A stretch of DNA of 64,000 nucleotides, from contig JAFGSZ010000086.1 in assembly GCA_016934395.1 (NCBI GenBank), positions 1 to 64,000 of the forward strand, given 5' to 3'. Under the pieces are notes generated by a model. That model worked only from the letters and a program-made list of their open reading frames with translations. It ran no database searches and was not told where the DNA came from. Source of the stretch: Bacteroidales bacterium. Its GTDB lineage: Bacteria; Bacteroidota; Bacteroidia; Bacteroidales; UBA10428. The position numbers and the translations under genes were made by a program. Shown piece after piece: positions 1 to 64,000 of this stretch; the first letter of the stretch is position 1, and each line of letters opens with the position of its first letter.

Positions 1-147
1 GGATTAAACAATTGTAACTTCCTGTAAAATAGAATGCCGATTTCAGAGAAGTCGCATCAAAAACAGTACATTAAATGTAAGTCAATGATATAAATCACCA
101 AAATACGATTAACTCCCGATTATATCAGTAAAATCCGATCTTTTAAC

Positions 148-177
148 TTTGATTCAGAAACAGAAATTTTATATTTG
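148..177 (+). promoter_or_regulatory. Bacteroidota-type promoter of the GH9 gene
   Basis: A TTTG box at 148-151 and a TATATTTG box at 170-177 match the Bacteroidota primary-sigma pattern (TTTG, then TAnnTTTG). The 18-nt spacer is close to the usual 19-21. Transcription should begin just downstream, leaving a short leader before the ATG at 196. Seen by eye; not tested. Confidence 0.55.
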
Positions 178-195
178 TAATAAAATATAAAAACT

Positions 196-2826
196 ATGAT
201 AAATAAGACTTTTACATTGCCGTTTATCGGCCGGTTGGCAATAATACTGATTGCTGTATCAATATTATCTGCGTGTGAAAAAACCTCAAAAGAAGAGGGA
301 TTAAAGATTGGAGATCAGGGTTATTTTGAGATGCCCGGCCTGAATGTACTGGTCTTTAATAATTCCTATTCAGAAGGGCATCAGGGAGGTGTTGAAATTA
401 TCCAACACGGTACACGTGTGGCTACAAATGGCACATTAACACTTAGCCCCTCACCCGGGCAATGGCAGCCTGTTCCTAAACTTGGAGAAGGGTTCCAGAA
501 GATTGGATGCAGCCCTCAGCAAATCGGTTTGTTCAGCAGGGTGGTTGATTCCATCAACAATGAAATCAGTATGCCTTGTTCTTATCCCGATGAAGGCAGA
601 TCCCGCAAAGGATTTAATCCAATTATTTATCCCGATCTGGACCTTAAATATAATGTAAAGGTTAAAGCCGAAGGAAAATCTTTTACAATTACTGTGGATA
701 TGGAAAATCCAATTCCTGATGAATGGGTAGGCAGAATCGGTTACAATTTTGAATTGTTCCCTGGCGACCTGTATGGAAAGACTTTTTTTATGGATGATAC
801 TCCGGGTACTTTCCCCAGACAGGCAAACGGGCCCACATATCAGAATTCTGAAGATGAAGCAGAAGCAGAACCTCTCGCAAAAGGAAACAAGCTTATTGTT
901 GCCCCGGAAAGCGAAGAATTCAGAATTACTATCGAAAGTAATAATGGAAATCTTGAACTACTGGACGGTAGTCTCAAGCATAATAACGGCTGGTTTGTTG
1001 TTCGGTCACTGGTACCTGCAGGTGCGACAAAGGGCGCTATTCAGTGGAAAATTACCCCGAATGTAATCCCCAACTGGAAAAGTGATCCGATCGTGCACAT
1101 CACACAGGTAGGGTATCATCCAAAACAGGAAAAAGTTGCATATATCGAACTGGATAAAACTGACAAATCAATCCAAATTGCAACCTTGCTAAAACTCAAT
1201 AAATCCGGGGAATATGATGTAGTTAAAGAACAGAAACCCGAATTGTGGGGACAGTACCTGCGATACAAATATGTTAATTTTAATTTTTCAGAAATTACAG
1301 AGCCGGGAATGTATAAAGTTAAATATGGCGATGTTACCTCCAATATATTTAACATAAGCCCCGATGTGTATAAAAGACATGTGTGGCAACCTACTCTTGA
1401 ATATTTCATTCCTGCTCAAATGTGCCATATGAGGGTCAATCAGAAATACCGGGTTTGGCATGGCGCCTGTCATCTTGATGATGCATTGATGGCCCCGCTC
1501 AATATTGCCCATTTCGACGGGTATAACAATACTGCAGAAACTTCCACATTATCCCCGTTTAAACCTCTTGAGCATGTTCCGGGAGTTGATGTTGGCGGCT
1601 GGCACGATGCCGGAGATTATGACCTGAGAATTGAATCACAGGCCTGGACAGTTATTGCCCTGGCCCATACATACGAAGAATTTGGAATTACCTATGATGA
1701 AACTTTCATTGATCAGAAAAACCGCCATGTTGAAATCCACCACCCCGACGGCAAGCCTGACCTGCTTCAACAAGTGGAACATGGTGTGCTCACCATTTTA
1801 GGCGGATACCACCAACTGGGAAGGTTATACAGAGGTATTATTGCTCCTTCTCTCAGACAGTATGTACATCTGGGAGATGCCGCCACACATACTGACAATA
1901 AAATATTTAATGACCCAATAACACTTGCAAAAGCAGCCAAAATTGATGAGCTGTGGTATAAAAAGGTAGCCAACCGGTACTCCAATACTTTTGATCCGGA
2001 AATGAACCTTGACCAGGTAGAACTTTATGCTCCGGAACTCGATGACCGCTTATTATTTACAGAAACCGATCCCGACAGACAATTACTGGGTGCTGCAAGT
2101 CTTGCCATTGCTTCAAGAGTATTAAAATTTTATGATGAAAAGTTATCTCAGGAATGCCTTAAAGTTGCTGAAGAACTCTGGGTAAAAAATAAAGATGTAA
2201 AAGGCGCCAGAGTAGATGGACAGAAACTTCATACACTGGCTGAATTAATTCTTACAACCAATAAAGAAGAATATAAATCGGAACTTTGTGCGTTAAAGAC
2301 TGCCGTGAAAGATAATTTTGACAAAGTCGGATGGTCCCTGGGCAGAATTTCTGACCGTATTGAATGTCCCGAATTTAAACAAGCATTAGCAGAAGCAGCT
2401 GCAAGCTATAAACCACAACTTGACAGTATAATGACGGAAACTCCGTTTGGCTCTCCATTAGAGGATACCGAAATTCTAGGATTTAAACAGTATTTTTTGA
2501 ATCAGGCATGGCCCGATCTTTATGGCACTGATCATTTATTTAATGTTTTAAATTACCTGTTGGGATGCCGGCCGGGATATACTACCAATAGCTTGGTTTC
2601 AGGTGTAGGAGTAAATTCACCCACTGTGGCTTACGGAACCAACAGGGCTGACTGGAGTTATATTCCCGGAGGTACATTCTGGAATGCTGTTAACCTGGTA
2701 AGCCCCGATTATGCTGAAGATAAAGTATGGCCCTTTATGTGGCAGGAACGGGAGTACATCATTACTGCACCCTGTTTTTATATGTTCTCGGTAATTGCTG
2801 CCGATAATCTGCTTGAAAATATGTAA
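196..2826 (+). CDS. GH9-family glycoside hydrolase lipoprotein (cellulase-like)
   Basis: 876 residues. The N-terminus is a lipoprotein signal with lipobox LSAC (Cys27), so the enzyme is probably anchored in the outer membrane. Residues about 30-290 are an unrecognised beta-rich region. Residues about 300-395 look like the Ig-like CelD_N domain, starting at the typical QVGYHP motif. The GH9 (alpha/alpha)6 catalytic domain follows: GGWHDAGDYD at 467-476 holds the family's paired aspartates (Asp471, Asp474; nucleophilic-water base), and the C-terminal WQEREY (Glu851 or Glu853) is the likely acid region. GH9 enzymes cleave beta-1,4 glucans and related glycans by inversion. The gene stands alone with its own promoter and terminator, with no SusCD pair beside it, so the substrate cannot be told from context. 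The family is confident, the specificity is not. Confidence 0.85.
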   Translation: MINKTFTLPFIGRLAIILIAVSILSACEKTSKEEGLKIGDQGYFEMPGLNVLVFNNSYSEGHQGGVEIIQHGTRVATNGTLTLSPSPGQWQPVPKLGEGFQKIGCSPQQIGLFSRVVDSINNEISMPCSYPDEGRSRKGFNPIIYPDLDLKYNVKVKAEGKSFTITVDMENPIPDEWVGRIGYNFELFPGDLYGKTFFMDDTPGTFPRQANGPTYQNSEDEAEAEPLAKGNKLIVAPESEEFRITIESNNGNLELLDGSLKHNNGWFVVRSLVPAGATKGAIQWKITPNVIPNWKSDPIVHITQVGYHPKQEKVAYIELDKTDKSIQIATLLKLNKSGEYDVVKEQKPELWGQYLRYKYVNFNFSEITEPGMYKVKYGDVTSNIFNISPDVYKRHVWQPTLEYFIPAQMCHMRVNQKYRVWHGACHLDDALMAPLNIAHFDGYNNTAETSTLSPFKPLEHVPGVDVGGWHDAGDYDLRIESQAWTVIALAHTYEEFGITYDETFIDQKNRHVEIHHPDGKPDLLQQVEHGVLTILGGYHQLGRLYRGIIAPSLRQYVHLGDAATHTDNKIFNDPITLAKAAKIDELWYKKVANRYSNTFDPEMNLDQVELYAPELDDRLLFTETDPDRQLLGAASLAIASRVLKFYDEKLSQECLKVAEELWVKNKDVKGARVDGQKLHTLAELILTTNKEEYKSELCALKTAVKDNFDKVGWSLGRISDRIECPEFKQALAEAAASYKPQLDSIMTETPFGSPLEDTEILGFKQYFLNQAWPDLYGTDHLFNVLNYLLGCRPGYTTNSLVSGVGVNSPTVAYGTNRADWSYIPGGTFWNAVNLVSPDYAEDKVWPFMWQEREYIITAPCFYMFSVIAADNLLENM

Positions 2827-2834
2827 TAACTAAA

Positions 2835-2888
2835 AAACAGCAGCCTGATGTGTTTCTTAAAATCTGGCTGCTGTTTCTATTTTCCATT
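2835..2888 (+). terminator. Rho-independent terminator of the GH9 gene
   Basis: An 11-bp perfect stem (2835-2845 with 2866-2876) with a 20-nt loop starts nine bases after the stop codon. A T-rich tail follows. Confidence 0.75.
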
Positions 2889-3061
2889 TTTTTAATTTCA
2901 AAGGACCAATATATTTAAAATCATCTGTTTCTTTTAAAATCAGAAGATTATTATTCATTGCTAATTACCTCTGTTATATGCCATTCACCAATTTATTGAT
3001 GGTGTTTATCAATTCTATTAAACTACTTATCAAATAATCTAAAAAAAAAATAATAGATTTT

Positions 3062-3113
3062 AAGCCATCCGGCTTTCCTTTTGTAAATTATTTGATTATT
3101 AACCAAATAATCA
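3062..3113 (+). promoter_or_regulatory. Two small hairpins in the leader of the T9SS cargo gene
   Basis: A 5-bp stem with a 4-nt loop (AAGCC 3062-3066 with GGCTT 3071-3075) is followed by an 8-bp stem with a 5-nt loop (TGATTATT 3093-3100 with AATAATCA 3106-3113). The second ends six bases before the ATG at 3120. It could mask the start site or be chance in AT-rich DNA. No clear TAnnTTTG box was found here. Confidence 0.3.
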
Positions 3114-3119
3114 CAATTT

Positions 3120-3605
3120 ATGAAAAAACTTATCGGATTTATTGCTCTGCTATACCTGAGCAAGATTATCTTTTGTCAAAGTCTGTCCCCCGAAATTATT
3201 TCCTCCTCCGGTGATGATAACCAGGGAACAGAAGTATCTCTTAGCTGGACCATTGGGGAATGCCTTACTGAATCTTATACTTCAGGAGAATACATTCTTA
3301 ATCAGGGATTTCAGCAATCCTTTTATCAAATTAATACCCTGGAAGAAAACCTTTCTACTGATCAATCTATCAGAGTTTACCCTGTTCCCACTTCTGATTA
3401 TATACAAGTGGAACTGAAAATTGAAGATTGGTCTCATCTGAAAATCTCATTATTTAATCTTGAAGGTAAATTAATTTTGAGCCATGAAGCAAATGGTCCA
3501 ACAAGTTCTATAAACCTTCAACACCTCCCACCCTCAGAATATATTCTCAACGTAGTTGATCCAAAAAACAACATTTTAAAATCGGTCAAGATTATAAAGA
3601 AATAA
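3120..3605 (+). CDS. Small secreted protein with T9SS type A sorting domain
   Basis: 161 residues. A signal peptide (about 1-20, ending FCQS) precedes a short region starting SSSGDDNQG. From about residue 85 to the end is the T9SS type A C-terminal sorting domain, recognisable from YPVPTSDYI, the central LFNLEGKLI strand, the PPSEYILNV strand and the basic end KSVKIIKK. T9SS carries such proteins over the outer membrane and usually removes the domain, so the mature cargo would be only about 60-65 residues. The C1q-domain gene follows 29 bases downstream, and the two probably form one transcript ending at the 4626-4659 hairpin. The function of the short mature part is unknown. Confidence 0.8.
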   Translation: MKKLIGFIALLYLSKIIFCQSLSPEIISSSGDDNQGTEVSLSWTIGECLTESYTSGEYILNQGFQQSFYQINTLEENLSTDQSIRVYPVPTSDYIQVELKIEDWSHLKISLFNLEGKLILSHEANGPTSSINLQHLPPSEYILNVVDPKNNILKSVKIIKK

Positions 3606-3634
3606 TATTCTAAACCCTAAAACACCTTTAAATC

Positions 3635-4579
3635 ATGAAATTAATATTTACATTCCTTATGGCATGTGCATTATTGTCATTAAGTAATGCACAAAGCCCC
3701 GAATCTTTTAAGTACCAGGCAGTAGCCCGGGCAATTGACGGAACCCCTTTGGCAAATGCCAGTGTTAATTTTCGCATCAGTATTTTACAGGGAAGTGAAA
3801 CCGGCACACCTGTATTTGTAGAAACTCATTCCGCTTCTACAAATTCACAAGGTTTAGTTACTCTTAATATCGGTGGTGGAACGGTTACTGATGGGACTTT
3901 TTCTGCCATTAGCTGGGGAAGTGATTTGTATTTTGTAAAAATTGAAATGGACCCTGATGGCGGAACAAGCTATGTACATTACGGTACCTCGCAATTATTA
4001 TCGGTACCCTATGCACTGCATGCTAATACTGTAAGTGAAATAGAGGATGGTTCTATTACCGTTGATGACCTTAATGATGGAACTGCACTTGATGAAATCA
4101 CAGATGATGATGGTCCCGGATCCGGACTTGATGCCGATCTATTAGATGGTCAAGATAGTGATTATTATTATACCCCTAAAGTTTCCTTCTTTGCAAAACT
4201 TACATCAGCATTTATTGTTAGTTCAGGTACAATAACTCCAGTAGAATTTGTTGAAATACATGACGATGGCGATATTTATAATGCCGGAGTTTTTACTGCA
4301 CCAGTGACAGGGGTATATCATGTTTCGGCAGCATTACAATATTCTTCGCTTGGTAGTGCCAGTAGAGTGAATTTATATTTATATAAGAATGGCGGATATT
4401 TTATAGTCGACTATGGAGCATTCTATTATGCCTCTGATGAGGCAATAAACAGGAGTGTATCTGCCACAATTAAATTGGATGCGGGAGATGAACTGGATGT
4501 AAGGGCTTATCAAACCAGTGGCTCTAATGCTACAGCAGTTGCAAACTATTGCTATTTTTCTGCTCATCAGATATATTAG
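3635..4579 (+). CDS. Secreted protein with tail-fibre-like N-terminus and C-terminal C1q-like domain
   Basis: 314 residues with a signal peptide (about 1-19, cut near SNAQS). Residues about 22-130 form the beta-rich module common at the start of Bacteroidota surface proteins, with FKYQAVAR near its beginning and LLSVPYALHA near its end. An acidic linker with a DLLDGQDS motif follows. Residues about 180-314 look like a C1q/TNF-type jelly roll: SFFAKLTSAF, then VFTAPVTGVYHVS, then a closing aromatic strand. C1q domains trimerise and bind ligands, so adhesion or matrix building is plausible. There is no T9SS sorting domain. Nothing catalytic is visible. Confidence 0.72.
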   Translation: MKLIFTFLMACALLSLSNAQSPESFKYQAVARAIDGTPLANASVNFRISILQGSETGTPVFVETHSASTNSQGLVTLNIGGGTVTDGTFSAISWGSDLYFVKIEMDPDGGTSYVHYGTSQLLSVPYALHANTVSEIEDGSITVDDLNDGTALDEITDDDGPGSGLDADLLDGQDSDYYYTPKVSFFAKLTSAFIVSSGTITPVEFVEIHDDGDIYNAGVFTAPVTGVYHVSAALQYSSLGSASRVNLYLYKNGGYFIVDYGAFYYASDEAINRSVSATIKLDAGDELDVRAYQTSGSNATAVANYCYFSAHQIY

Positions 4580-4625
4580 TTCTAAGTAAATTTTACCAAT
4601 TTCAAGTTCAAAAGTTATATTATTA

Positions 4626-4668
4626 AAGGTGAGGGTAATATTTAAAATACCCTCACTTTGTTTTCTTA
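4626..4668 (+). terminator. Rho-independent terminator after the C1q-domain gene
   Basis: A 12-bp stem with one G-T wobble (4626-4637 with 4648-4659) and a 10-nt loop is followed by GTTTTCTT. The minus-strand PorP/SprF gene ends at 4716, so the hairpin lies between convergent genes and may serve both. Confidence 0.7.
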
Positions 4669-4715
4669 GATTACCTGAAAACAAACATTTTTTTCATTAA
4701 TATTCGTAAGTTTCA

Positions 4716-5732
4716 TTAAAACACGGGGCACGGAATCGATGCCATTTTTTTCTTTTTCTTAGCGCGGCTGCTTTGTTTAATAGTATATTTCATGGCTATT
4801 TCATGTGCGCCTCCAATGGATGCAATTAATTGTGAAACGGCCATATCATAACTGTAGCTTATGGTAAAATCTTTAAAATTATAGCCTGCCGAAACGGTCA
4901 CTGCATCCAGTCCCGGTCTTTCCTTTAATATCGGCATTCCGCGAAACCAGATACCCACCATAAATTCTGCATAATTATAATACAACCCTAAATCAACCTG
5001 CTGGTACCGGTCTTGTTTTTTGTAAAAAAAGGCTGCAGAAATGCTTTGATCAGGAACCGTAAGTTTCCTTGTGGGAAGGGAAAATTTTCCTCCGCCATAT
5101 ACAGAAATTTTTACCGGAAGGTATTCCCCGGTTTCTGATAATACATTACTCAAACTCAACATATGATCCATACTTGCCCCCAGCCAGAATTGTTTATAAT
5201 AAGCAAGCAGGGAACCTGAAAAATCGTAATGCTGTATATTTTCAGCATGTGAATTTTCAATGGTGGTTGATGCATCCCGGTATATCTGATCGGTAAAATA
5301 TAATGCGTTTTCCGAAATTTTTCTTTGAAAAGATTGAAATTGTAATCCCGGTCTTATAGAGAAATTTTCATTAATGGTAATGTTATAAGAATACAGAAGA
5401 CCAATATTTGTGGTTGTGTATACGCCTCCCCCGGCATCATCGCGCATTACCAACAAACCAAGCCCGCTTTTATATTGTTCAAAAAAATGATCGATAGAGA
5501 ATGCATAGGTTATAAATGCCCCGGGAAGCTTCGGCCATTGATCCCTAAAGTTCACGATCATACGGGTACCTTCGCCAGAACCGGTAAGTGATGGGCTCAG
5601 ATACAAAGGTGAAGAATAAAACTGGGAAAACTGCGGATCCTGGGATTGTAAAGGAATTACAAATACCAATGCAGATAAAAACATACACAATCTCAGCATC
5701 CACATATATAAATTATTTAATGAAATTTTCAT
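4716..5732 (-). CDS. PorP/SprF family type IX secretion outer-membrane protein
   Basis: 338 residues with a signal peptide (about 1-30). The family opening QDPQFSQFYSSPLYLSPSLTG follows directly, and then repeated amphipathic beta strands typical of an outer-membrane barrel (for example GLGLLVMRDDAGGG and FSIRPGLQFQSF). PorP/SprF proteins help T9SS deliver or anchor cargo, especially cargo with type B (gliding-associated) C-terminal domains. The gene begins only 23 bases after the giant type B adhesin and is surely co-transcribed with it. It is therefore probably the dedicated partner of that adhesin. The Lys-rich run and Cys near the C-terminus are unusual but harmless. Confidence 0.88.
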   Translation of the reverse strand: MKISLNNLYMWMLRLCMFLSALVFVIPLQSQDPQFSQFYSSPLYLSPSLTGSGEGTRMIVNFRDQWPKLPGAFITYAFSIDHFFEQYKSGLGLLVMRDDAGGGVYTTTNIGLLYSYNITINENFSIRPGLQFQSFQRKISENALYFTDQIYRDASTTIENSHAENIQHYDFSGSLLAYYKQFWLGASMDHMLSLSNVLSETGEYLPVKISVYGGGKFSLPTRKLTVPDQSISAAFFYKKQDRYQQVDLGLYYNYAEFMVGIWFRGMPILKERPGLDAVTVSAGYNFKDFTISYSYDMAVSQLIASIGGAHEIAMKYTIKQSSRAKKKKKMASIPCPVF

Positions 5733-5755
5733 AACTGCTTTTTTTCACAAATTAA

Positions 5756-8700
5756 CTAATGCAATAACATTACTGTTCCCATTTTCTCAAAAGGTTTCCC
5801 ATTATTAAATTTGCCGCTTACCTTCCATACGTATACACCTTTTTCAATAATTTCACCTTTATAATATCCATCCCATCCTACAGCTAAATCGAAGCTTTCA
5901 AACAGAAGAATTCCCCAGCGGTTATAAATTTCAAGATGATATTCCTCCACACCTTCACCAACCGGATGAAATACATCGTTACTAAAATCACTGGCTGAAT
6001 ACGATCCATCAGACGGGCCGCCCAGGTTTGGAGTAAAAGCATTCGGGAAAGTAATTCCACCGGATTCTTCTGCTATTACTGCGCTATATCGGGTCACAGA
6101 ATCAAAACACATATGTTCTGTCCAAGCATATAGTGAAATATCATACGCCCCTTCAACTGAATACTGATGTGAGGGATGCATTTCTTCAGAGGTATTGCCG
6201 TCTCCAAACATCCATAAATAAGCTTCGGCATTTACACTGGTATTTACCAGGTTAACCTTCTGATCAGGTAAATATATTTTTTCTGGATAAATGTCAAACG
6301 AAGCTTGTGGTAATTCATGAACCACAATTACCGTATCCGATGTAACTATTTCACCGGCATTACCTGTTACTGTAAGACTTGCCATATATTCGCCCGGTTC
6401 AGAATAGGTGTGTTTCACGGTAACTTCAGAAGAAGAAGTTCCATCACCAAAATTCCAGGTAAAAGGCAATTCATCCAGCGAATTATTAACAAAGTACACC
6501 TCCAGCGGCGGACAACCTGCATATTTATTGGCCACAAAGCTTGCAATAGGTGGAACATTATAAATTACCGAAACATCATCGTACGATATACAACCATTAA
6601 TTGTAATTGCCCAACGAAAGGTATTTAAACCGGAACCTAAGCCCGATACTTCGGTTATAAAATTATTTGTTTCTGAAAAGGATCCGGAACCACCGATAAC
6701 CGACCATATGCCGCTCCCTATGGTAGGATTATTTGCCGCCAAAATGGTTGAAGATTCACCAACTGTCTGGTCAATTCCCGCATAAATTTCCGTTTGATTA
6801 TTGGTAATTATTATTTCATCGGAACTTGAACATTCACCAAAATTTAATGTCCAGCGCAATGTGTTTGCCCCGAAACCCAATCCCGAAGCCTTAGTATTAT
6901 AATTTGTTGCGTCCGTAAACAGAGCAGTTCCGCTGATTACAGACCATTGGCCTGAACCTCCCAAAGGATTGTTGGCATAAATATCCACGGCTTCACTGCA
7001 GACTTCAATATCCGGACCGGCATCGGCTACAAAGGGAAGATTATTCCTGATAATAACATCATCAAAAAAGCTGCAACCATTATTTGTTATTGTCCACCGC
7101 AACCTGTTATCACCGGCATTTAATCCTGAAACAACAGTATTGTAATTGTTTGAGTCTGCAAAACTTCCGGCCCCGCTAATAATGCTCCAATTGCCCTGAC
7201 CCACTACCGGTATATTGGCATGTAAACCTGTTCCGTCACCACATATAGCCTGATCGGATCCGGCAACCGCCTTTGTGGGAGTATTGTTTGTAATAATTAC
7301 TTCATCAGAGGAACTGCAATTCCCATCAGTGATTACCCAGCGCAATACATTGTCGCCCTGGCCAAGATTGGTTACTGAAGTATTAAAATAACTGTTATCT
7401 TCAAATGTGGCTGATCCTCTTACTACTACCCAGTTAGTCAAACCATTTGAAGGAACATTACCATAGAGTGTTGTGGAATCAGAACATAATACCTGATCTT
7501 CACCTGCCATACTGGCCACAGTAGCGTTGTTGTTTATCAAAACCTCATCGGATAATACACATCCCAAATTCCTGATGGTCCATCTTAATAGATTAACTCC
7601 GGTATTTAAATTTGTTATTGTACTATTGGCAATAGCAGGATTAGCTAAAACTCCCGAACCGCTCAGGATAGTCCATTCCCCGGTACCCACCTCCGGTGTA
7701 TTCGCCTGTAGTGTTGCAAGATCTGCACATAATGTCTGATCGGGCCCTGCAAAGGGCTGCGTGGGTAAATTATTGGTAATGATTACATCTGAAGTGGAAA
7801 CACAAATTTCATTTTCAATAGTCCAGCGCAGGATATTATTCCCCTTTGAAAGTCCGGTTACCCGGGTATCGGGTTGGTTTGGATTTTCGAAAACTGCTGA
7901 GCCAGAACCACCGATTATTGACCAGGAGCCTGTGCCCATTTCCGGGTTATTCGCCTCCAGTATAGTGCTTGTTGCGCATAACACCTGATCGGTTCCGGTC
8001 AAAGCCTCATCAAGGGCATTGTTAACAGTTACTTCATCAAATGAAACACATCCGTTATATGAAATAGTCCATCGTAATACATTCAGATCCTTACCAATAT
8101 TGGTTACTTTGGTATTTCCCTGCGTATCATCGGCAAAAGTTAAAGACCCGCTTTGAATTGTCCATTTCCCGGTCCCAATAACCGGATTATTTGCTGCCAG
8201 GGTTAAAGAATCATAACAAATCACTTTGTCTGCACCTGCGTTAGCTGTTGAGGGTTTATTATTTGTAATTATAAGTTCATCATATGAAGAACAACTGTTA
8301 TTGCTGATGGTCCATCTGAGAATGTTGTCTCCGGATGCCAGCCGGGTAACATCATTGCCGGTAAATGTGCCCGAACCGCTTATTACACTCCAGTTTCCGG
8401 CACCAACAGTTGGAGTATTCGGTAACAGTGTTGCATAATTTGTACAAACAACCTGGTCTTCACCGGCTTGAGCAAGCGTGGGAAGATTATTTGTAATTTT
8501 TACTATGTCGCTTAAGATACACCCCTTATAATTAATCGTCCATTTTAAGAAATTTTCACCTTTTGCCAGGCTGATAACCTTTGAATTGAACAGGCTGCTG
8601 TCTGCAAATGTTGCTGACCCGCCAACTACTGTCCAGACACCAGCGCCGATTATCGGATTGTTGGCCGCTAACATTGCACTATCGGCACACATGGTTTGAT

Positions 8701-11700
8701 CGCTGCCTGCATTTGCCATGCTTGGTGCATTATTCGTAATTACTACATCATCAAAGGTGTACCCGTTTTCCCACACAGTCCAACGCAAAATATTATCTCC
8801 GGGTGCAAGACTTGTGACTTTTGTATCGAATTGACTGTTATCCTCAAAAGTTGCTGCGCCCTGAATTACTGACCATTCTCCAAAACCATACAAGGGCTCG
8901 TTTCCTTCAAGAATAGTATAGTTTACACAAAGTGTCTGATCTTCGCCGGCATTGGTGGTATTCGGCGTAAAATTGGTAATTATTACATCATCCGCAGAAA
9001 TACATGAATTATGGGCTATCGTCCACCGGAAGGTGTTTTCACCATAGTTTAATGCAGAGACATTCGTGTTGTAAAGGCTCGCATCAGCTATTACTGCCGA
9101 TCCGCTGATAAGCACCCAGCTTCCGGCACCAATTGTTGGAATATTTCCCTGCAAGGTAGTATAATCCACTGTCAGCACCTGATCATCTCCTGCATCTGCA
9201 ACAGTTGGCAAATCGTTTGTAATAGTAACGGTATCATAGCTCAGGCAACTGTTGTGATTTACCATCCATTGTAAGGTATTTATACCCTGACTGAGTCCGG
9301 TAACCTTGGAATCCGGAGCATTGATATTTACAAACAATCCAGAACCGTTTATCACCGACCAGGTTCCTGTTCCGGCAGAAGGAGCTGTCGCTCCCAGTGT
9401 TGTGGTACGGTCGCAAATTACTTTGTCAATGCCTGCGTTAACATTTACTTTATTATTTGAAATGGTAACTTCATCAATTGAACTGCATATACCGTTGGAA
9501 ATGGTCCATCGCAAAATATTATCCCCTTTGCCCAGATTTTTAATCTGGCTATTATAGGATGCAGGATTTTGTATAAATGCCGAACCGGTAATAATAGTCC
9601 ATTGCCCGGTGCCGATTGAAGGCCCGTTTCCGGCCAGAATTGTAGAATCTTTACACAACGACTGGTCGATACCGGCATAGGCTATGGTTGGCATCTGGTA
9701 ATTAATGGTAACCGAATCGGTGTTAATACATCCTGATTTGGAAACCGTCCATTTTAATTTATTAATTCCTGAACTGAAACCTGAAGCATTCGTAGCCGGG
9801 TTGGTGCCGTCAGCAAAACTTGCCGAACCTGAAACCACAGACCAGCTTCCAAAAGCTCCAACCGGTACCGGTGTTGCCTGTAGATCGATATTACCGGCAC
9901 AGATAGTGAGGTTACCGCCTGCATCAATAGTCGTAAGATTATTATTTATCACAACCGTATCAATAGCACTGCAGCCATTTTCGGTTACGGTCCAGGTGAA
10001 TTTGTTTTCACCCTGACGCAAGTCTGAAACGGTTGAATTATATAAAGTTGTATTTTGAATTACAGCCGGTCCGTTTACAGCAGCCCAAAGTCCGTTGGCT
10101 ATCCCCGGGTCATTCCCATTCAGGGTAGCAGTACTTGCACACAAGTTTTGATCTTCATCGGCATTGGCAATTGGTATAGGGTTGGCCACAACGGTTAATA
10201 CCGGAGATTCCGGCCCTGCCCCGCAAACATTCTCTGCATATACGCTGATTGATCCGCCAGACTCGTTAAGGGCAAAGGAAACTTCGATCAAACGACTGTT
10301 ACCCCCGCTTGTAATGTTTACTCCCACAGGTAACGTCCACACATACGAATCTGCATTGGATATGGAGGTTACTTCGTACAATACCTGTTGTTCTCCCTGG
10401 CAAACACTTGCTGAACCTGTTATTAAACCGGCCGCATTTGGATATACATTTATTACGAGATCGGCTGGATCGCTATACACTGTGTTGCATGTACCTGTAA
10501 CCACACACCGGTAGGTACCGGCATCAGAAGTGGTTAATCCGGTAACTGTAAGTATGGAATTATCCACTCCGAATATATTTCCCCCGTTGGATAATGATAC
10601 TCCGTCTTTTTCCCACTGATATGCCAGGTTTGCACCTGAAGCAGTAACCTTAAAAACAGCCATATCACCGGTACACAAAGATAAATCCAAAGGCTGATCA
10701 ATAATTGTTGTGTTCTTATTTACCACCAGCCTTGCAGGCGAACTGTTTTCATTACCACAATATCCCGTAACCAGGCAGGTATACATACCGCCTTCAATTG
10801 TTGTGGCATTATTTATTTGTAATGTAGAAGTATTCGATCCTGAAATATTGCCTCCATCCGTTAAGTTTACTCCTTCTTTTTTCCACTGGTAGCTTAAACC
10901 CTGTCCGGTGGCAGTTACCGCTAAAATGGTCGATTCTCCCTGGCAGATTGTATCCCCTGAAGGTTGTCCGGTAATCGTAACATAAGAATTAACCGCCAGA
11001 TTTGCCGGATCACTGTTTAAGGTTCCACAAGACCCGCTTACAACAGCGGAGTAGGCTCCTGCATTCACAGGCAGAATTCCGTTAATGGTTAATACCGGTG
11101 TTGTTGCACCTGAAATGGTTCCGCCATCAGCAATATTCATCCCGCCTTTTTGCCATTGGTAATTTAAATTTTCACCATCAGCCAACACTATAAAGCTTAT
11201 ATTATCCCCGCTGCATCTTGTATCTCCGGCAGGATGACTGCTTATTGTTGTAAGCGAATTAACTGTTAATTCAGTAAGATCGCTGTTTTCATTTCCACAG
11301 CTACCCGATACCAGACAGGTATAAAATCCTGCATCACTTAAATTCACGCTCGAAAAAATCAGGTTGGGTGAAGTAGCTCCTGATAAATTTCCGCCGTTTG
11401 ACAGGATTACACCGTCTTTTTTCCACTGGTATGAAAGGTTATCCCCTGAAGCAACCACATTAAATGAAGAGGTTGTTCCCTCACAAACCGTTTTATCCAC
11501 CGGCTGTGATGTAATTAAAGTATTTTGATATGAAGTCAGTACGGCAGGATCACTGTTATCTGAACCACAAACACCTGTAACCACGCAGGTATAGGTGCCT
11601 GCATCTCCCGGTAGGGTTCCGGCAATAGATAATATATCCGTTAAACAACCTGAAATTGTGCCACCGTCTGAGATATTTGCTCCGTCTTTCTGCCACTGGT

Positions 11701-14700
11701 AAGCTAATCCGCTTCCTGTAGCAGCAATGGCAAAACTGACATTATCACTGCTGCACGCTGAAATGTCAACAGGCTGTGCGGTAATTGTTGCCGACGGATT
11801 TACAGTTACAATAGCCAGGGTGCTGTTTTTTGTGCCACAGTTGCCGCTTACCTGGCAGGTATAACTTCCGGAATTAGCTTCAGTCGCATTTACAATAGTA
11901 AGACTTGCTGATGTTGCCCCTGAAATATTTCCTCCATTAGTAACTGTTACACCGTTCCTTTTCCAGGTATATAAAAGATTATCCCCATCGGCTGTAATGT
12001 TAAGCGCTATTGTTCCGCCCTCACACAAAGTCTGGTTTGCCGGCTGCAGTGTAATTACAGTATTTTTATAAGCAACCAGTGTGGCCGGATCACTGTTTAC
12101 GCTTCCGCACGTTCCGGTTACTACACATTTATACACTCCGTTATCTGTTGGGATTATGCCCGAAATACTCAACACATCTGATGTTGCTCCGGAAAGTGTA
12201 CCTCCATTACTGAGATTTGCCCCGTCTTTTTGCCATTGGTAAATTAATGAAGTTCCCGATGCCTGAACCGAAAGCATTGCCAGATCAGTTTCACATAAAG
12301 AAGCGCCCGCCGGTTGTGTGGTAATACCCGTATTTTTATTGACTGTGAGGATTGCCGGTGCACTGTTTTCACCATTTACCATACAGGTATAGGCGCCCAT
12401 ATCACTCACCGCTGCAGATCCTATTGTTAGTGTTGCGCTGGTTGATCCTGAAACATTTACGTTATCCGTAAGGTCTGCTCCGTCTTTTTTCCATTGATAA
12501 CTCAAACCGGAACCTGAAACAACTACCGAAAATCCGGCACTCTGACCCTGACATTTTGTTATACTGGCAGGTTGAGTGATAAAAATTGTTGTGGGATTTA
12601 CCGTTAGATTTCCCGGATTACTATTAGCCGTCCCACAAGTTCCGGTAACTATACAACGATATGCCCCCTCATCCGTTTCACTTACCCCGGTCAGTAACAA
12701 AATGGAGGTTGTGGAACCTGAAATTACCCCGCCATCCGACAGGTTGATCCCGTCTTTTTGCCACTGGTAGGTTAAACCATTCCCTTCAGCAAGAACAGAA
12801 AATTGTGCATCTCCTCCCGAAACAATAGTATAATGTGCAGGCTGCTGAGTTATAATTGTTGCAGGATTTACATTAAGGCTCGTTAAATTGCTGTTTTCCG
12901 TTCCGCAATCTGTATTTACCCTGCAGGTATAAATACCCAGATCGGAGGGTATAAGATTGTTGATTATTAAATTATCTGTAGTTGCTCCTGAGATATCACC
13001 GCCATCTGCCAGGTCTGTTCCGTTTTTTGTCCATTGAAATAATTTATTTGTCCCTGTGGCATTCACTTGCAGATCAAGATTATCCCCCTCGCACAAATTT
13101 ACATTTGCAGGTGGCTGAACAGTAATTAAAACTGCTTCATTCACCGTTAGTATTGCCCCAATGCTTGCTATAGTGTTACAATCGCCGGTTATTATACATG
13201 TATAAATTCCCGCATCTGTTGCATTAATATTGGTAAGTACTAATCCTGTACTAATTTCCCCGGCCATGTTCACACCATCTTTCTGCCATTGATAGCTCAG
13301 GTTTGTTCCTGTGGCTGCCACACTAAAATTTGCATTTTCACCAGGGCAGGCGGTCAGATTCTGAGGTTGGGCAGTAATCACCACATTTTTATTAACCACG
13401 AGGTTTGCCGGAGCGCTGTTTTCTGTTCCACACGAACCGGTAACTTCACAACTGTAAAGACCTGCATTACCGGCAACTGCAGGGTCGATGCTCAGGCTAT
13501 TTCCTGTTGATCCGGAAACAGCCCCGCCGTCGGATAAGTTTATTCCGTTGCGTTTCCATTGATATGTAAGGCCTGTGCCCGTTGCTGAAATCGTAAATCC
13601 GGCATTTTCTCCTTCACATATTACCGCACCCAGCGGTTGCTGGTTTATCGAAATATCCTGGTTCACCGTTAATTGTGCGCCATTGCTTATTAACGATCCG
13701 CAATCGCCAGAAACAATACATCTGTAAGTTCCTGCATTTGCTGCATTGACTGTATTTAAAATTAATCCTGAGTTCGTTTCACCAGCCAGATTGGCCCCGT
13801 TTTTTTGCCACTGATAAGTGAGATTCGCCCCCGAAGCTGTTACGCTGAATATTACATTCTCTCCCGGACAGGCTGTCTTATTCTGGGGATGTCCTGAAAT
13901 GCTTATATTTTCATTAACAATCAAATCCGCCGGATCACTGTTTATTATACCACAGGTTCCGGTAATTTCACATGTGTAAATTCCGGCATTCGCGGTAGCG
14001 GCGGGATTAATGGTAAGGTTATTCCCTGTTGCTCCGGTTATGGAACCTCCGGTGACCAGAGATACTCCGTTTTGTTTCCACTGATAAGAAAGGCCTGTTC
14101 CATTTGCAACAATTACAAAGCCGGCATTTTCTCCTGCGCAAATTTCCATATCTGCAGGCTGTGTTGTTACGGAAACATCAACATTCACAGTAAGCGATGC
14201 CCCATTGCTTATTACGGCCCCGCAATTCCCCGTTACAATACATCTGTATACACCGGCATCGGTAGCATCAATCCCGGGAATAATTAATCCCGGATTGGTT
14301 TCCCCGGCTATATTGGCTCCATCTTTTTGCCATTGATAGTTAAGTAAGGCGCCGGTTGCCGTTATATTGAAACTTGCATTTTCACCCGGACAAAGAGTTG
14401 AATTTACCGGATGTTGAGTAATAATAACCTTTTCATCAATAGTAAGGTTAGCCGGATCGCTGTTTATAATACCACAATCTCCCGATACCTCACAGGTGTA
14501 TACTGCAGCATCTGCTGTTGTTAATAATGATAAAACCAGGGTATTGCTTAACGCACCTGAAACATTACCTCCGTTTGCCAGATTGATTCCGTTTTTCCTC
14601 CACTGATAACTAAGATTTGATCCGATAGCCGTAACAATAAAAGATACATTACCACCTTCACAAACAGTTTTATTAACAGGCTGCGAAGTTATTGAAGTAT

Positions 14701-17700
14701 TTGTAATTAGGGTTAAATCGGCAACTTCACTGGTAACTGAACTACCGCATGAATTATCCAATACACAACGATAAGCTCCCACATTTGCAGCAACTATTGA
14801 ATTTAAGGACAAGGTTGGATTGGTTTCACCCGGAATATTCACTCCGTCTTTTTGCCATTGATAATTTAAATTAGATCCTGTGGCAACAACATCAAAACTG
14901 ACATTATCTCCTGCACAGGTTTGTAAATCCTGAGGCTGGTTAGTAATTACAATATTATCATCCACAAGCAACTCAGCAGGATCGCTGTTGAGTGATCCGC
15001 AGCTTCCGGAAACCACACAAAAATATGTGCCGTTTTCAGCTGAAGTTAGATTTGACAGGAAGAGTGTATTGCTCTGTGCTCCTGAAACAGTTGCCCCATT
15101 AGCAAGATTTACTCCATCTTTTTTCCATTGCCAGCTTAGATTTGTTCCGGTAGCTGTGATGCCAAAACTTACATTTTCGCCTTCACACTCTACTGCATCT
15201 GAAGGTGCCGATGTTATTATTGTAATATTATTAATAACCAGATCCACCATGTTGCTCGATAAGGTTGAACCGCACGAATTGCTAATAACACAATGGTATA
15301 TCCCTGCATCACCGGCAACTATGGAATTTAAACTCAAGCTTGAATTTATAGCTCCCGGAATATTTATTCCATCCTTTTGCCACTGATAGCTCAGGTTACT
15401 GCCTGTGGCTACCAGATTAAAATTAATGCTTTCTCCAACGCAGGCTTGTTTATCCTGAGGCTGAGTGGTTATAGTTATGGCATCATCCACAACCAGATTT
15501 GCCGGATTGCAGTTAAGTATACCGCAACTTCCGCTTACCTGGCAAATATAAGAACCGGCATCTGCAACTGCCAAACCTGTAATAATTAGTTTATTGGTAG
15601 TTGTCCCTGATAAACTTCCACCATCGATTAAATTTATTCCATTCTTTTTCCACTGATAAGTCAACCCTGTGCCTGCAGCCACAACGGTAAAACTTGTATT
15701 TGCACTCAAACATGCAATAACACCCGCAGGATGACTACTTATGACAGTAGTTAAATTTACTGTAAGAATTGCTGTGCTGCTTATAATTGATGCCCCGCAC
15801 GGACTGCTTACTACACAGCGGTAATTCCCTGCATCTCCGGCAGCTACTGAATTTATTACAAGGCTTTGAGTGTTTTCACCCGCGATATTAATCCCGTTTT
15901 TTTGCCATTGAAAAGATAAATTGGATCCCGTAGCTGTAACCGTAAAGCTTATATTGCTTCCCGGACAGGCCTGTTTATTGGTGGGTTGGCCTGTAATTAC
16001 AATCGATTCTTCAACACTAACAGTTGCCAGATCACTTTCAACAATTCCGCAGCTTCCTGAAACTTCGCAGGTATATACTCCATTATCTGCGGTTGTAGTA
16101 TTCAGAATTGAAAACAGATTAGAAGTTTCACCGGCAATATTAATCCCGTTTTTCTTCCACTGATAGGTGAGTCCTGATCCTGTGGCAGCAATGCCAAGAT
16201 TAAGATCTTCATTAAAACATAAATTTGCCCCAACCGGTTGTGTGGTAATAACCACCGGACTGTACAAAGAAAGGCCGGCGTTGTTACTTGTAAGCGGTCC
16301 GCCGCATGAACTTGAAACTATGCAGGTATATGTTGCCACATCCGCAGCTGTTACGCTGTTTATGTTTAGAACCGGATTTATAGCCCCTGCAATATTTACC
16401 CCGTTTTTCTGCCACTGAAAAGACAAATCCATTCCGGCAGCATTTACACTGAAGCTGGTATTTACGCCCGGACAAACACCTTTGCTCACGGGTTGTGTGG
16501 TAATTGATACCGGTGGATTCACAACAATAACAGCACTCCCCGTTCCCGTATTCACACAACCGTTGTTGTCTGTAATATCGAGTAAAGTATAATTAAGCGA
16601 TGAACCAGGAGAAACATTAGTAGTAAAATTATCCGTGGCATTTGCCGGAACATTAAAAGTTCCCACCCCATTTGTATAATTAAAATTATAGGGAGCAGTA
16701 CCCGTTAAATCTATATTTATTGGCGTTGGCGTACCTGAACAGATTGTAGCGTTTCCTGAAATAACCCCGGTAGGTAAAGGATTCACAATTATCGTCTGAA
16801 TATCTGAGAAATCAGAGCTGCAGGTACCATTTGCCAGTACTGCCCTGTAATCTGTATTTACCACTGGAGAAACAGTAATATCAGATAATGTTTGTCCTGC
16901 TATTGTGCTCCAGGTATTCAGCCCTGCAGGTGAAGATTGCCAGGAAATAGTACCCAGGTAACCCGAAAGTGTAATTATTGTGCTGTCTCCGGCGCAAATT
17001 AGTGCATCGGCAGTAGCCGTATTCCCGCCAACTGCATCCAAACAAGGATCTATTTGAGCAAAAAAGACGTTGTTTTGTCCATCATCGGGCAACGAGATCC
17101 CGTCAAAATCAATTAAATTTTCATAAAATCCGCAAACATACAATTTATCTGAAGAGTTTGATGAAATACCAAATCCATTATCGTTTCCGTTGCTGCCTGT
17201 ATTTTTTGCCCATATAAAATTGCCATCATTGGAAAAGGATACGATAAATATATCCTCACCGCCATTTGAAGATATTGTTGTTCCTGCAACATCCAGATCT
17301 CCCTTGAAAACACCGGTAACGAAGAGGTTGTCGTTGATATCAGCAGTTATAGCATAACCTACTTCATTACCTCCGTCGGTGCAGGGAAAAGATTTAACCC
17401 ATCCGGTCTTTCCATCCGATTTTGCATGAGAGGAAATAAACACATCTTTATTGCCGCTTGAGCTTAACGGGTTATTTGCATATGAAGGGAAATTAGCATT
17501 ATTCCCCATACCACCGGTTAAGTAAATGCTATCGCCCACCAAAGTCAGACTGTGTCCTACTTCATCAGTATTTCCCCCAATTCGTTGTATCCAGTTATAT
17601 GCCCCGTTTACTGTAAATGATAGTAAAACCATATCCGTACGGCCACTCTGGCTGTTTGTAGTGCTGGCAACCTGCGTATTTGAAGTATTAAAAACATCGA

Positions 17701-18502
17701 GATTATTTCCTTTAAAGGTGCCTAAAATAAAAACATTACTCCCATCTGTTGCCACAGCTTTGAAAAAATTATCCAATGTAAAATCCGAATTATTTACTTC
17801 GCCCCGAGCAGACCATAGTTCATTCCCGTTGACATCATATTTTAGAGCATAATACTGATTCCGAACCCCCAGATCCGGGATGGTTATAGTACCAAATGTT
17901 ATATTATCGTTATAATATCCAACAATATACACACCACTGTTGTCAGCAGCAATATCCAATCCTTCAGCATCTTTAGTACCTGTTGACTGGCGAACCCACA
18001 ACAATGCCCCGTCTGCGTTATATTTGGCGACAAATACATCGCGTGTATTATCGGTATTTGTAAGTGATGTGGTCCCTGTTAATGCAGATACACCTGTAAA
18101 TTGCGCTGTGTTATCTTCAAAATAACCTGTAATATAAATATTCCCTGAAGGATCAAGCGTTATAGCGTTAATCCTGTCTTCTCTATCACAACCTGTTTTA
18201 AAAGCCCAGATCAGATTGCCCAGATTATCATATTTGGCTAAAAATCCATCAGAATTTCCACCATATAGCGTGGTAAAATTTGTACTTGATGTACCTCCGG
18301 TGGGGAAAAAAGCACTTAAATCATCTTCGAAATAGCCTGCAATATAAATATTTCCTGTTACAGGATCCTCAACGATATCATAGGCCGATTCTTCCTGATT
18401 TGTATGAATAGAATTTGCCCAATTCCATGTGGGGGATTGGCCCTGTAGATTAAACAGAATGAAAAATAGAATTATAAATAGTACACCTGGCCTCTTTCTC
18501 AT
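5756..18502 (-). CDS. Giant T9SS type B repeat adhesin (Ig-like and gliding-associated C-terminal domain)
   Basis: 4,248 residues in one unbroken frame. Order: signal peptide (about 1-23); SBBP-type propeller repeats (about 24-488) with recurring GNIYITGYFEDD-like motifs; two short PKD/Ig-like modules (about 488-664); 23 Ig-like repeats (about 665-2684); one PKD-like domain (about 2685-2775); 15 repeats of a second family with an AGxDQ start and LRWTI core (about 2775-3980); two PKD domains (about 3981-4135) with NFGDGTS and MFGDGNTS; and the gliding-motility-associated C-terminal domain (about 4148-4248), starting FPNAFTPN and containing EIYNRWG. The last is the type B T9SS sorting signal. 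The protein is probably a very long surface fibre for adhesion or aggregation. PorP/SprF follows 23 bases downstream. It has no catalytic motif. Confidence 0.9.
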   Translation of the reverse strand: MRKRPGVLFIILFFILFNLQGQSPTWNWANSIHTNQEESAYDIVEDPVTGNIYIAGYFEDDLSAFFPTGGTSSTNFTTLYGGNSDGFLAKYDNLGNLIWAFKTGCDREDRINAITLDPSGNIYITGYFEDNTAQFTGVSALTGTTSLTNTDNTRDVFVAKYNADGALLWVRQSTGTKDAEGLDIAADNSGVYIVGYYNDNITFGTITIPDLGVRNQYYALKYDVNGNELWSARGEVNNSDFTLDNFFKAVATDGSNVFILGTFKGNNLDVFNTSNTQVASTTNSQSGRTDMVLLSFTVNGAYNWIQRIGGNTDEVGHSLTLVGDSIYLTGGMGNNANFPSYANNPLSSSGNKDVFISSHAKSDGKTGWVKSFPCTDGGNEVGYAITADINDNLFVTGVFKGDLDVAGTTISSNGGEDIFIVSFSNDGNFIWAKNTGSNGNDNGFGISSNSSDKLYVCGFYENLIDFDGISLPDDGQNNVFFAQIDPCLDAVGGNTATADALICAGDSTIITLSGYLGTISWQSSPAGLNTWSTIAGQTLSDITVSPVVNTDYRAVLANGTCSSDFSDIQTIIVNPLPTGVISGNATICSGTPTPINIDLTGTAPYNFNYTNGVGTFNVPANATDNFTTNVSPGSSLNYTLLDITDNNGCVNTGTGSAVIVVNPPVSITTQPVSKGVCPGVNTSFSVNAAGMDLSFQWQKNGVNIAGAINPVLNINSVTAADVATYTCIVSSSCGGPLTSNNAGLSLYSPVVITTQPVGANLCFNEDLNLGIAATGSGLTYQWKKNGINIAGETSNLFSILNTTTADNGVYTCEVSGSCGIVESDLATVSVEESIVITGQPTNKQACPGSNISFTVTATGSNLSFQWQKNGINIAGENTQSLVINSVAAGDAGNYRCVVSSPCGASIISSTAILTVNLTTVISSHPAGVIACLSANTSFTVVAAGTGLTYQWKKNGINLIDGGSLSGTTTNKLIITGLAVADAGSYICQVSGSCGILNCNPANLVVDDAITITTQPQDKQACVGESINFNLVATGSNLSYQWQKDGINIPGAINSSLSLNSIVAGDAGIYHCVISNSCGSTLSSNMVDLVINNITIITSAPSDAVECEGENVSFGITATGTNLSWQWKKDGVNLANGATVSGAQSNTLFLSNLTSAENGTYFCVVSGSCGSLNSDPAELLVDDNIVITNQPQDLQTCAGDNVSFDVVATGSNLNYQWQKDGVNIPGETNPTLSLNSIVAANVGAYRCVLDNSCGSSVTSEVADLTLITNTSITSQPVNKTVCEGGNVSFIVTAIGSNLSYQWRKNGINLANGGNVSGALSNTLVLSLLTTADAAVYTCEVSGDCGIINSDPANLTIDEKVIITQHPVNSTLCPGENASFNITATGALLNYQWQKDGANIAGETNPGLIIPGIDATDAGVYRCIVTGNCGAVISNGASLTVNVDVSVTTQPADMEICAGENAGFVIVANGTGLSYQWKQNGVSLVTGGSITGATGNNLTINPAATANAGIYTCEITGTCGIINSDPADLIVNENISISGHPQNKTACPGENVIFSVTASGANLTYQWQKNGANLAGETNSGLILNTVNAANAGTYRCIVSGDCGSLISNGAQLTVNQDISINQQPLGAVICEGENAGFTISATGTGLTYQWKRNGINLSDGGAVSGSTGNSLSIDPAVAGNAGLYSCEVTGSCGTENSAPANLVVNKNVVITAQPQNLTACPGENANFSVAATGTNLSYQWQKDGVNMAGEISTGLVLTNINATDAGIYTCIITGDCNTIASIGAILTVNEAVLITVQPPANVNLCEGDNLDLQVNATGTNKLFQWTKNGTDLADGGDISGATTDNLIINNLIPSDLGIYTCRVNTDCGTENSNLTSLNVNPATIITQQPAHYTIVSGGDAQFSVLAEGNGLTYQWQKDGINLSDGGVISGSTTSILLLTGVSETDEGAYRCIVTGTCGTANSNPGNLTVNPTTIFITQPASITKCQGQSAGFSVVVSGSGLSYQWKKDGADLTDNVNVSGSTSATLTIGSAAVSDMGAYTCMVNGENSAPAILTVNKNTGITTQPAGASLCETDLAMLSVQASGTSLIYQWQKDGANLSNGGTLSGATSDVLSISGIIPTDNGVYKCVVTGTCGSVNSDPATLVAYKNTVITLQPANQTLCEGGTIALNITADGDNLLYTWKRNGVTVTNGGNISGATSASLTIVNATEANSGSYTCQVSGNCGTKNSTLAIVTVNPSATITAQPVDISACSSDNVSFAIAATGSGLAYQWQKDGANISDGGTISGCLTDILSIAGTLPGDAGTYTCVVTGVCGSDNSDPAVLTSYQNTLITSQPVDKTVCEGTTSSFNVVASGDNLSYQWKKDGVILSNGGNLSGATSPNLIFSSVNLSDAGFYTCLVSGSCGNENSDLTELTVNSLTTISSHPAGDTRCSGDNISFIVLADGENLNYQWQKGGMNIADGGTISGATTPVLTINGILPVNAGAYSAVVSGSCGTLNSDPANLAVNSYVTITGQPSGDTICQGESTILAVTATGQGLSYQWKKEGVNLTDGGNISGSNTSTLQINNATTIEGGMYTCLVTGYCGNENSSPARLVVNKNTTIIDQPLDLSLCTGDMAVFKVTASGANLAYQWEKDGVSLSNGGNIFGVDNSILTVTGLTTSDAGTYRCVVTGTCNTVYSDPADLVINVYPNAAGLITGSASVCQGEQQVLYEVTSISNADSYVWTLPVGVNITSGGNSRLIEVSFALNESGGSISVYAENVCGAGPESPVLTVVANPIPIANADEDQNLCASTATLNGNDPGIANGLWAAVNGPAVIQNTTLYNSTVSDLRQGENKFTWTVTENGCSAIDTVVINNNLTTIDAGGNLTICAGNIDLQATPVPVGAFGSWSVVSGSASFADGTNPATNASGFSSGINKLKWTVSKSGCINTDSVTINYQMPTIAYAGIDQSLCKDSTILAGNGPSIGTGQWTIITGSAFIQNPASYNSQIKNLGKGDNILRWTISNGICSSIDEVTISNNKVNVNAGIDKVICDRTTTLGATAPSAGTGTWSVINGSGLFVNINAPDSKVTGLSQGINTLQWMVNHNSCLSYDTVTITNDLPTVADAGDDQVLTVDYTTLQGNIPTIGAGSWVLISGSAVIADASLYNTNVSALNYGENTFRWTIAHNSCISADDVIITNFTPNTTNAGEDQTLCVNYTILEGNEPLYGFGEWSVIQGAATFEDNSQFDTKVTSLAPGDNILRWTVWENGYTFDDVVITNNAPSMANAGSDQTMCADSAMLAANNPIIGAGVWTVVGGSATFADSSLFNSKVISLAKGENFLKWTINYKGCILSDIVKITNNLPTLAQAGEDQVVCTNYATLLPNTPTVGAGNWSVISGSGTFTGNDVTRLASGDNILRWTISNNSCSSYDELIITNNKPSTANAGADKVICYDSLTLAANNPVIGTGKWTIQSGSLTFADDTQGNTKVTNIGKDLNVLRWTISYNGCVSFDEVTVNNALDEALTGTDQVLCATSTILEANNPEMGTGSWSIIGGSGSAVFENPNQPDTRVTGLSKGNNILRWTIENEICVSTSDVIITNNLPTQPFAGPDQTLCADLATLQANTPEVGTGEWTILSGSGVLANPAIANSTITNLNTGVNLLRWTIRNLGCVLSDEVLINNNATVASMAGEDQVLCSDSTTLYGNVPSNGLTNWVVVRGSATFEDNSYFNTSVTNLGQGDNVLRWVITDGNCSSSDEVIITNNTPTKAVAGSDQAICGDGTGLHANIPVVGQGNWSIISGAGSFADSNNYNTVVSGLNAGDNRLRWTITNNGCSFFDDVIIRNNLPFVADAGPDIEVCSEAVDIYANNPLGGSGQWSVISGTALFTDATNYNTKASGLGFGANTLRWTLNFGECSSSDEIIITNNQTEIYAGIDQTVGESSTILAANNPTIGSGIWSVIGGSGSFSETNNFITEVSGLGSGLNTFRWAITINGCISYDDVSVIYNVPPIASFVANKYAGCPPLEVYFVNNSLDELPFTWNFGDGTSSSEVTVKHTYSEPGEYMASLTVTGNAGEIVTSDTVIVVHELPQASFDIYPEKIYLPDQKVNLVNTSVNAEAYLWMFGDGNTSEEMHPSHQYSVEGAYDISLYAWTEHMCFDSVTRYSAVIAEESGGITFPNAFTPNLGGPSDGSYSASDFSNDVFHPVGEGVEEYHLEIYNRWGILLFESFDLAVGWDGYYKGEIIEKGVYVWKVSGKFNNGKPFEKMGTVMLLH
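6563..10180 (-). repeat. Coding repeat array B: 15 units of about 80 residues
   Basis: Fifteen tandem units within the adhesin share the pattern AGxDQxxC, then an ANxP turn, WxxxSGS, a GxNxLRWT core, a C before SxDxV, and a closing ITNN. Each unit normally has one Cys near the start and one near the end. Units 5 and 15 lack the first and unit 6 lacks the second. Units are diverged rather than identical, so the array is old. Confidence 0.85.
10450..16511 (-). repeat. Coding repeat array A: 23 Ig-like units of about 84-90 residues
   Basis: Each unit has an ITxQP start, a C-x-G-E/D turn, a YQWxK(D/N)G strand, a D-x-G-x-Y-x-C strand and an SGxCG turn. Units alternate: odd units read QWQK (QWEK in unit 23) and even units QWKK or a variant (QWRK, QWKQ, QWKR, QWTK, TWKR). 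The two-unit period runs through the whole array. Units 1-3 and odd units 5-13 have a short GxNIAGE-type loop; even units from 4, and all units from 14 on, have a longer DGGxxSG loop. Confidence 0.85.
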
Positions 18503-18958
18503 TTTCTAAAAATTATACGTTAATCATTTAGGTTGTTTTAAATTCATTTATCTGCTTTTACACTTCTTTCAATTGTTTGTTAAAACAAAAAAATCATTAT
18601 ACTATTCAAAATGAATATTTATCAGTTAGATATTGTATAATCAACCAAATGGTTCATTATACCATACTATTCATTTCAATTATTCAGAATATAGACCGGA
18701 ATAAAAATCCCCTCTAAATTCCTCGTTCATTCATTCAATTGGGCAGAAATGTTTGATAGGATTTGATTCAATGTGAACGGATAAATCCAAAATTCACATG
18801 ACTGTTATTACGTAAAAGGATGAATCGGGTTTGGAATTTTTTCAGGTTTATTTTTCAGAATATCGTAGGCTGAAGAAAAATTATAACAATAAAACTGGCA
18901 AATCCTTTAAATTATTTTTATAGAAATTAATCCGCCAAAAGTCACATGAGAAGAATAT
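18503..18958. other. Intergenic region upstream of the adhesin gene
   Basis: 456 bases lie between the end of tcdA and the start of the adhesin, both on the minus strand. The region is AT-rich with no credible ORF or tRNA. It holds a 7-bp inverted repeat, ATGTGAA 18771-18777 and TTCACAT 18793-18799, which could be an operator. No convincing TAnnTTTG box was found, although the adhesin promoter must lie here if it is not read from tcdA. Confidence 0.5.
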
Positions 18959-19681
18959 TTAATCCTTTAGCAAATCCCTAAGCACCACCGAAGCACAAAA
19001 GCATCCGAAAATTGCAGGCATATAAGAAATAGTGCCCACTGTAGAACGTTTATTGTTTTCACCATCAGTTGCCTGAATTGCCCTTTTCGGAGCAGGTTCG
19101 GACGAAAATACCACCTGAATTCCGGAATAAATTCCTTTGCGGTGAAGGTATTTACGTACAACGTAGGCAAACCTGCAATGATGCGATTTTGAAATATCGG
19201 CAATTTCAACTTTTGACGGATCCAACCGACCTGCTGAACCCATGGAACTGACAATCCTGAATTTTCTCTTATATGCTTCTTCTAACAATGTTACTTTCGG
19301 GGTAAGTGTATCAATGGCATCAATAATAAAATCGTAGTGACTATTCAGGATATCAAAAATATTGTTTTCATTCACAAAAATGTCTTGGTCATGTATTACC
19401 AGATCCGGATTGATATCCAGCAAACGCCTTTTTAATGTATCGGTTTTCTTTTGCCCTTCAGTGCTTTTTAATGCAATAATCTGCCTGTTTCTATTGGAGG
19501 GCTGTATAACGTCACTATCCACCAGGGTAAGTTTTCCAATTCCTGCCCTGCATAACTGTTCGGCTGCATATCCGCCTACACCGCCCAGACCAATAATAAG
19601 AACATGCGTCTGTTGAAGTTTTGTGATATTTTCTTCACCCAGTAACAATTGTGTCCGCTCCTGCCAGTTTTCCGAATTCAT
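18959..19681 (-). CDS. tcdA: tRNA threonylcarbamoyladenosine dehydratase (ThiF/E1-like)
   Basis: 240 residues. The ATP-binding E1-like fold shows the glycine loop IIGLGGVGGYAAE near residue 30, then the DSDVIQPSNRNRQ motif that places the nucleotide, and the SSMGSAGRLDPS and CRFAYVVRK stretches typical of TcdA/YgdL. The enzyme uses ATP to cyclise t6A37 to ct6A in ANN-decoding tRNAs, in the cytoplasm. It overlaps tatD by four bases, so translation is probably coupled. A generic ThiF-family activating enzyme is less likely because the TcdA-specific motifs are present. Confidence 0.85.
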   Translation of the reverse strand: MNSENWQERTQLLLGEENITKLQQTHVLIIGLGGVGGYAAEQLCRAGIGKLTLVDSDVIQPSNRNRQIIALKSTEGQKKTDTLKRRLLDINPDLVIHDQDIFVNENNIFDILNSHYDFIIDAIDTLTPKVTLLEEAYKRKFRIVSSMGSAGRLDPSKVEIADISKSHHCRFAYVVRKYLHRKGIYSGIQVVFSSEPAPKRAIQATDGENNKRSTVGTISYMPAIFGCFCASVVLRDLLKD

Positions 19682-20337
19682 AGTATCTCTTCGAAACAGG
19701 TTTTAAAATTCGACAAAATGATTTGCTTTAACTTTTCAACAGTTACATTTCTTATTGAAGCCGCCTGCTGGTATACCTCAATAATCGAAAATCCGGCATC
19801 GTCGGTTTCTAAAAATAACCGGTTTAAAGGGATATCCCGAAATACAGAATATGCTTTGCTTTGATCTTTAAAAAGCATGTGCCCGAAAGAAAGATAACAA
19901 TTCTTGCTTATTAATTCCTTAGCCGTTTGTAAACTGGAATTAAACCAGTGAAATATCCAGGGAATTTCCAACCCAAATTGTTTTTTTAATCCAAGCATTT
20001 CAGAATACGATCGCACACAATGTATAATTAAAGGTTTTTTTTGTTCCCGGGCAAGATTAAGATGCCGCTGAAAAACTTCCAGTTGTAAATTATAATCCAC
20101 ACTTATGGTTTTATCCAGCCCGGTTTCACCAATGGCAATCACCGCAGGATCGGCAGACAGCTTTATCAGGTCCTGAAAATCTTTTTCCAGTGTATTTATT
20201 TCTATATTCCAGGGATGCAGCCCCGCAGAAGAAAAAGCAGACTGGCCAATATTTTCGGCCTGATTGGGATACAAATTCTGAACCGTTAGTACATGAGGCG
20301 TATCCACCTTACTATGCCTGTGAATATCGATGTACAT
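19678..20337 (-). CDS. TatD family metal-dependent hydrolase
   Basis: 219 residues, somewhat shorter than the usual 255 or so. The metal-binding start YIDIHRHS, the GLHPWN motif, IGETGLDK (metal-bridging Glu), IIHCVRS and a late LFLETDDAG follow in TatD order. Members are divalent-metal DNases or D-aminoacyl/phosphoesterase-like enzymes, and the substrate is not predictable from sequence. It lies 9 bases after gltX and overlaps tcdA by four bases. Confidence 0.82.
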   Translation of the reverse strand: MYIDIHRHSKVDTPHVLTVQNLYPNQAENIGQSAFSSAGLHPWNIEINTLEKDFQDLIKLSADPAVIAIGETGLDKTISVDYNLQLEVFQRHLNLAREQKKPLIIHCVRSYSEMLGLKKQFGLEIPWIFHWFNSSLQTAKELISKNCYLSFGHMLFKDQSKAYSVFRDIPLNRLFLETDDAGFSIIEVYQQAASIRNVTVEKLKQIILSNFKTCFEEIL

Positions 20338-20346
20338 ATTATTATA

Positions 20347-21867
20347 CTATGGTTTAATCTCCTTTAAACCCTTTTCAATCCTGTTGATGGTTTCTTCTTT
20401 TCCGATCATTTCCATAATGTCGAACAAATGCGGCCCGAAACTTCCGCCTACCAATACAAGACGCATGGGATTCATTACCTTGCCAAAACCCAGTTCGTTT
20501 TTTTCTATATATTGTTTTATGGCTTCTTCCAAAGGCACAGCAGCAAAAAACCTTGAATTCATCAGAATTTCTTTTACATCTGAAATAATTTGCGTTGTCT
20601 GTTCTTTCCAGAATTTTTTAATTATTTTTTCATCATATTCTGTTGGAGCCTGAAAGAAAAAAAATGACTGGTCCCATAAATCCTTAGTAAAAACTGCGCG
20701 TTCTTTCACTAAGCTGCAAACCCTGGAAACAAAAGAAAGTTCTGATTTAATTCCTTTATCGTTTAAAATGGGAATAAAAAGTTCTGCTAACTCTTCATCC
20801 GGTTTATTTCGTAAATATTGCTGATTGTACCATTTAGCCTTTTCCGGGTCGAAGCGTGCACCTGCCTTACCTACACGGTCAAGCGAAAAATCTTTAATAA
20901 GCTCTTCCATTGAAAAAAGTTCCTGCTCGGTTCCCGGGTTCCAGCCCAAAAATGCCAGCATATTAACCACGGCCTCCGGGAAATATCCTGATTCACGATA
21001 GCCCATGGATATTTCCCCTTCGGATGAATTCCATTCTAATGGGAACACAGGAAAACCGTCCTTATCCCCGTCACGTTTACTTAGTTTTCCTTTACCACTG
21101 GGTTTAAGAATGAGTGGCAAATGTGCAAATTCCGGCATTTGATTTTCCCAACCCAGGGCTTTGTATAACATTACATGTAAGGGTAATGAAGGCAGCCACT
21201 CCTCACCGCGGATTACATGGGTAATTTTCATCAGGTAATCGTCTACTACATTAGCCATATGATAGGTAGGTAAGCCATCTGACTTAAACAATACTTTATC
21301 ATCAAGCGTAGAAGTATTCACCGAAACATCTCCCCGGATAATATCTTTCATAGGAATATTTTCATTTTCCGGCATTTTGAACCTTATCACATAAGGCGCT
21401 CCGCTTTTGATTAGTTTTTCGGTTTCTGCAGGTGACAGGGTTAAAGCGTTTTTCAGATTTATCCGGGTAGAATAATCGTAAGCAAAAACCTTTTTTACTT
21501 CTTCCGCTTTTTTTCGGACAACCTCAAGCTCTTCGGGTGTATCAAAAGCATAATAGGCTTTATCTTCGGCTAAAAGTTGCTGAACATATTTTATATAAAT
21601 TTCTTTCCGTTCTGATTGCCTGTAAGGTAAAAATGGCCCTCCGGCAGAAACTCCTTCATCCACAGAAATCCCGCTCCACTTTAATGATTCCAGGATATAT
21701 TCCTCGGCTCCATTTACAAACCTTGCCTGATCGGTATCTTCAATTCTTAAAATAAAAGTCCCCTTATGTTTTCTGGCAAACAAATAATTAAATAAGGCCG
21801 TACGCACTCCTCCTATATGCAGCGGGCCGGTGGGGCTTGGTGCAAAACGTACCCGAACTTTATCCAT
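20347..21867 (-). CDS. gltX: Glutamate--tRNA ligase
   Basis: 506 residues from the chosen ATG at 21867; the frame can be extended to a TTG seven codons upstream, which is less likely. Class I synthetase: RFAPSPTGPLHIGG holds the HIGH signature, RIEDTDQ follows, and KLSKRDG is the KMSKS loop. The C-terminal anticodon-binding helical domain is complete. It charges tRNA-Glu (and tRNA-Gln too if the genome lacks glnS). First gene of the gltX-tatD-tcdA operon. A TATCTTTG box lies just upstream. Confidence 0.95.
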   Translation of the reverse strand: MDKVRVRFAPSPTGPLHIGGVRTALFNYLFARKHKGTFILRIEDTDQARFVNGAEEYILESLKWSGISVDEGVSAGGPFLPYRQSERKEIYIKYVQQLLAEDKAYYAFDTPEELEVVRKKAEEVKKVFAYDYSTRINLKNALTLSPAETEKLIKSGAPYVIRFKMPENENIPMKDIIRGDVSVNTSTLDDKVLFKSDGLPTYHMANVVDDYLMKITHVIRGEEWLPSLPLHVMLYKALGWENQMPEFAHLPLILKPSGKGKLSKRDGDKDGFPVFPLEWNSSEGEISMGYRESGYFPEAVVNMLAFLGWNPGTEQELFSMEELIKDFSLDRVGKAGARFDPEKAKWYNQQYLRNKPDEELAELFIPILNDKGIKSELSFVSRVCSLVKERAVFTKDLWDQSFFFFQAPTEYDEKIIKKFWKEQTTQIISDVKEILMNSRFFAAVPLEEAIKQYIEKNELGFGKVMNPMRLVLVGGSFGPHLFDIMEMIGKEETINRIEKGLKEIKP

Positions 21868-21885
21868 AGTTAAATATATTTTCGG

Positions 21886-21893
21886 CAAAGATA
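21886..21893 (-). promoter_or_regulatory. Probable -7 box of gltX
   Basis: On the minus strand this reads TATCTTTG, a full match to TAnnTTTG, about 18 bases before the chosen gltX ATG. No TTTG is seen at the expected -33 distance, so the call is tentative. Confidence 0.35.
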
Positions 21894-21994
21894 AAATAAA
21901 AAACCGTTTGAGACTTTGTTTGCAATTTTCCCGATGATTATGCTCATTGTTTGAAATGGAATAAAAATCTACCTTCGTTTAAAAATTATCTTTC

Positions 21995-22963
21995 ATGGAA
22001 AACATTTTGATTATTGGAGCTGCCGGCCAGATTGGTTCGGAAATTACACTCGAATTACGAAAAATATATGGCGACAGTCATGTGTTTGCCACCGATATTA
22101 AAAATGCCCCGGCCGATATTCGCGATGGCGGGCCCTTTCAGTTATTGGATGTGATGGATGATAAACGCCTGATCCATTTTGTAATTCGCCACAAGATTAC
22201 CCAGATATACCATTTTGCTGCCGTACTTTCAGGGAATGCTGAAAAATTGCCCGTTCAGGCATGGAAGATCAATATGGACAGCCTGATGAACATCCTCGAA
22301 GTAGCCAAACTCGTGGAAGAAATTCATAAAGTTTTCTGGCCCAGCTCCATTGCCGTATTTGGGGAAAGCACACCCAAAACATTTGCCCCGCAGGTTACCG
22401 TTATGGAACCTTCTACGGTTTACGGAATCAGTAAACTGGCCGGTGAACGCTGGTGTGAATATTACTTTAAAAAATTCGGAGTGGATGTTCGGAGTATTCG
22501 GTATCCGGGCCTTATCAGCTATAAAACCGAGCCGGGCGGCGGAACCACCGACTGGGCTGTTGAAATTTATTACGATGCAGTAAGAAAAGAAAACTACACC
22601 TGTTTTTTAAAAGAAGATACTACCCTGCCCATGATGTTTATGCCCGATGCTATTAAAGCCACCATAAACCTTATGGAAGTTGAGCGGTCGCGTTTGAAAT
22701 TACATTCAGCCTATAATATTGCAGGCCCCAGTATGTGCCCGAAGGAAGTCGCAAAAGATATCCGAAGGCATATACCCAATTTTAAAATACAGTATGAACC
22801 CGATTTCAGGCAGGAAATTGCAGAAACCTGGCCTGAAAGTATAGACGACAGTCTTGCCAGGACCAACGACGACTGGAAGCCGGAATATGATCTGACTCGA
22901 ATAACAGATATTATGCTGAAGGAAATTCGGGAAAAAATAAACAATTCTGCTCAGGGCAAATGA
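21995..22963 (+). CDS. SDR-type L-threonine 3-dehydrogenase
   Basis: 322 residues, one extended-SDR domain. Rossmann loop IIGAAGQIGSE at about 5-15; catalytic Tyr143 and Lys147 in YGISK; then the stretch RYPGLISYKTEPGGGTTDWA and TLPMMFMPDA, characteristic of the GalE-like threonine dehydrogenases (not the zinc MDR type). It oxidises L-threonine with NAD+ to 2-amino-3-oxobutyrate, which the kbl product at 26441 cleaves to glycine and acetyl-CoA. The gene is divergent from gltX. A sugar epimerase is the alternative, but the motifs and kbl favour threonine. Confidence 0.85.
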   Translation: MENILIIGAAGQIGSEITLELRKIYGDSHVFATDIKNAPADIRDGGPFQLLDVMDDKRLIHFVIRHKITQIYHFAAVLSGNAEKLPVQAWKINMDSLMNILEVAKLVEEIHKVFWPSSIAVFGESTPKTFAPQVTVMEPSTVYGISKLAGERWCEYYFKKFGVDVRSIRYPGLISYKTEPGGGTTDWAVEIYYDAVRKENYTCFLKEDTTLPMMFMPDAIKATINLMEVERSRLKLHSAYNIAGPSMCPKEVAKDIRRHIPNFKIQYEPDFRQEIAETWPESIDDSLARTNDDWKPEYDLTRITDIMLKEIREKINNSAQGK

Positions 22964-23037
22964 TTTTCAGACCAATTGAATAGCAGAAATTAAAAAATAG
23001 TAAAATCCCTGAATAATTGAGTATCAGATATTATTCT

Positions 23038-23886
23038 TTAAATGGGGTTTATCGAAGAAATAATATCCAGAATTTGTTTATACATATCTCCTCTTTTTTG
23101 CTGTCTTTTATAATCGGCAAGCTCTTTGGCCTTATCCATACCTCCGAGATAATACCGCTGATACCATGGTAGTATGCTAAATGCAGCATCCAGAAAAGTG
23201 TATTTATAAGCAATGTAAACACCAAGAGCTAACAGGGATTCCGTTAAGATAAATGAGTTCAGGCCTTCTTTAATATTTCCGCCATAAAACTGTCCAATCC
23301 CAGGCAATATAAGGCTTAATGTGGAAGCCCGGTTCGGGTTGGGTTTCATGTAGAGTTTACGGATAGTGAATAATGAATCGATTTTTGCCACGGTTGACGG
23401 AGAATCTTCCACCACCCTGATAAAATGATTTTTTGATTTGTCAAAGTCTTCGAGCCCGAAATAACATATTGCAAACAAAAGATTAATTTCATCGGTGTAG
23501 GACTGAAAGGTTGTATCACTTAAGTTATAAAGTTCAATAAGGGCGTAGCTGTAATTTTTTTCAGCAATCAGGGCCGATATTTTATTAAATACGGCAATTG
23601 ATTTTATGTCTGGGTTATCTGAAAGAAAAAATGCCCTGTCATAAAAACTTTTTGCTTTATTGTGGTCACCGGCTTTATAATAGCAGTCGCCAAGTTTTAG
23701 CAATATTCCGGGATTTATCGTATCGGTAAAATACATTACCCGCTGATATTCTTTTATCGCCAGTTCATATTGCCCTGATAATGTTGATTGATCTGCAAAA
23801 TCAATGGCATTTTGAAGAGTATACTGCCCTTTCAGAAGTAAAATATTAATACTTATCAATAAAATAGTCGCCAGCTTTCTTAACAT
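23038..23886 (-). CDS. Exported TPR protein with C-terminal membrane module (paralogue of upstream gene)
   Basis: 282 residues. A signal peptide (about 1-20) precedes TPR-like helices (about 25-175; for example GDCYYKAGDHNKAKSFYDRA). A C-terminal hydrophobic module (about 190-250) starts LILPGIGQFYGGNIKEGLNSF. The same arrangement and PGxGxFYxGxxKxGLxSF motif occur in the gene just upstream, so the two are diverged tandem duplicates. Last gene of the YidD-like cassette, overlapping the previous gene by 41 bases. A scaffold or assembly role in the envelope is plausible but unproven. The C-terminus resembles DUF5683/TM2-like segments. Confidence 0.6.
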   Translation of the reverse strand: MLRKLATILLISINILLLKGQYTLQNAIDFADQSTLSGQYELAIKEYQRVMYFTDTINPGILLKLGDCYYKAGDHNKAKSFYDRAFFLSDNPDIKSIAVFNKISALIAEKNYSYALIELYNLSDTTFQSYTDEINLLFAICYFGLEDFDKSKNHFIRVVEDSPSTVAKIDSLFTIRKLYMKPNPNRASTLSLILPGIGQFYGGNIKEGLNSFILTESLLALGVYIAYKYTFLDAAFSILPWYQRYYLGGMDKAKELADYKRQQKRGDMYKQILDIISSINPI

Positions 23887-24667
23887 AAGCGTCTTGCAGA
23901 TTTGTATTATATAACTTTGCCGATTTTACCGACCCAAATATATTCCCAACATAAAAACCAAAAGAGATACCACCAAGTACCCAGCCATAAACACTATCTG
24001 TACCTTTCTTATTAAATCCCCGGTATGCCTGGTAGCTGGTTAATCCAACAAATAAAAATGAAACCAGGCCGTCTTTCCAGCGTCCTGTATAAAATTTTCC
24101 GGCACCGGGTATTACGGTTGAAAAAGCTCCGGCCGCAAAAGGACTTTTATATCTTATATCTGAAATTTCTGCCGATAACTGAATTAAACCTGCATTATAT
24201 CCAGAATCGTTTTTTTCAGGAAGATTATCCCAGTTTTTTGTAATTAAATTATAAGTAAGTGTTATATCCGGTTTATATATATTTTCATTGTTGAGTGTTT
24301 GAAGGAGTGAATAAATGCTGTCTGCATATCCTCCAAGAATATTTAATTTAACATACTCTATAAGAAAAATATCACCCATATTGTTATCTTCCGACACAAA
24401 AAGCTTATATGTTTTAAGTCCCTGAAGGTAGTCTCCGGAATTCCGGTAGGATAGTAATAATTCTTTTTTATAATTTATATTTTGCGGATTCAAAAAAATT
24501 AAACGTTCATATTCCTGTGCTGCAAACTTATATTGTTTGGTGTTTAACAAATATTTTGCAAATGATTCTGTGTTTTCTGTATTTAATAAATTCATCTCCT
24601 GGCTGAATCCGCAGAAAGCAGTCAGAATAAAAAAAATAAATAAATATAATTTAAGGTACCGGATCAT
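23846..24667 (-). CDS. Exported TPR protein with C-terminal membrane module
   Basis: 273 residues. Signal peptide (about 1-22, ending GFSQ); TPR-like helices (about 30-160; YKFAAQEYERLIFLNPQ is a clear unit); and a hydrophobic C-terminal module with TVIPGAGKFYTGRWKDGLVSF at about 185-205, then two predicted membrane segments with a GWVLGGISFGFYVGN stretch. Start overlaps the end of the YidD-like gene by 17 bases, and the end overlaps the next gene by 41 bases, so the set is translationally coupled. Function unknown. The shared architecture with its neighbour suggests a hetero-oligomer. Confidence 0.6.
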   Translation of the reverse strand: MIRYLKLYLFIFFILTAFCGFSQEMNLLNTENTESFAKYLLNTKQYKFAAQEYERLIFLNPQNINYKKELLLSYRNSGDYLQGLKTYKLFVSEDNNMGDIFLIEYVKLNILGGYADSIYSLLQTLNNENIYKPDITLTYNLITKNWDNLPEKNDSGYNAGLIQLSAEISDIRYKSPFAAGAFSTVIPGAGKFYTGRWKDGLVSFLFVGLTSYQAYRGFNKKGTDSVYGWVLGGISFGFYVGNIFGSVKSAKLYNTNLQDAYVKKAGDYFIDKY

Positions 24668-25046
24668 ATAATTTTTTCGTTTCAGGGTCTACAGGGTAAT
24701 ATTCCGCTGCCATACCATGACATCGGGTCATTCTGTCGAAGGCATTTAACGCGCCTTTTAACATTCCATATTTTTTTACGGATTCAATGGCATAAACCGA
24801 GCAGGATGGATGGAAAACACAGGCATTAATATCCTGCGATGAGATAAAGTGTTTATAAAATAAAAAAAGTGAAGAAACCACCTGCCTGATTTCATTTTCA
24901 TTGTTAGCATAATTCAAAAAATTTTCTCTGTGTTCAGACACATCAAACTGATGGTAATGTTTCTCAACAATAAATTTCTGACCAAATAAATGAGAACTAA
25001 TAAGAATGGATAAGATCAGTGTACCGAATATAGCTTTCAGGAACAT
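24651..25046 (-). CDS. Exported YidD-like protein
   Basis: 131 residues, longer than the roughly 70-85 of ordinary YidD. A signal peptide-like start (about 1-23, ending HLFGQ) and a linker precede the YidD domain (about 55-131): LFLFYKHFIS, then CVFHPSCSVYA (Cys76, Cys82), KKYGMLKGAL, DRMTRCHG (Cys109), and the closing YDPVP. Ordinary YidD is a small protein on the cytoplasmic side that helps YidC insert membrane proteins. The signal peptide and a short insert before YDPVP suggest this copy acts outside the inner membrane. It overlaps both neighbours (50 and 17 bases). It is unlikely to be the housekeeping yidD, which normally sits with rnpA/yidC. Confidence 0.7.
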   Translation of the reverse strand: MFLKAIFGTLILSILISSHLFGQKFIVEKHYHQFDVSEHRENFLNYANNENEIRQVVSSLFLFYKHFISSQDINACVFHPSCSVYAIESVKKYGMLKGALNAFDRMTRCHGMAAEYYPVDPETKKLYDPVP

Positions 25047-25674
25047 CGTTTATAGTTATATTTTTATAGGTGGTCACCTGAATAATTTCTTTGTTGTTAA
25101 CATAAGCAATTTCAATAACCTTTGACGGGAAAGATAATCCCATGGAATTCACGTATTCTTCAAAAAATTGTTTTTTGATTACGTTCTCCAGGTTGTCAAA
25201 AAATACAATTCCAAACAGCTGTTTATTTTTTGTGGAAAGCAATATTTTGCCAAAATTTTTCTTGAAATTTTTATCGGGTATCCAGGTAGAAATAACCAGG
25301 TCATCTTCTTTGTCAACATTTTCAAGTTTATAAATGCTTCCTTCAAGACCATAATTTGAAAGTTGCTGGTTAAGCGCCAAATGATATATTGAAAAATGTG
25401 TTAAGTCAGGAATAGTTGTTCTTGATTCAACTTTTCCATTATTAATCTGAAACAGGTTTGTATCGGCAGTTACATATACTTCTTTTTCAGGAAAAGAATT
25501 TTCATGAACTATATATTGATCATTGATATTATAATAGAACCTTCCAACAATCAACTGACTGGCACCATCGCTTTTATTCTTTACCGTATATTCACCCCCG
25601 ATACTATAGAAGTTCTGGCTGCTGGCAACGTTGCATATTATAAAAAAGAATAAAAGTACGGTTACTTTTTTCAT
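24997..25674 (-). CDS. Secreted hypothetical protein, possibly LolA-like
   Basis: 225 residues with a signal peptide (about 1-19, ending ASSQ). The rest alternates short beta strands, with GRFYYNINDQYIV, DTNLFQINNGK and a late TTYKNITIND. This order of strands resembles LolA/LolB-like periplasmic lipid or lipoprotein carriers, but no diagnostic motif proves it. It overlaps the start of the YidD-like gene by 50 bases, a long overlap that argues for tight coupling. If the LolA-like reading holds, the cassette would join a periplasmic carrier to a YidD-like insertion factor. Confidence 0.5.
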   Translation of the reverse strand: MKKVTVLLFFFIICNVASSQNFYSIGGEYTVKNKSDGASQLIVGRFYYNINDQYIVHENSFPEKEVYVTADTNLFQINNGKVESRTTIPDLTHFSIYHLALNQQLSNYGLEGSIYKLENVDKEDDLVISTWIPDKNFKKNFGKILLSTKNKQLFGIVFFDNLENVIKKQFFEEYVNSMGLSFPSKVIEIAYVNNKEIIQVTTYKNITINDVPESYIRYTDLIHSY

Positions 25675-25771
25675 TAATAAAAAATTTTGATGGATTAACC
25701 CGAGCTAAAATAAATATTGCTCCCAAAGGGGAGCAATATTATTAAAATTTCTTGAATATTAAAAAGTGCTA

Positions 25772-26212
25772 TTAATACCAGGCCACGGAATTCCAGGCAA
25801 CAAAATAAAGCACTACATATACGGCAGTATAGGCCAGTGTACCTACAACACAACCTTTAAATGCTTTTGTGGTTTCTTCTTTATCATCAGCAACAAAGTA
25901 TACTATTGCCACACCGGCAATACCAAATACGCAACCCCAGATAAATGAAGAAATTCCCAAGGGTGGTTCACCCATCATGGAATTATAAAAACCGGTAGGT
26001 ATTAAATTCATCTCATTTACGAGTGTATTTTCCTGATTTTGTAAATCTGTCAGAGTAATTGTCGGATTTGCAATAACAAAGTCTTCTAACATTTGTAAAC
26101 TGGCAAGTTCATCGGTAACCTTTGCCTTATCATAACTGAAAAGGTCTGCATTGCCCGCCATTAATGTGCCTGTAAATACAACACTAACAATTAAAAGTAA
26201 TATTTTCTTCAT
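25772..26212 (-). CDS. Small exported membrane protein, first gene of the YidD-like cassette
   Basis: 146 residues from the ATG at 26212; the frame can be extended 19 codons upstream, but the start MKKILLLIVSVVF gives a proper signal peptide ending LMAG. A soluble helical stretch (about 20-75) is followed by two membrane segments: SSFIWGCVFGIAGVAIVYFV and the C-terminal VVGTLAYTAVYVVLYFVAW. It lies 97 bases before the secreted LolA-like gene in the same direction and probably leads the operon. I do not recognise the family. Confidence 0.5.
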   Translation of the reverse strand: MKKILLLIVSVVFTGTLMAGNADLFSYDKAKVTDELASLQMLEDFVIANPTITLTDLQNQENTLVNEMNLIPTGFYNSMMGEPPLGISSFIWGCVFGIAGVAIVYFVADDKEETTKAFKGCVVGTLAYTAVYVVLYFVAWNSVAWY

Positions 26213-26440
26213 ATAGGTAAGATTAAGGTTAATTAACATCAAATATAAAAATATATTTTTATATTTCAAGTAACTATGGAGTTTTGAGTATTTTTTTATG
26301 CTATTTCATTAAATTTTGAACAAAATAGACTGATTATTCAGGGACACCCCGATTATTTTAATCTAATAACAATTTGCGATAAAAATCATTTACAGTTGAT
26401 ACCTTATCTATTAACTTTAGGGTGAATTAAAATCGGAATT

Positions 26441-27628
26441 ATGTACGGATCGATTAAAAACCACCTCCAACTGGAGCTGCAGAACATCAAAAATTCGGGT
26501 CTTTATAAAACTGAACGTATTATTACCTCTCCGCAACAGGCTAAAATAACCCTGGACAGCGGCGCTGAAGTGTTAAATTTTTGCGCCAACAATTACCTGG
26601 GATTGTCGGCCCACCCTGCCCTTATCAATGCGGCAAAATCGGCCCTCGATACTCACGGTTTCGGAATGTCTTCGGTACGGTTTATTTGTGGTACCACAGA
26701 TCTTCATAAAACCCTTGAGAAAAAAATTGCCGCCTATTTCGGAACGGAAGATACCATCTTATATGCGGCTTGTTTTGATGCCAATGGCGGAATTTTTGAA
26801 CCTCTGCTTTCTGAAGAAGATGCCATAATCTCCGACTCATTAAACCATGCATCAATAATCGACGGGGTCCGTCTGTGCAAAGCCCAGCGCTACCGGTATG
26901 CCAATGCCGACATGAACGATCTGGAAGTACAATTAAAAAAAGCAGGCGCCCAGCGTTTTAAAATTATTGTTACCGATGGTGTGTTTTCTATGGATGGCAA
27001 TGTAGCGCCTGTAGATAAGATCTGTGAACTTGCAGAAAAATACGATGCCCTGGTTATGGTGGATGAATGCCACTCTGCCGGAGTGGTAGGCGATACCGGA
27101 AGAGGTGTTACTGAACTTTACAATATACGGGGAAAAGTAGATATTATAACCGGTACCCTGGGCAAAGCATTTGGCGGCGCTATTGGTGGTTTTACCACCG
27201 GACGAAAAGAAATTATCGAAATGCTACGCCAGCGGTCGAGACCTTACCTGTTCTCAAATTCATTACCTCCTATGATCGCTCAGGCCGGGATCGAAATGTT
27301 TGATATGATGGATAAGACGAATGAACTGCAAGATCAATTGCATAAAAATACCAACTATTTTAAAGAGAAAATAAAGACTGCTGGTTTTGATATTAAACCT
27401 ACCCAATCGGCCATTGTGGCTATTATGCTTTACGATGCCAAACTTTCGCAGGAATTTGCCTCCCGCCTGCTCAATGAGGGAATTTATGTGATCGGATTTT
27501 ATTATCCTGTAGTACCCCAGGGCCAGGCCCGGATACGGGTTCAGCTGTCTGCCGCCCATACTCAGGAACATCTGGACAAGGCCATTCAGGCTTTTGTTAA
27601 AATCGGAAAAGAACTGAAGGTTATTTAA
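26441..27628 (+). CDS. kbl: Glycine C-acetyltransferase (2-amino-3-ketobutyrate CoA ligase)
   Basis: 395 residues, the normal length. PLP-dependent alpha-oxoamine synthase: NFCANNYLGLS start, MVDECHSAG with the cofactor-binding Asp and His, and TGTLGKAFGGAIGG with the Schiff-base Lys242. It cleaves 2-amino-3-oxobutyrate with CoA to glycine and acetyl-CoA, completing threonine breakdown begun by the dehydrogenase at 21995. The two genes point the same way, but a minus-strand five-gene cassette lies between them. A BioF-type synthase is possible by family, but length and context fit kbl. Confidence 0.93.
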   Translation: MYGSIKNHLQLELQNIKNSGLYKTERIITSPQQAKITLDSGAEVLNFCANNYLGLSAHPALINAAKSALDTHGFGMSSVRFICGTTDLHKTLEKKIAAYFGTEDTILYAACFDANGGIFEPLLSEEDAIISDSLNHASIIDGVRLCKAQRYRYANADMNDLEVQLKKAGAQRFKIIVTDGVFSMDGNVAPVDKICELAEKYDALVMVDECHSAGVVGDTGRGVTELYNIRGKVDIITGTLGKAFGGAIGGFTTGRKEIIEMLRQRSRPYLFSNSLPPMIAQAGIEMFDMMDKTNELQDQLHKNTNYFKEKIKTAGFDIKPTQSAIVAIMLYDAKLSQEFASRLLNEGIYVIGFYYPVVPQGQARIRVQLSAAHTQEHLDKAIQAFVKIGKELKVI

Positions 27629-27666
27629 TAATAACCCGGGGCTTAACACAGGTGTTTAACTCTGGA

Positions 27667-27694
27667 GCGCGAATGTTTTCGCGTGCATTTTTTC
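27667..27694 (+). terminator. Probable terminator after kbl
   Basis: A 7-bp stem with one wobble (27667-27673 with 27678-27684), a 4-nt loop and then GCATTTTTT. Modest strength; it separates kbl from the sigma-factor operon. Confidence 0.55.
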
Positions 27695-27793
27695 ACATGC
27701 CAAGTTTTTATCCCGCACAAGTTTTTAAAATCTGTGGTGTCAAACAAACAACTGATTTAATTCTTTTCTAACTTTAGTGGGATATTTTTGAAC

Positions 27794-28375
27794 ATGACGG
27801 ACAACGAATTAATACTTCAACTTAAACAAAAAAACCACGAAGCGTTTAAGATTCTTGTCAATACTTACCAAAAATTAGTTATTAATACCTGTAATGGTTT
27901 GTTACTAAATTATGAAGATTCTCAGGATGTTGCACAGGAAGTTTTTATTGAAGCTTACAAATCCATTCATAATTTCAGAAACGAATCGAAGATTTCAACC
28001 TGGCTGTATCGTATTGCCATTAATAAATCACTAAATTTTATCCGAAGTAAAAAAATCAGCAAGTGGGTTTCCCGGCTTGAATCGCTGGCAACACTAAAAG
28101 GATCGGACCTGAGTTCCATTGCAGGTAACAGCAGTGATGAACCACAAAGCAATATTGAAGATGAACAGCGAAAACAGATACTGCACAGGGCCCTGGAGGC
28201 ACTACCGGAAAACCAGCGAATAGCATTTACTTTAAATAAATACGAGGATTTATCTTATAAAGAAATTTCAGAAGTGATGAATATCTCGGTATCAGCCATT
28301 GAGTCGCTTTTATTCAGGGCGAAAAAGAACCTGCAGGAACGGCTAATCCGGTACTATAAAAATAATACGCTTTAA
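27794..28375 (+). CDS. ECF-family RNA polymerase sigma factor
   Basis: 193 residues from ATG 27794; a TTG two codons earlier is less likely. Region 2 is clear (YQKLVINTCNGLLLNYEDSQ split around the core-binding helix, then DVAQEVFIEAY and FRNESKISTWLYRIAINKS), and region 4 has the helix-turn-helix YEDLSYKEISEVMNISVSA. No extra C-terminal domain. A TATTTTTG box at 27783-27790 lies so close to the ATG that the leader would be almost absent. The gene is followed by an anti-sigma gene and two Spy/CpxP-like genes, which suggests an envelope-stress or metal-response unit that controls itself. Confidence 0.9.
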   Translation: MTDNELILQLKQKNHEAFKILVNTYQKLVINTCNGLLLNYEDSQDVAQEVFIEAYKSIHNFRNESKISTWLYRIAINKSLNFIRSKKISKWVSRLESLATLKGSDLSSIAGNSSDEPQSNIEDEQRKQILHRALEALPENQRIAFTLNKYEDLSYKEISEVMNISVSAIESLLFRAKKNLQERLIRYYKNNTL

Positions 28376-28424
28376 AACGCAAGTTTTAATTTTAATATGT
28401 GTCTTACCAACAAACAGATATAAA

Positions 28425-28871
28425 ATGAATTGCAAAACTACTGAAAAGAAACTGCTTTTTTATCTGGAGAATAATTTGCCTGAAAGTTTAATGCCTGAGG
28501 TAAAAGAACATTTACATAACTGTTCGCATTGTACTCATTTGCTTCATCAGCTTGAACGTTCAATGCAAATAATTGAAAATGAAAAAAATAATCCGGTAAA
28601 TCCTTTCTTTTTTACACGGGTGGAACAAAAACTGAATGAAAGTACAATTGAAAAAATTAAATCACCTGCTTTTGTCCGCATAACAGTGAATTCGCTTGTT
28701 TTTGCTGTGGTTATTGTTATCGGACTCTTTGTAGGGATAAACCTGGGGGTGCCTTCCGGAGAAGTGCTTAATACTAAGGCAAACAGGAATATTCAGAATT
28801 TATCTGAAAGTTACTATTTTAGTGATATCGATCTGGAATATATCGAATCGGCTTTGGCATCTCAAGAATAG
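28425..28871 (+). CDS. Membrane anti-sigma factor with ZAS zinc motif
   Basis: 148 residues. The cytoplasmic N-terminus carries the HxxxCxxC motif (His29, Cys33, Cys36) of zinc-associated anti-sigma domains. One membrane helix lies at about 82-105 (VNSLVFAVVIVIGLFVGINL). The C-terminal part, about 40 residues, would be periplasmic. It lies 49 bases after the ECF sigma gene and very likely holds that sigma factor inactive until a signal arrives from outside. Confidence 0.82.
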   Translation: MNCKTTEKKLLFYLENNLPESLMPEVKEHLHNCSHCTHLLHQLERSMQIIENEKNNPVNPFFFTRVEQKLNESTIEKIKSPAFVRITVNSLVFAVVIVIGLFVGINLGVPSGEVLNTKANRNIQNLSESYYFSDIDLEYIESALASQE

Positions 28872-28879
28872 GGGGAATT

Positions 28880-29443
28880 ATGAATTATTTTACAAAAAAA
28901 AGGTTGATTATTCTGGGCATTGTTTTGCTGGTTGTTCTCAATCTATCTTCTTTGGCAACCATTCTTTACCATAACAGGGTTGGCAAGGTAGCGGTTACCC
29001 TGAACCAGGATGATGAAATATTATACAATAACCTGAATCATTTTCTTCAAAAAGAACTTAGTTTAACCGATGAACAATTTTTATCAGTAGAAAATCTGCG
29101 TCGTGAACATTTTATCCGCACAAAAGAAATAATCGTTCAATTAAATGATAAACGCGATGAAATGCTGGTTGAATTCCGAAAGGAAAAACCCAACCACCGT
29201 AAACTAAATAACCTTGCCGGTGAGATTGGCAATTTACACCGCGATCTTAAAATAGAAGCCATCGACCATTTTTTAAATTTGAAAAAATTATGTACTCCTG
29301 AACAACAGGAAAAACTAAATATCCTTTTTGAAAAAATACAACGCTTCGAAGATCGTAAAGGGAAAAGCGGTCATCATCGTAAAGGTCCGAATCACAGAAA
29401 AAAAATGAATGAAAATATCCCTGATCAGGAAAATTCAAATTAA
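28880..29443 (+). CDS. Membrane-anchored Spy/CpxP-like (CnrX-type) periplasmic sensor or chaperone
   Basis: 187 residues. One N-terminal membrane helix (about 9-28), then a long helical domain with LSLTDEQF near residue 55 and LCTPEQQEKLN near 138, the LTxxQ-like repeats of the Spy/CpxP/CnrX group. The C-terminus is rich in His, Lys and Arg (HHRKGPNHRKKM) and may bind metal. It starts eight bases after the anti-sigma gene. By analogy with CnrX it may hold or signal to the anti-sigma factor. The role is inferred from fold type and position. Confidence 0.72.
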   Translation: MNYFTKKRLIILGIVLLVVLNLSSLATILYHNRVGKVAVTLNQDDEILYNNLNHFLQKELSLTDEQFLSVENLRREHFIRTKEIIVQLNDKRDEMLVEFRKEKPNHRKLNNLAGEIGNLHRDLKIEAIDHFLNLKKLCTPEQQEKLNILFEKIQRFEDRKGKSGHHRKGPNHRKKMNENIPDQENSN

Positions 29444-29472
29444 AAGTAAAAGTAATGTTAAAATGTAAAATT

Positions 29473-30003
29473 ATGAAAACACAAAATAGAGTTTTATTAA
29501 AAATAAGTTTGGTCACCCTGTTATTGGGTGCATTTCTATGGATTAGTGCCCAACCGGGACCGGGCCGTGGTGCAGGCTGGACTGATCAGTGCCGCATGCT
29601 TCCGGATCTTACTGAGGAACAACAGGTGCAACTAAACGATCTCAGAATTGCGCATTTAAAAGAGATGGCTCCCTTGCGCAACCAGCTTAATGAAAAAAAA
29701 GCACATCTGCAAACTTTAAGCACAGTGGAAAATCCCGACATGAAATCCATAAATAAGACAATTGATGAAATGGGAAGTATTAAAACACAGATGATGAAGA
29801 ACAGGGCAGCTCACCAGCAGCAAGTTCGCAACCTTTTAAACGATGAGCAGAAACTGGTTTTTGATTCCCGAAAACACGGACCGGATTTCAGAACATATTG
29901 CGATGGATACGGACGCGGAAAACATCAGGGAAGAGGTCAGGGAAACGGCCCGGGTAATGGGCAAGGATACGGCCGGGGTTTTGGACCAGGAAACGTGAAT
30001 TAA
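29473..30003 (+). CDS. Spy/CpxP family periplasmic protein with Gly/Arg-rich tail
   Basis: 176 residues from ATG 29473; an ATG six codons earlier is possible. Signal peptide about 1-25 (ending WISAQ). LPDLTEEQQVQLNDLR and LLNDEQKLVFDSR are the two LTxxQ-like motifs of the Spy/CpxP fold, a cradle-shaped ATP-independent chaperone. The last 35 or so residues are Gly, Arg, Gln and Asn-rich (GRGKHQGRGQGNGPGNGQG), a low-complexity tail not usual for Spy. Last gene of the ECF operon, ended by a strong hairpin. Confidence 0.78.
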   Translation: MKTQNRVLLKISLVTLLLGAFLWISAQPGPGRGAGWTDQCRMLPDLTEEQQVQLNDLRIAHLKEMAPLRNQLNEKKAHLQTLSTVENPDMKSINKTIDEMGSIKTQMMKNRAAHQQQVRNLLNDEQKLVFDSRKHGPDFRTYCDGYGRGKHQGRGQGNGPGNGQGYGRGFGPGNVN

Positions 30004-30385
30004 TTATAATTAAAAATTAATATACAACAATAACTCAGGGTAAGACAGATTTTATTTCCCAGGTCATAGGATTAAAGACTAAGTTCATAATTACTGCCCG
30101 GTAAACTATTGAACTTAGTCTTTTTTTATTTTTCACATTCACAACACCCAATCTGCTTTAATTACTATGCTGAAATAAGCAGTTATTGATATTTCCCGTA
30201 ATATTTTTCATACATTTTATTTTCAAATAATTTGCTGCAGATCAAAAGCATAAGAATTTATAAAAAGAAAAACTTGTCATTACAATACCGATTTTTTCTT
30301 CTTAACTATTATAGCGGCACGTGAATTGTTAATTGGCTAGATAAAAAATGTATTACAACAAAATACTTACTTAATTTCCCTGACT
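30004..30385. other. Intergenic region between the ECF operon and the serine hydrolase
   Basis: 382 bases. It holds the terminator at 30076-30127. The remaining 258 bases are AT-rich, with no ORF, tRNA or clear promoter box that I can support. Confidence 0.5.
30076..30127 (+). terminator. Strong rho-independent terminator of the ECF operon
   Basis: A 12-bp perfect stem (30076-30087 with 30110-30121), a 22-nt loop and seven Ts. Confidence 0.8.
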
Positions 30386-31792
30386 ATGAGTTTGAAAAAT
30401 TATTTATACCTGTTTATAATTATCATCCTTGTTTCCTGCCATAAAGAGGATATTCAAAATGATTATATCGGATTTAATACAGCAGATTTTAATTCACATA
30501 ATTTCAGGGAAGATATTTTTTTTCATCTTGATTCCTTAATTAAAGTAGGAAAATTTGGAAATATAGACGGTATAATTATCATTCACGATAACGAGATGAT
30601 TAAGGAACAATATTACCATGGATGGGATAGAAATGACCTGCACGAAATGCAGTCTGCCACTAAAAGTATAACATCTTTGCTTATTGGCCATGCAGTTACC
30701 AACGACACTTTGTCTGTTGATGATAACATGGTCTCATTCTTCAGTGACTATAATATCTTAAATAATGATTCCCAAAAATCAGAAATAACCGTTCAGCATA
30801 TGCTTACAATGTCAACGGGACTTGAATGGGATGAATGGACCATCCCTTATGGTAATGAGGGCAACAGTCTTACAGATATGTACAATTCAACAAATGACTA
30901 TGTCTCTTACATTCTGAATAAACCTGTAGCCGAACCACCCGGTACAAAATTTACATACAATAGTGGAATATCTTTTCTATTGGGGGCAATACTTCAGATC
31001 GTTTCCAATGAAAAAGTTGAAGAATATGCAACTTCAGTATTATACGATCTGCTGGAAATAAATAAAATTAACTGGCTGACGCATAACGGACTTGCCCATT
31101 GCGGAGGCGGACTGAATCTCAGGCCCGTGGACATGGCTAAAATCGGTAGTCTGATACTGAATAACGGAAAGTGGAACGGTGTACAGTATATTTCAGAAGA
31201 GTGGGTGTTGGAATCAGTGAAAAGCCGGCATAATGTAAATGATATCTGGGATTATGGATATCAGTGGTGGCTTTTTAAACCTCCATTTAAAATGCAAAAT
31301 ATAATCCAGGCCAGGGGGTATGGCTGGCAAAGTATTAACATTATTCCGGAACTGGATATGGTTGTTGTAGTAACCGGACAGAACAAAACCAATGAAACTG
31401 TTTTATTAGAATTAGATCTCCTGCTCGATATAATGAGCTGTTCACCAAAGTTTTATTCGATTATTACTGATGTTTATAATTATCAGATGAACCATCCGGG
31501 GACAAAAACTTTATCTGACCGAGAAATCAATACTGCCGGCCATTTTTTAATCCAATATCGTGAATACCAAAAGGCCAGTGATTATTTGCTGCAATTTATA
31601 AATGATGAATCACTCGGAAATAATTTATTCTATAACTTTAATTTAGGTGAAGCGCTTTTTAAAATTGAAAACTTTCCGTTGGCAAAAATTTATCTGGAAA
31701 AACATATCTCCTTGAATTTAAATACCAGCTTGTTTGAAAAAGATTATTACCAAAAGGCAAATAAAATGCTTGAGATAATTAATAACTTATAA
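30386..31792 (+). CDS. Serine hydrolase lipoprotein, class C beta-lactamase/PBP4*-like, with TPR tail
   Basis: 468 residues. Lipobox LVSC gives lipid Cys18. Class C-like domain about 45-345: nucleophile motif Ser90-Ala-Thr-Lys93, second motif Tyr191-Asn-Ser in FTYNSG, a family LTMSTGLEWDEW segment, and HCGGGLNL near residue 237. Such proteins are usually esterases or D-amino-acid peptidases; true beta-lactamase activity cannot be claimed. Residues about 385-468 look like two TPR units (AGHFLIQYREYQKASDYLL). It probably faces the periplasm or cell surface. It stands as a single gene. Confidence 0.82.
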   Translation: MSLKNYLYLFIIIILVSCHKEDIQNDYIGFNTADFNSHNFREDIFFHLDSLIKVGKFGNIDGIIIIHDNEMIKEQYYHGWDRNDLHEMQSATKSITSLLIGHAVTNDTLSVDDNMVSFFSDYNILNNDSQKSEITVQHMLTMSTGLEWDEWTIPYGNEGNSLTDMYNSTNDYVSYILNKPVAEPPGTKFTYNSGISFLLGAILQIVSNEKVEEYATSVLYDLLEINKINWLTHNGLAHCGGGLNLRPVDMAKIGSLILNNGKWNGVQYISEEWVLESVKSRHNVNDIWDYGYQWWLFKPPFKMQNIIQARGYGWQSINIIPELDMVVVVTGQNKTNETVLLELDLLLDIMSCSPKFYSIITDVYNYQMNHPGTKTLSDREINTAGHFLIQYREYQKASDYLLQFINDESLGNNLFYNFNLGEALFKIENFPLAKIYLEKHISLNLNTSLFEKDYYQKANKMLEIINNL

Positions 31793-31988
31793 GTAAATTC
31801 CTGCAAACCTTATATGATTTTTAGAATGAGAAACAGGGAAAGAACTATTGACAAATAGTTATGATACTGGCTAAGATTTTTATAAATTTATCGCTAATAT
31901 CAAAAGAGAATACTTCCATCTTAATGGAATTATTTATAAGAAAAAAAATGGATTTTTAAATTAAATTCTACATATAAATTAACATTAG

Positions 31989-32327
31989 ATGGAAAAACTT
32001 ATATCCTGTTGTGGTTTAAATTGTGCTACATGCGATGCAAGAATTGCCACTATAGCAGACAACAATGATTTGCGGGCCAAAACAGCCGCAAAATGGAGAG
32101 ATCAGTATAATGCCTCCGCTATTACTGCCGAAATGATAAATTGCACCGGATGCCGGGAGCCCGGAGCTAAATTTAATCATTGTGAAGTATGCGAAATACG
32201 GAAATGTGCTGTATCTAAAGGCTATCAAACCTGTGCCGATTGCGATAATTTGGATAATTGTGCTATTGTGAAAGGGGTACACCAATATGTTCCTGAAGCA
32301 TTGGAAAATCTTAAATTTTTAAATTAA
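31989..32327 (+). CDS. DUF3795 Cys-rich protein
   Basis: 112 residues with ten or more cysteines in paired patterns: CCGLNCATCDAR, CTGC, CEVCEIRKC and CADCDNLDNC. This is the DUF3795 pattern, probably binding zinc or an iron-sulfur cluster; no activity is established that I know of. Cytoplasmic, no signal peptide. It precedes a flavodoxin-like oxidoreductase by 45 bases with a hairpin between them. Confidence 0.8.
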   Translation: MEKLISCCGLNCATCDARIATIADNNDLRAKTAAKWRDQYNASAITAEMINCTGCREPGAKFNHCEVCEIRKCAVSKGYQTCADCDNLDNCAIVKGVHQYVPEALENLKFLN

Positions 32328-32330
32328 TGT

Positions 32331-32352
32331 TTTTCCCGATCTATCGGGAAAA
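32331..32352. other. Intercistronic hairpin
   Basis: A 9-bp perfect stem (32331-32339 with 32344-32352) and a 4-nt loop lie between the DUF3795 gene and the oxidoreductase. No T tract follows on the plus strand, so it is more likely an mRNA-processing or stability element than a terminator. Confidence 0.4.
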
Positions 32353-32372
32353 TCCCCTATCCATATAATTCC

Positions 32373-32960
32373 ATGCAGATTTTAATTGTACTAGCCCACC
32401 CGGATACAACCAGCTTTAACCATGCCATTGCCGCCAGTTGTAAAGACCGGCTGACTGAATCCGGCCATTCCGTAATTTTTCACGATTTATATAAAGAACA
32501 TTTTGATCCGGTGCTCCATGCACCCGAGATTCCCAAAGACGGACAAATAGATGCTGTAATTAAACAACACTGTGAGGAACTGGCCCAAAGTGACGGAATA
32601 ATTATAATTCATCCCAATTGGTGGGGACAACCCCCGGCAATTTTAAAAGGTTGGATCGACAGGGTTATCAGGCCCGGTATTGCCTATGAATTTGAAGACG
32701 GGGATTCCGGTGAAGGCGTTCCGAAAGGTTTGCTGAAAGCTAAAACCGCCCTGGTGTTCAACACTTCAAATACCAGCGAAATTAGAGAAAATACCGATTT
32801 TAAAGACCCGCTTGAAACCCTCTGGAAAAATTGTATATTTAACTTATGCGGGATAAAACAATTTGACAGAAAAATGTTCCGGATTGTTGTTACCAGCAAT
32901 TTGAGGCAACGGCAGGTATGGCTGAATGAAGTCCGGGAAATGACGGATAAATACTTTTAA
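32373..32960 (+). CDS. NAD(P)H-dependent flavodoxin-like oxidoreductase (quinone reductase type)
   Basis: 195 residues, one flavodoxin-like fold. AHPDTTSFNHAIA at about 8-20 binds FMN/FAD phosphate; HPNWWGQPPAILKGWIDRV near residue 76 is the signature of the NQO/MdaB/KefF group; NTSNTSE follows. These enzymes reduce quinones or other two-electron acceptors with NAD(P)H. Soluble and cytoplasmic. The upstream Cys-rich gene may share its transcript. Confidence 0.85.
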   Translation: MQILIVLAHPDTTSFNHAIAASCKDRLTESGHSVIFHDLYKEHFDPVLHAPEIPKDGQIDAVIKQHCEELAQSDGIIIIHPNWWGQPPAILKGWIDRVIRPGIAYEFEDGDSGEGVPKGLLKAKTALVFNTSNTSEIRENTDFKDPLETLWKNCIFNLCGIKQFDRKMFRIVVTSNLRQRQVWLNEVREMTDKYF

Positions 32961-33102
32961 AAGCAAACTAAAACCTGTTAGACTTAATGGAACAACCTGA
33001 TATTTTTTCCCTTTTGAACTCTAAAAATTAATGTCTCTAAAATTCAAGCCGCAACTTTTTCTTTTTTAAATGCATCTATATGAAAAATAAAAAGTTAATG
33101 AT

Positions 33103-33633
33103 ATGAAAACAAATATTAATTTATTAATGATTTTTGTTTTAATAGCATTTATTTGCGCAACCTGCGAGAAGGAAAAAGAAAACAACCCGAATCTGCTTTC
33201 AGGGCAACTGATAGATTATTCCACCTGTAAAAATGATTTAAAATCTGCTTCACTGTTAACAGAAACTCCTGATAGTCTGTCTTGTATTGAATATTCTTTT
33301 AATACAGAAAGTAACAAGCTGACATTAAAACATATAAACGCCGGATTCAATTGTTGTCCGGAAAGTTTATATTGTAATATTTCATCAGATGGTGATACAA
33401 TTGTAATCCGGGAGTTTGAAGCCAATGCCTTATGTCATTGTAATTGTTTATATGATCTGGATTTTGAGTTGTCTGGAATTGAAACAAAAGATTACCATAT
33501 AAAATTTATTGAGCCCTATGCGGAAGAACAGGCAGAAATTTATTTTACGATTGATTTAAATACCAGCCCGGCCGGTTCATATTGTGTTACACGAAAACAA
33601 TATCCCTGGGGAGTAAACAGTACAATTAATTAA
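33103..33633 (+). CDS. Exported Cys-rich hypothetical protein
   Basis: 176 residues. A hydrophobic N-terminus (about 7-20) ends ICATCEKEK; Cys21 could be a lipid anchor although the lipobox is poor. The mature part has eight or more cysteines in close groups (NCCPESLYC, CHCNCLYD), unusual for a periplasmic protein without disulfides, so several disulfide bonds are likely. A beta-sandwich is suggested by alternating polar and hydrophobic strands. I do not recognise the family. It has no obvious operon partner. Confidence 0.5.
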   Translation: MKTNINLLMIFVLIAFICATCEKEKENNPNLLSGQLIDYSTCKNDLKSASLLTETPDSLSCIEYSFNTESNKLTLKHINAGFNCCPESLYCNISSDGDTIVIREFEANALCHCNCLYDLDFELSGIETKDYHIKFIEPYAEEQAEIYFTIDLNTSPAGSYCVTRKQYPWGVNSTIN

Positions 33634-33857
33634 TAGCCCGGAAAAAATCACCGGAACCAGGAATCCGATAATCAAAGCATACTTTTATACCAACCCGCAC
33701 GATTAATTCCAGTTTATAAAATAATAGTTCCAAACAGAATATTTTGTTGTGGAAATAGTAAACCTTAAAACAGTCGGGAAAAAAACTTACCGGCAAAAAA
33801 ACCTCATAAGACAATACTCATGTAAAAATTTACTAATTTCAGCACAAAATAGAGAAC

Positions 33858-34175
33858 ATGAAACAGGTCTTAATTCCGGTACTTTTTATTCTGATATTAC
33901 TTGCATCCTCCTGCATGGTAAGTAAAGAACAAGTTGGTAACTATAATTCTATAGAAGGGAATCCGGAGGTTTATTCAAAAAGCAAGGATATCTATCTTTT
34001 TTGGGATGTAGTCCCCTTACGGAGAACTGATAAAAAGATTAAACTGACAGACTATGAAAAAGTGGTCAAAAGAAATTTTTTTGACAATGTAATATATTAT
34101 GGAACCGTAGGTATATTTTCGTTTTACACCGTAAAAATTAAAATCAAAAAACCACCGGAAAAAGCAGAAGAATAA
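33858..34175 (+). CDS. Small Bor-like lipoprotein
   Basis: 105 residues. A good lipoprotein signal with lipobox ASSC (Cys19). The mature part has DIYLFWDVVPLRR, then YEKVVKRNFFD, then GTVGIFSFYTVKIKIKK. This spacing (LFWGLxPLR, a YxVVxKR strand, a TxGIxSFxTVxIK end) recalls the small Bor-type lipoproteins of Bacteroidota, but the similarity is by eye only. Single gene. Confidence 0.5.
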   Translation: MKQVLIPVLFILILLASSCMVSKEQVGNYNSIEGNPEVYSKSKDIYLFWDVVPLRRTDKKIKLTDYEKVVKRNFFDNVIYYGTVGIFSFYTVKIKIKKPPEKAEE

Positions 34176-34650
34176 GAAAGGATTCCTGTAATTCTATAAA
34201 CTTCGTGATATTTTTAAATTCCTCTTTAGTATACTGAATATTGTTCTTGAATTCCTTGTCTTTATATCATTTGAACTAAATAAATCTCAATCCATTTATT
34301 TTGTAGCAGATTGATTTTTACAATTGATGTAGTTTTTATTGGTAATGGAATAACATAGCTGAAAATTTACATTTTAACCCAATAATCCGGTGTAAAACAT
34401 TTCCCCTCCTCCCTGGCCGGTAACATAAAAAGAACTGCCTTTTTTAGATTCCGTTTTTTTACTTAAAATATGGGGCAAGTTGGTGATCGTTAACAGTTTA
34501 TTTTTTACATTTATAGGGTGGTTAGGGAAAGTGAGAAAGATAAACCTTTGATATTGTTTGGGTAAAGAAGTGTTTTTAAAGAAATAACTTTTTATTTAGA
34601 AAGAAAAAAGTTTTTGTTATATAAAAGTTTAGCTATTTTTTATTTTGCCT
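34176..34650. other. AT-rich intergenic region at the left edge of the DUF2971 islet
   Basis: 475 bases with no complete gene. On the minus strand 34374-34595 is open for about 73 codons without an ATG-led start and ends with a protein-like stretch (KKGSSFYVTGQGGGEMFYTG), possibly a gene remnant. No tRNA, direct repeat or terminator could be supported. A promoter for the islet should lie here, but no clean TTTG/TAnnTTTG pair was seen. Confidence 0.35.
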
Positions 34651-35421
34651 ATGGTAAAGTATAAAGATTTTGAAATTTTTAATATTCCAGACATAATTTA
34701 TAAATACTGTGATTATGAAACTGGAATTAAAATTATAGAAGACAAGACTTTAAAATTTTCAAATCCGAATAAATTTAATGACCCTTTTGACTGCTATGAG
34801 GAATTAATAGATAAATCCTTTACAGAGAAAGAAAGATGGAATTTTATACAGAAAAGGTTTTCAAATCTTTCAAGACCGGAGAGAAGAAGAAAAAATAAAG
34901 AATTCCGTAATGACCCAAACAGATTAAACAACGCTCTTGAAAATGCACTAAAAGACTTACGTGATCATGTCTATTTATGTTGTTTTAGTAAGATTAAAAA
35001 TAATATTTTAATGTGGTCTCATTATGCAAATTATCATACTGGATTTTGTTTTGGTTTTAATTTCAAGCAGTTTGAAGATAATTTTTATTTCCATGAGGTA
35101 AAGTATAAACCTAATATTGAACCTATCAGATATTTCAAAGATAATGATGTTTCTATTTTAAATTGGGTATTTACTAAAGCCGAAGATTGGAAATATGAAA
35201 AGGAAATAAGAGCTGTCTACAGAGGAAAATGTTTAGAGTTAGTACCTTTTAATATTAATCAACTTCGAGAAGTTTATTTTGGCTGTATGATGAATATTAA
35301 CAAAAGAAAGGATGCAATAAATAAATTGGAAAATAATGGATTTGTAGAAACAATAAAATTTAATATGATTAAATCAACCTCTAAATTTGAACTCAAAGAT
35401 AAAAGAATAACCAGTAACTAA
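34651..35421 (+). CDS. DUF2971 family protein
   Basis: 257 residues from ATG 34651; a TTG two codons earlier is less likely. Family motifs in order: IYKYCDYETGIKIIEDKTL at about 14-32, then FSNPNKFNDPFDCYE, a central CCFSKIKNNILMWSHYANYH, GFCFGFNF, and WKYEKEIRAVYRG near residue 190. No signal peptide. DUF2971 proteins are of unknown activity and often occur on mobile or defence-rich DNA. The conserved motifs (N-terminal YKY, SFS-like centre, WxYExE) look enzymatic. The DNA is much more AT-rich than the flanking genes. It is followed by a HEPN-like gene 54 bases on, probably in one transcript. Confidence 0.75.
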   Translation: MVKYKDFEIFNIPDIIYKYCDYETGIKIIEDKTLKFSNPNKFNDPFDCYEELIDKSFTEKERWNFIQKRFSNLSRPERRRKNKEFRNDPNRLNNALENALKDLRDHVYLCCFSKIKNNILMWSHYANYHTGFCFGFNFKQFEDNFYFHEVKYKPNIEPIRYFKDNDVSILNWVFTKAEDWKYEKEIRAVYRGKCLELVPFNINQLREVYFGCMMNINKRKDAINKLENNGFVETIKFNMIKSTSKFELKDKRITSN

Positions 35422-35475
35422 CAGAGTGTCAAAGTGCATTAAAACGCATTTTAAAACAGATGTTGATGCAATTTA

Positions 35476-36711
35476 ATGAAGTACTCAGGATATATCAATA
35501 AATATATGATTTCAATATCTGACCTTAAAACTAAATTTTTTAAAGTTGATACAAAAAAAGATCCTTCTACATATGTTTGGAGTCTAATAATAGACTTTTT
35601 CAACCAAGATTCACTTCTTCGATCAAGATCAAAAATTGTTGTTGAAAAGCTAAAAAAACCATTCTTCACTTTTAATAGCTTAACGGAAAAAGTATGTTTT
35701 AACTTAGAATCTATAATAAAAAATGAACCGTCACTTGTATACAATCTCCTTCTTGACTTTATGCAAGATAGATCATTATTGACAAAGTTAGTTGATATGA
35801 CAAGAAAATCTAAAAGCTCTAACAATGAAGATATTTTATATAGGTTAGATTTTATTGCGGATACTTATGAATCTATTGAATTGTTAAAACTACCTGCCAG
35901 CATAATTAGCTATGATTCTAATAGAAGTCTTAGATTGAGCACAAAGGATTCTATACTAAAACATCTCAAAGCATTTGGATTATCAAAGAAATATGTTAAT
36001 AATATTCGACTAATAAGAAATTCTCTAAAACATAAGTTTTACGTTGATGATGAGAATTTAGTCTTCGTAAATGGGGAAATTATCTCTCTCTTGGCTTTAA
36101 ATAAATTATATGAGTTATTAGAAGATATTTTAAGCTGGTATACAACATTTATATTTCGAAGTATTTATCTGATTCCAAAATTCGGACTGATAATTATCCT
36201 TACCTTCTATTTGGAAATCAAAGAAAATCAAAATCATTGGGAGAAATATGGTATTGGAATTAAAACATTTTATAAGGATTTCTTAGATCAAATAGAAAAT
36301 GAGAAAAAAGTTAACAGGAAAAAGAAAAAAAGTTTAAAAAAAAGGTTGAAAAGGCTAAGTAAAAGGTTCGTCTTTTATATTAAATATCGAGTTTTTAAAA
36401 GAAAATCTTTTAATAAAGTTCTTCCAGATATTTTTTATGCAAATTTTTTTCATCTCGTTGATAAGGCTTATTATCATACTAAAAGCATTTCAGATGAGTT
36501 ACTGGCCCTAGGGAATAAGATGGACGATGATATTATTAAAGGCACCCTTTTAAAGATAGCAGATTGGTTTGATAAAAAATCATCTGATATTGAGTACATA
36601 AAAGATTACTTTCTCGAAAATCCAGAGAAAATTATAGATACATTTGAGAATAAACTGCCTCCAACATCACATCATATAAAAACAAACCCAACACCCCATG
36701 AAAAAAATTAA
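35476..36711 (+). CDS. HEPN-like protein of a low-GC islet (candidate RNase toxin or defence effector)
   Basis: 411 residues, no recognised full-length family. Residues about 125-230 look helical and carry RNSLKH (Arg181 to His186), a fit to the RX4-6H catalytic motif of HEPN ribonucleases. A VDDENLVFVNGE strand turn and a long Leu-rich helix follow, as in several HEPN proteins. A hydrophobic helix (about 222-240) and a very basic stretch (RKKKKSLKKRLKRLSKR, near 280-296) come next. No signal peptide. The last 14 or so codons overlap the leader and start of the downstream methyltransferase and may be read-through into host DNA at the islet edge. The HEPN reading is an inference from one motif and its surroundings. 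Confidence 0.5.
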   Translation: MKYSGYINKYMISISDLKTKFFKVDTKKDPSTYVWSLIIDFFNQDSLLRSRSKIVVEKLKKPFFTFNSLTEKVCFNLESIIKNEPSLVYNLLLDFMQDRSLLTKLVDMTRKSKSSNNEDILYRLDFIADTYESIELLKLPASIISYDSNRSLRLSTKDSILKHLKAFGLSKKYVNNIRLIRNSLKHKFYVDDENLVFVNGEIISLLALNKLYELLEDILSWYTTFIFRSIYLIPKFGLIIILTFYLEIKENQNHWEKYGIGIKTFYKDFLDQIENEKKVNRKKKKSLKKRLKRLSKRFVFYIKYRVFKRKSFNKVLPDIFYANFFHLVDKAYYHTKSISDELLALGNKMDDDIIKGTLLKIADWFDKKSSDIEYIKDYFLENPEKIIDTFENKLPPTSHHIKTNPTPHEKN

Positions 36712-37378
36712 ACCCCGGATTCCTGAAGGCGGAGCTATAGAAGACCAGCCTGAAATGACTATGGAGCAATACAGTGAGATTATGAAAAAACAACTGGGCA
36801 AAGAATATATTCGCTTCGCCAAAAATGTAATTGAGAAAGTATCTCCAAATCCCCATTCAAAAGTACTGGAAATTGGTCCCGGCCCGGGGTGGGCAGGAAT
36901 ACAATTATTATTAAAAAGACCCGATCTGGAGTTGAACGGACTGGAAGCTTCTGCGGATATGATCCGTGTGGCACAAAATAATGCAAAAAAAGAAGGACTG
37001 GCAGACGGCATAAAATATACAAAAGCTGTTGGCGAAGAGATGAAAGGGGTTCCGGATAACTCATATGATCTGGTAATTTCACGTGATTCTTTGCACCATT
37101 GGATCAACCCTGAAAAAGTGTTTTTACAGATCAAACGAGTATTAAAAGAAAACGGAAAGGTTTATATACATGACCACAGAAGAGATTTAAACCTGTTTGG
37201 GCGTTTAATAGTAAACATTATAGGCCCACTTGCGGCAGGAAAAATGGTGAAATACTGGAAATCTTCAATTGCTGCTGCTTATACTAAGGAGGAAATAGAA
37301 GAGATCCTAAAAAAAATCGATTGTAAAGACTGGAACGTTCAAACGGAATTGATGGACCTGACCATACTGAAAAAATAA
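36698..37378 (+). CDS. Class I SAM-dependent methyltransferase
   Basis: 226 residues. The SAM-binding motif VLEIGPGPGWAG lies at about 50-61, an acidic LEASADM at the end of the second strand, and SYDLVISRDSLHHW is motif IV of the UbiE-like group (Methyltransf_11). The end carries KEEIEEILKKI. The substrate is not predictable. Base composition is back to the local norm, in contrast to the HEPN-like gene that overlaps its first 14 bases. Confidence 0.82.
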   Translation: MKKIKPRIPEGGAIEDQPEMTMEQYSEIMKKQLGKEYIRFAKNVIEKVSPNPHSKVLEIGPGPGWAGIQLLLKRPDLELNGLEASADMIRVAQNNAKKEGLADGIKYTKAVGEEMKGVPDNSYDLVISRDSLHHWINPEKVFLQIKRVLKENGKVYIHDHRRDLNLFGRLIVNIIGPLAAGKMVKYWKSSIAAAYTKEEIEEILKKIDCKDWNVQTELMDLTILKK

Positions 37379-37519
37379 GGGTGGGATTTTAAATGAATAA
37401 TTAAGTACTCATATTGGCACTAAAAATATTAATAATGTCAACTTTCCCGGTAAAGGATCATCAATGGAAAACGAGATAAACACTAAACCTTGCACCTAAT
37501 AAAATAAGAACCATCACCC

Positions 37520-38365
37520 ATGATAAACATAGATTTGGAAAAATGTAATTTATGCGGATTGTGCATAAAAATTTGTCACGAATACTGCCTTCATATAGAA
37601 AATGATATTTTAACAATAGACTATAAATATTGCAGTACCTGCACACAATGTATTGCTGTATGCCCGAAACAAGCGCTTACCTGGGATAATTATAAACCGG
37701 AACCCTTCGATAAATCCTTATACCCGGATAGTAAACAAGTAGATGAATTATTTAAAGAGCGACGCACAATCCGGGATTACACCGATAAGAAAATAAATAA
37801 ATCAATATTAGAAGAAATTACAGCCTATGCCATTTATGCCCCCACTCATAATTTTAATCTCAGGGCAATTATTATTGATGATGACGAAATAATTAGCATG
37901 ATTGATGAATTAATCTACAGGATTTCAGTAAATATCTATAAATGGCTTTATAAGCCCAGGATCGTTCTATGGCTTTTAAAACTATTTGTCCCTGAAAGTG
38001 AATTTGAATTTCTAAAAGCCAAACCCAAACTGGAAAAAGCACAGGAAAGAAAACGGGGGTTTAAAACCAAACCTGCAGCAATAATTTTAATTGTCGGGGA
38101 TAAAAGAGTGCCCTTGTCACTGGAAAGTGCTCAATATGCATTATATAATATTGACTTATATGCCCAGGTAAAGGGATTGGCCTGCAGGAATCTTGTGGGC
38201 AATCAAATGGCCCTGAACAGGAGTAAAAAATTAAGAAATACCCTGGATTTAGGTAATACCGAAAAGATATTTGGGACAATAACCCTGGGATATCCTGCCA
38301 TAAAATTCAGAAACAAAGTGGTTGGAAAACACATGGATATTCAGTGGAATTCCATTAAAAATTAA
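37520..38365 (+). CDS. Ferredoxin-nitroreductase fusion protein
   Basis: 281 residues. Two 4Fe-4S motifs open the protein: Cys9-x2-Cys12-x2-Cys15-x3-Cys19, and Cys38-x2-Cys41-x2-Cys44-x3-Cys48. A nitroreductase-like FMN domain follows from about residue 70, with ERRTIRDYTD as the FMN-binding start and a NLVGNQMALNRSK stretch near the end. Such fusions let ferredoxin-type clusters feed electrons to flavin. A hydrophobic insert (VNIYKWLYKPRIVLWLL, about 133-149) is unusual and may touch a membrane. The substrate is unknown. The next gene, an EFR1 protein, is also a flavin/iron-sulfur protein. Confidence 0.8.
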   Translation: MINIDLEKCNLCGLCIKICHEYCLHIENDILTIDYKYCSTCTQCIAVCPKQALTWDNYKPEPFDKSLYPDSKQVDELFKERRTIRDYTDKKINKSILEEITAYAIYAPTHNFNLRAIIIDDDEIISMIDELIYRISVNIYKWLYKPRIVLWLLKLFVPESEFEFLKAKPKLEKAQERKRGFKTKPAAIILIVGDKRVPLSLESAQYALYNIDLYAQVKGLACRNLVGNQMALNRSKKLRNTLDLGNTEKIFGTITLGYPAIKFRNKVVGKHMDIQWNSIKN

Positions 38366-38468
38366 AGTATTCATTGTCCCCCATGTTGTAAATGAAATAA
38401 CCGGATTACATCATATATTTTTTTAAACCCGTGGATTAAATCCCTGTTAAAATAAGTATATTTAACAG

Positions 38469-39509
38469 ATGAAGACTCCAAAAAAAATTATACTTTTCTA
38501 TTTTTCGGGTACAGGGAATGCCAGACAAATCTCATTATGGATTTCTGAATTTGCATCAAAAAGTGATATTGACTGCCGGCTTTTTGATATTTCAAAAACT
38601 CAAATTAATGAATTGCTCCCAATTGATCCCGAATCACTCATTATTTTTATTTCACCTGTTCATGGTTTTAATTATCCAAAAATAACCTTAAACTTTATTT
38701 CACATTTCCCAAAAGGAAAGAATAACATTGTGCTGATGAATACCCGTGCCGGAATGAGAATCGGCCGTTGGGTCACACCCGGGCTTACCGGGACGGCATT
38801 TTTGTTTTCCTCATTTTTATTAAAAAGAAAAGGGTACACCATTACCGGGCAAATTCCATTTGATATGCCCTCTAACTGGATCTCCATTCACCCGGCCCTT
38901 CGGGAAAAATCCGTGAAATTCTTACACGAAAAAAATTATTCGCGGGTAAAAAAACATGCCGATAAAATCTTCGCCGGCAAAAAAGATTTTCTGGCGTACA
39001 GAGATTTATTTCAGGATATCCTGATTTCGCCGGTATCTTTAGGATATTACCTGGCGGGGCGATTTGCCTTTGCAAAATCGTTTTATGCAAACACCCATTG
39101 CGATAACTGCGGCCTGTGTATAAAACAATGCCCCGTGCAGGCCATTAAGATGGTAAATAACCGGCCCTTCTGGACAATTCATTGTGAAAGCTGTATGAAA
39201 TGTATGAATACCTGTCCCAAAAAAGCCATCGAAACGGCACACGGACTTTTTTTTGGGTTATATTTCCTGAGTTCTTCGGTAATTACTTATTTATTTTACC
39301 TCCTTTTTGCAGATTACATTCAACCGGGGTTTATCAGGTTGTTATTGTTTACAATTGTTTTTATGGCCCTGTTGCTGATTTTATACAGAATACAGCATAT
39401 CGTACTCAAAAATAAGTTTATAGGAAAACTGATTTCATTTACATCACTAACTAATTATAAATTCTGGGGACGGTATAAATCTATTCCTGATTCTGGATGG
39501 AAGAAATAG
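38469..39509 (+). CDS. EFR1-type flavodoxin-ferredoxin membrane protein
   Basis: 346 residues. Flavodoxin-like domain first (FSGTGN at 12-17 binds the FMN phosphate), then two 4Fe-4S motifs at about 213-250 (CDNCGLCIKQCPVQ and CESCMKCMNTCPKK), then two membrane helices (about 262-285 and 290-310). EFR1-family ferredoxins are electron carriers; the membrane tail here suggests electron delivery at the inner membrane. It lies about 100 bases after the ferredoxin-nitroreductase gene in the same direction, and the two may work as a pair. Confidence 0.82.
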   Translation: MKTPKKIILFYFSGTGNARQISLWISEFASKSDIDCRLFDISKTQINELLPIDPESLIIFISPVHGFNYPKITLNFISHFPKGKNNIVLMNTRAGMRIGRWVTPGLTGTAFLFSSFLLKRKGYTITGQIPFDMPSNWISIHPALREKSVKFLHEKNYSRVKKHADKIFAGKKDFLAYRDLFQDILISPVSLGYYLAGRFAFAKSFYANTHCDNCGLCIKQCPVQAIKMVNNRPFWTIHCESCMKCMNTCPKKAIETAHGLFFGLYFLSSSVITYLFYLLFADYIQPGFIRLLLFTIVFMALLLILYRIQHIVLKNKFIGKLISFTSLTNYKFWGRYKSIPDSGWKK

Positions 39510-39623
39510 AAAATTGGACGAGTCATTAAGTTGGAATTATAGTTGCCGGTATTAAAGTTTAGTTTGGGTAGCAAGTTCCAATGAATTATTACCACAAGGA
39601 TACTATTATACCATAAAATTCTT

Positions 39624-40835
39624 TTATTCAATAAGCATACTTTTTATTTCTTCAAAATTTCCATTATTAGGTGCCGGGGTTAGATTTAATAAATAACATA
39701 ATAAATTATAGATCTGGATATTCTCAAATGTTGGTTGTGTATAATTATCTTTAAAAGCCGGACCAACAGCAAAAAAGATACCATGCATATCTTTAAAATC
39801 ATTATCGTAACCATGGTCTCCCTTTGATAATCTTGAATCCTTATTTAGTTTTATCTGCCACCCGTTATCAGCTACCATAACCCATCTTAGTATCCTGGAG
39901 TTGGAACCGTAGTACCATTTTTCGGGTAATTCTTCTTTTGCCCATAGACATACATGCTCTATATCCTTAAGCGCTTCAAAAGATTCCGTTTCATATTGGG
40001 GCCGTGGTTGAAAAAAAAATACCGGATTCCATCCTTCAATGCGTTCAAACCAGCTTTCATTCAAATAATCCGATAAATACACCACCTTTTCATCAGATAA
40101 AGATGTCATACCATGATCTGATACAATAATAAAATTGATCCTTTCAGCAATCGGAAGTTCAGAAATTTTATGTGTAAATACCCCGATTAAACTATCGAGA
40201 TATACAATTTGCTTTTTTAGATTATCAGTTTCAGGGCCTGAATAATGGCCTGTTCCATCCGGCTCATCAAGATACCACAACACCAGGTGTGGTCTTTTTT
40301 CTTCCGGCAATTGAAGCCAGTAAATAACCGTATCTATTCGCTGAATGAAGGGGAAATTGTGATCATATTTTTTCCAATAGGTTGGCCTTGTACCCTGAAT
40401 TTCAGCCTCGGAACCCACCCAGAAATACGAAGCAGAAGTTACTCCCTGGATTTCTGCAGTAACCCAAATGGGTTCTCCTCCATAAAAATACCCGTCTTCA
40501 ACAGCTTCCCTGTTCGAAATCCGGTATTCCCTGTTTGTTTCGGGATCATAAAATCCATTGGCTACAATTCCGTGAAAATCGGGGTACAATCCTGTTACAA
40601 TAGAGTAATGATTGGGAAATGTTTTTGTTGGAAAGCCAGGTTTTAACGATTCGGCCTTAACACCATGTAAAATAATGGAATCAATATTTGGAGTGGGGAC
40701 CTTGTTTATATAATCCCAACGGAAACCATCCAATGATAATAAAACCACATATGGTTTATCCTGAGCACATAGAATAAAAGATATTCCTGTCAAAAAAAGA
40801 ATAATCGTAATTAGTATTCGCTGCTGATTTTTCAT
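39624..40835 (-). CDS. Ectonucleotide pyrophosphatase/phosphodiesterase family protein
   Basis: 403 residues with a signal peptide (about 1-24). Alkaline-phosphatase fold of the NPP type: LLSLDGFRWDY with metal-binding Asp36, PTKTFPNHYS with nucleophile Thr72, WYLDEPDGTGHYSG with metal-binding Asp and His, IIVSDHGM, and a late GDHGYDN. It should hydrolyse phosphodiester or pyrophosphate bonds of nucleotides or lipids in the periplasm. All family metal ligands appear present. Single gene; the receptor gene upstream is 111 bases away in the same direction and might share its transcript. Confidence 0.88.
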   Translation of the reverse strand: MKNQQRILITIILFLTGISFILCAQDKPYVVLLSLDGFRWDYINKVPTPNIDSIILHGVKAESLKPGFPTKTFPNHYSIVTGLYPDFHGIVANGFYDPETNREYRISNREAVEDGYFYGGEPIWVTAEIQGVTSASYFWVGSEAEIQGTRPTYWKKYDHNFPFIQRIDTVIYWLQLPEEKRPHLVLWYLDEPDGTGHYSGPETDNLKKQIVYLDSLIGVFTHKISELPIAERINFIIVSDHGMTSLSDEKVVYLSDYLNESWFERIEGWNPVFFFQPRPQYETESFEALKDIEHVCLWAKEELPEKWYYGSNSRILRWVMVADNGWQIKLNKDSRLSKGDHGYDNDFKDMHGIFFAVGPAFKDNYTQPTFENIQIYNLLCYLLNLTPAPNNGNFEEIKSMLIE

Positions 40836-40946
40836 AATTCTGTAAAAATTAAAAAAGAGACCTTCCCAAAAACCTTATCATCTTCCCGGCGATGACCTGA
40901 GTTTTTGAGACTGCCCCTTCCTGCACAATTAATTAATAACTAAAAA

Positions 40947-43900
40947 CTAGAACATATAACGGATCCCCAATTGCATATACCACCTTGAACTGTTAACACC
41001 GGAATCATCAATTGTCCATGGATCATTGCCTGAATCATTAAACTCGAATGTAGGTGTTGTTCCGTCAGTATCAAAACCTTCGAAAGAAATTAACTGGTAA
41101 TTTCCATAGGGAACATAATATCTGCGTCCCCAGTCTTTTTTCAGAAAGTTTCCAAGGTTGAAAATATCCACTGTTAATTGGAGGGTCTGACGTCGATCGG
41201 CTACATTTACAAAAATATCCTGGCTAAATTTGAAATCAAATATATTCGACCATGGTGCAGTGGCTCCGTTTCGTTCCGCATACTCTCCACGATGTTCTTT
41301 TAAATACTCATCATTTTCAATAAATTCATCCAATGCAGCCCATTGCTGTCCGGCAGTTGCCGCATCAGCAAATACAATCTCCCCAGAATTTGCAGGAATA
41401 TATATCAGGTCGGCAGCATTATATTCATTATTCCCATTTAAATATCCATTATAGGTGTATGAATATCGGTTTCCGGTCTGCCCGTTATAAAACAATGTAA
41501 AAGAAGATTTCAAATGACTGATAAATTCTTTAGAATAAGTTATATAACCTGTTACACGATGTCCAAGATCAAAATCGGAATAGGATACATCCAGATTATT
41601 TAATCCATTTACATTTTCCATATACAACCATTGCGATGAATTTTGTGATGAGGTTGCATCATTTAAAACCATAGAACGCCCAAAGGTATAGGCAATACTG
41701 GCTAACAATCCTTTTTCAAAAGGCTTCTGAAGTTGAGCCGTAATATTATAAGTGTACCCATCACTGGTATTGGTGCCCAACATTACACGTGTATAAGAAT
41801 TATCGAGCCGAGTATTACTATAATATGGCCGGTTATCTGCCCCGGTGAGATTATATAAAGGATCAGGATCAACATTTACATTAAAGTAATTCATATTGTT
41901 GATGGTTTTGGTATACATTACTTCCAGGGTACCTATTAATCCTAACAGAAGTTTTTGATCTATCCCAAAATTGGCACGGAAAATTTGAGGAAATTTAAAA
42001 TCTTCGGTGAATAAATCAACCTGACCGCCATAAGCATTTTCAGTTAATCCGAAATAACCGTTATCATACTGGTTTTGCCAATCGGAATTAAATGGGATAT
42101 CCGGATCAACACCGCTCCAATATGGACGTTGCTGGTATACTCCGCCAATAGCTACACCATTGTTATTATAGGAGGCGCCTGGCCATACCAATGGAAGACG
42201 GGATGTAAAAATACCCACACCACCACGGATCTGAGTGTATTGTTTACCCTTTACGTCCCAGTTAAATCCTACACGTGGCGACAGCATAAGTTTTGCACCT
42301 GGCATTTTACCTGCCTCTGCGCCCTTCAGGTCCCAACCAGCCGCTTCGATTAAGGGAACAGTTACATTGTTAAAATGGTCATCAACCATAGGGTCTGTAA
42401 CAAATAACGGAATATCACCACGAATTCCATAAGTAACTTTAAAATTTGCATTTATCTGCCATTCATCCTGAGCATAAAACCCTAACTGTACCATATTAAA
42501 ATCGGCCGCTGCAGCAGAACCATCGCCTGTAATATTATCCACTAAAGAATATCCTCTTTCGTACTGATATGCCAGTCCGCTATTCATAAAATCGTCCATA
42601 TTCCTGAATCGAAATTCACCATAGTTTTTACGAATAAAAAGGTTGTAGGCGCTGGCAAATTCATGGTTCATACCAAAAGTTAAAGTATGAGAACCTTTAT
42701 ATAGCTGGAAATTATCGGTAAATGTCAGAATATTCTGATTTAATTCGTTTGCTGTGGAATAAGGCTCCGAGCCAAAATAAATGGTCCCGTTCCCGTCCCG
42801 TATTTGAACAGCCGGAAAATCAGTACCTAGCGGATCACGGTCATCTCGTACAAAAGTAGAACTAACTAATAAACTGTTAGAGAAATTTTCCCAGTTCGAT
42901 TTTAATTCCAGGGATGTAGTATTTGTAGTACTTGGAAAATACATATAGTTATTTGAAAAGCCCAATGATCTGGAGGATGAAGAGCTGGCATCAGTTAAAA
43001 TACTTTTAGTATAACTGTGCCTGAGCATCAGTTTATGTATCTGATTAATATTCCAATCAATGCGTCCAAAAAGCTTTGTAGATTCAAGCGATTTTGTTTT
43101 GTCTGTATATACACCGGGATCATAATCATATTCTGATTTTAAAGTATTCACCAGGGCATTCAATGCAGCCTGATCAGAATCGCCGGAGTATTCAGAAAAA
43201 TTAAAGGGCAAAGGTGTTTCTTCCAGCATTCGTTCAACATTAAAAAAGTAAAAAAGCTTGTTTTTTATTATAGGCCCGCCAAAACTTCCACCTGCAGTAT
43301 ACCGTGTAAAAGGGGCTAATTTTTTACGTTCAGCTTCTGTGTCGTCAGTTGGGGTTTTGCCTGCCATATTTTCATTTCTGAATAGATAATATGCTGTACC
43401 TTTAACCTGGTTGGTCCCACTTTTAGTTACAGCATTTAAGCTGGCTCCTGCAAAACCACTTTGTCGCACATCATAGGGCGCCAAGGTAACCTGGAATTGT
43501 TCGATAACATCCATACTGTATGGAGATGCCCCGGTTTGACCCCCATTGGTTCCGGATGCCGCTAATCCATACGTATCATTATTCAAAGCACCATCAATAG
43601 AAATGGCATTATACCGGTTATTTATACCGGCCACAGAGATAAATCCTTCATCACCAACCGAAGCCTGAGGAGTAAGCCTGATAAAGTCTGTAAAATCACG
43701 GTTAACTGTTGGAAGTGAATTTATCTGATCCACATTAACAACAGTTTCTGCACCTGTTCTGTTACCGTCAATAATACTATATTGCTTTACTTTATAACCT
43801 ACCACCTGAACTTCTTCTATTGCAGTTGTAGTGGCCTTTAAAGATTCATTAATGGATAAAGTCTGCCCAAGCGAAAGATAAATATCATTCTTTTTAAAGG

Positions 43901-44168
43901 ATTCAAAACCAACAAAAGATATCGAAACTTCATAAGGTCCTCCAACATTCATATTCGGCAAACGAAAATAACCATTAACATCGGAAATACCTGCAAACTG
44001 ACTGCCACTAGGTAAATGAACAGCAACAATATTTGCCCCTGGCAATTCCTCACCATTTTCATCGATCACCCTTCCGTTAATTCCGGAAGTTGTAGTTCCT
44101 TGTCCACAAAGATGAACAGGAATTAAAATGACTATACTTAACATTAAAATCTGAATAATACTTTTCAT
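40947..44168 (-). CDS. Oar-like TonB-dependent receptor with carboxypeptidase-regulatory domain
   Basis: 1,073 residues from ATG 44168, chosen because MKSIIQILMLSIV opens a proper signal peptide ending HLCGQ; the frame extends 14 codons upstream. A CarboxypepD-reg-like domain (about 25-110, GINGRVIDENGEELPGANI) precedes the plug (about 125-260, with GQTGASPYSMDVIEQFQV) and a long beta barrel ending in MQLGIRYMF with a terminal Phe. The layout matches the Oar group of large outer-membrane receptors, not SusC: no SusD lies beside it. The ligand is unknown. Confidence 0.85.
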   Translation of the reverse strand: MKSIIQILMLSIVILIPVHLCGQGTTTSGINGRVIDENGEELPGANIVAVHLPSGSQFAGISDVNGYFRLPNMNVGGPYEVSISFVGFESFKKNDIYLSLGQTLSINESLKATTTAIEEVQVVGYKVKQYSIIDGNRTGAETVVNVDQINSLPTVNRDFTDFIRLTPQASVGDEGFISVAGINNRYNAISIDGALNNDTYGLAASGTNGGQTGASPYSMDVIEQFQVTLAPYDVRQSGFAGASLNAVTKSGTNQVKGTAYYLFRNENMAGKTPTDDTEAERKKLAPFTRYTAGGSFGGPIIKNKLFYFFNVERMLEETPLPFNFSEYSGDSDQAALNALVNTLKSEYDYDPGVYTDKTKSLESTKLFGRIDWNINQIHKLMLRHSYTKSILTDASSSSSRSLGFSNNYMYFPSTTNTTSLELKSNWENFSNSLLVSSTFVRDDRDPLGTDFPAVQIRDGNGTIYFGSEPYSTANELNQNILTFTDNFQLYKGSHTLTFGMNHEFASAYNLFIRKNYGEFRFRNMDDFMNSGLAYQYERGYSLVDNITGDGSAAAADFNMVQLGFYAQDEWQINANFKVTYGIRGDIPLFVTDPMVDDHFNNVTVPLIEAAGWDLKGAEAGKMPGAKLMLSPRVGFNWDVKGKQYTQIRGGVGIFTSRLPLVWPGASYNNNGVAIGGVYQQRPYWSGVDPDIPFNSDWQNQYDNGYFGLTENAYGGQVDLFTEDFKFPQIFRANFGIDQKLLLGLIGTLEVMYTKTINNMNYFNVNVDPDPLYNLTGADNRPYYSNTRLDNSYTRVMLGTNTSDGYTYNITAQLQKPFEKGLLASIAYTFGRSMVLNDATSSQNSSQWLYMENVNGLNNLDVSYSDFDLGHRVTGYITYSKEFISHLKSSFTLFYNGQTGNRYSYTYNGYLNGNNEYNAADLIYIPANSGEIVFADAATAGQQWAALDEFIENDEYLKEHRGEYAERNGATAPWSNIFDFKFSQDIFVNVADRRQTLQLTVDIFNLGNFLKKDWGRRYYVPYGNYQLISFEGFDTDGTTPTFEFNDSGNDPWTIDDSGVNSSRWYMQLGIRYMF

Positions 44169-44214
44169 AGAGTAAAATTTTAGGATTAGAGTTTTAACAA
44201 TCAAAAACACAAGC

Positions 44215-44222
44215 CAAAATTA
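44215..44222 (-). promoter_or_regulatory. Probable -7 box of the Oar-like receptor gene
   Basis: On the minus strand this reads TAATTTTG, a full match to TAnnTTTG, 46 bases before the chosen ATG. No TTTG at the -33 distance. Confidence 0.35.
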
Positions 44223-44440
44223 GAAAGGGCTTATTATACTAATCGGGTATTATAATTAAGTTATGGTTAAGATATTTTGCCTGAATTAACGAAAAGTAAA
44301 AATCCGGATTAGGAACATTCATTTGAAATTGTGGGTGTTAGGATATTTTTTGGGAAGATTTTATTATCTTTTAAGAAAAACCAAAGATTAAAGAAAGGTT
44401 AAACTAAACCCGAATATAATATCTGAATATTATAATATTC

Positions 44441-45667
44441 TCAAAAAAGCTTTCCCATAATTTTTTCGGTTGCCCCTTTACTTTCGATTACATAATTACC
44501 CGCTATATTCCCGGCAATATGCCGGCTATCCTCATTGCCAAGCAGGTTGTTAAAGGTTAAATTAAGGCCATCGAAATTAAAAATGGAAAAGGCACCGCCT
44601 AAAAAAATAAGATCAACGGCTTCCTGAAATTTATTATAATTCGGTCCAAAGACTACCGGGGTTTTATAAGCTGCCGCTTCCAGGATATTATGAATGCCTG
44701 CACCGAAGCCCCCACCGATATAGGCAATATCTGCATATTTATATAATGAGGCCAGCATCCCGATATTATCAATAATTAACACGTCAACCTCCTTAGCATT
44801 TTTGACGGAGAGTTCAGAATACCTGCCCACATTTTTATGAATACGTTTGCTTAATTTCTGTATGTGGGGAGCATCAATTTCGTGAGGTGCAATAATAAAT
44901 TTTAATGGCAAATTGTACGTATTAATGAATTGCGCCAGTAACTCCTCATCTGCCGGCCAGGTGCTTCCGCAAACCAAAGTTTTTTGCCCGGAGGTGAATT
45001 GATCAACCAGTTCAATTGTTTTAGTTTTTTGAGCCGCTTCGAGCACACGGTCAAACCGGGTGTCACCGGATACAGTAACCTGATGGATCCCGATATTTTT
45101 AAGCAATTCCAAGGATCTTTTATTCTGGACAAAAATATGAGTGAACCATTTCAGCAGATTTCTGTACCAGTACCCGTAGTTTTTAAAAAAGACCTGGTTG
45201 TTTCTGAAATTAGATGAGATAAGGTACAGCGGGATTTTTCGCATATGGATCTGCTTTAAAAAGTGAAACCAGAATTCGTATTTTATAAACACCACAATTT
45301 TAGGATTAACCAGCTTAAGAAATTTTCTTGCATTAAACCCGGTATCGAGCGGAAGATAAAATATGTAATCGGCAAAAGCATAATTTTTTCTGATTTCATA
45401 TCCCGAAGGCGAAAAAAAAGTAAGCAGAATTTTATAGTGCGGTTTTTGAGTTTTAATTTTTTCAATTAAAGGCCGCCCCTGCTCAAACTCCCCAAGCGAT
45501 GCTGCATGAAACCAGATAATATCCCCGTTAATTTGAATGGAATCAGAAATTTTGCTAAAAATCTTCCTTCTGCCTTTTATCCAAAGACGGGCTTTTTTGT
45601 TAAAAACTGAGGCACAAAGAATCCCAAAAAAATACAATCTTATTACTACAGAATAAATTACACTCAT
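44441..45667 (-). CDS. waaA: 3-deoxy-D-manno-octulosonic acid transferase
   Basis: 408 residues. GT30 family with an N-terminal membrane anchor (about 5-21). FHAASLGEFEQG holds the catalytic Glu60, in the same place as in the E. coli enzyme; IKYEFWFHFL, VSGDTRFDRV, IAPHEI and GGGFGAGIHNILEAA follow as in the family. It transfers Kdo from CMP-Kdo to lipid A precursor on the inner leaflet of the inner membrane. CMP-Kdo synthase (kdsB) is encoded 3 kb away. A perfect AT palindrome, GAATATTATAATATTC, at 44425-44440 touches the stop codon. Confidence 0.93.
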   Translation of the reverse strand: MSVIYSVVIRLYFFGILCASVFNKKARLWIKGRRKIFSKISDSIQINGDIIWFHAASLGEFEQGRPLIEKIKTQKPHYKILLTFFSPSGYEIRKNYAFADYIFYLPLDTGFNARKFLKLVNPKIVVFIKYEFWFHFLKQIHMRKIPLYLISSNFRNNQVFFKNYGYWYRNLLKWFTHIFVQNKRSLELLKNIGIHQVTVSGDTRFDRVLEAAQKTKTIELVDQFTSGQKTLVCGSTWPADEELLAQFINTYNLPLKFIIAPHEIDAPHIQKLSKRIHKNVGRYSELSVKNAKEVDVLIIDNIGMLASLYKYADIAYIGGGFGAGIHNILEAAAYKTPVVFGPNYNKFQEAVDLIFLGGAFSIFNFDGLNLTFNNLLGNEDSRHIAGNIAGNYVIESKGATEKIMGKLF

Positions 45668-45825
45668 AAACCTTCAAATAATTTCATCATCACAAATCTA
45701 CAGGTTTCATTATAAATTTATCACAGATATAGAAATAATATTATGATGAAGCACATATTAATAAATATTTTAAATCTTTGTACCCGATTTTATTTAACTG
45801 GTGTTTAATTTTTATTCTCATTTCA

Positions 45826-46866
45826 ATGATTTCTCCAATGTTCAGTCATTTACTGCTTCCTTTTTTGGTTGCCATGTTCCTGGCAATAAATATGGGAGGA
45901 AGTGGAACTGCCCCATCGTTTTCATCGGCTTATGGAGCTAAATTGATACGTCGTGACCTGATACCCGGACTGTTTGGAATTTTCGTTTTTTTAGGAGCAA
46001 TACTGGCCGGTAAAAATGTAGCGCTAACAGTGGGCAAGGGTATTGTTCCCTCTGAGTCGCTGACCATAATACTCACAACCATAATTTTATTATCTGTAGC
46101 ACTATCATTATTGTTTGCCAATTTACTGGGTATCCCGCAGTCCACGAGCCAGTCGACCATATTTGCCCTGGTAGGAGCTGCAAGTTATCTGAATATCCTC
46201 AAAACGGATAAATTATTTTACCAGATTATCCCCACCTGGTTTATTTTACCGATAATATCTTTTGTTCTCACTTACCTGATCACCAAATTTATTTACAGCC
46301 CCATAAGAAACCGGGATTTTATCCGTTTCTCGCAATTACCCAAATATCCTCTGTTCCGATGGGTGGTAATTTTTGCATCTTGTTATGTAGCTTTTGCCAT
46401 AGGATCCAATAATGTGGCTAATGCCTCTGGGCCTATTGCCTCCATGATTTTAAATGTTTTACATATACAGTCAGATGGTGATAGTTTTATACTAATATTA
46501 ATATTATCGACTCTGATTATTGCGCCATGCTTTGGAATCGGAAGTTCATTGTTTGGAAAAAAGGTTATGCGTACCACAGGGAGAGAGATTGTTGAATTTG
46601 GTCCGGGCTCTGCAACCATTATATCTGTTATCACAGCCAGTTTATTATTATTGGCTTCTGTTGTAAAAGGTATTCCCACCTCTCTTGTTCAGCTCAATAC
46701 TTTTTCAATTATTGCAGTAGGTATTAGCAAAAACGGCTGGAAACCGGTACTGGGTAAAAAAACTGTTTTAAAATTAGCATTGGTTTGGGTTATTGCCCCT
46801 GTAATAGCTTTCTGTTTATCATATTTCCTCACCTTTCTAACCGACTTTTTTGGAATAATAAGTTAG
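45826..46866 (+). CDS. PiT-family anion permease, CysP-like (sulfate or phosphate)
   Basis: 346 residues from ATG 45826; the frame extends to a TTG 16 codons earlier and the start is uncertain. About ten membrane segments in two inverted halves. The first signature reads AINMGGSGTAPSFSSAYGAK and the second GSNNVANASGPI. Phosphate transporters of this family carry GANDVANA with a key Asp in both halves; here both are missing, with Asn in the second. The pattern is closer to the CysP sulfate permease branch (NIGASG in the first half, GANNVANA in the second). The substrate should therefore be left open. Confidence 0.8.
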   Translation: MISPMFSHLLLPFLVAMFLAINMGGSGTAPSFSSAYGAKLIRRDLIPGLFGIFVFLGAILAGKNVALTVGKGIVPSESLTIILTTIILLSVALSLLFANLLGIPQSTSQSTIFALVGAASYLNILKTDKLFYQIIPTWFILPIISFVLTYLITKFIYSPIRNRDFIRFSQLPKYPLFRWVVIFASCYVAFAIGSNNVANASGPIASMILNVLHIQSDGDSFILILILSTLIIAPCFGIGSSLFGKKVMRTTGREIVEFGPGSATIISVITASLLLLASVVKGIPTSLVQLNTFSIIAVGISKNGWKPVLGKKTVLKLALVWVIAPVIAFCLSYFLTFLTDFFGIIS

Positions 46867-47039
46867 CCGGGTACCTCTTTGCAATAGACTCATTTTCCAA
46901 ATACTATTTAAGTCGCCGGTTTCTGTTAAAAATCGTTAAGGTTTTTGAACAAAAAAAATAATGCCCTGTTTCTAAAACAGACAACGCTTATTTATAAGTG
47001 TTCTAAATAAAAATAATTGTCAAACTAAAAAAATAAAAT

Positions 47040-47636
47040 ATGTCTTTTGAATTACCAAAATTAGATTACAGCTATAATGCACTGGAGCCATATATTGATG
47101 CGCGTACCATGGAAATCCATTATACAAAACATCATGCTGCGTATACAAGTAAATTAAACGATGCTGTTAATGGAACAGCTCTTGAAGGCAAAACCATTTT
47201 TGAATTATTCCGGTCGGTTTCCTCTTTGAGCCCTGCCATTAGAAATAACGGAGGCGGATTTTATAACCACAGTCTTTTCTGGAAGGTTTTATCACCAAAT
47301 GGCGGAGCGCCTAAAGGAGATTTACTAAGTGCAATAAATACTTCATTTGGTTCGTTTGATAAGTTTAAAGCCGAATTTTCAAATGCTGCTGCTACCCGGT
47401 TTGGTTCGGGATGGGCATGGCTGGTAAAAACAGGCAACGGACTGGTTGTTTCGTCAACTCCAAATCAGGATAATCCATTAATGGATGTTGCCGAAGTTAA
47501 AGGAACTCCGATATTAGGCCTTGATGTTTGGGAGCATGCTTATTATTTAAATTACCAGAATCGCAGGCCGGATTATATAGAAGCTTTCTGGAATATTGTA
47601 AACTGGGAAGAAGTATCAAAACGGTTTATTAGTTAA
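47040..47636 (+). CDS. Superoxide dismutase, Mn-type
   Basis: 198 residues, standard Fe/Mn-SOD fold. Metal ligands His27, His77, Asp162 and His166 are all present. The outer-sphere residue that tells the metals apart points to Mn: Gly73 at the Fe-type Gln position and Gln143 (NQDNPL) at the Mn-type position. No signal peptide, so cytoplasmic. A terminator follows, and a second SOD gene lies 215 bases on. Confidence 0.9.
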
Positions 47637-47665
47637 CAATCACTTTTTTCACGCTTATTATTTTT

Positions 47666-47693
47666 AAAAACCCGTTTAATAGCGGGTTTTTTT
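47666..47693 (+). terminator. Rho-independent terminator of the Mn-type SOD gene
   Basis: A 9-bp perfect stem (47666-47674 with 47683-47691), an 8-nt loop and a T run from 47687 to 47693. It separates the two SOD genes into independent units. Confidence 0.75.
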
Positions 47694-47851
47694 GGTTACA
47701 TGGAAATCGATACTATCCTGTGTTTAATTACATTTTATTAGATATACTATTTTAACTTAGATCCGGAAATCCTTTTAATTTAACTGTTTTATTCTTCCGT
47801 TATTTAGAATTTATTTGTAATTTAAACAAGAAAATTCTAAATCATACAATC

Positions 47852-48427
47852 ATGGCTTTTGAACTACCAAAATTACCTTACGGATTAGATAGTCTGGCTC
47901 CAATTATAAGCAAACAAACACTTGAATTTCATTACGGGAAACATCATCAGGCCTATGTTAATAATTTAAATACCCTTGTTCCGGGTACGGCCTTTGAAAA
48001 TTCAAGTCTTGAAGACATTATAAAAAAAGCCGACGGTGGAATATTTAACAATGCTGCACAGGTATGGAACCATACATTTTATTTTTTCAGTTTTTCCCCA
48101 AAAGGGGTAAAAGAACCTAAGGGTGCTCTTGTTGATGCTATTCATAAACAATATGGTTCATTCCCGGAATTTAAAGAACAATTTGCTACCGCTGCTACAA
48201 CACTCTTTGGTTCAGGTTGGGCGTGGCTGGTAAAAAAACAGGATGGTACCCTCGACATTGTAAAAGAAAGCAATGCGGGAAATCCATTAAGAAACGGCCT
48301 TACCCCCATTCTCACCTGCGATGTCTGGGAACATGCCTATTATCTCGATTACCAGAATAAACGACCCGATTACGTTAAATCATTATGGGATATTCTGGAT
48401 TGGGAAATTATTTCGAAACGTTATTAA
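47852..48427 (+). CDS. sodB: Superoxide dismutase, Fe-type
   Basis: 191 residues. Ligands His27, His74, Asp157 and His161 are present. Gln70 in FNNAAQVWNHTFY is the Fe-type outer-sphere residue, and the Mn-type site has Ala142 (NAGNPL), as in E. coli SodB. Cytoplasmic. It has its own upstream region, so expression may differ from its neighbour, for example by iron supply. Confidence 0.92.
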   Translation: MAFELPKLPYGLDSLAPIISKQTLEFHYGKHHQAYVNNLNTLVPGTAFENSSLEDIIKKADGGIFNNAAQVWNHTFYFFSFSPKGVKEPKGALVDAIHKQYGSFPEFKEQFATAATTLFGSGWAWLVKKQDGTLDIVKESNAGNPLRNGLTPILTCDVWEHAYYLDYQNKRPDYVKSLWDILDWEIISKRY

Positions 48428-48451
48428 ATATAAAAAGAATACGATTGAAAC

Positions 48452-48480
48452 GGGGCCTTAAAAAAGCCCCATTTTTTTTA
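48452..48480 (+). terminator. Terminator of the Fe-type SOD gene, overlapping the kdsB stop
   Basis: A 5-bp GC stem (GGGGC 48452-48456 with GCCCC 48466-48470), extendable by two pairs past one mismatch, and eight Ts at 48472-48479. The hairpin covers the last codons of the convergent kdsB gene. Confidence 0.6.
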
Positions 48481-49207
48481 AGTTTTTAAGATCATCGGGA
48501 GTATCAATGCCATAGCTGTTATGCTCAGTTAAGGCCGTTTTAATTTTATAACCGTTTTCCAGCCAGCGAAGTTGTTCCAAAGATTCTGCCTTTTCAAGTA
48601 TGGAAGGTTCAAGTTTTGTTATCTCCTGAAGAATATTTTTTCGGTAGGCGTAAATGCCAATATGCATATAGAAAGTAAAAAACTTTATCCACTCCTCACT
48701 ATTAACGCTTCTTATGTGGGGTATTACCGAACGACTGAAATAAATAGCTTCATCTTTAGAATTCAGCACTACTTTTGGTTTATTCGGATCGAATAATACC
48801 GTGTTATCCGTTACAGGTTTAATTAAAGTGGCTATTTCAGTAAAAGGATCATTAAAACATAACATTAGACTTTTTAGCTGTTCGGGCTGAATAAAAGGTT
48901 CGTCACCCTGAATATTTAAAACCACATCATAACTTTCGCCTTTTTGTGTTTCAATAATCTGAAGCGCTTCCGCACAACGATCTGTGCCGCTTTTATGCAA
49001 TTCAGAGGTCATTACAACATTACCGTTAAAACTCCTGATTACATCGCTAATACGCTGGTCATCCGTAGCCACAACAACATTATCCAGGGCCTTTAGCGCC
49101 TGTTGATACACACGCTGAATCATCGTTTTTCCGCCGATATCGGCCAGTGGTTTTCCCGGAAAACGGGTAGAAGCATAACGGGCAGGAATAATACACAGAA
49201 ATTTCAT
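48458..49207 (-). CDS. kdsB: 3-deoxy-manno-octulosonate cytidylyltransferase
   Basis: 249 residues, the usual length. IPARYASTRFPGKPLADIGG is the nucleotide-binding start; VATDDQRI, HKSGTDRCAEA and NIQGDEPFI follow in KdsB order. It makes CMP-Kdo for LPS core synthesis, the donor used by WaaA encoded at 44441-45667. Cytoplasmic. Divergent from the sigma-54 activator gene. Confidence 0.95.
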   Translation of the reverse strand: MKFLCIIPARYASTRFPGKPLADIGGKTMIQRVYQQALKALDNVVVATDDQRISDVIRSFNGNVVMTSELHKSGTDRCAEALQIIETQKGESYDVVLNIQGDEPFIQPEQLKSLMLCFNDPFTEIATLIKPVTDNTVLFDPNKPKVVLNSKDEAIYFSRSVIPHIRSVNSEEWIKFFTFYMHIGIYAYRKNILQEITKLEPSILEKAESLEQLRWLENGYKIKTALTEHNSYGIDTPDDLKNLKKMGLF

Positions 49208-49384
49208 GGCTTATTATTCAGAATTAACATAAACAACATAAAATTAACGTTAATATAATTTAATAAAAAAATTACAAAAGAATAATCACGATAAAATATA
49301 CACTTATTTGAAGATGATTTATATTTTTGTGTCAATCTGTCAATTTTGAAAGCTTTGCAAATTAGTAAAAATCCCATAAAATTG

Positions 49385-49392
49385 TAATTTTG
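49385..49392 (+). promoter_or_regulatory. Possible -7 box of the sigma-54 activator operon
   Basis: TAATTTTG matches TAnnTTTG, 44 bases before the ATG at 49437. A TTTG lies at 49354-49357, too far away (27 nt) for a standard -33 box. Confidence 0.3.
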
Positions 49393-49436
49393 TCAGAAAG
49401 GTGATATAAAAATATTTCAGCAAATTATTAAAAGGA

Positions 49437-50666
49437 ATGGAACTTCAACGAATCAAACAGCGATTTGGGATTATAGGGAATTCACCTGAACTAAACCGGG
49501 CAATTGACATAGCTGTTCAGGTAGCTCCTACCGATTTATCTGTTTTAATAACGGGTGAAAGTGGCGTTGGTAAAGAAGTATTCCCTCAAATTATACATAA
49601 TTACAGCAGCAGAAAACACGGCAGTTATATTGCAGTAAACTGCGGAGCTATTCCTGAGGGGACCATAGATTCGGAGTTATTCGGCCATGAAAAAGGATCT
49701 TTTACCGGAGCCTATGAAAGCCGTAAAGGGTATTTTGAGGTAGCCAACGGGGGTACAATTTTCCTCGATGAAGTGGCAGAGCTTCCCCTGTCTACACAGG
49801 TTCGCCTGCTTAGAGTGCTGGAAGCCGGTGAATTTATTCGCGTTGGATCTTCAAAAATGATAAAAACAGATGTCAGGGTAATTGCCGCTACCAACATCGA
49901 CATAACCAAAGCAATCCATGAAAATAAATTTCGTGAAGATCTTTTCTACAGGTTAAACACCGTTCCGATAGAAATACCACCGTTGCGGCACAGAAAAGAA
50001 GACATCCATTTATTATTCCGCAGATTTGCGATCGACTTTGCCGAAAAAAACCGTATGCCGGCAATAAACCTGAACGAAGAGGCCAAACATATTTTAATAA
50101 ACTACAGGTGGCCCGGTAATATACGCCAGTTAAAAAACATTACCGAACAAATTTCAGTAATTGAACAAAACCGCGATATTGACGAGTTTACGTTGAAAAA
50201 ATACCTGCCCGATTATTATGAAAACAAACTTCCTGCCTTGTACAAGGGAATTGATCAAAGTACATTTAATACGGAGCGTGAAATTTTATATAAGATCCTT
50301 TTCGATATGAAAAATGATATGCACGATCTGAAAAAGCTTGTGCTGGAGTTGATGCAACATGGAAAGATCAATCCTGAGGTGGAACAAAATAATGCCCAGA
50401 TTATTCAAAAATTATATAATAATTCCGAAACCATAATTGAAAAAGATTCGCAGGGGAAAATTTTTGAAATAAGCCGTCGTGACGATGATAATATTCTGGA
50501 TACCGAAGAAATTACGGAAGAATCCTTATCACTGGAGGATAAAGAAATCGAACTCATTAAAAAAGCCCTGGATAAACATAACGGAAAACGCAAATCGGCA
50601 GCCCGCGAACTTGGTATTTCTGAACGGACCTTATATAGAAAAATTAAAGAATACGATATTTCATAA
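49437..50666 (+). CDS. Sigma-54-dependent transcriptional activator without sensor domain
   Basis: 409 residues. The AAA+ domain starts almost at once: Walker A GESGVGK at 40-46, the sigma-54 contact loop GSFTGA at 87-92 (Ser in place of the usual Ala), Walker B TIFLDE and a WPGNIRQLKN sensor region. A helical linker (about 270-370) and a Fis-type helix-turn-helix (KSAARELGISERTLYRKI, about 386-403) follow. There is no N-terminal receiver or ligand domain, so control must come by expression, a partner or the linker. It heads an operon with lptE, a hypothetical gene and secG (gaps of 23, 18 and 11 bases). Confidence 0.88.
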   Translation: MELQRIKQRFGIIGNSPELNRAIDIAVQVAPTDLSVLITGESGVGKEVFPQIIHNYSSRKHGSYIAVNCGAIPEGTIDSELFGHEKGSFTGAYESRKGYFEVANGGTIFLDEVAELPLSTQVRLLRVLEAGEFIRVGSSKMIKTDVRVIAATNIDITKAIHENKFREDLFYRLNTVPIEIPPLRHRKEDIHLLFRRFAIDFAEKNRMPAINLNEEAKHILINYRWPGNIRQLKNITEQISVIEQNRDIDEFTLKKYLPDYYENKLPALYKGIDQSTFNTEREILYKILFDMKNDMHDLKKLVLELMQHGKINPEVEQNNAQIIQKLYNNSETIIEKDSQGKIFEISRRDDDNILDTEEITEESLSLEDKEIELIKKALDKHNGKRKSAARELGISERTLYRKIKEYDIS

Positions 50667-50689
50667 TTATCATTTACGATTTTTATTCA

Positions 50690-51202
50690 ATGAAAAAAAT
50701 AATTTCTTATACCAGCCTTGTATCGGTTTTATTTTTATTGACAGCATGTTTTTCAATGAAGTATTCTTTTACCGGAGCGTCAATTGATCCGGCACTTAAA
50801 ACCGTATCGGTTCAGTTTTTTAATAACCGTGCCCCTATTATAGAACCCGGACTGGATCAGAAAATAACTGAAAGTTTAAAAGATTACCTGGAATCGAATA
50901 CCAGCCTGAGATTGGTGAATGGCGTGGGCGATGTGGATTTTTATGGCGAAATTACCGGATATAACGTATCTTCTACTGCCATTGGGGCCGGTGACCAGCC
51001 CGCCAAAGACAGATTTACCATTTCAATTAAGGTGGTATTAACAAATTCTGTACAACCTGAACTCGATTTTGATTCTTCATTTTCCCGTTTCCGGGAATTT
51101 GATAGTAATGTAAACTTCGAAAGTGTAAAAGAAGGCTTAACCAAGGAAATTATTGATGAAATTGTTGAACAGGTTTTTAATAAAGCTTTTGTAAACTGGT
51201 AA
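50690..51202 (+). CDS. LptE-family LPS-assembly lipoprotein
   Basis: 170 residues with lipobox LTAC (Cys20). The mature protein opens KYSFTGASI and has the strand order of Bacteroidota LptE (VSVQFFNNRAPI, LVNGVGDVDFYGEITGY, EIVEQVFNKAF). LptE plugs the LptD barrel that places LPS in the outer leaflet. It lies 23 bases after the sigma-54 activator, so that regulator may affect LPS export. Confidence 0.85.
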   Translation: MKKIISYTSLVSVLFLLTACFSMKYSFTGASIDPALKTVSVQFFNNRAPIIEPGLDQKITESLKDYLESNTSLRLVNGVGDVDFYGEITGYNVSSTAIGAGDQPAKDRFTISIKVVLTNSVQPELDFDSSFSRFREFDSNVNFESVKEGLTKEIIDEIVEQVFNKAFVNW

Positions 51203-51220
51203 ACAACTCAGACTTTTTAA

Positions 51221-52165
51221 ATGGAAAAAGAACATTTCATTAACTATATTCATAATCCTAAAAAGCTTTCAACCGAAACACTTAGCGGTTTAAATTCTAT
51301 TACCACCCTTTTCCCGTATTTCCAGACAGCACAACTTTTATCTGTTAAGAATTTGCAAATATTACAAGACGTTAAGTTTGAAACAAAATTGCATTTTACT
51401 GCCGCTTATATAACCGACCGGAGAATTCTTTATCATTTGTTACATCCTATGGAATCAGACGGTTCTCTGAATGGACCCGAAAACGACCTGCTGGAAAATA
51501 AGGTAAAAAAAATAAAAGAAACCCTCGAAGAAAACATTTCAGATGCTCTTACTTCACAAATTCAGCTATCTAAAAGCGAAAATTTTGAACTTATCCCCGA
51601 AATATCCATTGATGTTAGAAAAGAATATGGCCAGGGTATTGAATTAGACGATGATTATCCTTTTCATAAAGTCCCGGATCTGTTGTTGCTCGACGAAAAG
51701 TTTGATCAGTCACAACCATCAGATCAACCGGTTCAACCGATTCCTGCTTTAGCGGATGCAACATATACCGATAATTTTTTACTTGAATTAGATGAAGTCC
51801 CGGAAAAGAAATCAAAGAAAAGGGAACCTGATTCCGTGTCCGATAAAATTACCATAGAAATTACCAGTAACAGAACCGGTCCCGAAGCAAAAAAAGAATT
51901 ATACAGTCTGATTGATAAATTTATTCAGGTGAATCCCAGGCTGCAACCAACGCCGGAAATTAAGACTACCCAAGATATTTCAGTTGACAGTGTTAAAGAG
52001 AATGATGGATTTATTACGGATACCCTGGCGAAAATTTATTTAAAACAGGGGCATTATTCAAAAGCTATTTTTGCATACGAAAAATTAAGTTTGAAATATC
52101 CCGAAAAAAGTAGTTACTTTGCCAGTCAAATAAAAATGATTAAAAAAATTATTAACAACTTATAA
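51221..52165 (+). CDS. Conserved hypothetical protein with C-terminal TPR-like unit
   Basis: 314 residues, no signal peptide or membrane helix. The N-terminal 80 residues are helical (LFPYFQTAQLL, FTAAYITDRRILYHLL). A charged and low-complexity middle (about 150-220, with DQSQPSDQPVQPIP) links to a C-terminal TPR-like pair (DTLAKIYLKQGHYSKAIFAY). I cannot assign a function. Its place between lptE and secG, with gaps of 18 and 11 bases, suggests an envelope-related role. Confidence 0.65.
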   Translation: MEKEHFINYIHNPKKLSTETLSGLNSITTLFPYFQTAQLLSVKNLQILQDVKFETKLHFTAAYITDRRILYHLLHPMESDGSLNGPENDLLENKVKKIKETLEENISDALTSQIQLSKSENFELIPEISIDVRKEYGQGIELDDDYPFHKVPDLLLLDEKFDQSQPSDQPVQPIPALADATYTDNFLLELDEVPEKKSKKREPDSVSDKITIEITSNRTGPEAKKELYSLIDKFIQVNPRLQPTPEIKTTQDISVDSVKENDGFITDTLAKIYLKQGHYSKAIFAYEKLSLKYPEKSSYFASQIKMIKKIINNL

Positions 52166-52176
52166 TTCTTTACGAT

Positions 52177-52530
52177 ATGTACGGTTTAGTTTCAGTACTC
52201 ATCATTCTTGCCTGTATATTTTTAATTTTGATAGTACTTGTACAAAATTCAAAAGGAGGCGGACTAGCTTCAAATTTTGCTGCTTCTAACCAGGTGATGG
52301 GTGTAAGAAAAACTGCTGACTTTTTAGAAAAAGCCACATGGACACTCGCAGGCGCATTGCTTGCTTTTAGTATTATATCCAGCGCTGTAATTCCCAGGGG
52401 AAAAACAGATGCCAGCCGGTCAAAAATTGAAGACCAGATAGAAAATGCCATTGATCCTGATCGTTTGCCAAGTTTCCCCACCACAGCGCCGGAATCTAAT
52501 CCCGAAACCGGGGAAAGTACCGGACAATAA
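52177..52530 (+). CDS. secG: Preprotein translocase subunit SecG
   Basis: 117 residues. Two membrane helices (about 2-22 and 52-72) enclose the family loop VLVQNSKGGGLASNF. The C-terminus (about 80-117) is a polar tail. SecG supports SecYE-SecA protein export in the inner membrane. Last gene of the sigma-54 activator operon, followed by a strong terminator. Confidence 0.92.
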   Translation: MYGLVSVLIILACIFLILIVLVQNSKGGGLASNFAASNQVMGVRKTADFLEKATWTLAGALLAFSIISSAVIPRGKTDASRSKIEDQIENAIDPDRLPSFPTTAPESNPETGESTGQ

Positions 52531-52560
52531 AACAATATGAACGCATAATAGTAAAACATA

Positions 52561-52597
52561 AAAGTGTCAGTCTGTCATTAACGCTGACACTTTTTTT
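52561..52597 (+). terminator. Rho-independent terminator of the secG operon
   Basis: A 10-bp perfect stem (52561-52570 with 52584-52593), a 13-nt loop and a run of seven Ts (52591-52597). Confidence 0.8.
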
Positions 52598-52811
52598 CTG
52601 CAATTTCTCACCGGAATTTTTTTCAATTTATTGCTGAGAACCTTTAGGTTATAGCCGTGCGTGTTTATTTATGGTTTCGAAATAAACTTTCTTTAATGAA
52701 AAACTGACCGCTTTATTGCAGAATACGGCATATTTAAGGCTTTGGCATAAAATATGCTAAATACCAATTCGAATTTTGAAAATTGATGTCTAACTAAAAA
52801 AGATAAACAAC

Positions 52812-53090
52812 ATGTCAGAAGTAAACATTAAACCTTTAGCTGACCGAGTTCTAATTGAACCTCAAGCAGCAGAAGAAAAAACTGCAAGTGGAATTATTAT
52901 CCCTGATTCAGCGAAAGAAAAACCACAACGAGGAACTGTTATAGCCGTTGGTACGGGCACAAAAGATGAAAAAATGGAAGTTAAAGTAGGTGATACTGTG
53001 CTTTATGGGAAATACGCAGGAACTGAATTAAGCTATAAAGGTCATGATTATCTAATAATGAAACAATCTGATATTCTAGCAGTGGTTTAA
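52812..53090 (+). CDS. groES: Co-chaperonin GroES
   Basis: 92 residues. [11 protein letters not shown] opens the fold, [18 protein letters not shown] is the mobile loop that binds GroEL, and [13 protein letters not shown] ends it. It forms the heptameric lid of the chaperonin. groEL follows 37 bases on. No CIRCE element was found in the 281 bases upstream, so HrcA control is not supported here. Confidence 0.97.
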
Positions 53091-53109
53091 TTAACAAAAA
53101 AGTAAATAA

Positions 53110-54762
<1,653 letters not shown>

Positions 54763-54784
54763 TATCTATTCACACTATATTCTC

Positions 54785-54816
54785 AAAGCCCTTTCCGGAT
54801 CGGAAAGGGCTTTTTT
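54785..54816 (+). terminator. Strong rho-independent terminator of groES-groEL
   Basis: A 13-bp perfect stem (54785-54797 with 54801-54813), a 3-nt loop and six Ts. Confidence 0.85.
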
Positions 54817-54860
54817 ATTCTTAATCAGTGTTATAAAACTTATCTTAAAACAGATTGATC

Positions 54861-55604
54861 CTAATAAAGTTTCCCGTTTTCATCTACCATAGGAACAAAT
54901 CGTACAGGCAGAACTTCTTTCCTGACAAGTTTTCCGTTTTTCTTTGTCAGTAATACCAGTTCCTGTGCATACCTTTCTCCTACAGGGATTATCATTTTCC
55001 CGCCTTCGGCAAGTTGTTCCTGTAAAGGTATAGGTATGCCTGTGGGAGCACAGGTAACAATAATGGCATCAAAAGGGCTTTTTTCTTTCCATCCAAGGTA
55101 TCCGTCTCCGGTTATAACCAGAATATTCCGGTATCCGAGGTCTGAAAGTAACTCTTTTGCCTGCAGGCCAAGTTCTTCTACTATTTCTATTGAAAATACC
55201 GAATCACAAATTTCTGCCAGTATTGCTGCCTGATATCCCGATCCTGTGCCTACCTCCAGCACCCTGTCTTCCTTTTTCAGATTGAGGACTTCAGTCATAA
55301 AAGCTACAATATAGGGTTGGGAAATGGTTTGTCCGTATCCGATTAATAAAGGGCGGTCGATGTATGCCATATCGCGAAATTCAACCGGAACAAACAGATG
55401 CCGCTCAACTTTTCTCATGGCTTTGAGTACTTTACTATCCGTGATTCCCCGGGCAACAATTTGAGTATTTACCATCTCGTTGCGCTGATCGGTTAAACTT
55501 TTGCCTGGCTGACTTTTACTCTTACAACTAATCAATAAAAAGCTAAGGACAAGAAAAGAAGAAATTACAAGATTGTTCCTGATTAGTTTATACTTCTGAT
55601 TCAT
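54861..55604 (-). CDS. Protein-L-isoaspartate O-methyltransferase with lipoprotein signal
   Basis: 247 residues from ATG 55604. PCMT fold: MVNTQIVARGITD (where ordinary Pcm begins, here at residue 44), HLFVPVEFRDMAY, the substrate loop GYGQTISQPYIVA, and the SAM motif VLEVGTGSGYQAA. It methylates damaged isoaspartyl residues. The first 43 residues add a hydrophobic segment with lipobox LISC (Cys27), so the enzyme may be exported. That is odd because SAM is a cytoplasmic cofactor. An internal start at Met44 would give a normal cytoplasmic enzyme. Confidence 0.87.
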   Translation of the reverse strand: MNQKYKLIRNNLVISSFLVLSFLLISCKSKSQPGKSLTDQRNEMVNTQIVARGITDSKVLKAMRKVERHLFVPVEFRDMAYIDRPLLIGYGQTISQPYIVAFMTEVLNLKKEDRVLEVGTGSGYQAAILAEICDSVFSIEIVEELGLQAKELLSDLGYRNILVITGDGYLGWKEKSPFDAIIVTCAPTGIPIPLQEQLAEGGKMIIPVGERYAQELVLLTKKNGKLVRKEVLPVRFVPMVDENGKLY

Positions 55605-55678
55605 AACCAAAATATTAATCGAATATTAACACACTTGCAAAATTTCTATCGGAAAAAAATAACGAATCTTAATCCATC

Positions 55679-56041
55679 TTAAGAATCACGGTGAACCAAA
55701 TCGGGAGAAAAAGCGGGCAGGCACACAGCAATATATTCCGCTCCCATTTCATAAGGGGTACTGTACTGCACCCACTCACCTTTATGAGCAATAATAGCCT
55801 GCGAGGGATGAATATCAAATTCCTCATCCCTGGTTTTTACATGAAGTACGCCTTTCAGAACAATCGTATATTCATCAAATTCGGGAGTTTGACCCTGTTC
55901 TTCCCAGCCCGGAGCGCTTACCATTCGTGCAATACTTACTTTGTATGTTGCTGAATTTACCCGGCCGATATATTCCTCAATTTTTTTAGGCTTATTTCCT
56001 GCTGCTTCAATAATAGCATTCGAATGTATAATGGTTGGCAT
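55679..56041 (-). CDS. Small cupin-domain protein
   Basis: 120 residues, one cupin barrel. FDEYTIVLKGVLHVKTRDEE is the first conserved strand pair, with Glu in the metal-site position, and HPSQAIIAHKGEWVQYSTP the second. Cytoplasmic. It lies 27 bases after the aldo/keto reductase gene and 74 bases before the isoaspartyl methyltransferase, in one direction. The substrate is unknown. Confidence 0.75.
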   Translation of the reverse strand: MPTIIHSNAIIEAAGNKPKKIEEYIGRVNSATYKVSIARMVSAPGWEEQGQTPEFDEYTIVLKGVLHVKTRDEEFDIHPSQAIIAHKGEWVQYSTPYEMGAEYIAVCLPAFSPDLVHRDS

Positions 56042-56068
56042 AGACTAATAATTTGTACTATACAAAAG

Positions 56069-57043
56069 TTATTTTCCTCCGTACCAAATGGCTTTTCTCC
56101 AATTGTATTTTTGAAGTTTTTTAAGAAGTTCCTCAGATAATCCGGGTAAGTCGGAAACTGCAGTATTTAATTCTGCCTGCCTGGTATTTCTTATTCCCGG
56201 TATAACCGTGCTTACTGCAGGATGCGCCAAAGCAAACTTTATAGCAACCTGTGGAAGCGTGAGTCCTGAATCTTTAATTTCGTTCTTAATCTCGTTTACT
56301 TTTTTAATCGTTCTTGACAATCGGTCCCCGGCAAAATAACCGTTTCGAAAATCGTCTTCCTGAAATTTTGTTTCAGCAGTAAACTTACCGGTTAGAGCGC
56401 CTTCGTCGAACACCACCCTGACTATAATACCTACATTGGTTTCATTTGCCACAGGAAGTAATTCTGCAGCTGGTTCCTGGTCAAAAATATTGTAAATTAC
56501 CTGTGCAGCATCCAGCAATCCGCTACGCATTAAGTCAATCACACAGTTTTGATCATGCTCGGGAGTAGAGATCCCGACATATTTAATTTTCCCCTCTTTT
56601 TTAAATTTTTGAAGTATTTCAAGAGGTTTGGGATTTTTGTTCCATGCCCTGGTCCATGTATGAAGTTGCACCAGATCGATACAATCGGTATTTAAAAATT
56701 TAAGCCGTTCTTCCAAATTTTTTCTCAGATAACTTTCAGGGTATCTTTCTTCTGAAAGACAATACGGTGAAGGAGGCCATACCCCTTCCGTGGGAGGAAT
56801 TTTAGTTGCCACATATACGTTTTCTTTCCGTTCTTTTAAAACACGGGCTATAATTTGTTCGCTTTTCCCGTTGCCATATCCTGCAGCTGTGTCGATAAAA
56901 TTTACCCCTAAATCAAGGGCTTTATGAAGGGCATCAATAGAATCGTTCTCATTTTGATCGCCCCAGTTTCCGCCAATTGCCCAACCCCCAAATCCGATTT
57001 CTGAAATTTTTAAACTGGTTTTTCCTAATACTCTGTATTTCAT
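56069..57043 (-). CDS. Aldo/keto reductase
   Basis: 324 residues from ATG 57043; the frame extends seven codons to an ATT. The catalytic tetrad is visible: Asp51 and Tyr56 (FIDTAAGYGNGKSE), Lys81 (VYVATKIP) and His128 (LVQLHTW). NADPH-dependent reduction of aldehydes or ketones is expected; the substrate is open. The C-terminus has the family VIPGIRNTRQAE cofactor segment. Confidence 0.9.
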   Translation of the reverse strand: MKYRVLGKTSLKISEIGFGGWAIGGNWGDQNENDSIDALHKALDLGVNFIDTAAGYGNGKSEQIIARVLKERKENVYVATKIPPTEGVWPPSPYCLSEERYPESYLRKNLEERLKFLNTDCIDLVQLHTWTRAWNKNPKPLEILQKFKKEGKIKYVGISTPEHDQNCVIDLMRSGLLDAAQVIYNIFDQEPAAELLPVANETNVGIIVRVVFDEGALTGKFTAETKFQEDDFRNGYFAGDRLSRTIKKVNEIKNEIKDSGLTLPQVAIKFALAHPAVSTVIPGIRNTRQAELNTAVSDLPGLSEELLKKLQKYNWRKAIWYGGK

Positions 57044-57078
57044 ATATGCATTTAAATTATACAATCTAAAGTTACAGC

Positions 57079-57840
57079 TTACCGGATTATTTTCACAACA
57101 ATTTTATCTGCAATATTTAATGCAGTGGTTATTGTACTTAAGTCTGAATATAGTCTCCCGTCCTTACCGGAATAATGGCTATGACCAATTAATTTCAAAT
57201 TATATTCGTTTTGCGGTTTACTTATATCTATTCTGGAAGAATATACCAGTGCCGGCTGGCACGATGTTTTGTAATCTTCATCATCCGGAAATTTATTATT
57301 TGTCCAGTATTCATTCCAGTCCCAGGTCTGGTTAATTTCAAAATAAATATTAAAAACAGAAACTGATTGATCTTCTGTTTTGGTTCGTAAAACAAAATTT
57401 CCTGTTGGAGTAGCGCCTGTATAGGCATCAGCCACAGGGGTTTTCTCAGTGGGAACATATAAACCATCGGCCTCTTTAACACCCCGGCTAAATGCCCAGT
57501 AAGGTAAAGCGGCCGGCCGGCGGATAGGGCCGGGCATCCATTTCCCCTCTGAGACTTGTCCTTTTTTAAAGACTCCCTTTGCTATAGACTCAGCTACATA
57601 CAAGGTTTGTAAATACACTCCGTTAGTATCCTCAATCCATATAGCCATTAAAGGATAATTGTGTGCACTCCCTTTTTTGAAATTAATTTCCAGTTGATAT
57701 CCTTTCGCATCTTGGTTCAGCATGAGGCTGTCTTTCTTCGGGATATCAATAGTTTTTTTTGTAGAAACACAATTAAAAAAAAGTGTAATTAATAAAAACA
57801 AACCCGTTAAAATTAATATAAAGTATTTCCGTGTTTTCAT
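57079..57840 (-). CDS. Exported hypothetical protein paired with a TonB receptor
   Basis: 253 residues. A hydrophobic N-terminus (about 6-23) ends NCVSTKK; Cys24 may be lipidated although the lipobox is poor. The mature part starts with a strand pair LMAIWIEDTNGVYLQTLYV, which resembles DUF2271, then RRPAALPYWAF, DAYTGATPTGNFVL, and a Trp-rich TWDWNEYW. It lies 11 bases after the 802-residue TonB receptor and is surely co-transcribed. It may be a surface or periplasmic partner of that receptor. The DUF2271 reading is by eye only. Confidence 0.55.
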   Translation of the reverse strand: MKTRKYFILILTGLFLLITLFFNCVSTKKTIDIPKKDSLMLNQDAKGYQLEINFKKGSAHNYPLMAIWIEDTNGVYLQTLYVAESIAKGVFKKGQVSEGKWMPGPIRRPAALPYWAFSRGVKEADGLYVPTEKTPVADAYTGATPTGNFVLRTKTEDQSVSVFNIYFEINQTWDWNEYWTNNKFPDDEDYKTSCQPALVYSSRIDISKPQNEYNLKLIGHSHYSGKDGRLYSDLSTITTALNIADKIVVKIIR

Positions 57841-57851
57841 AAGAAAAAATC

Positions 57852-60260
57852 TTAAAATTCAACAATTATACCCACTGTGGGCAATATTGTACCTCCTGAT
57901 GATGGTTTCAGGTATTCCAGCTCATAACGATCAATGCCACTCCCATCGGTATAAGTATCATTATAATCCGGATCAATAAATGATCTCCTTACTAATGGAT
58001 CGGGTTCATCAGCATTAAAATTATAAACATTTTGTACATCGAGATACAACATTAACGACCACTTTTTGAAAAAATATTGTTTATCGATCCGGATATCCAA
58101 CTGATGGAAAGCATTTAACCTTACCCTGTTATATTGCGAGTAGTCAAGGTATGCACCACCCTGAGCATCCCAGAAATTCTTCCGGCTCGAAATTTCATAA
58201 TCGTAAGGAGTGTAAGGCGCCCCACCCACATATCTCCAGCGAAATCCGAAATCCCAGTTTTTCTTAAAACTCCGGGTTGAAGTTATATTTAATATATGCC
58301 TGTTATCCCAGGCAGTGGGCAGATAATCGCTCCCAGAACGAAGATCCTTAAATTCACTTCTAACAAAAGTGTAGGATAAAATAATATTAAATCCCAGGAT
58401 ATCCGTAGACCGCCCCAGCAATTCAACACCAAAAGCTCTTCCTTCGGATACGGGTAATAATTCTTCATCGCCATAAACGCCGTAACCGCCGCCTTTGCTG
58501 GCCAGAGGAATTGAATCCTTTACAGAAAAAGGATAATCACTGTACGATTTATAAAATCCTTCCAGCGTTATCTGTGATTTTTCATCGGGTCGAAACTCCA
58601 TACCTCCTACAATATGATCGGCGGCTATATATTTTAATCCGTTTTCCCGATTTACCAGTTCCCCTGAATTGTCTTTATAACCCAAAGCCGTATAAGGCGG
58701 ACGCTGGTAATATCTTCCGGTATTAAAATTGAGATAGAAAATCTCAGATACTTTATACGATGCCGATAATCGGGGAGAAAACTGTGATAATGGATTAGAC
58801 ATTTCAGATGAATAGGACGATCCATCCATGCGCAACCCTAAAGACAAGGCCAATCTGTTTTGTAATACAGTTTTACTAATCTGCCCAAACAGGCCATAAT
58901 TAAACATATCCAGATTTGTTTTATAATCGAGATTAACTACAGAATCGCTGATGACTAAAAGACTATTTGTTGAATTCTGATATCTGGCATACTCAAAATT
59001 TACTCCGGCATTTATTTTAATACCATCACCCCGTGTGGAATTATGTTCAAATCTGAATTTATTTTCACTTTCGAATGAGGAATAATCAAAGGTTTTTCCA
59101 AGCTCTTCCAGATTATTCTCGTATTTATACGAACGATTATTCAGATAATTCCTGCTGAGAACCCAAGTATTATACCCTTTATCGAAATATCTTTTATATA
59201 CTGTACCAATTGTGTAATTCCACTGTTCGTTCACCGGCAGGTAACTCAGAATATACTTCTGATCGGGGGTATCACTGGCTTTCAGATTAAGTTCAAACTG
59301 ATCGATTGCACCCAGGCCCAACACAATAATTTCGCTTTTGTCGCTAAGTTTTGTCCGGGTTTTAAATTGAAAATCATTATAGGTAGGTAAAAAGGGCAAT
59401 TCAAGCAGCGAAAACAAAAACTGAAGATACGATCTTCGGGCTGAAAAAATAAATGAGGTATTATCCGATACCGGCCCGTCAAGGGTAAGCGCCAAATCTG
59501 AGGCCCCTATTGTTCCCCTGAATTTAAGCCGGTCTTTATTTCCATCCACTTGTTTAAAATCCAATACGGAACTTAATGTATTTCCCCGGTCTGCAGGAAA
59601 AGCCCCGGAATAAAAATTCACTTCACGAATAAAATCAACGTTAATAATTCCAACCGGACCTCCTGAAGCACCCTGTGTTGCAAAATGGTTTAGATTCGGG
59701 ATTTCCACACCGTCGAGGTAAAACCGGTTTTCAGCAGGCCCGCCACCCCGGACTACCACATCGTTACGGTATGATACTGTTGATGAAACGCCAGGAAATG
59801 ACTGGATAACTTTAGAAATATCACGATTGCCCCCCGGGCTTTTTTCAATTTCTGCTATGCCAATCCTTCGCAAGGATACCGGGCTTTCTTCTGTTTTTCT
59901 GTAAGGTGAAGCTTTAATAACGACTTCTGCTAATTCTACCTTTTTTTCCTGCATAGGAATTTCAATGTATACCTTTTTAGCGTTAGTAACCATAAAATCC
60001 TCAGAAATATACTCCTGAAATCCCACCGATGAAGCTGCCAGTCTTACAAATCCCGGATTTACCCCGGTAAATAAAAACTTACCGTCCAGATCGCTAACCG
60101 AACCTATATTGGTCCCCCAAATAATAATATTGGCAAAAGGCACCGGTTCGTTATTCAGAGCATTAAATATTCTGCCTTCAATAATTCCATTTCCAGCATT
60201 CTGAGCTGATAAATTAAATGTGTATAACAAAAATATGCCTGCAAGTATTCGTATTTTCAT
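57852..60260 (-). CDS. TonB-dependent outer-membrane receptor with carboxypeptidase-regulatory domain
   Basis: 802 residues. Signal peptide about 1-19 (ending NLSAQ); a CarboxypepD-reg-like domain (about 25-105, GIIEGRIFNALNNEPVPFANI); plug with RRIGIAEIEKSPGGNRDISK and VVVRGGGPAENRFYLDGVEI (about 125-235); then the barrel, with KNWDFGFRWRYVGG near the end. It imports an unknown ligand with TonB energy. The downstream exported protein, 11 bases on, probably works with it. Confidence 0.87.
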   Translation of the reverse strand: MKIRILAGIFLLYTFNLSAQNAGNGIIEGRIFNALNNEPVPFANIIIWGTNIGSVSDLDGKFLFTGVNPGFVRLAASSVGFQEYISEDFMVTNAKKVYIEIPMQEKKVELAEVVIKASPYRKTEESPVSLRRIGIAEIEKSPGGNRDISKVIQSFPGVSSTVSYRNDVVVRGGGPAENRFYLDGVEIPNLNHFATQGASGGPVGIINVDFIREVNFYSGAFPADRGNTLSSVLDFKQVDGNKDRLKFRGTIGASDLALTLDGPVSDNTSFIFSARRSYLQFLFSLLELPFLPTYNDFQFKTRTKLSDKSEIIVLGLGAIDQFELNLKASDTPDQKYILSYLPVNEQWNYTIGTVYKRYFDKGYNTWVLSRNYLNNRSYKYENNLEELGKTFDYSSFESENKFRFEHNSTRGDGIKINAGVNFEYARYQNSTNSLLVISDSVVNLDYKTNLDMFNYGLFGQISKTVLQNRLALSLGLRMDGSSYSSEMSNPLSQFSPRLSASYKVSEIFYLNFNTGRYYQRPPYTALGYKDNSGELVNRENGLKYIAADHIVGGMEFRPDEKSQITLEGFYKSYSDYPFSVKDSIPLASKGGGYGVYGDEELLPVSEGRAFGVELLGRSTDILGFNIILSYTFVRSEFKDLRSGSDYLPTAWDNRHILNITSTRSFKKNWDFGFRWRYVGGAPYTPYDYEISSRKNFWDAQGGAYLDYSQYNRVRLNAFHQLDIRIDKQYFFKKWSLMLYLDVQNVYNFNADEPDPLVRRSFIDPDYNDTYTDGSGIDRYELEYLKPSSGGTILPTVGIIVEF

Positions 60261-60343
60261 GCTTTTAAATCTAATCTTATTACAGGCATAGAAACATATA
60301 GTTTTGTATTTTGTTTAATATTATAAGAATTTTATTAAACATT

Positions 60344-61333
60344 TTACCCGTTTAACCGGGAGGTAAAATATTCAATTTCTTTATTGAAGTTCAGGAAGGG
60401 ATATTTTTTTGAAAGTTCATGACAGTTTTTGATGTTTGATTGTAAAAATTCAAGATATTTTGGAGTCCCTGGAAAAAGAGGACGGTGATTCATGGAATTA
60501 TTTATCTTTTCGATTTCTTTCATCAAATCATGTGCAGAAAATTCGATAAAGGTTTCATTAAATCTTTGCCAGGTATATTCTATTCCTAAAGCGCCCGGAT
60601 GCAACATATCCGAATCGTAAAAACGATAATCGCGCAAATCGTCCATAAATAATTCATAAGCGGGAAAATATGTATGTTCCGGAAATTTTTCAATGATTTT
60701 GTGAATGGCGAGCAATAATATCGATTTACTGATCTGGTTATTTACTGCCCCGTCTTTCCAGTGCCTGATGGGGCTGACGGTAAAAATCAATTTCAGATTT
60801 TTATTAAATTTCTTCAAGATAGTAATCAACTCCGTGTAAGAATTTACAATCTGATCAACAGTCAACAGTTTTCTGTAAAACTCATTTGCAGGCAGTTTAT
60901 GACAGTTTGCTACTATTTCTCCTGTATTCTTATATTCATATACCCGGGCTGTGCCAAATGTCAGAAATAAAAATCCGGCATTTTGTAAAAACTCTGTTCC
61001 CTCCTGAATAGTGCGGTTAATCTGGTTAAGGCAGGCAGCCTGATCGGGATGAGAAAAACTGCCGTGATGAGAAAAACTTATCCAGAGATCGTTATATCTT
61101 ATAAGATCTGAGGATTGAAAAATCCTTGAATTTAATAGTATTTCAAGGCAGTTTTTTACAGATTCAGGATTATATAATACTCCGAAGGGATTATGTAGAA
61201 CCGGAAATTTGAGACTTTCCAACCTATTCCCGATATTATCGGCAAAACATGATCCTATAAAAAGAGCTTTAGTAGAATAGTTAAGCTTTTTATCATTTTC
61301 CGGGATTGCTACAACAGTTCGAAAATTTCCCAT
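60344..61333 (-). CDS. GSCFA-domain protein
   Basis: 329 residues from Met at 61333; an ATG 11 codons earlier would overlap the upstream hydrolase by 23 bases. MGNFRTVVAIPENDKKLNYS then FIGSCFADNIG (Ser28) and HNPFGVLYNP are the GSCFA family start. SFSHHGSF, FTVSPIRHWKDG and SDMLHPGALGIEYTW follow; the last resembles the Asp-x-x-His of SGNH hydrolases. An SGNH-like esterase fold is possible. Function unknown. Confidence 0.82.
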   Translation of the reverse strand: MGNFRTVVAIPENDKKLNYSTKALFIGSCFADNIGNRLESLKFPVLHNPFGVLYNPESVKNCLEILLNSRIFQSSDLIRYNDLWISFSHHGSFSHPDQAACLNQINRTIQEGTEFLQNAGFLFLTFGTARVYEYKNTGEIVANCHKLPANEFYRKLLTVDQIVNSYTELITILKKFNKNLKLIFTVSPIRHWKDGAVNNQISKSILLLAIHKIIEKFPEHTYFPAYELFMDDLRDYRFYDSDMLHPGALGIEYTWQRFNETFIEFSAHDLMKEIEKINNSMNHRPLFPGTPKYLEFLQSNIKNCHELSKKYPFLNFNKEIEYFTSRLNG

Positions 61334-61343
61334 GGGTAATTTC

Positions 61344-62222
61344 CTATTCCTCTTTAAATAAACCATTCAGCCAGTCACTGAGATATAAGAACACTTGATC
61401 AGCACCAATATCAAAATGTAATTCATGAAAATAACCGGGCCATTCTTTAAATGTGGTGTAATATCCGGCATTTTGCACAAAGTTTTGGGTGGTATTAAAA
61501 GAGGTAATTTTATCAGCGGTTCCATGCATTACCAATACCGGAACATTAATTTTATAAATGCTTTTAGATGCGCGCGTTCCGGCATTTAAAATTTCGAAAA
61601 ACAGTTTCATCGAGATTTTATAATGTATAAGCGGATCTTTCTTATATAAATATACCGACTTAATGTCCCGTGATGTATGTTCCGGATTTAACCCCGTAGA
61701 AATAACCTTACCAGGCATAATATGTTGAAGAATATTACCGGCAATATATTTAATTCTTGAAGGTTTAAATGCCAGCGAAAACCAGGGAGCACTTATTATT
61801 AAAGCATTTATGTCAGCCTGCCTTGAAGTAATATAATTTACAACGATATTGCCCCCTAAGCTATGTCCGTATAAAATTTTATAAGTCCCGGGAAACAGAA
61901 ATCCTGCCTGTTGCACCAGGAGTTCACAATCATTTAAATATTTGCTAAAAGACCGCGCATATCCTCTTTTTCCTTCCGATCTTCCATGACCGCGCAAATC
62001 AGAAGTTATCACGGCAAAACCCACATCTGTCAGTTTAGAAGCCCAATTACCGTAACGGCTGCTGTGATCGCCCAAACCGTGTACCAGAATAATTAATCCT
62101 TTAGGCTTATGCGCAGGCTGCCAGCTTTGAGCAAAAATTTTTATTCCGTCAAGGGTTTGCCAGTAATATTCTTTATGCTGTGATTCTTGTTTTTCAAACA
62201 AATATTTCGACTCTGCTTTCAT
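61344..62222 (-). CDS. Alpha/beta hydrolase, monoacylglycerol-lipase-like
   Basis: 292 residues from ATG 62222; a TTG four codons earlier is less likely. ILVHGLGDHSSRYG is the oxyanion loop, GHSLGG (Ser121) the nucleophile elbow, MHGTADKITS carries the Asp, and GYFHELHFD the His. This is the Hydrolase_4 group, mostly lipases of monoacylglycerol or lysophospholipid. It probably shares a transcript with the GSCFA gene. Confidence 0.85.
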   Translation of the reverse strand: MKAESKYLFEKQESQHKEYYWQTLDGIKIFAQSWQPAHKPKGLIILVHGLGDHSSRYGNWASKLTDVGFAVITSDLRGHGRSEGKRGYARSFSKYLNDCELLVQQAGFLFPGTYKILYGHSLGGNIVVNYITSRQADINALIISAPWFSLAFKPSRIKYIAGNILQHIMPGKVISTGLNPEHTSRDIKSVYLYKKDPLIHYKISMKLFFEILNAGTRASKSIYKINVPVLVMHGTADKITSFNTTQNFVQNAGYYTTFKEWPGYFHELHFDIGADQVFLYLSDWLNGLFKEE

Positions 62223-62331
62223 CAAAATTATCAATTAGTATTCATCTGCTGCTTTAGTAATATTCAATTATTTTATCTTTATTTTTTTTATTACTGATAC
62301 CTAAACTGAATAACGAAATAAAAATAACAAA

Positions 62332-62742
62332 ATGCAGGAAGTTATACAAATTCAAACCACTAAACGAAATGGTCTTTATGATATTACTCATGAAGTTCAG
62401 GAAATTCTTGAGCAAAGTAAGGTTGAAACCGGTGTGGTCTCTGTATACGTACAGGGCGCCACTGCAGCAATTATGATCCAGGAAAACTGGGATGAATCGG
62501 TTCAAAATGATATGGTTTCACTGTTAAAAAAACTCGTCCCCACAGGAATATGGGAACACGACGCACAGGATGATAATGCCGATTCGCACCTGAAAGCCGG
62601 ATTAATTGGCCCAAGTGAAACCATCCCCATAATTTCCGGGCAACTTGGTCTTTCGACCTGGCAAAATATTTTTTTATGTGAATTTGACGGGCCCAGGAAT
62701 GAACGAAGAATAGTAGTAACAATTTTTGATTCGGTAAAATAG
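62332..62742 (+). CDS. YjbQ/UPF0047 family protein
   Basis: 136 residues, one domain. TTKRNGLYDIT, then ENWDESVQNDM, WEHDAQDDNADSHLKAGLIGP and LGLSTWQNIFLCEFDGPR follow in family order. E. coli YjbQ is reported to have weak thiamine-phosphate synthase activity. The HTS/HTT site of that branch reads GAT here, a known variant form rather than a defect. It converges with queG, ending 9 bases before it. Confidence 0.85.
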   Translation: MQEVIQIQTTKRNGLYDITHEVQEILEQSKVETGVVSVYVQGATAAIMIQENWDESVQNDMVSLLKKLVPTGIWEHDAQDDNADSHLKAGLIGPSETIPIISGQLGLSTWQNIFLCEFDGPRNERRIVVTIFDSVK

Positions 62743-62751
62743 AACATAATA

Positions 62752-63678
62752 TTAGTCTTTTAAAAAATCAAGGTTCCGTTTTAAGCCTTCAAATTTTGCC
62801 CGTTTTACCGCCGACTTCTTAAACATGATGTTATACCTTTTTTCATCAAGATTCTCCCAATCCTGCTCTTTCATGTTAATAATTAAGGGATTGGGGGTAA
62901 ATTCTTCAATCTTCGAAATTTTTACCTTTTTGTTCCAGGGGCACACATCCTGGCAAATATCGCAACCAAACGCCCAGTTTTTAAATTTCCCTTTATATTC
63001 TCCAGGGATTTCACCTTTGTTTTCTATGGTAAAATACGAAATGCATCTGCTCCCGTCAACAACCCGCGGGGCAATTATAGCCTTTGTAGGACAGGCCGTT
63101 ATGCATTTGTTGCAGCCACCACAAAGATCAGTGTTTAAAGGCTGGTCGTATTGAAGATTAATGTCTACAATCAGGGAACTAATAAATACAAACGACCCTT
63201 GTTTTGGGGAGATGAGGTTTGAATTTTTCCCGATCCAACCCAGGCCGGCAGCATTAGCCCAGGCCCTGTCGAGCACGGGAGCTGAATCCACAAATGCCCT
63301 GCCATGGGTATCCGGTATCAATTCCTGAATGTAAACCAACAGTTGTTTTAGTCGTTTTTTTAATACCTGATGATAATCTTCACCCAAAGCATATTTGGAA
63401 ATTTTTGGAACATCCGGTCCGGCTTGTTTTTCTCCGGGATAGTAATTGACAATTACGGAAATAACAGATTTTGCACCCTCAAGTAACCTGGTTGGATTTG
63501 TGCGTTTTTCGAAATGATTTTCCATGTATTGCATGGAACCGTGCATTCCCTTTATCAACCATTCTTCTAAACGTCCGGCATCATCTTTAAGGTATCCGGC
63601 TTTAGCAATACCACAGGCATCAAACCCTAAAGACAGGGCTTTACTTTTGATATTTTCAGATAAGGAATAAATATCCAT
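62752..63678 (-). CDS. queG: Epoxyqueuosine reductase
   Basis: 308 residues. The B12-dependent N-terminal domain ([13 protein letters not shown]) and two 4Fe-4S motifs ([16 protein letters not shown] and [13 protein letters not shown]) match QueG. The length is near that of other short QueG proteins. It makes queuosine in tRNA from epoxyqueuosine, the last step of that pathway, in the cytoplasm. Confidence 0.93.
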
Positions 63679-63730
63679 TCTGGTTGGGAATATGACAGAC
63701 GGGGCCTAAAATTCCCGGAAAGTATATGAA

Positions 63731-64000
63731 TTACAATTTTTTCTTGACTTCAAATTCCTGGAATCCTTCAATAAAATCGCCTTCTTTCAAATCATTATAA
63801 TTCTTTATATTTAATCCACATTCAAGGCCACTCACAACTTCTTTGACATCATCCTTAAACCGCTTTAATGATCCTAACTCTCCGGTATAAACAACAATCC
63901 CTTCACGTATTATCCGTACTTTTGATTCGCGTTTTATTTTACCTTCTTTTACCATACAACCTGCAATGGTACCCACTTTGGTAATTTTAAAAACTTCCCT
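63731..64000 (-). CDS. infB: Translation initiation factor IF-2, C-terminal fragment (cut by window edge)
   Basis: The frame is open to the window edge. The last 90 or so residues read [17 protein letters not shown], a [18 protein letters not shown] strand pair and the closing [19 protein letters not shown]. This is domain IV (C2) of IF-2, which binds initiator tRNA. The 5' part lies outside the window. Confidence 0.93.

Follow-up and report, generated by a model that had tools for sequence, protein, structure and literature searches.

An exported YidD paralogue in a conserved gene cassette of Bacteroidota, probably a system for building the cell envelope

Annotations everywhere describe YidD as a helper of YidC working at the cytoplasmic side of the membrane, and automatic pipelines give the same name to a paralogue which features a signal peptide. 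Is this protein really exported, and with which partners might it work? The question was addressed at a locus found in a 64,000-nucleotide stretch of contig JAFGSZ010000086.1 from a Bacteroidales bacterium (the window), in which the gene coding for the YidD-like protein is one of a set of five. The set probably codes for an envelope-building machine which has apparently not been described so far, and the exported YidD offers a direct way to ask what the YidD domain does.

Results

Organization of the locus

The five ORFs called in the window are all on the minus strand and tightly packed (Table 1). The overlaps of 50, 17 and 41 nt originally reported for the last four genes match exactly the ORF coordinates. 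Overlaps are not due to chance: LolA-like and YidD genes overlap in 56 of 60 loci, by a median of 41 nt, and TPRa and TPRb genes in 61 of 68 loci, by a median of 35 nt. That all five products bear export signals is well supported. A sub-threshold Rfam match to a CRISPR repeat at 22983-23007 was taken as fortuitous.

Table 1. Features of the cassette in the window
Feature	Coordinates	Strand	Remarks
G1	25772..26209	-	ATG start at 26209; alternative TTG at 26269 less likely
Terminator-like hairpin	25705..25740	-	between G1 and the LolA-like gene
LolA-superfamily-fold protein, secreted, 225 aa	24997..25674	-	signal peptide, Q at +1
Exported YidD paralogue, 131 aa	24651..25046	-	signal peptide 1-22, linker, YidD domain 55-114
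TPRa, exported	23846..24667	-	helical repeats and C-terminal TM2-like region (PGAGKFYTGRWKDG)
TPRb, exported, paralogue of TPRa	23038..23886	-	TPR repeats and C-terminal TM2/DUF5683-like region (PGIGQFYGGNIKEG)

The YidD-like protein

Residues 55-114 of the 131-aa protein match both PF01809 (65.6 bits, cut-off 27) and TIGR00278 (53.5, cut-off 40), the models of the membrane protein insertion efficiency factor YidD. The domain, the C-x5-C-S core, the conserved glycines and usually a third cysteine are common to canonical and exported forms. Among 75 exported members C76, C82 and S83 are invariant, and C109 is conserved in at least 90%; both core and third cysteine are present in the window protein, the latter being absent from some members.

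The two forms differ in several respects. Canonical YidD proteins are approximately 70-110 aa long and have no extra export signal, whereas signal peptide and linker precede the domain in the exported form, the first domain cysteine of which is displaced to residue 80 (median; residue 31 in ordinary YidD). The canonical domain is basic, the exported one near-neutral (median net charge +8 vs. +1, p=4.5e-23), and the signature ISPL...CR-PTCS...RILRC-PWG is replaced by ISSQD...C-F-PSCS...DR-TRCNG. In E. coli the canonical gene belongs to the order rpmH-rnpA-yidD-yidC; exported ones adjoin LolA-like and TPRa genes. In the tree, all exported YidDs are set apart by a single branch, which corresponds to one switch.

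The signal peptide noticed in the original prediction is supported by the displacement of the domain, the loss of charge, and the structure of the N-terminus. The segment MFLKAIFGTLILSILISSHLFG, with QKF following it, lies outside the YidD domain, and its hydrophobic core precedes a glutamine at +1 (Q23), which is nearly invariant among the 75 homologues, as is the +1 Q in TPRa. Gln at +1 is the rule for most signal peptidase I substrates of Bacteroidota (PMC5837995). It is the aligned, near-invariant position which carries the argument; simple counts of Q residues after the hydrophobic core did not by themselves separate exported from canonical proteins, the latter often having YQ in the domain.

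The exported protein is not the only YidD in the genome. An ordinary yidD of 89 aa (G000:C118) resides elsewhere, sharing 34% identity over 65 residues with the exported protein. The original prediction had asked for a separate short copy near rnpA/yidC; the copy exists, but is flanked by a pterin-synthase-like gene and a ZnuA-like gene. The hydrophobic N-terminus might alternatively be no signal peptide, and the protein an ordinary factor of the cytoplasmic face with a longer start, as an amphipathic segment of hydrophobic character is found at the start of canonical YidD, too. This is highly improbable, the stretch being additional to the domain's own helix, and the near-invariant +1 Q, the lost basic charge, the separate canonical gene and a locus (L043) in which YidD is fused behind the exported TPRb all speaking against it. 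Sequence comparisons thus support well the view that the protein carries a genuine YidD domain, and would be a diverged paralogue acting outside the cytoplasm, the domain presumably facing away from it. No sequence relative of the exported YidD was found in the PDB, and its structure model matches no PDB fold. Genome contigs scanned with the window YidD as a single sequence gave no match, those scanned with an alignment did.

TPRa, TPRb and conservation of the cassette

Two exported TPR proteins had been predicted. TPRb scores over the Pfam TPR cut-off (36.7 bits vs. 27); TPRa alone falls below TPR cut-offs, and qualifies only as a full-length homologue of TPRb (hhalign 99.8%). Both contain a helical hairpin of the G-G-x-Y-x-G type, as found in TM2/DUF5683 membrane proteins. 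The likeness is below cut-off (TM2, PF05154, is not reached by any window protein; TPRa scores 15.8 vs. 27.9), and unlike TM2/DUF5683 proteins TPRa and TPRb bear exported TPR domains.

Exported YidD is tied to TPRa and TPRb by invariable adjacency and by gene fusions, and the association is well supported. Among 296 sampled Bacteroidota genomes, all 31 carrying TPRa (at least 90 bits) have exported YidD directly adjacent; TPRb and YidD are fused in L043, YidD and TPRa in L045 and L199. The gene order across Bacteroidota, which remained to be checked, is widely conserved: the series G1, LolA-like, exported YidD, TPRa, TPRb was found in dozens of Bacteroidota and in some Chlorobiota loci, and reduced forms in Poribacteria, Spirochaetota and Fidelibacterota. 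The complete series resides in 33 loci, the series missing G1 in 14, and YidD-TPRa-TPRb in 14 more, some of these loci being clipped by the end of the sequence stretch. YidD matches with no cassette neighbour amount to 74. In one genome, G038, both G1 and the LolA-like gene are retained, and no TPRa was found. The gene set points to an envelope system common to much of Bacteroidota and beyond, and the conservation of an exported YidD with fixed partners suggests that the fold was recruited to the periplasmic side.

G1 and the downstream hairpin

The two-helix membrane protein of the original prediction is a 2-TM hairpin protein. G1 is made up by a signal peptide, an exported helical part of about 60 aa and a conserved hairpin (PPLGI-SF-WGC...KGC), and 52 of the 64 copies have two TMs behind the signal peptide. 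The gene is found in 1-3 tandem copies per locus, and is mainly confined to cassette-bearing genomes. Pfam does not class most G1 proteins as TM2; a true TM2 domain occupies the gene-1 slot of L038, over a Pfam cut-off which only some relatives reach, and exported TM2 proteins adjoin other cassettes. Homology of G1 to the C-terminal region of TPRa/TPRb is not detectable (hhalign ~2%). The notion that every such system includes G1 was abandoned, and G1 is not regarded as a universal substrate, because in some families the YidD-TPRa-TPRb core occurs with no recognised G1 nearby; the same holds for the LolA-like gene.

A 12-bp stem (25740-25713) followed by TATTTT lies behind G1. Hairpins at this place were found in 28 of 45 loci, whereas of the remaining internal junctions 6 in 211 have one (Fisher p=5e-20), and 9 of 14 pairs change on both sides; Rfam has no family for this element. 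The covarying, terminator-like hairpin suggests overproduction of G1, which would be the product or cargo, with the remaining genes coding for the machinery.

The LolA-like protein

The designation LolA-like holds by fold, but family sequence models miss the protein: no Pfam match was found, and the NCBIfam LolA-like model (E 0.098) is below cut-off. The AF2 model (pLDDT 95.8) consists of a half-barrel beta-sheet with shielding helices. Foldseek gave 95 matches at E<=0.001, those listed being mostly of the LolA/LolB/RseB type, the best 3buu (E 4.4e-11) and P. gingivalis LolA3 9tp6 (8e-10); 3buu was also hit by the profile in the PDB (E 0.0014). The model thus supports well a predicted half-barrel of the lipid-binding type. 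Q20, at +1, is invariant in the first alignment of LolA-like proteins. The secreted half-barrel is shared with the LolA/LolB superfamily, including F. johnsoniae LolA2/LolB2, which reside within the flexirubin operon (PMC11885536), and P. gingivalis LolA3, which does not pair with LolB (PMC13103446). The window protein differs in sequence (~12% identity), has no LolB partner, and sits in an operon with exported YidD; it is absent from both accounts of Bacteroidota Lol proteins.

Discussion

The best reading of the data is a periplasm-facing, apparently undescribed system handling small helical-hairpin membrane proteins. TPRa and TPRb, paralogues of each other which both feature a TM2-like membrane region, would form a membrane-associated scaffold keeping the domain of exported YidD at the periplasmic face, and the LolA-fold carrier would shield hydrophobic segments or lipid. 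The scaffold would receive G1 after Sec export (in other genomes its place would be taken by TM2-domain proteins laid out in the same way), and help it to insert or to assemble into oligomers in one of the envelope membranes. Most transcripts would stop at the hairpin behind G1, yielding an excess of G1 and less machinery. To one dedicated envelope system working in this way we assign a probability of about 0.4. The original idea of an outer-layer insertion or assembly apparatus fits, the membrane served, the substrate and the role of YidD in insertion being putative. The proposed likeness to the YidC-YidD pathway lies in a YidD helper adjoining small hairpin proteins in need of membrane insertion; yet the cassette has no insertase, and its YidD domain would be across the inner membrane from that of the known pathway. 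Several points count against this reading. The model of exported YidD has no fold match in the PDB, the YidD-TPRa-TPRb core of some families occurs with no recognised G1 or LolA-like gene nearby, and no TPRa was found in G038. E. coli YidD reportedly acts with YidC from the cytoplasmic side, and YidD is not known to have a periplasmic partner. A more far-reaching form, an undescribed insertion pathway acting from the periplasm, in which exported YidD on a TPR/TM2 scaffold and a LolA-type carrier bring alpha-helical hairpin proteins either into the outer membrane or from outside into the inner one, is quite unlikely. If hairpin proteins are inserted or assembled from outside, this would add a new pathway to the biogenesis of membrane proteins.

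Half-barrel proteins may also point to traffic of lipids or lipoproteins, with the LolA-fold protein as carrier of acylated molecules, YidD and the TPR/TM2 proteins as docking complex, and G1 not as cargo but as a scaffold or anchor in the inner membrane. The clear superfamily fold and the existence of specialised LolA paralogues in Bacteroidota (PMC11885536, PMC13103446) agree with this; yet the conserved genes include no LolB, LolCDE, acyltransferase or lipobox protein, biosynthetic genes do not recur next to the cassette, and many cassettes lack the LolA-like gene, which makes it a doubtful alternative. Exported YidD might also be a structural subunit of a TPRa/TPRb complex, devoid of insertion role, the complex serving for example in sensing or cell-wall scaffolding at the envelope. 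The minimal YidD-TPRa-TPRb set stands alone in many genomes, YidD is fused to either TPR protein, and the canonical ISPl...CR signature, in some members also the third cysteine, is lost. We hold this unlikely, as core, glycines and usually the third cysteine are retained, and hairpin proteins, G1 or of the TM2 type, are repeatedly found next to the cassette.

G1 itself, a small, multi-copy, separately expressed hairpin protein, could be a secreted membrane-active product, such as a pore-forming or antagonistic peptide, the other genes exporting it or protecting the producer. PF01809 was once named haemolytic domain. This is improbable, as no exporter, protease or immunity-type gene is present, the G1 hairpin is strongly conserved, unlike peptides engaged in an arms race, and the searches against defence, phage and plasmid sequences reported below also disagree with it.

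Searches of the literature on YidD with Bacteroidetes, TPR operons and TM2, covering few subscription journals, retrieved no description of the gene set. An anti-phage defence system was discarded (no PADLOC match at E<=0.01), as was a mobile element, TPRa having no phage match and plasmids no match of the cassette-type YidD. The window YidD matches 13 plasmid records, all at less than 60% identity, and those with a gene name carry ordinary yidD.

The exported YidD cassette and its genome

The original prediction of five consecutive genes agrees with five minus-strand ORFs, whose overlaps measure exactly 50, 17 and 41 bases. They encode a two-TM hairpin protein (G1), a LolA-like protein (LolAl), a YidD of 131 aa (YidDx) and two exported TPR-type proteins (TPRa, TPRb). 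The YidD domain of YidDx spans residues 55-114, scores well above curated cut-offs and retains its own N-terminal helix in addition to the anticipated signal peptide, which is predicted at residues 1-22, outside the domain. Searching all of the genome (155 contigs, total 4.53 Mb) with PF01809 also located the separate short yidD by which the prediction was to be judged, a canonical 89-aa form on a different contig, flanked by a 6-pyruvoyl-tetrahydropterin-synthase-like gene on one side and a ZnuA-like gene on the other; canonical and exported forms score 107 and 67 bits, respectively. Both genes flanking the cassette in the window also border the cassette of locus L034, and one or both reside near it in L039, L042 and L120.

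Features in the window and in other loci
Feature	Position	Remarks
PorP/SprF-like gene after gene for 4248-aa Ig-like repeat protein	4716-18502	typical type IX secretion adhesin pair (by eye)
Cassette flanks: threonine-dehydrogenase-like epimerase and kbl (2-amino-3-ketobutyrate CoA ligase)	21995-22963 and 26441-27628	
TPRb	23038-23886	minus strand
TPRa	23846-24667	minus strand
YidDx	24651-25046	minus strand
LolAl	24997-25674	minus strand
Hairpin 3' of G1	25740-25713	12-bp stem and T-run
G1	25772-26209	minus strand
ECF sigma factor, zinc-finger anti-sigma, two Spy/CpxP-like proteins	27788-30003	near cassette; envelope-stress-type cluster (by eye)
Tandem Fe/Mn superoxide dismutase (SOD) genes	47040-48427	
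Exported TM2-domain proteins adjoining other cassettes	L201:3447-3899, L106:9115-9522	examples
Two G1 genes between SOD genes	L216:3691-6240	relative G011
G1 and LolA-like gene	L214:1732-2895	genome G038

Distribution and conservation

Canonical YidD scores near 100 bits in 37 of 39 relatives, and a subset of the 39 carries an extra copy at 55-67 bits, in frames mostly of 130-180 aa (386-392 aa when fused). The expected recurrence of the gene order was borne out by scoring all collected loci against one profile per gene family (A1-A5): cassette genes recur around second YidD copies, with G1-LolAl-YidDx-TPRa-TPRb in 33 loci, and 74 other YidD hits have no cassette-type neighbour. Variants carry G1 in two or three tandem copies, or are missing one or two genes at the start of the order, an absence reflecting at some loci the end of the sequence stretch. 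Families such as f34 and f52 hold a reduced set, YidDx-TPRa-TPRb, in which neither G1 nor a LolA-like gene was recognised. Genome G038 retains the G1 and LolA-like genes, and TPRa was not found in it; the two can occur away from the core. Three loci (L106, L115, L132) host two exported-YidD cassettes each, close together and of differing subtypes, the role of gene 1 being taken in some by exported TM2 proteins.

Named carriers include Emticicia, Lacihabitans, Cyclobacterium, Jiulongibacter, Marinoscillum and Mariniphaga, and the cassette resides in many MAGs of Bacteroidales, Chitinophagales, Saprospirales and Flavobacteriales, plus two Chlorobiota. Reduced forms were found in Poribacteria, Spirochaetota and Fidelibacterota, exported YidD on its own in one Planctomycetota record. 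Among 296 evenly drawn Bacteroidota genomes, TPRa (at least 90 bits) was detected in 31, and exported YidD directly adjoins it or is fused to it in all 31. With start codons picked by rule, the LolAl/YidDx overlap is kept in 56/60 loci (median 41 nt) and the TPRa/TPRb overlap in 61/68 (median 35 nt).

Predicted export of YidDx

In 75 homologues the YidDx N-terminus features a hydrophobic core followed by a near-invariant Gln at the predicted +1 site, the pattern known for Bacteroidota signal peptidase I substrates as the Q-rule (PMC5837995; also PMC10653852). The domain itself is shifted away from the N-terminus, its first cysteine lying at median residue 80 in exported and 31 in canonical YidD. 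Median domain charge is +1 vs. +8 (Mann-Whitney p=4.5e-23), a loss of basic charge to be expected once the domain has left the cytoplasmic face. A tree built from 144 YidD domains requires a single state change to explain the exported form, the branch being moderately supported (SH-aLRT 75) as only 80 columns were available. Four lines of evidence agree on export, and YidDx is probably processed by signal peptidase. Fusions of two types, TPRb-YidD (L043, 386 aa) and YidD-TPRa (L045, 386 aa; L199, about 400 aa), physically link the YidD domain to the TPR pair.

Partner proteins and proposed role

The LolA-like call, missed by family models, is upheld by an AF2 model predicting a LolA-type half-barrel (pLDDT 95.8), best matched in the PDB by 3buu (E 4.4e-11) and P. 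gingivalis LolA3 (9tp6, E 8.1e-10). TPRa and TPRb are paralogues over their full length (hhalign 99.8%), and in each, TPR-type repeats lie between a signal peptide and a TM2/DUF5683-like C-terminal region of marginal hydrophobicity. An additional exported helical protein is found in 13 loci, mostly directly 3' of TPRb.

Every part of the cassette falls within a known superfamily. No description of the lineage of exported YidDs or of its operon was found in the open-access papers searched, nor is the operon mentioned in the Bacteroidota Lol papers PMC11885536 and PMC13103446; the whole cassette may possibly be a new system. Sequence comparisons establish that the set bears predicted export signals, is co-inherited, and has conserved overlaps and a fixed core, YidDx-TPRa-TPRb. 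That it is an exported, conserved, co-functioning gene set we hold at a probability of about 0.93. A client-handling mechanism is put forward tentatively, at somewhat under even odds: TPRa and TPRb would hold the YidD domain as a scaffold on the periplasmic side, the protein with the LolA fold may shield hydrophobic segments or lipid, and G1 and TM2-type hairpin proteins would be the clients.

G1 and the hairpin behind it

In G1 a signal peptide precedes some 60 exported residues (E-F-L-LE-YV-N-G-TL) and a two-TM hairpin that is strongly conserved (LGIPSF-WGC...DK-ETKKALWGC); two TM segments past the signal peptide were found in 52/64 copies. The slot is occupied by a true TM2-domain protein in L038, and TM2-domain proteins with a signal peptide adjoin other cassettes, at times in tandem arrays.

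Taken alone, the RNA hairpin of the window does not exceed what the region would yield by chance (2 found, 2.6 expected). Across loci, a hairpin with T-run follows the last G1 in 28/45 cases, vs. about 3% in shuffles and 6/211 junctions after LolAl, YidDx or TPRa (Fisher p=5e-20). Where the hairpin could be aligned (eleven cases), 98.6% of cells are paired, 9/14 pairs show double changes, and slid registers all fall far below the true one. The likeliest reading of the element is a conserved attenuator or terminator raising G1 abundance over the downstream genes, and by analogy the G1-first layout may resemble operons in which a structural subunit or cargo precedes assembly factors. Two extra G1 genes reside between the two SOD genes of relative G011.
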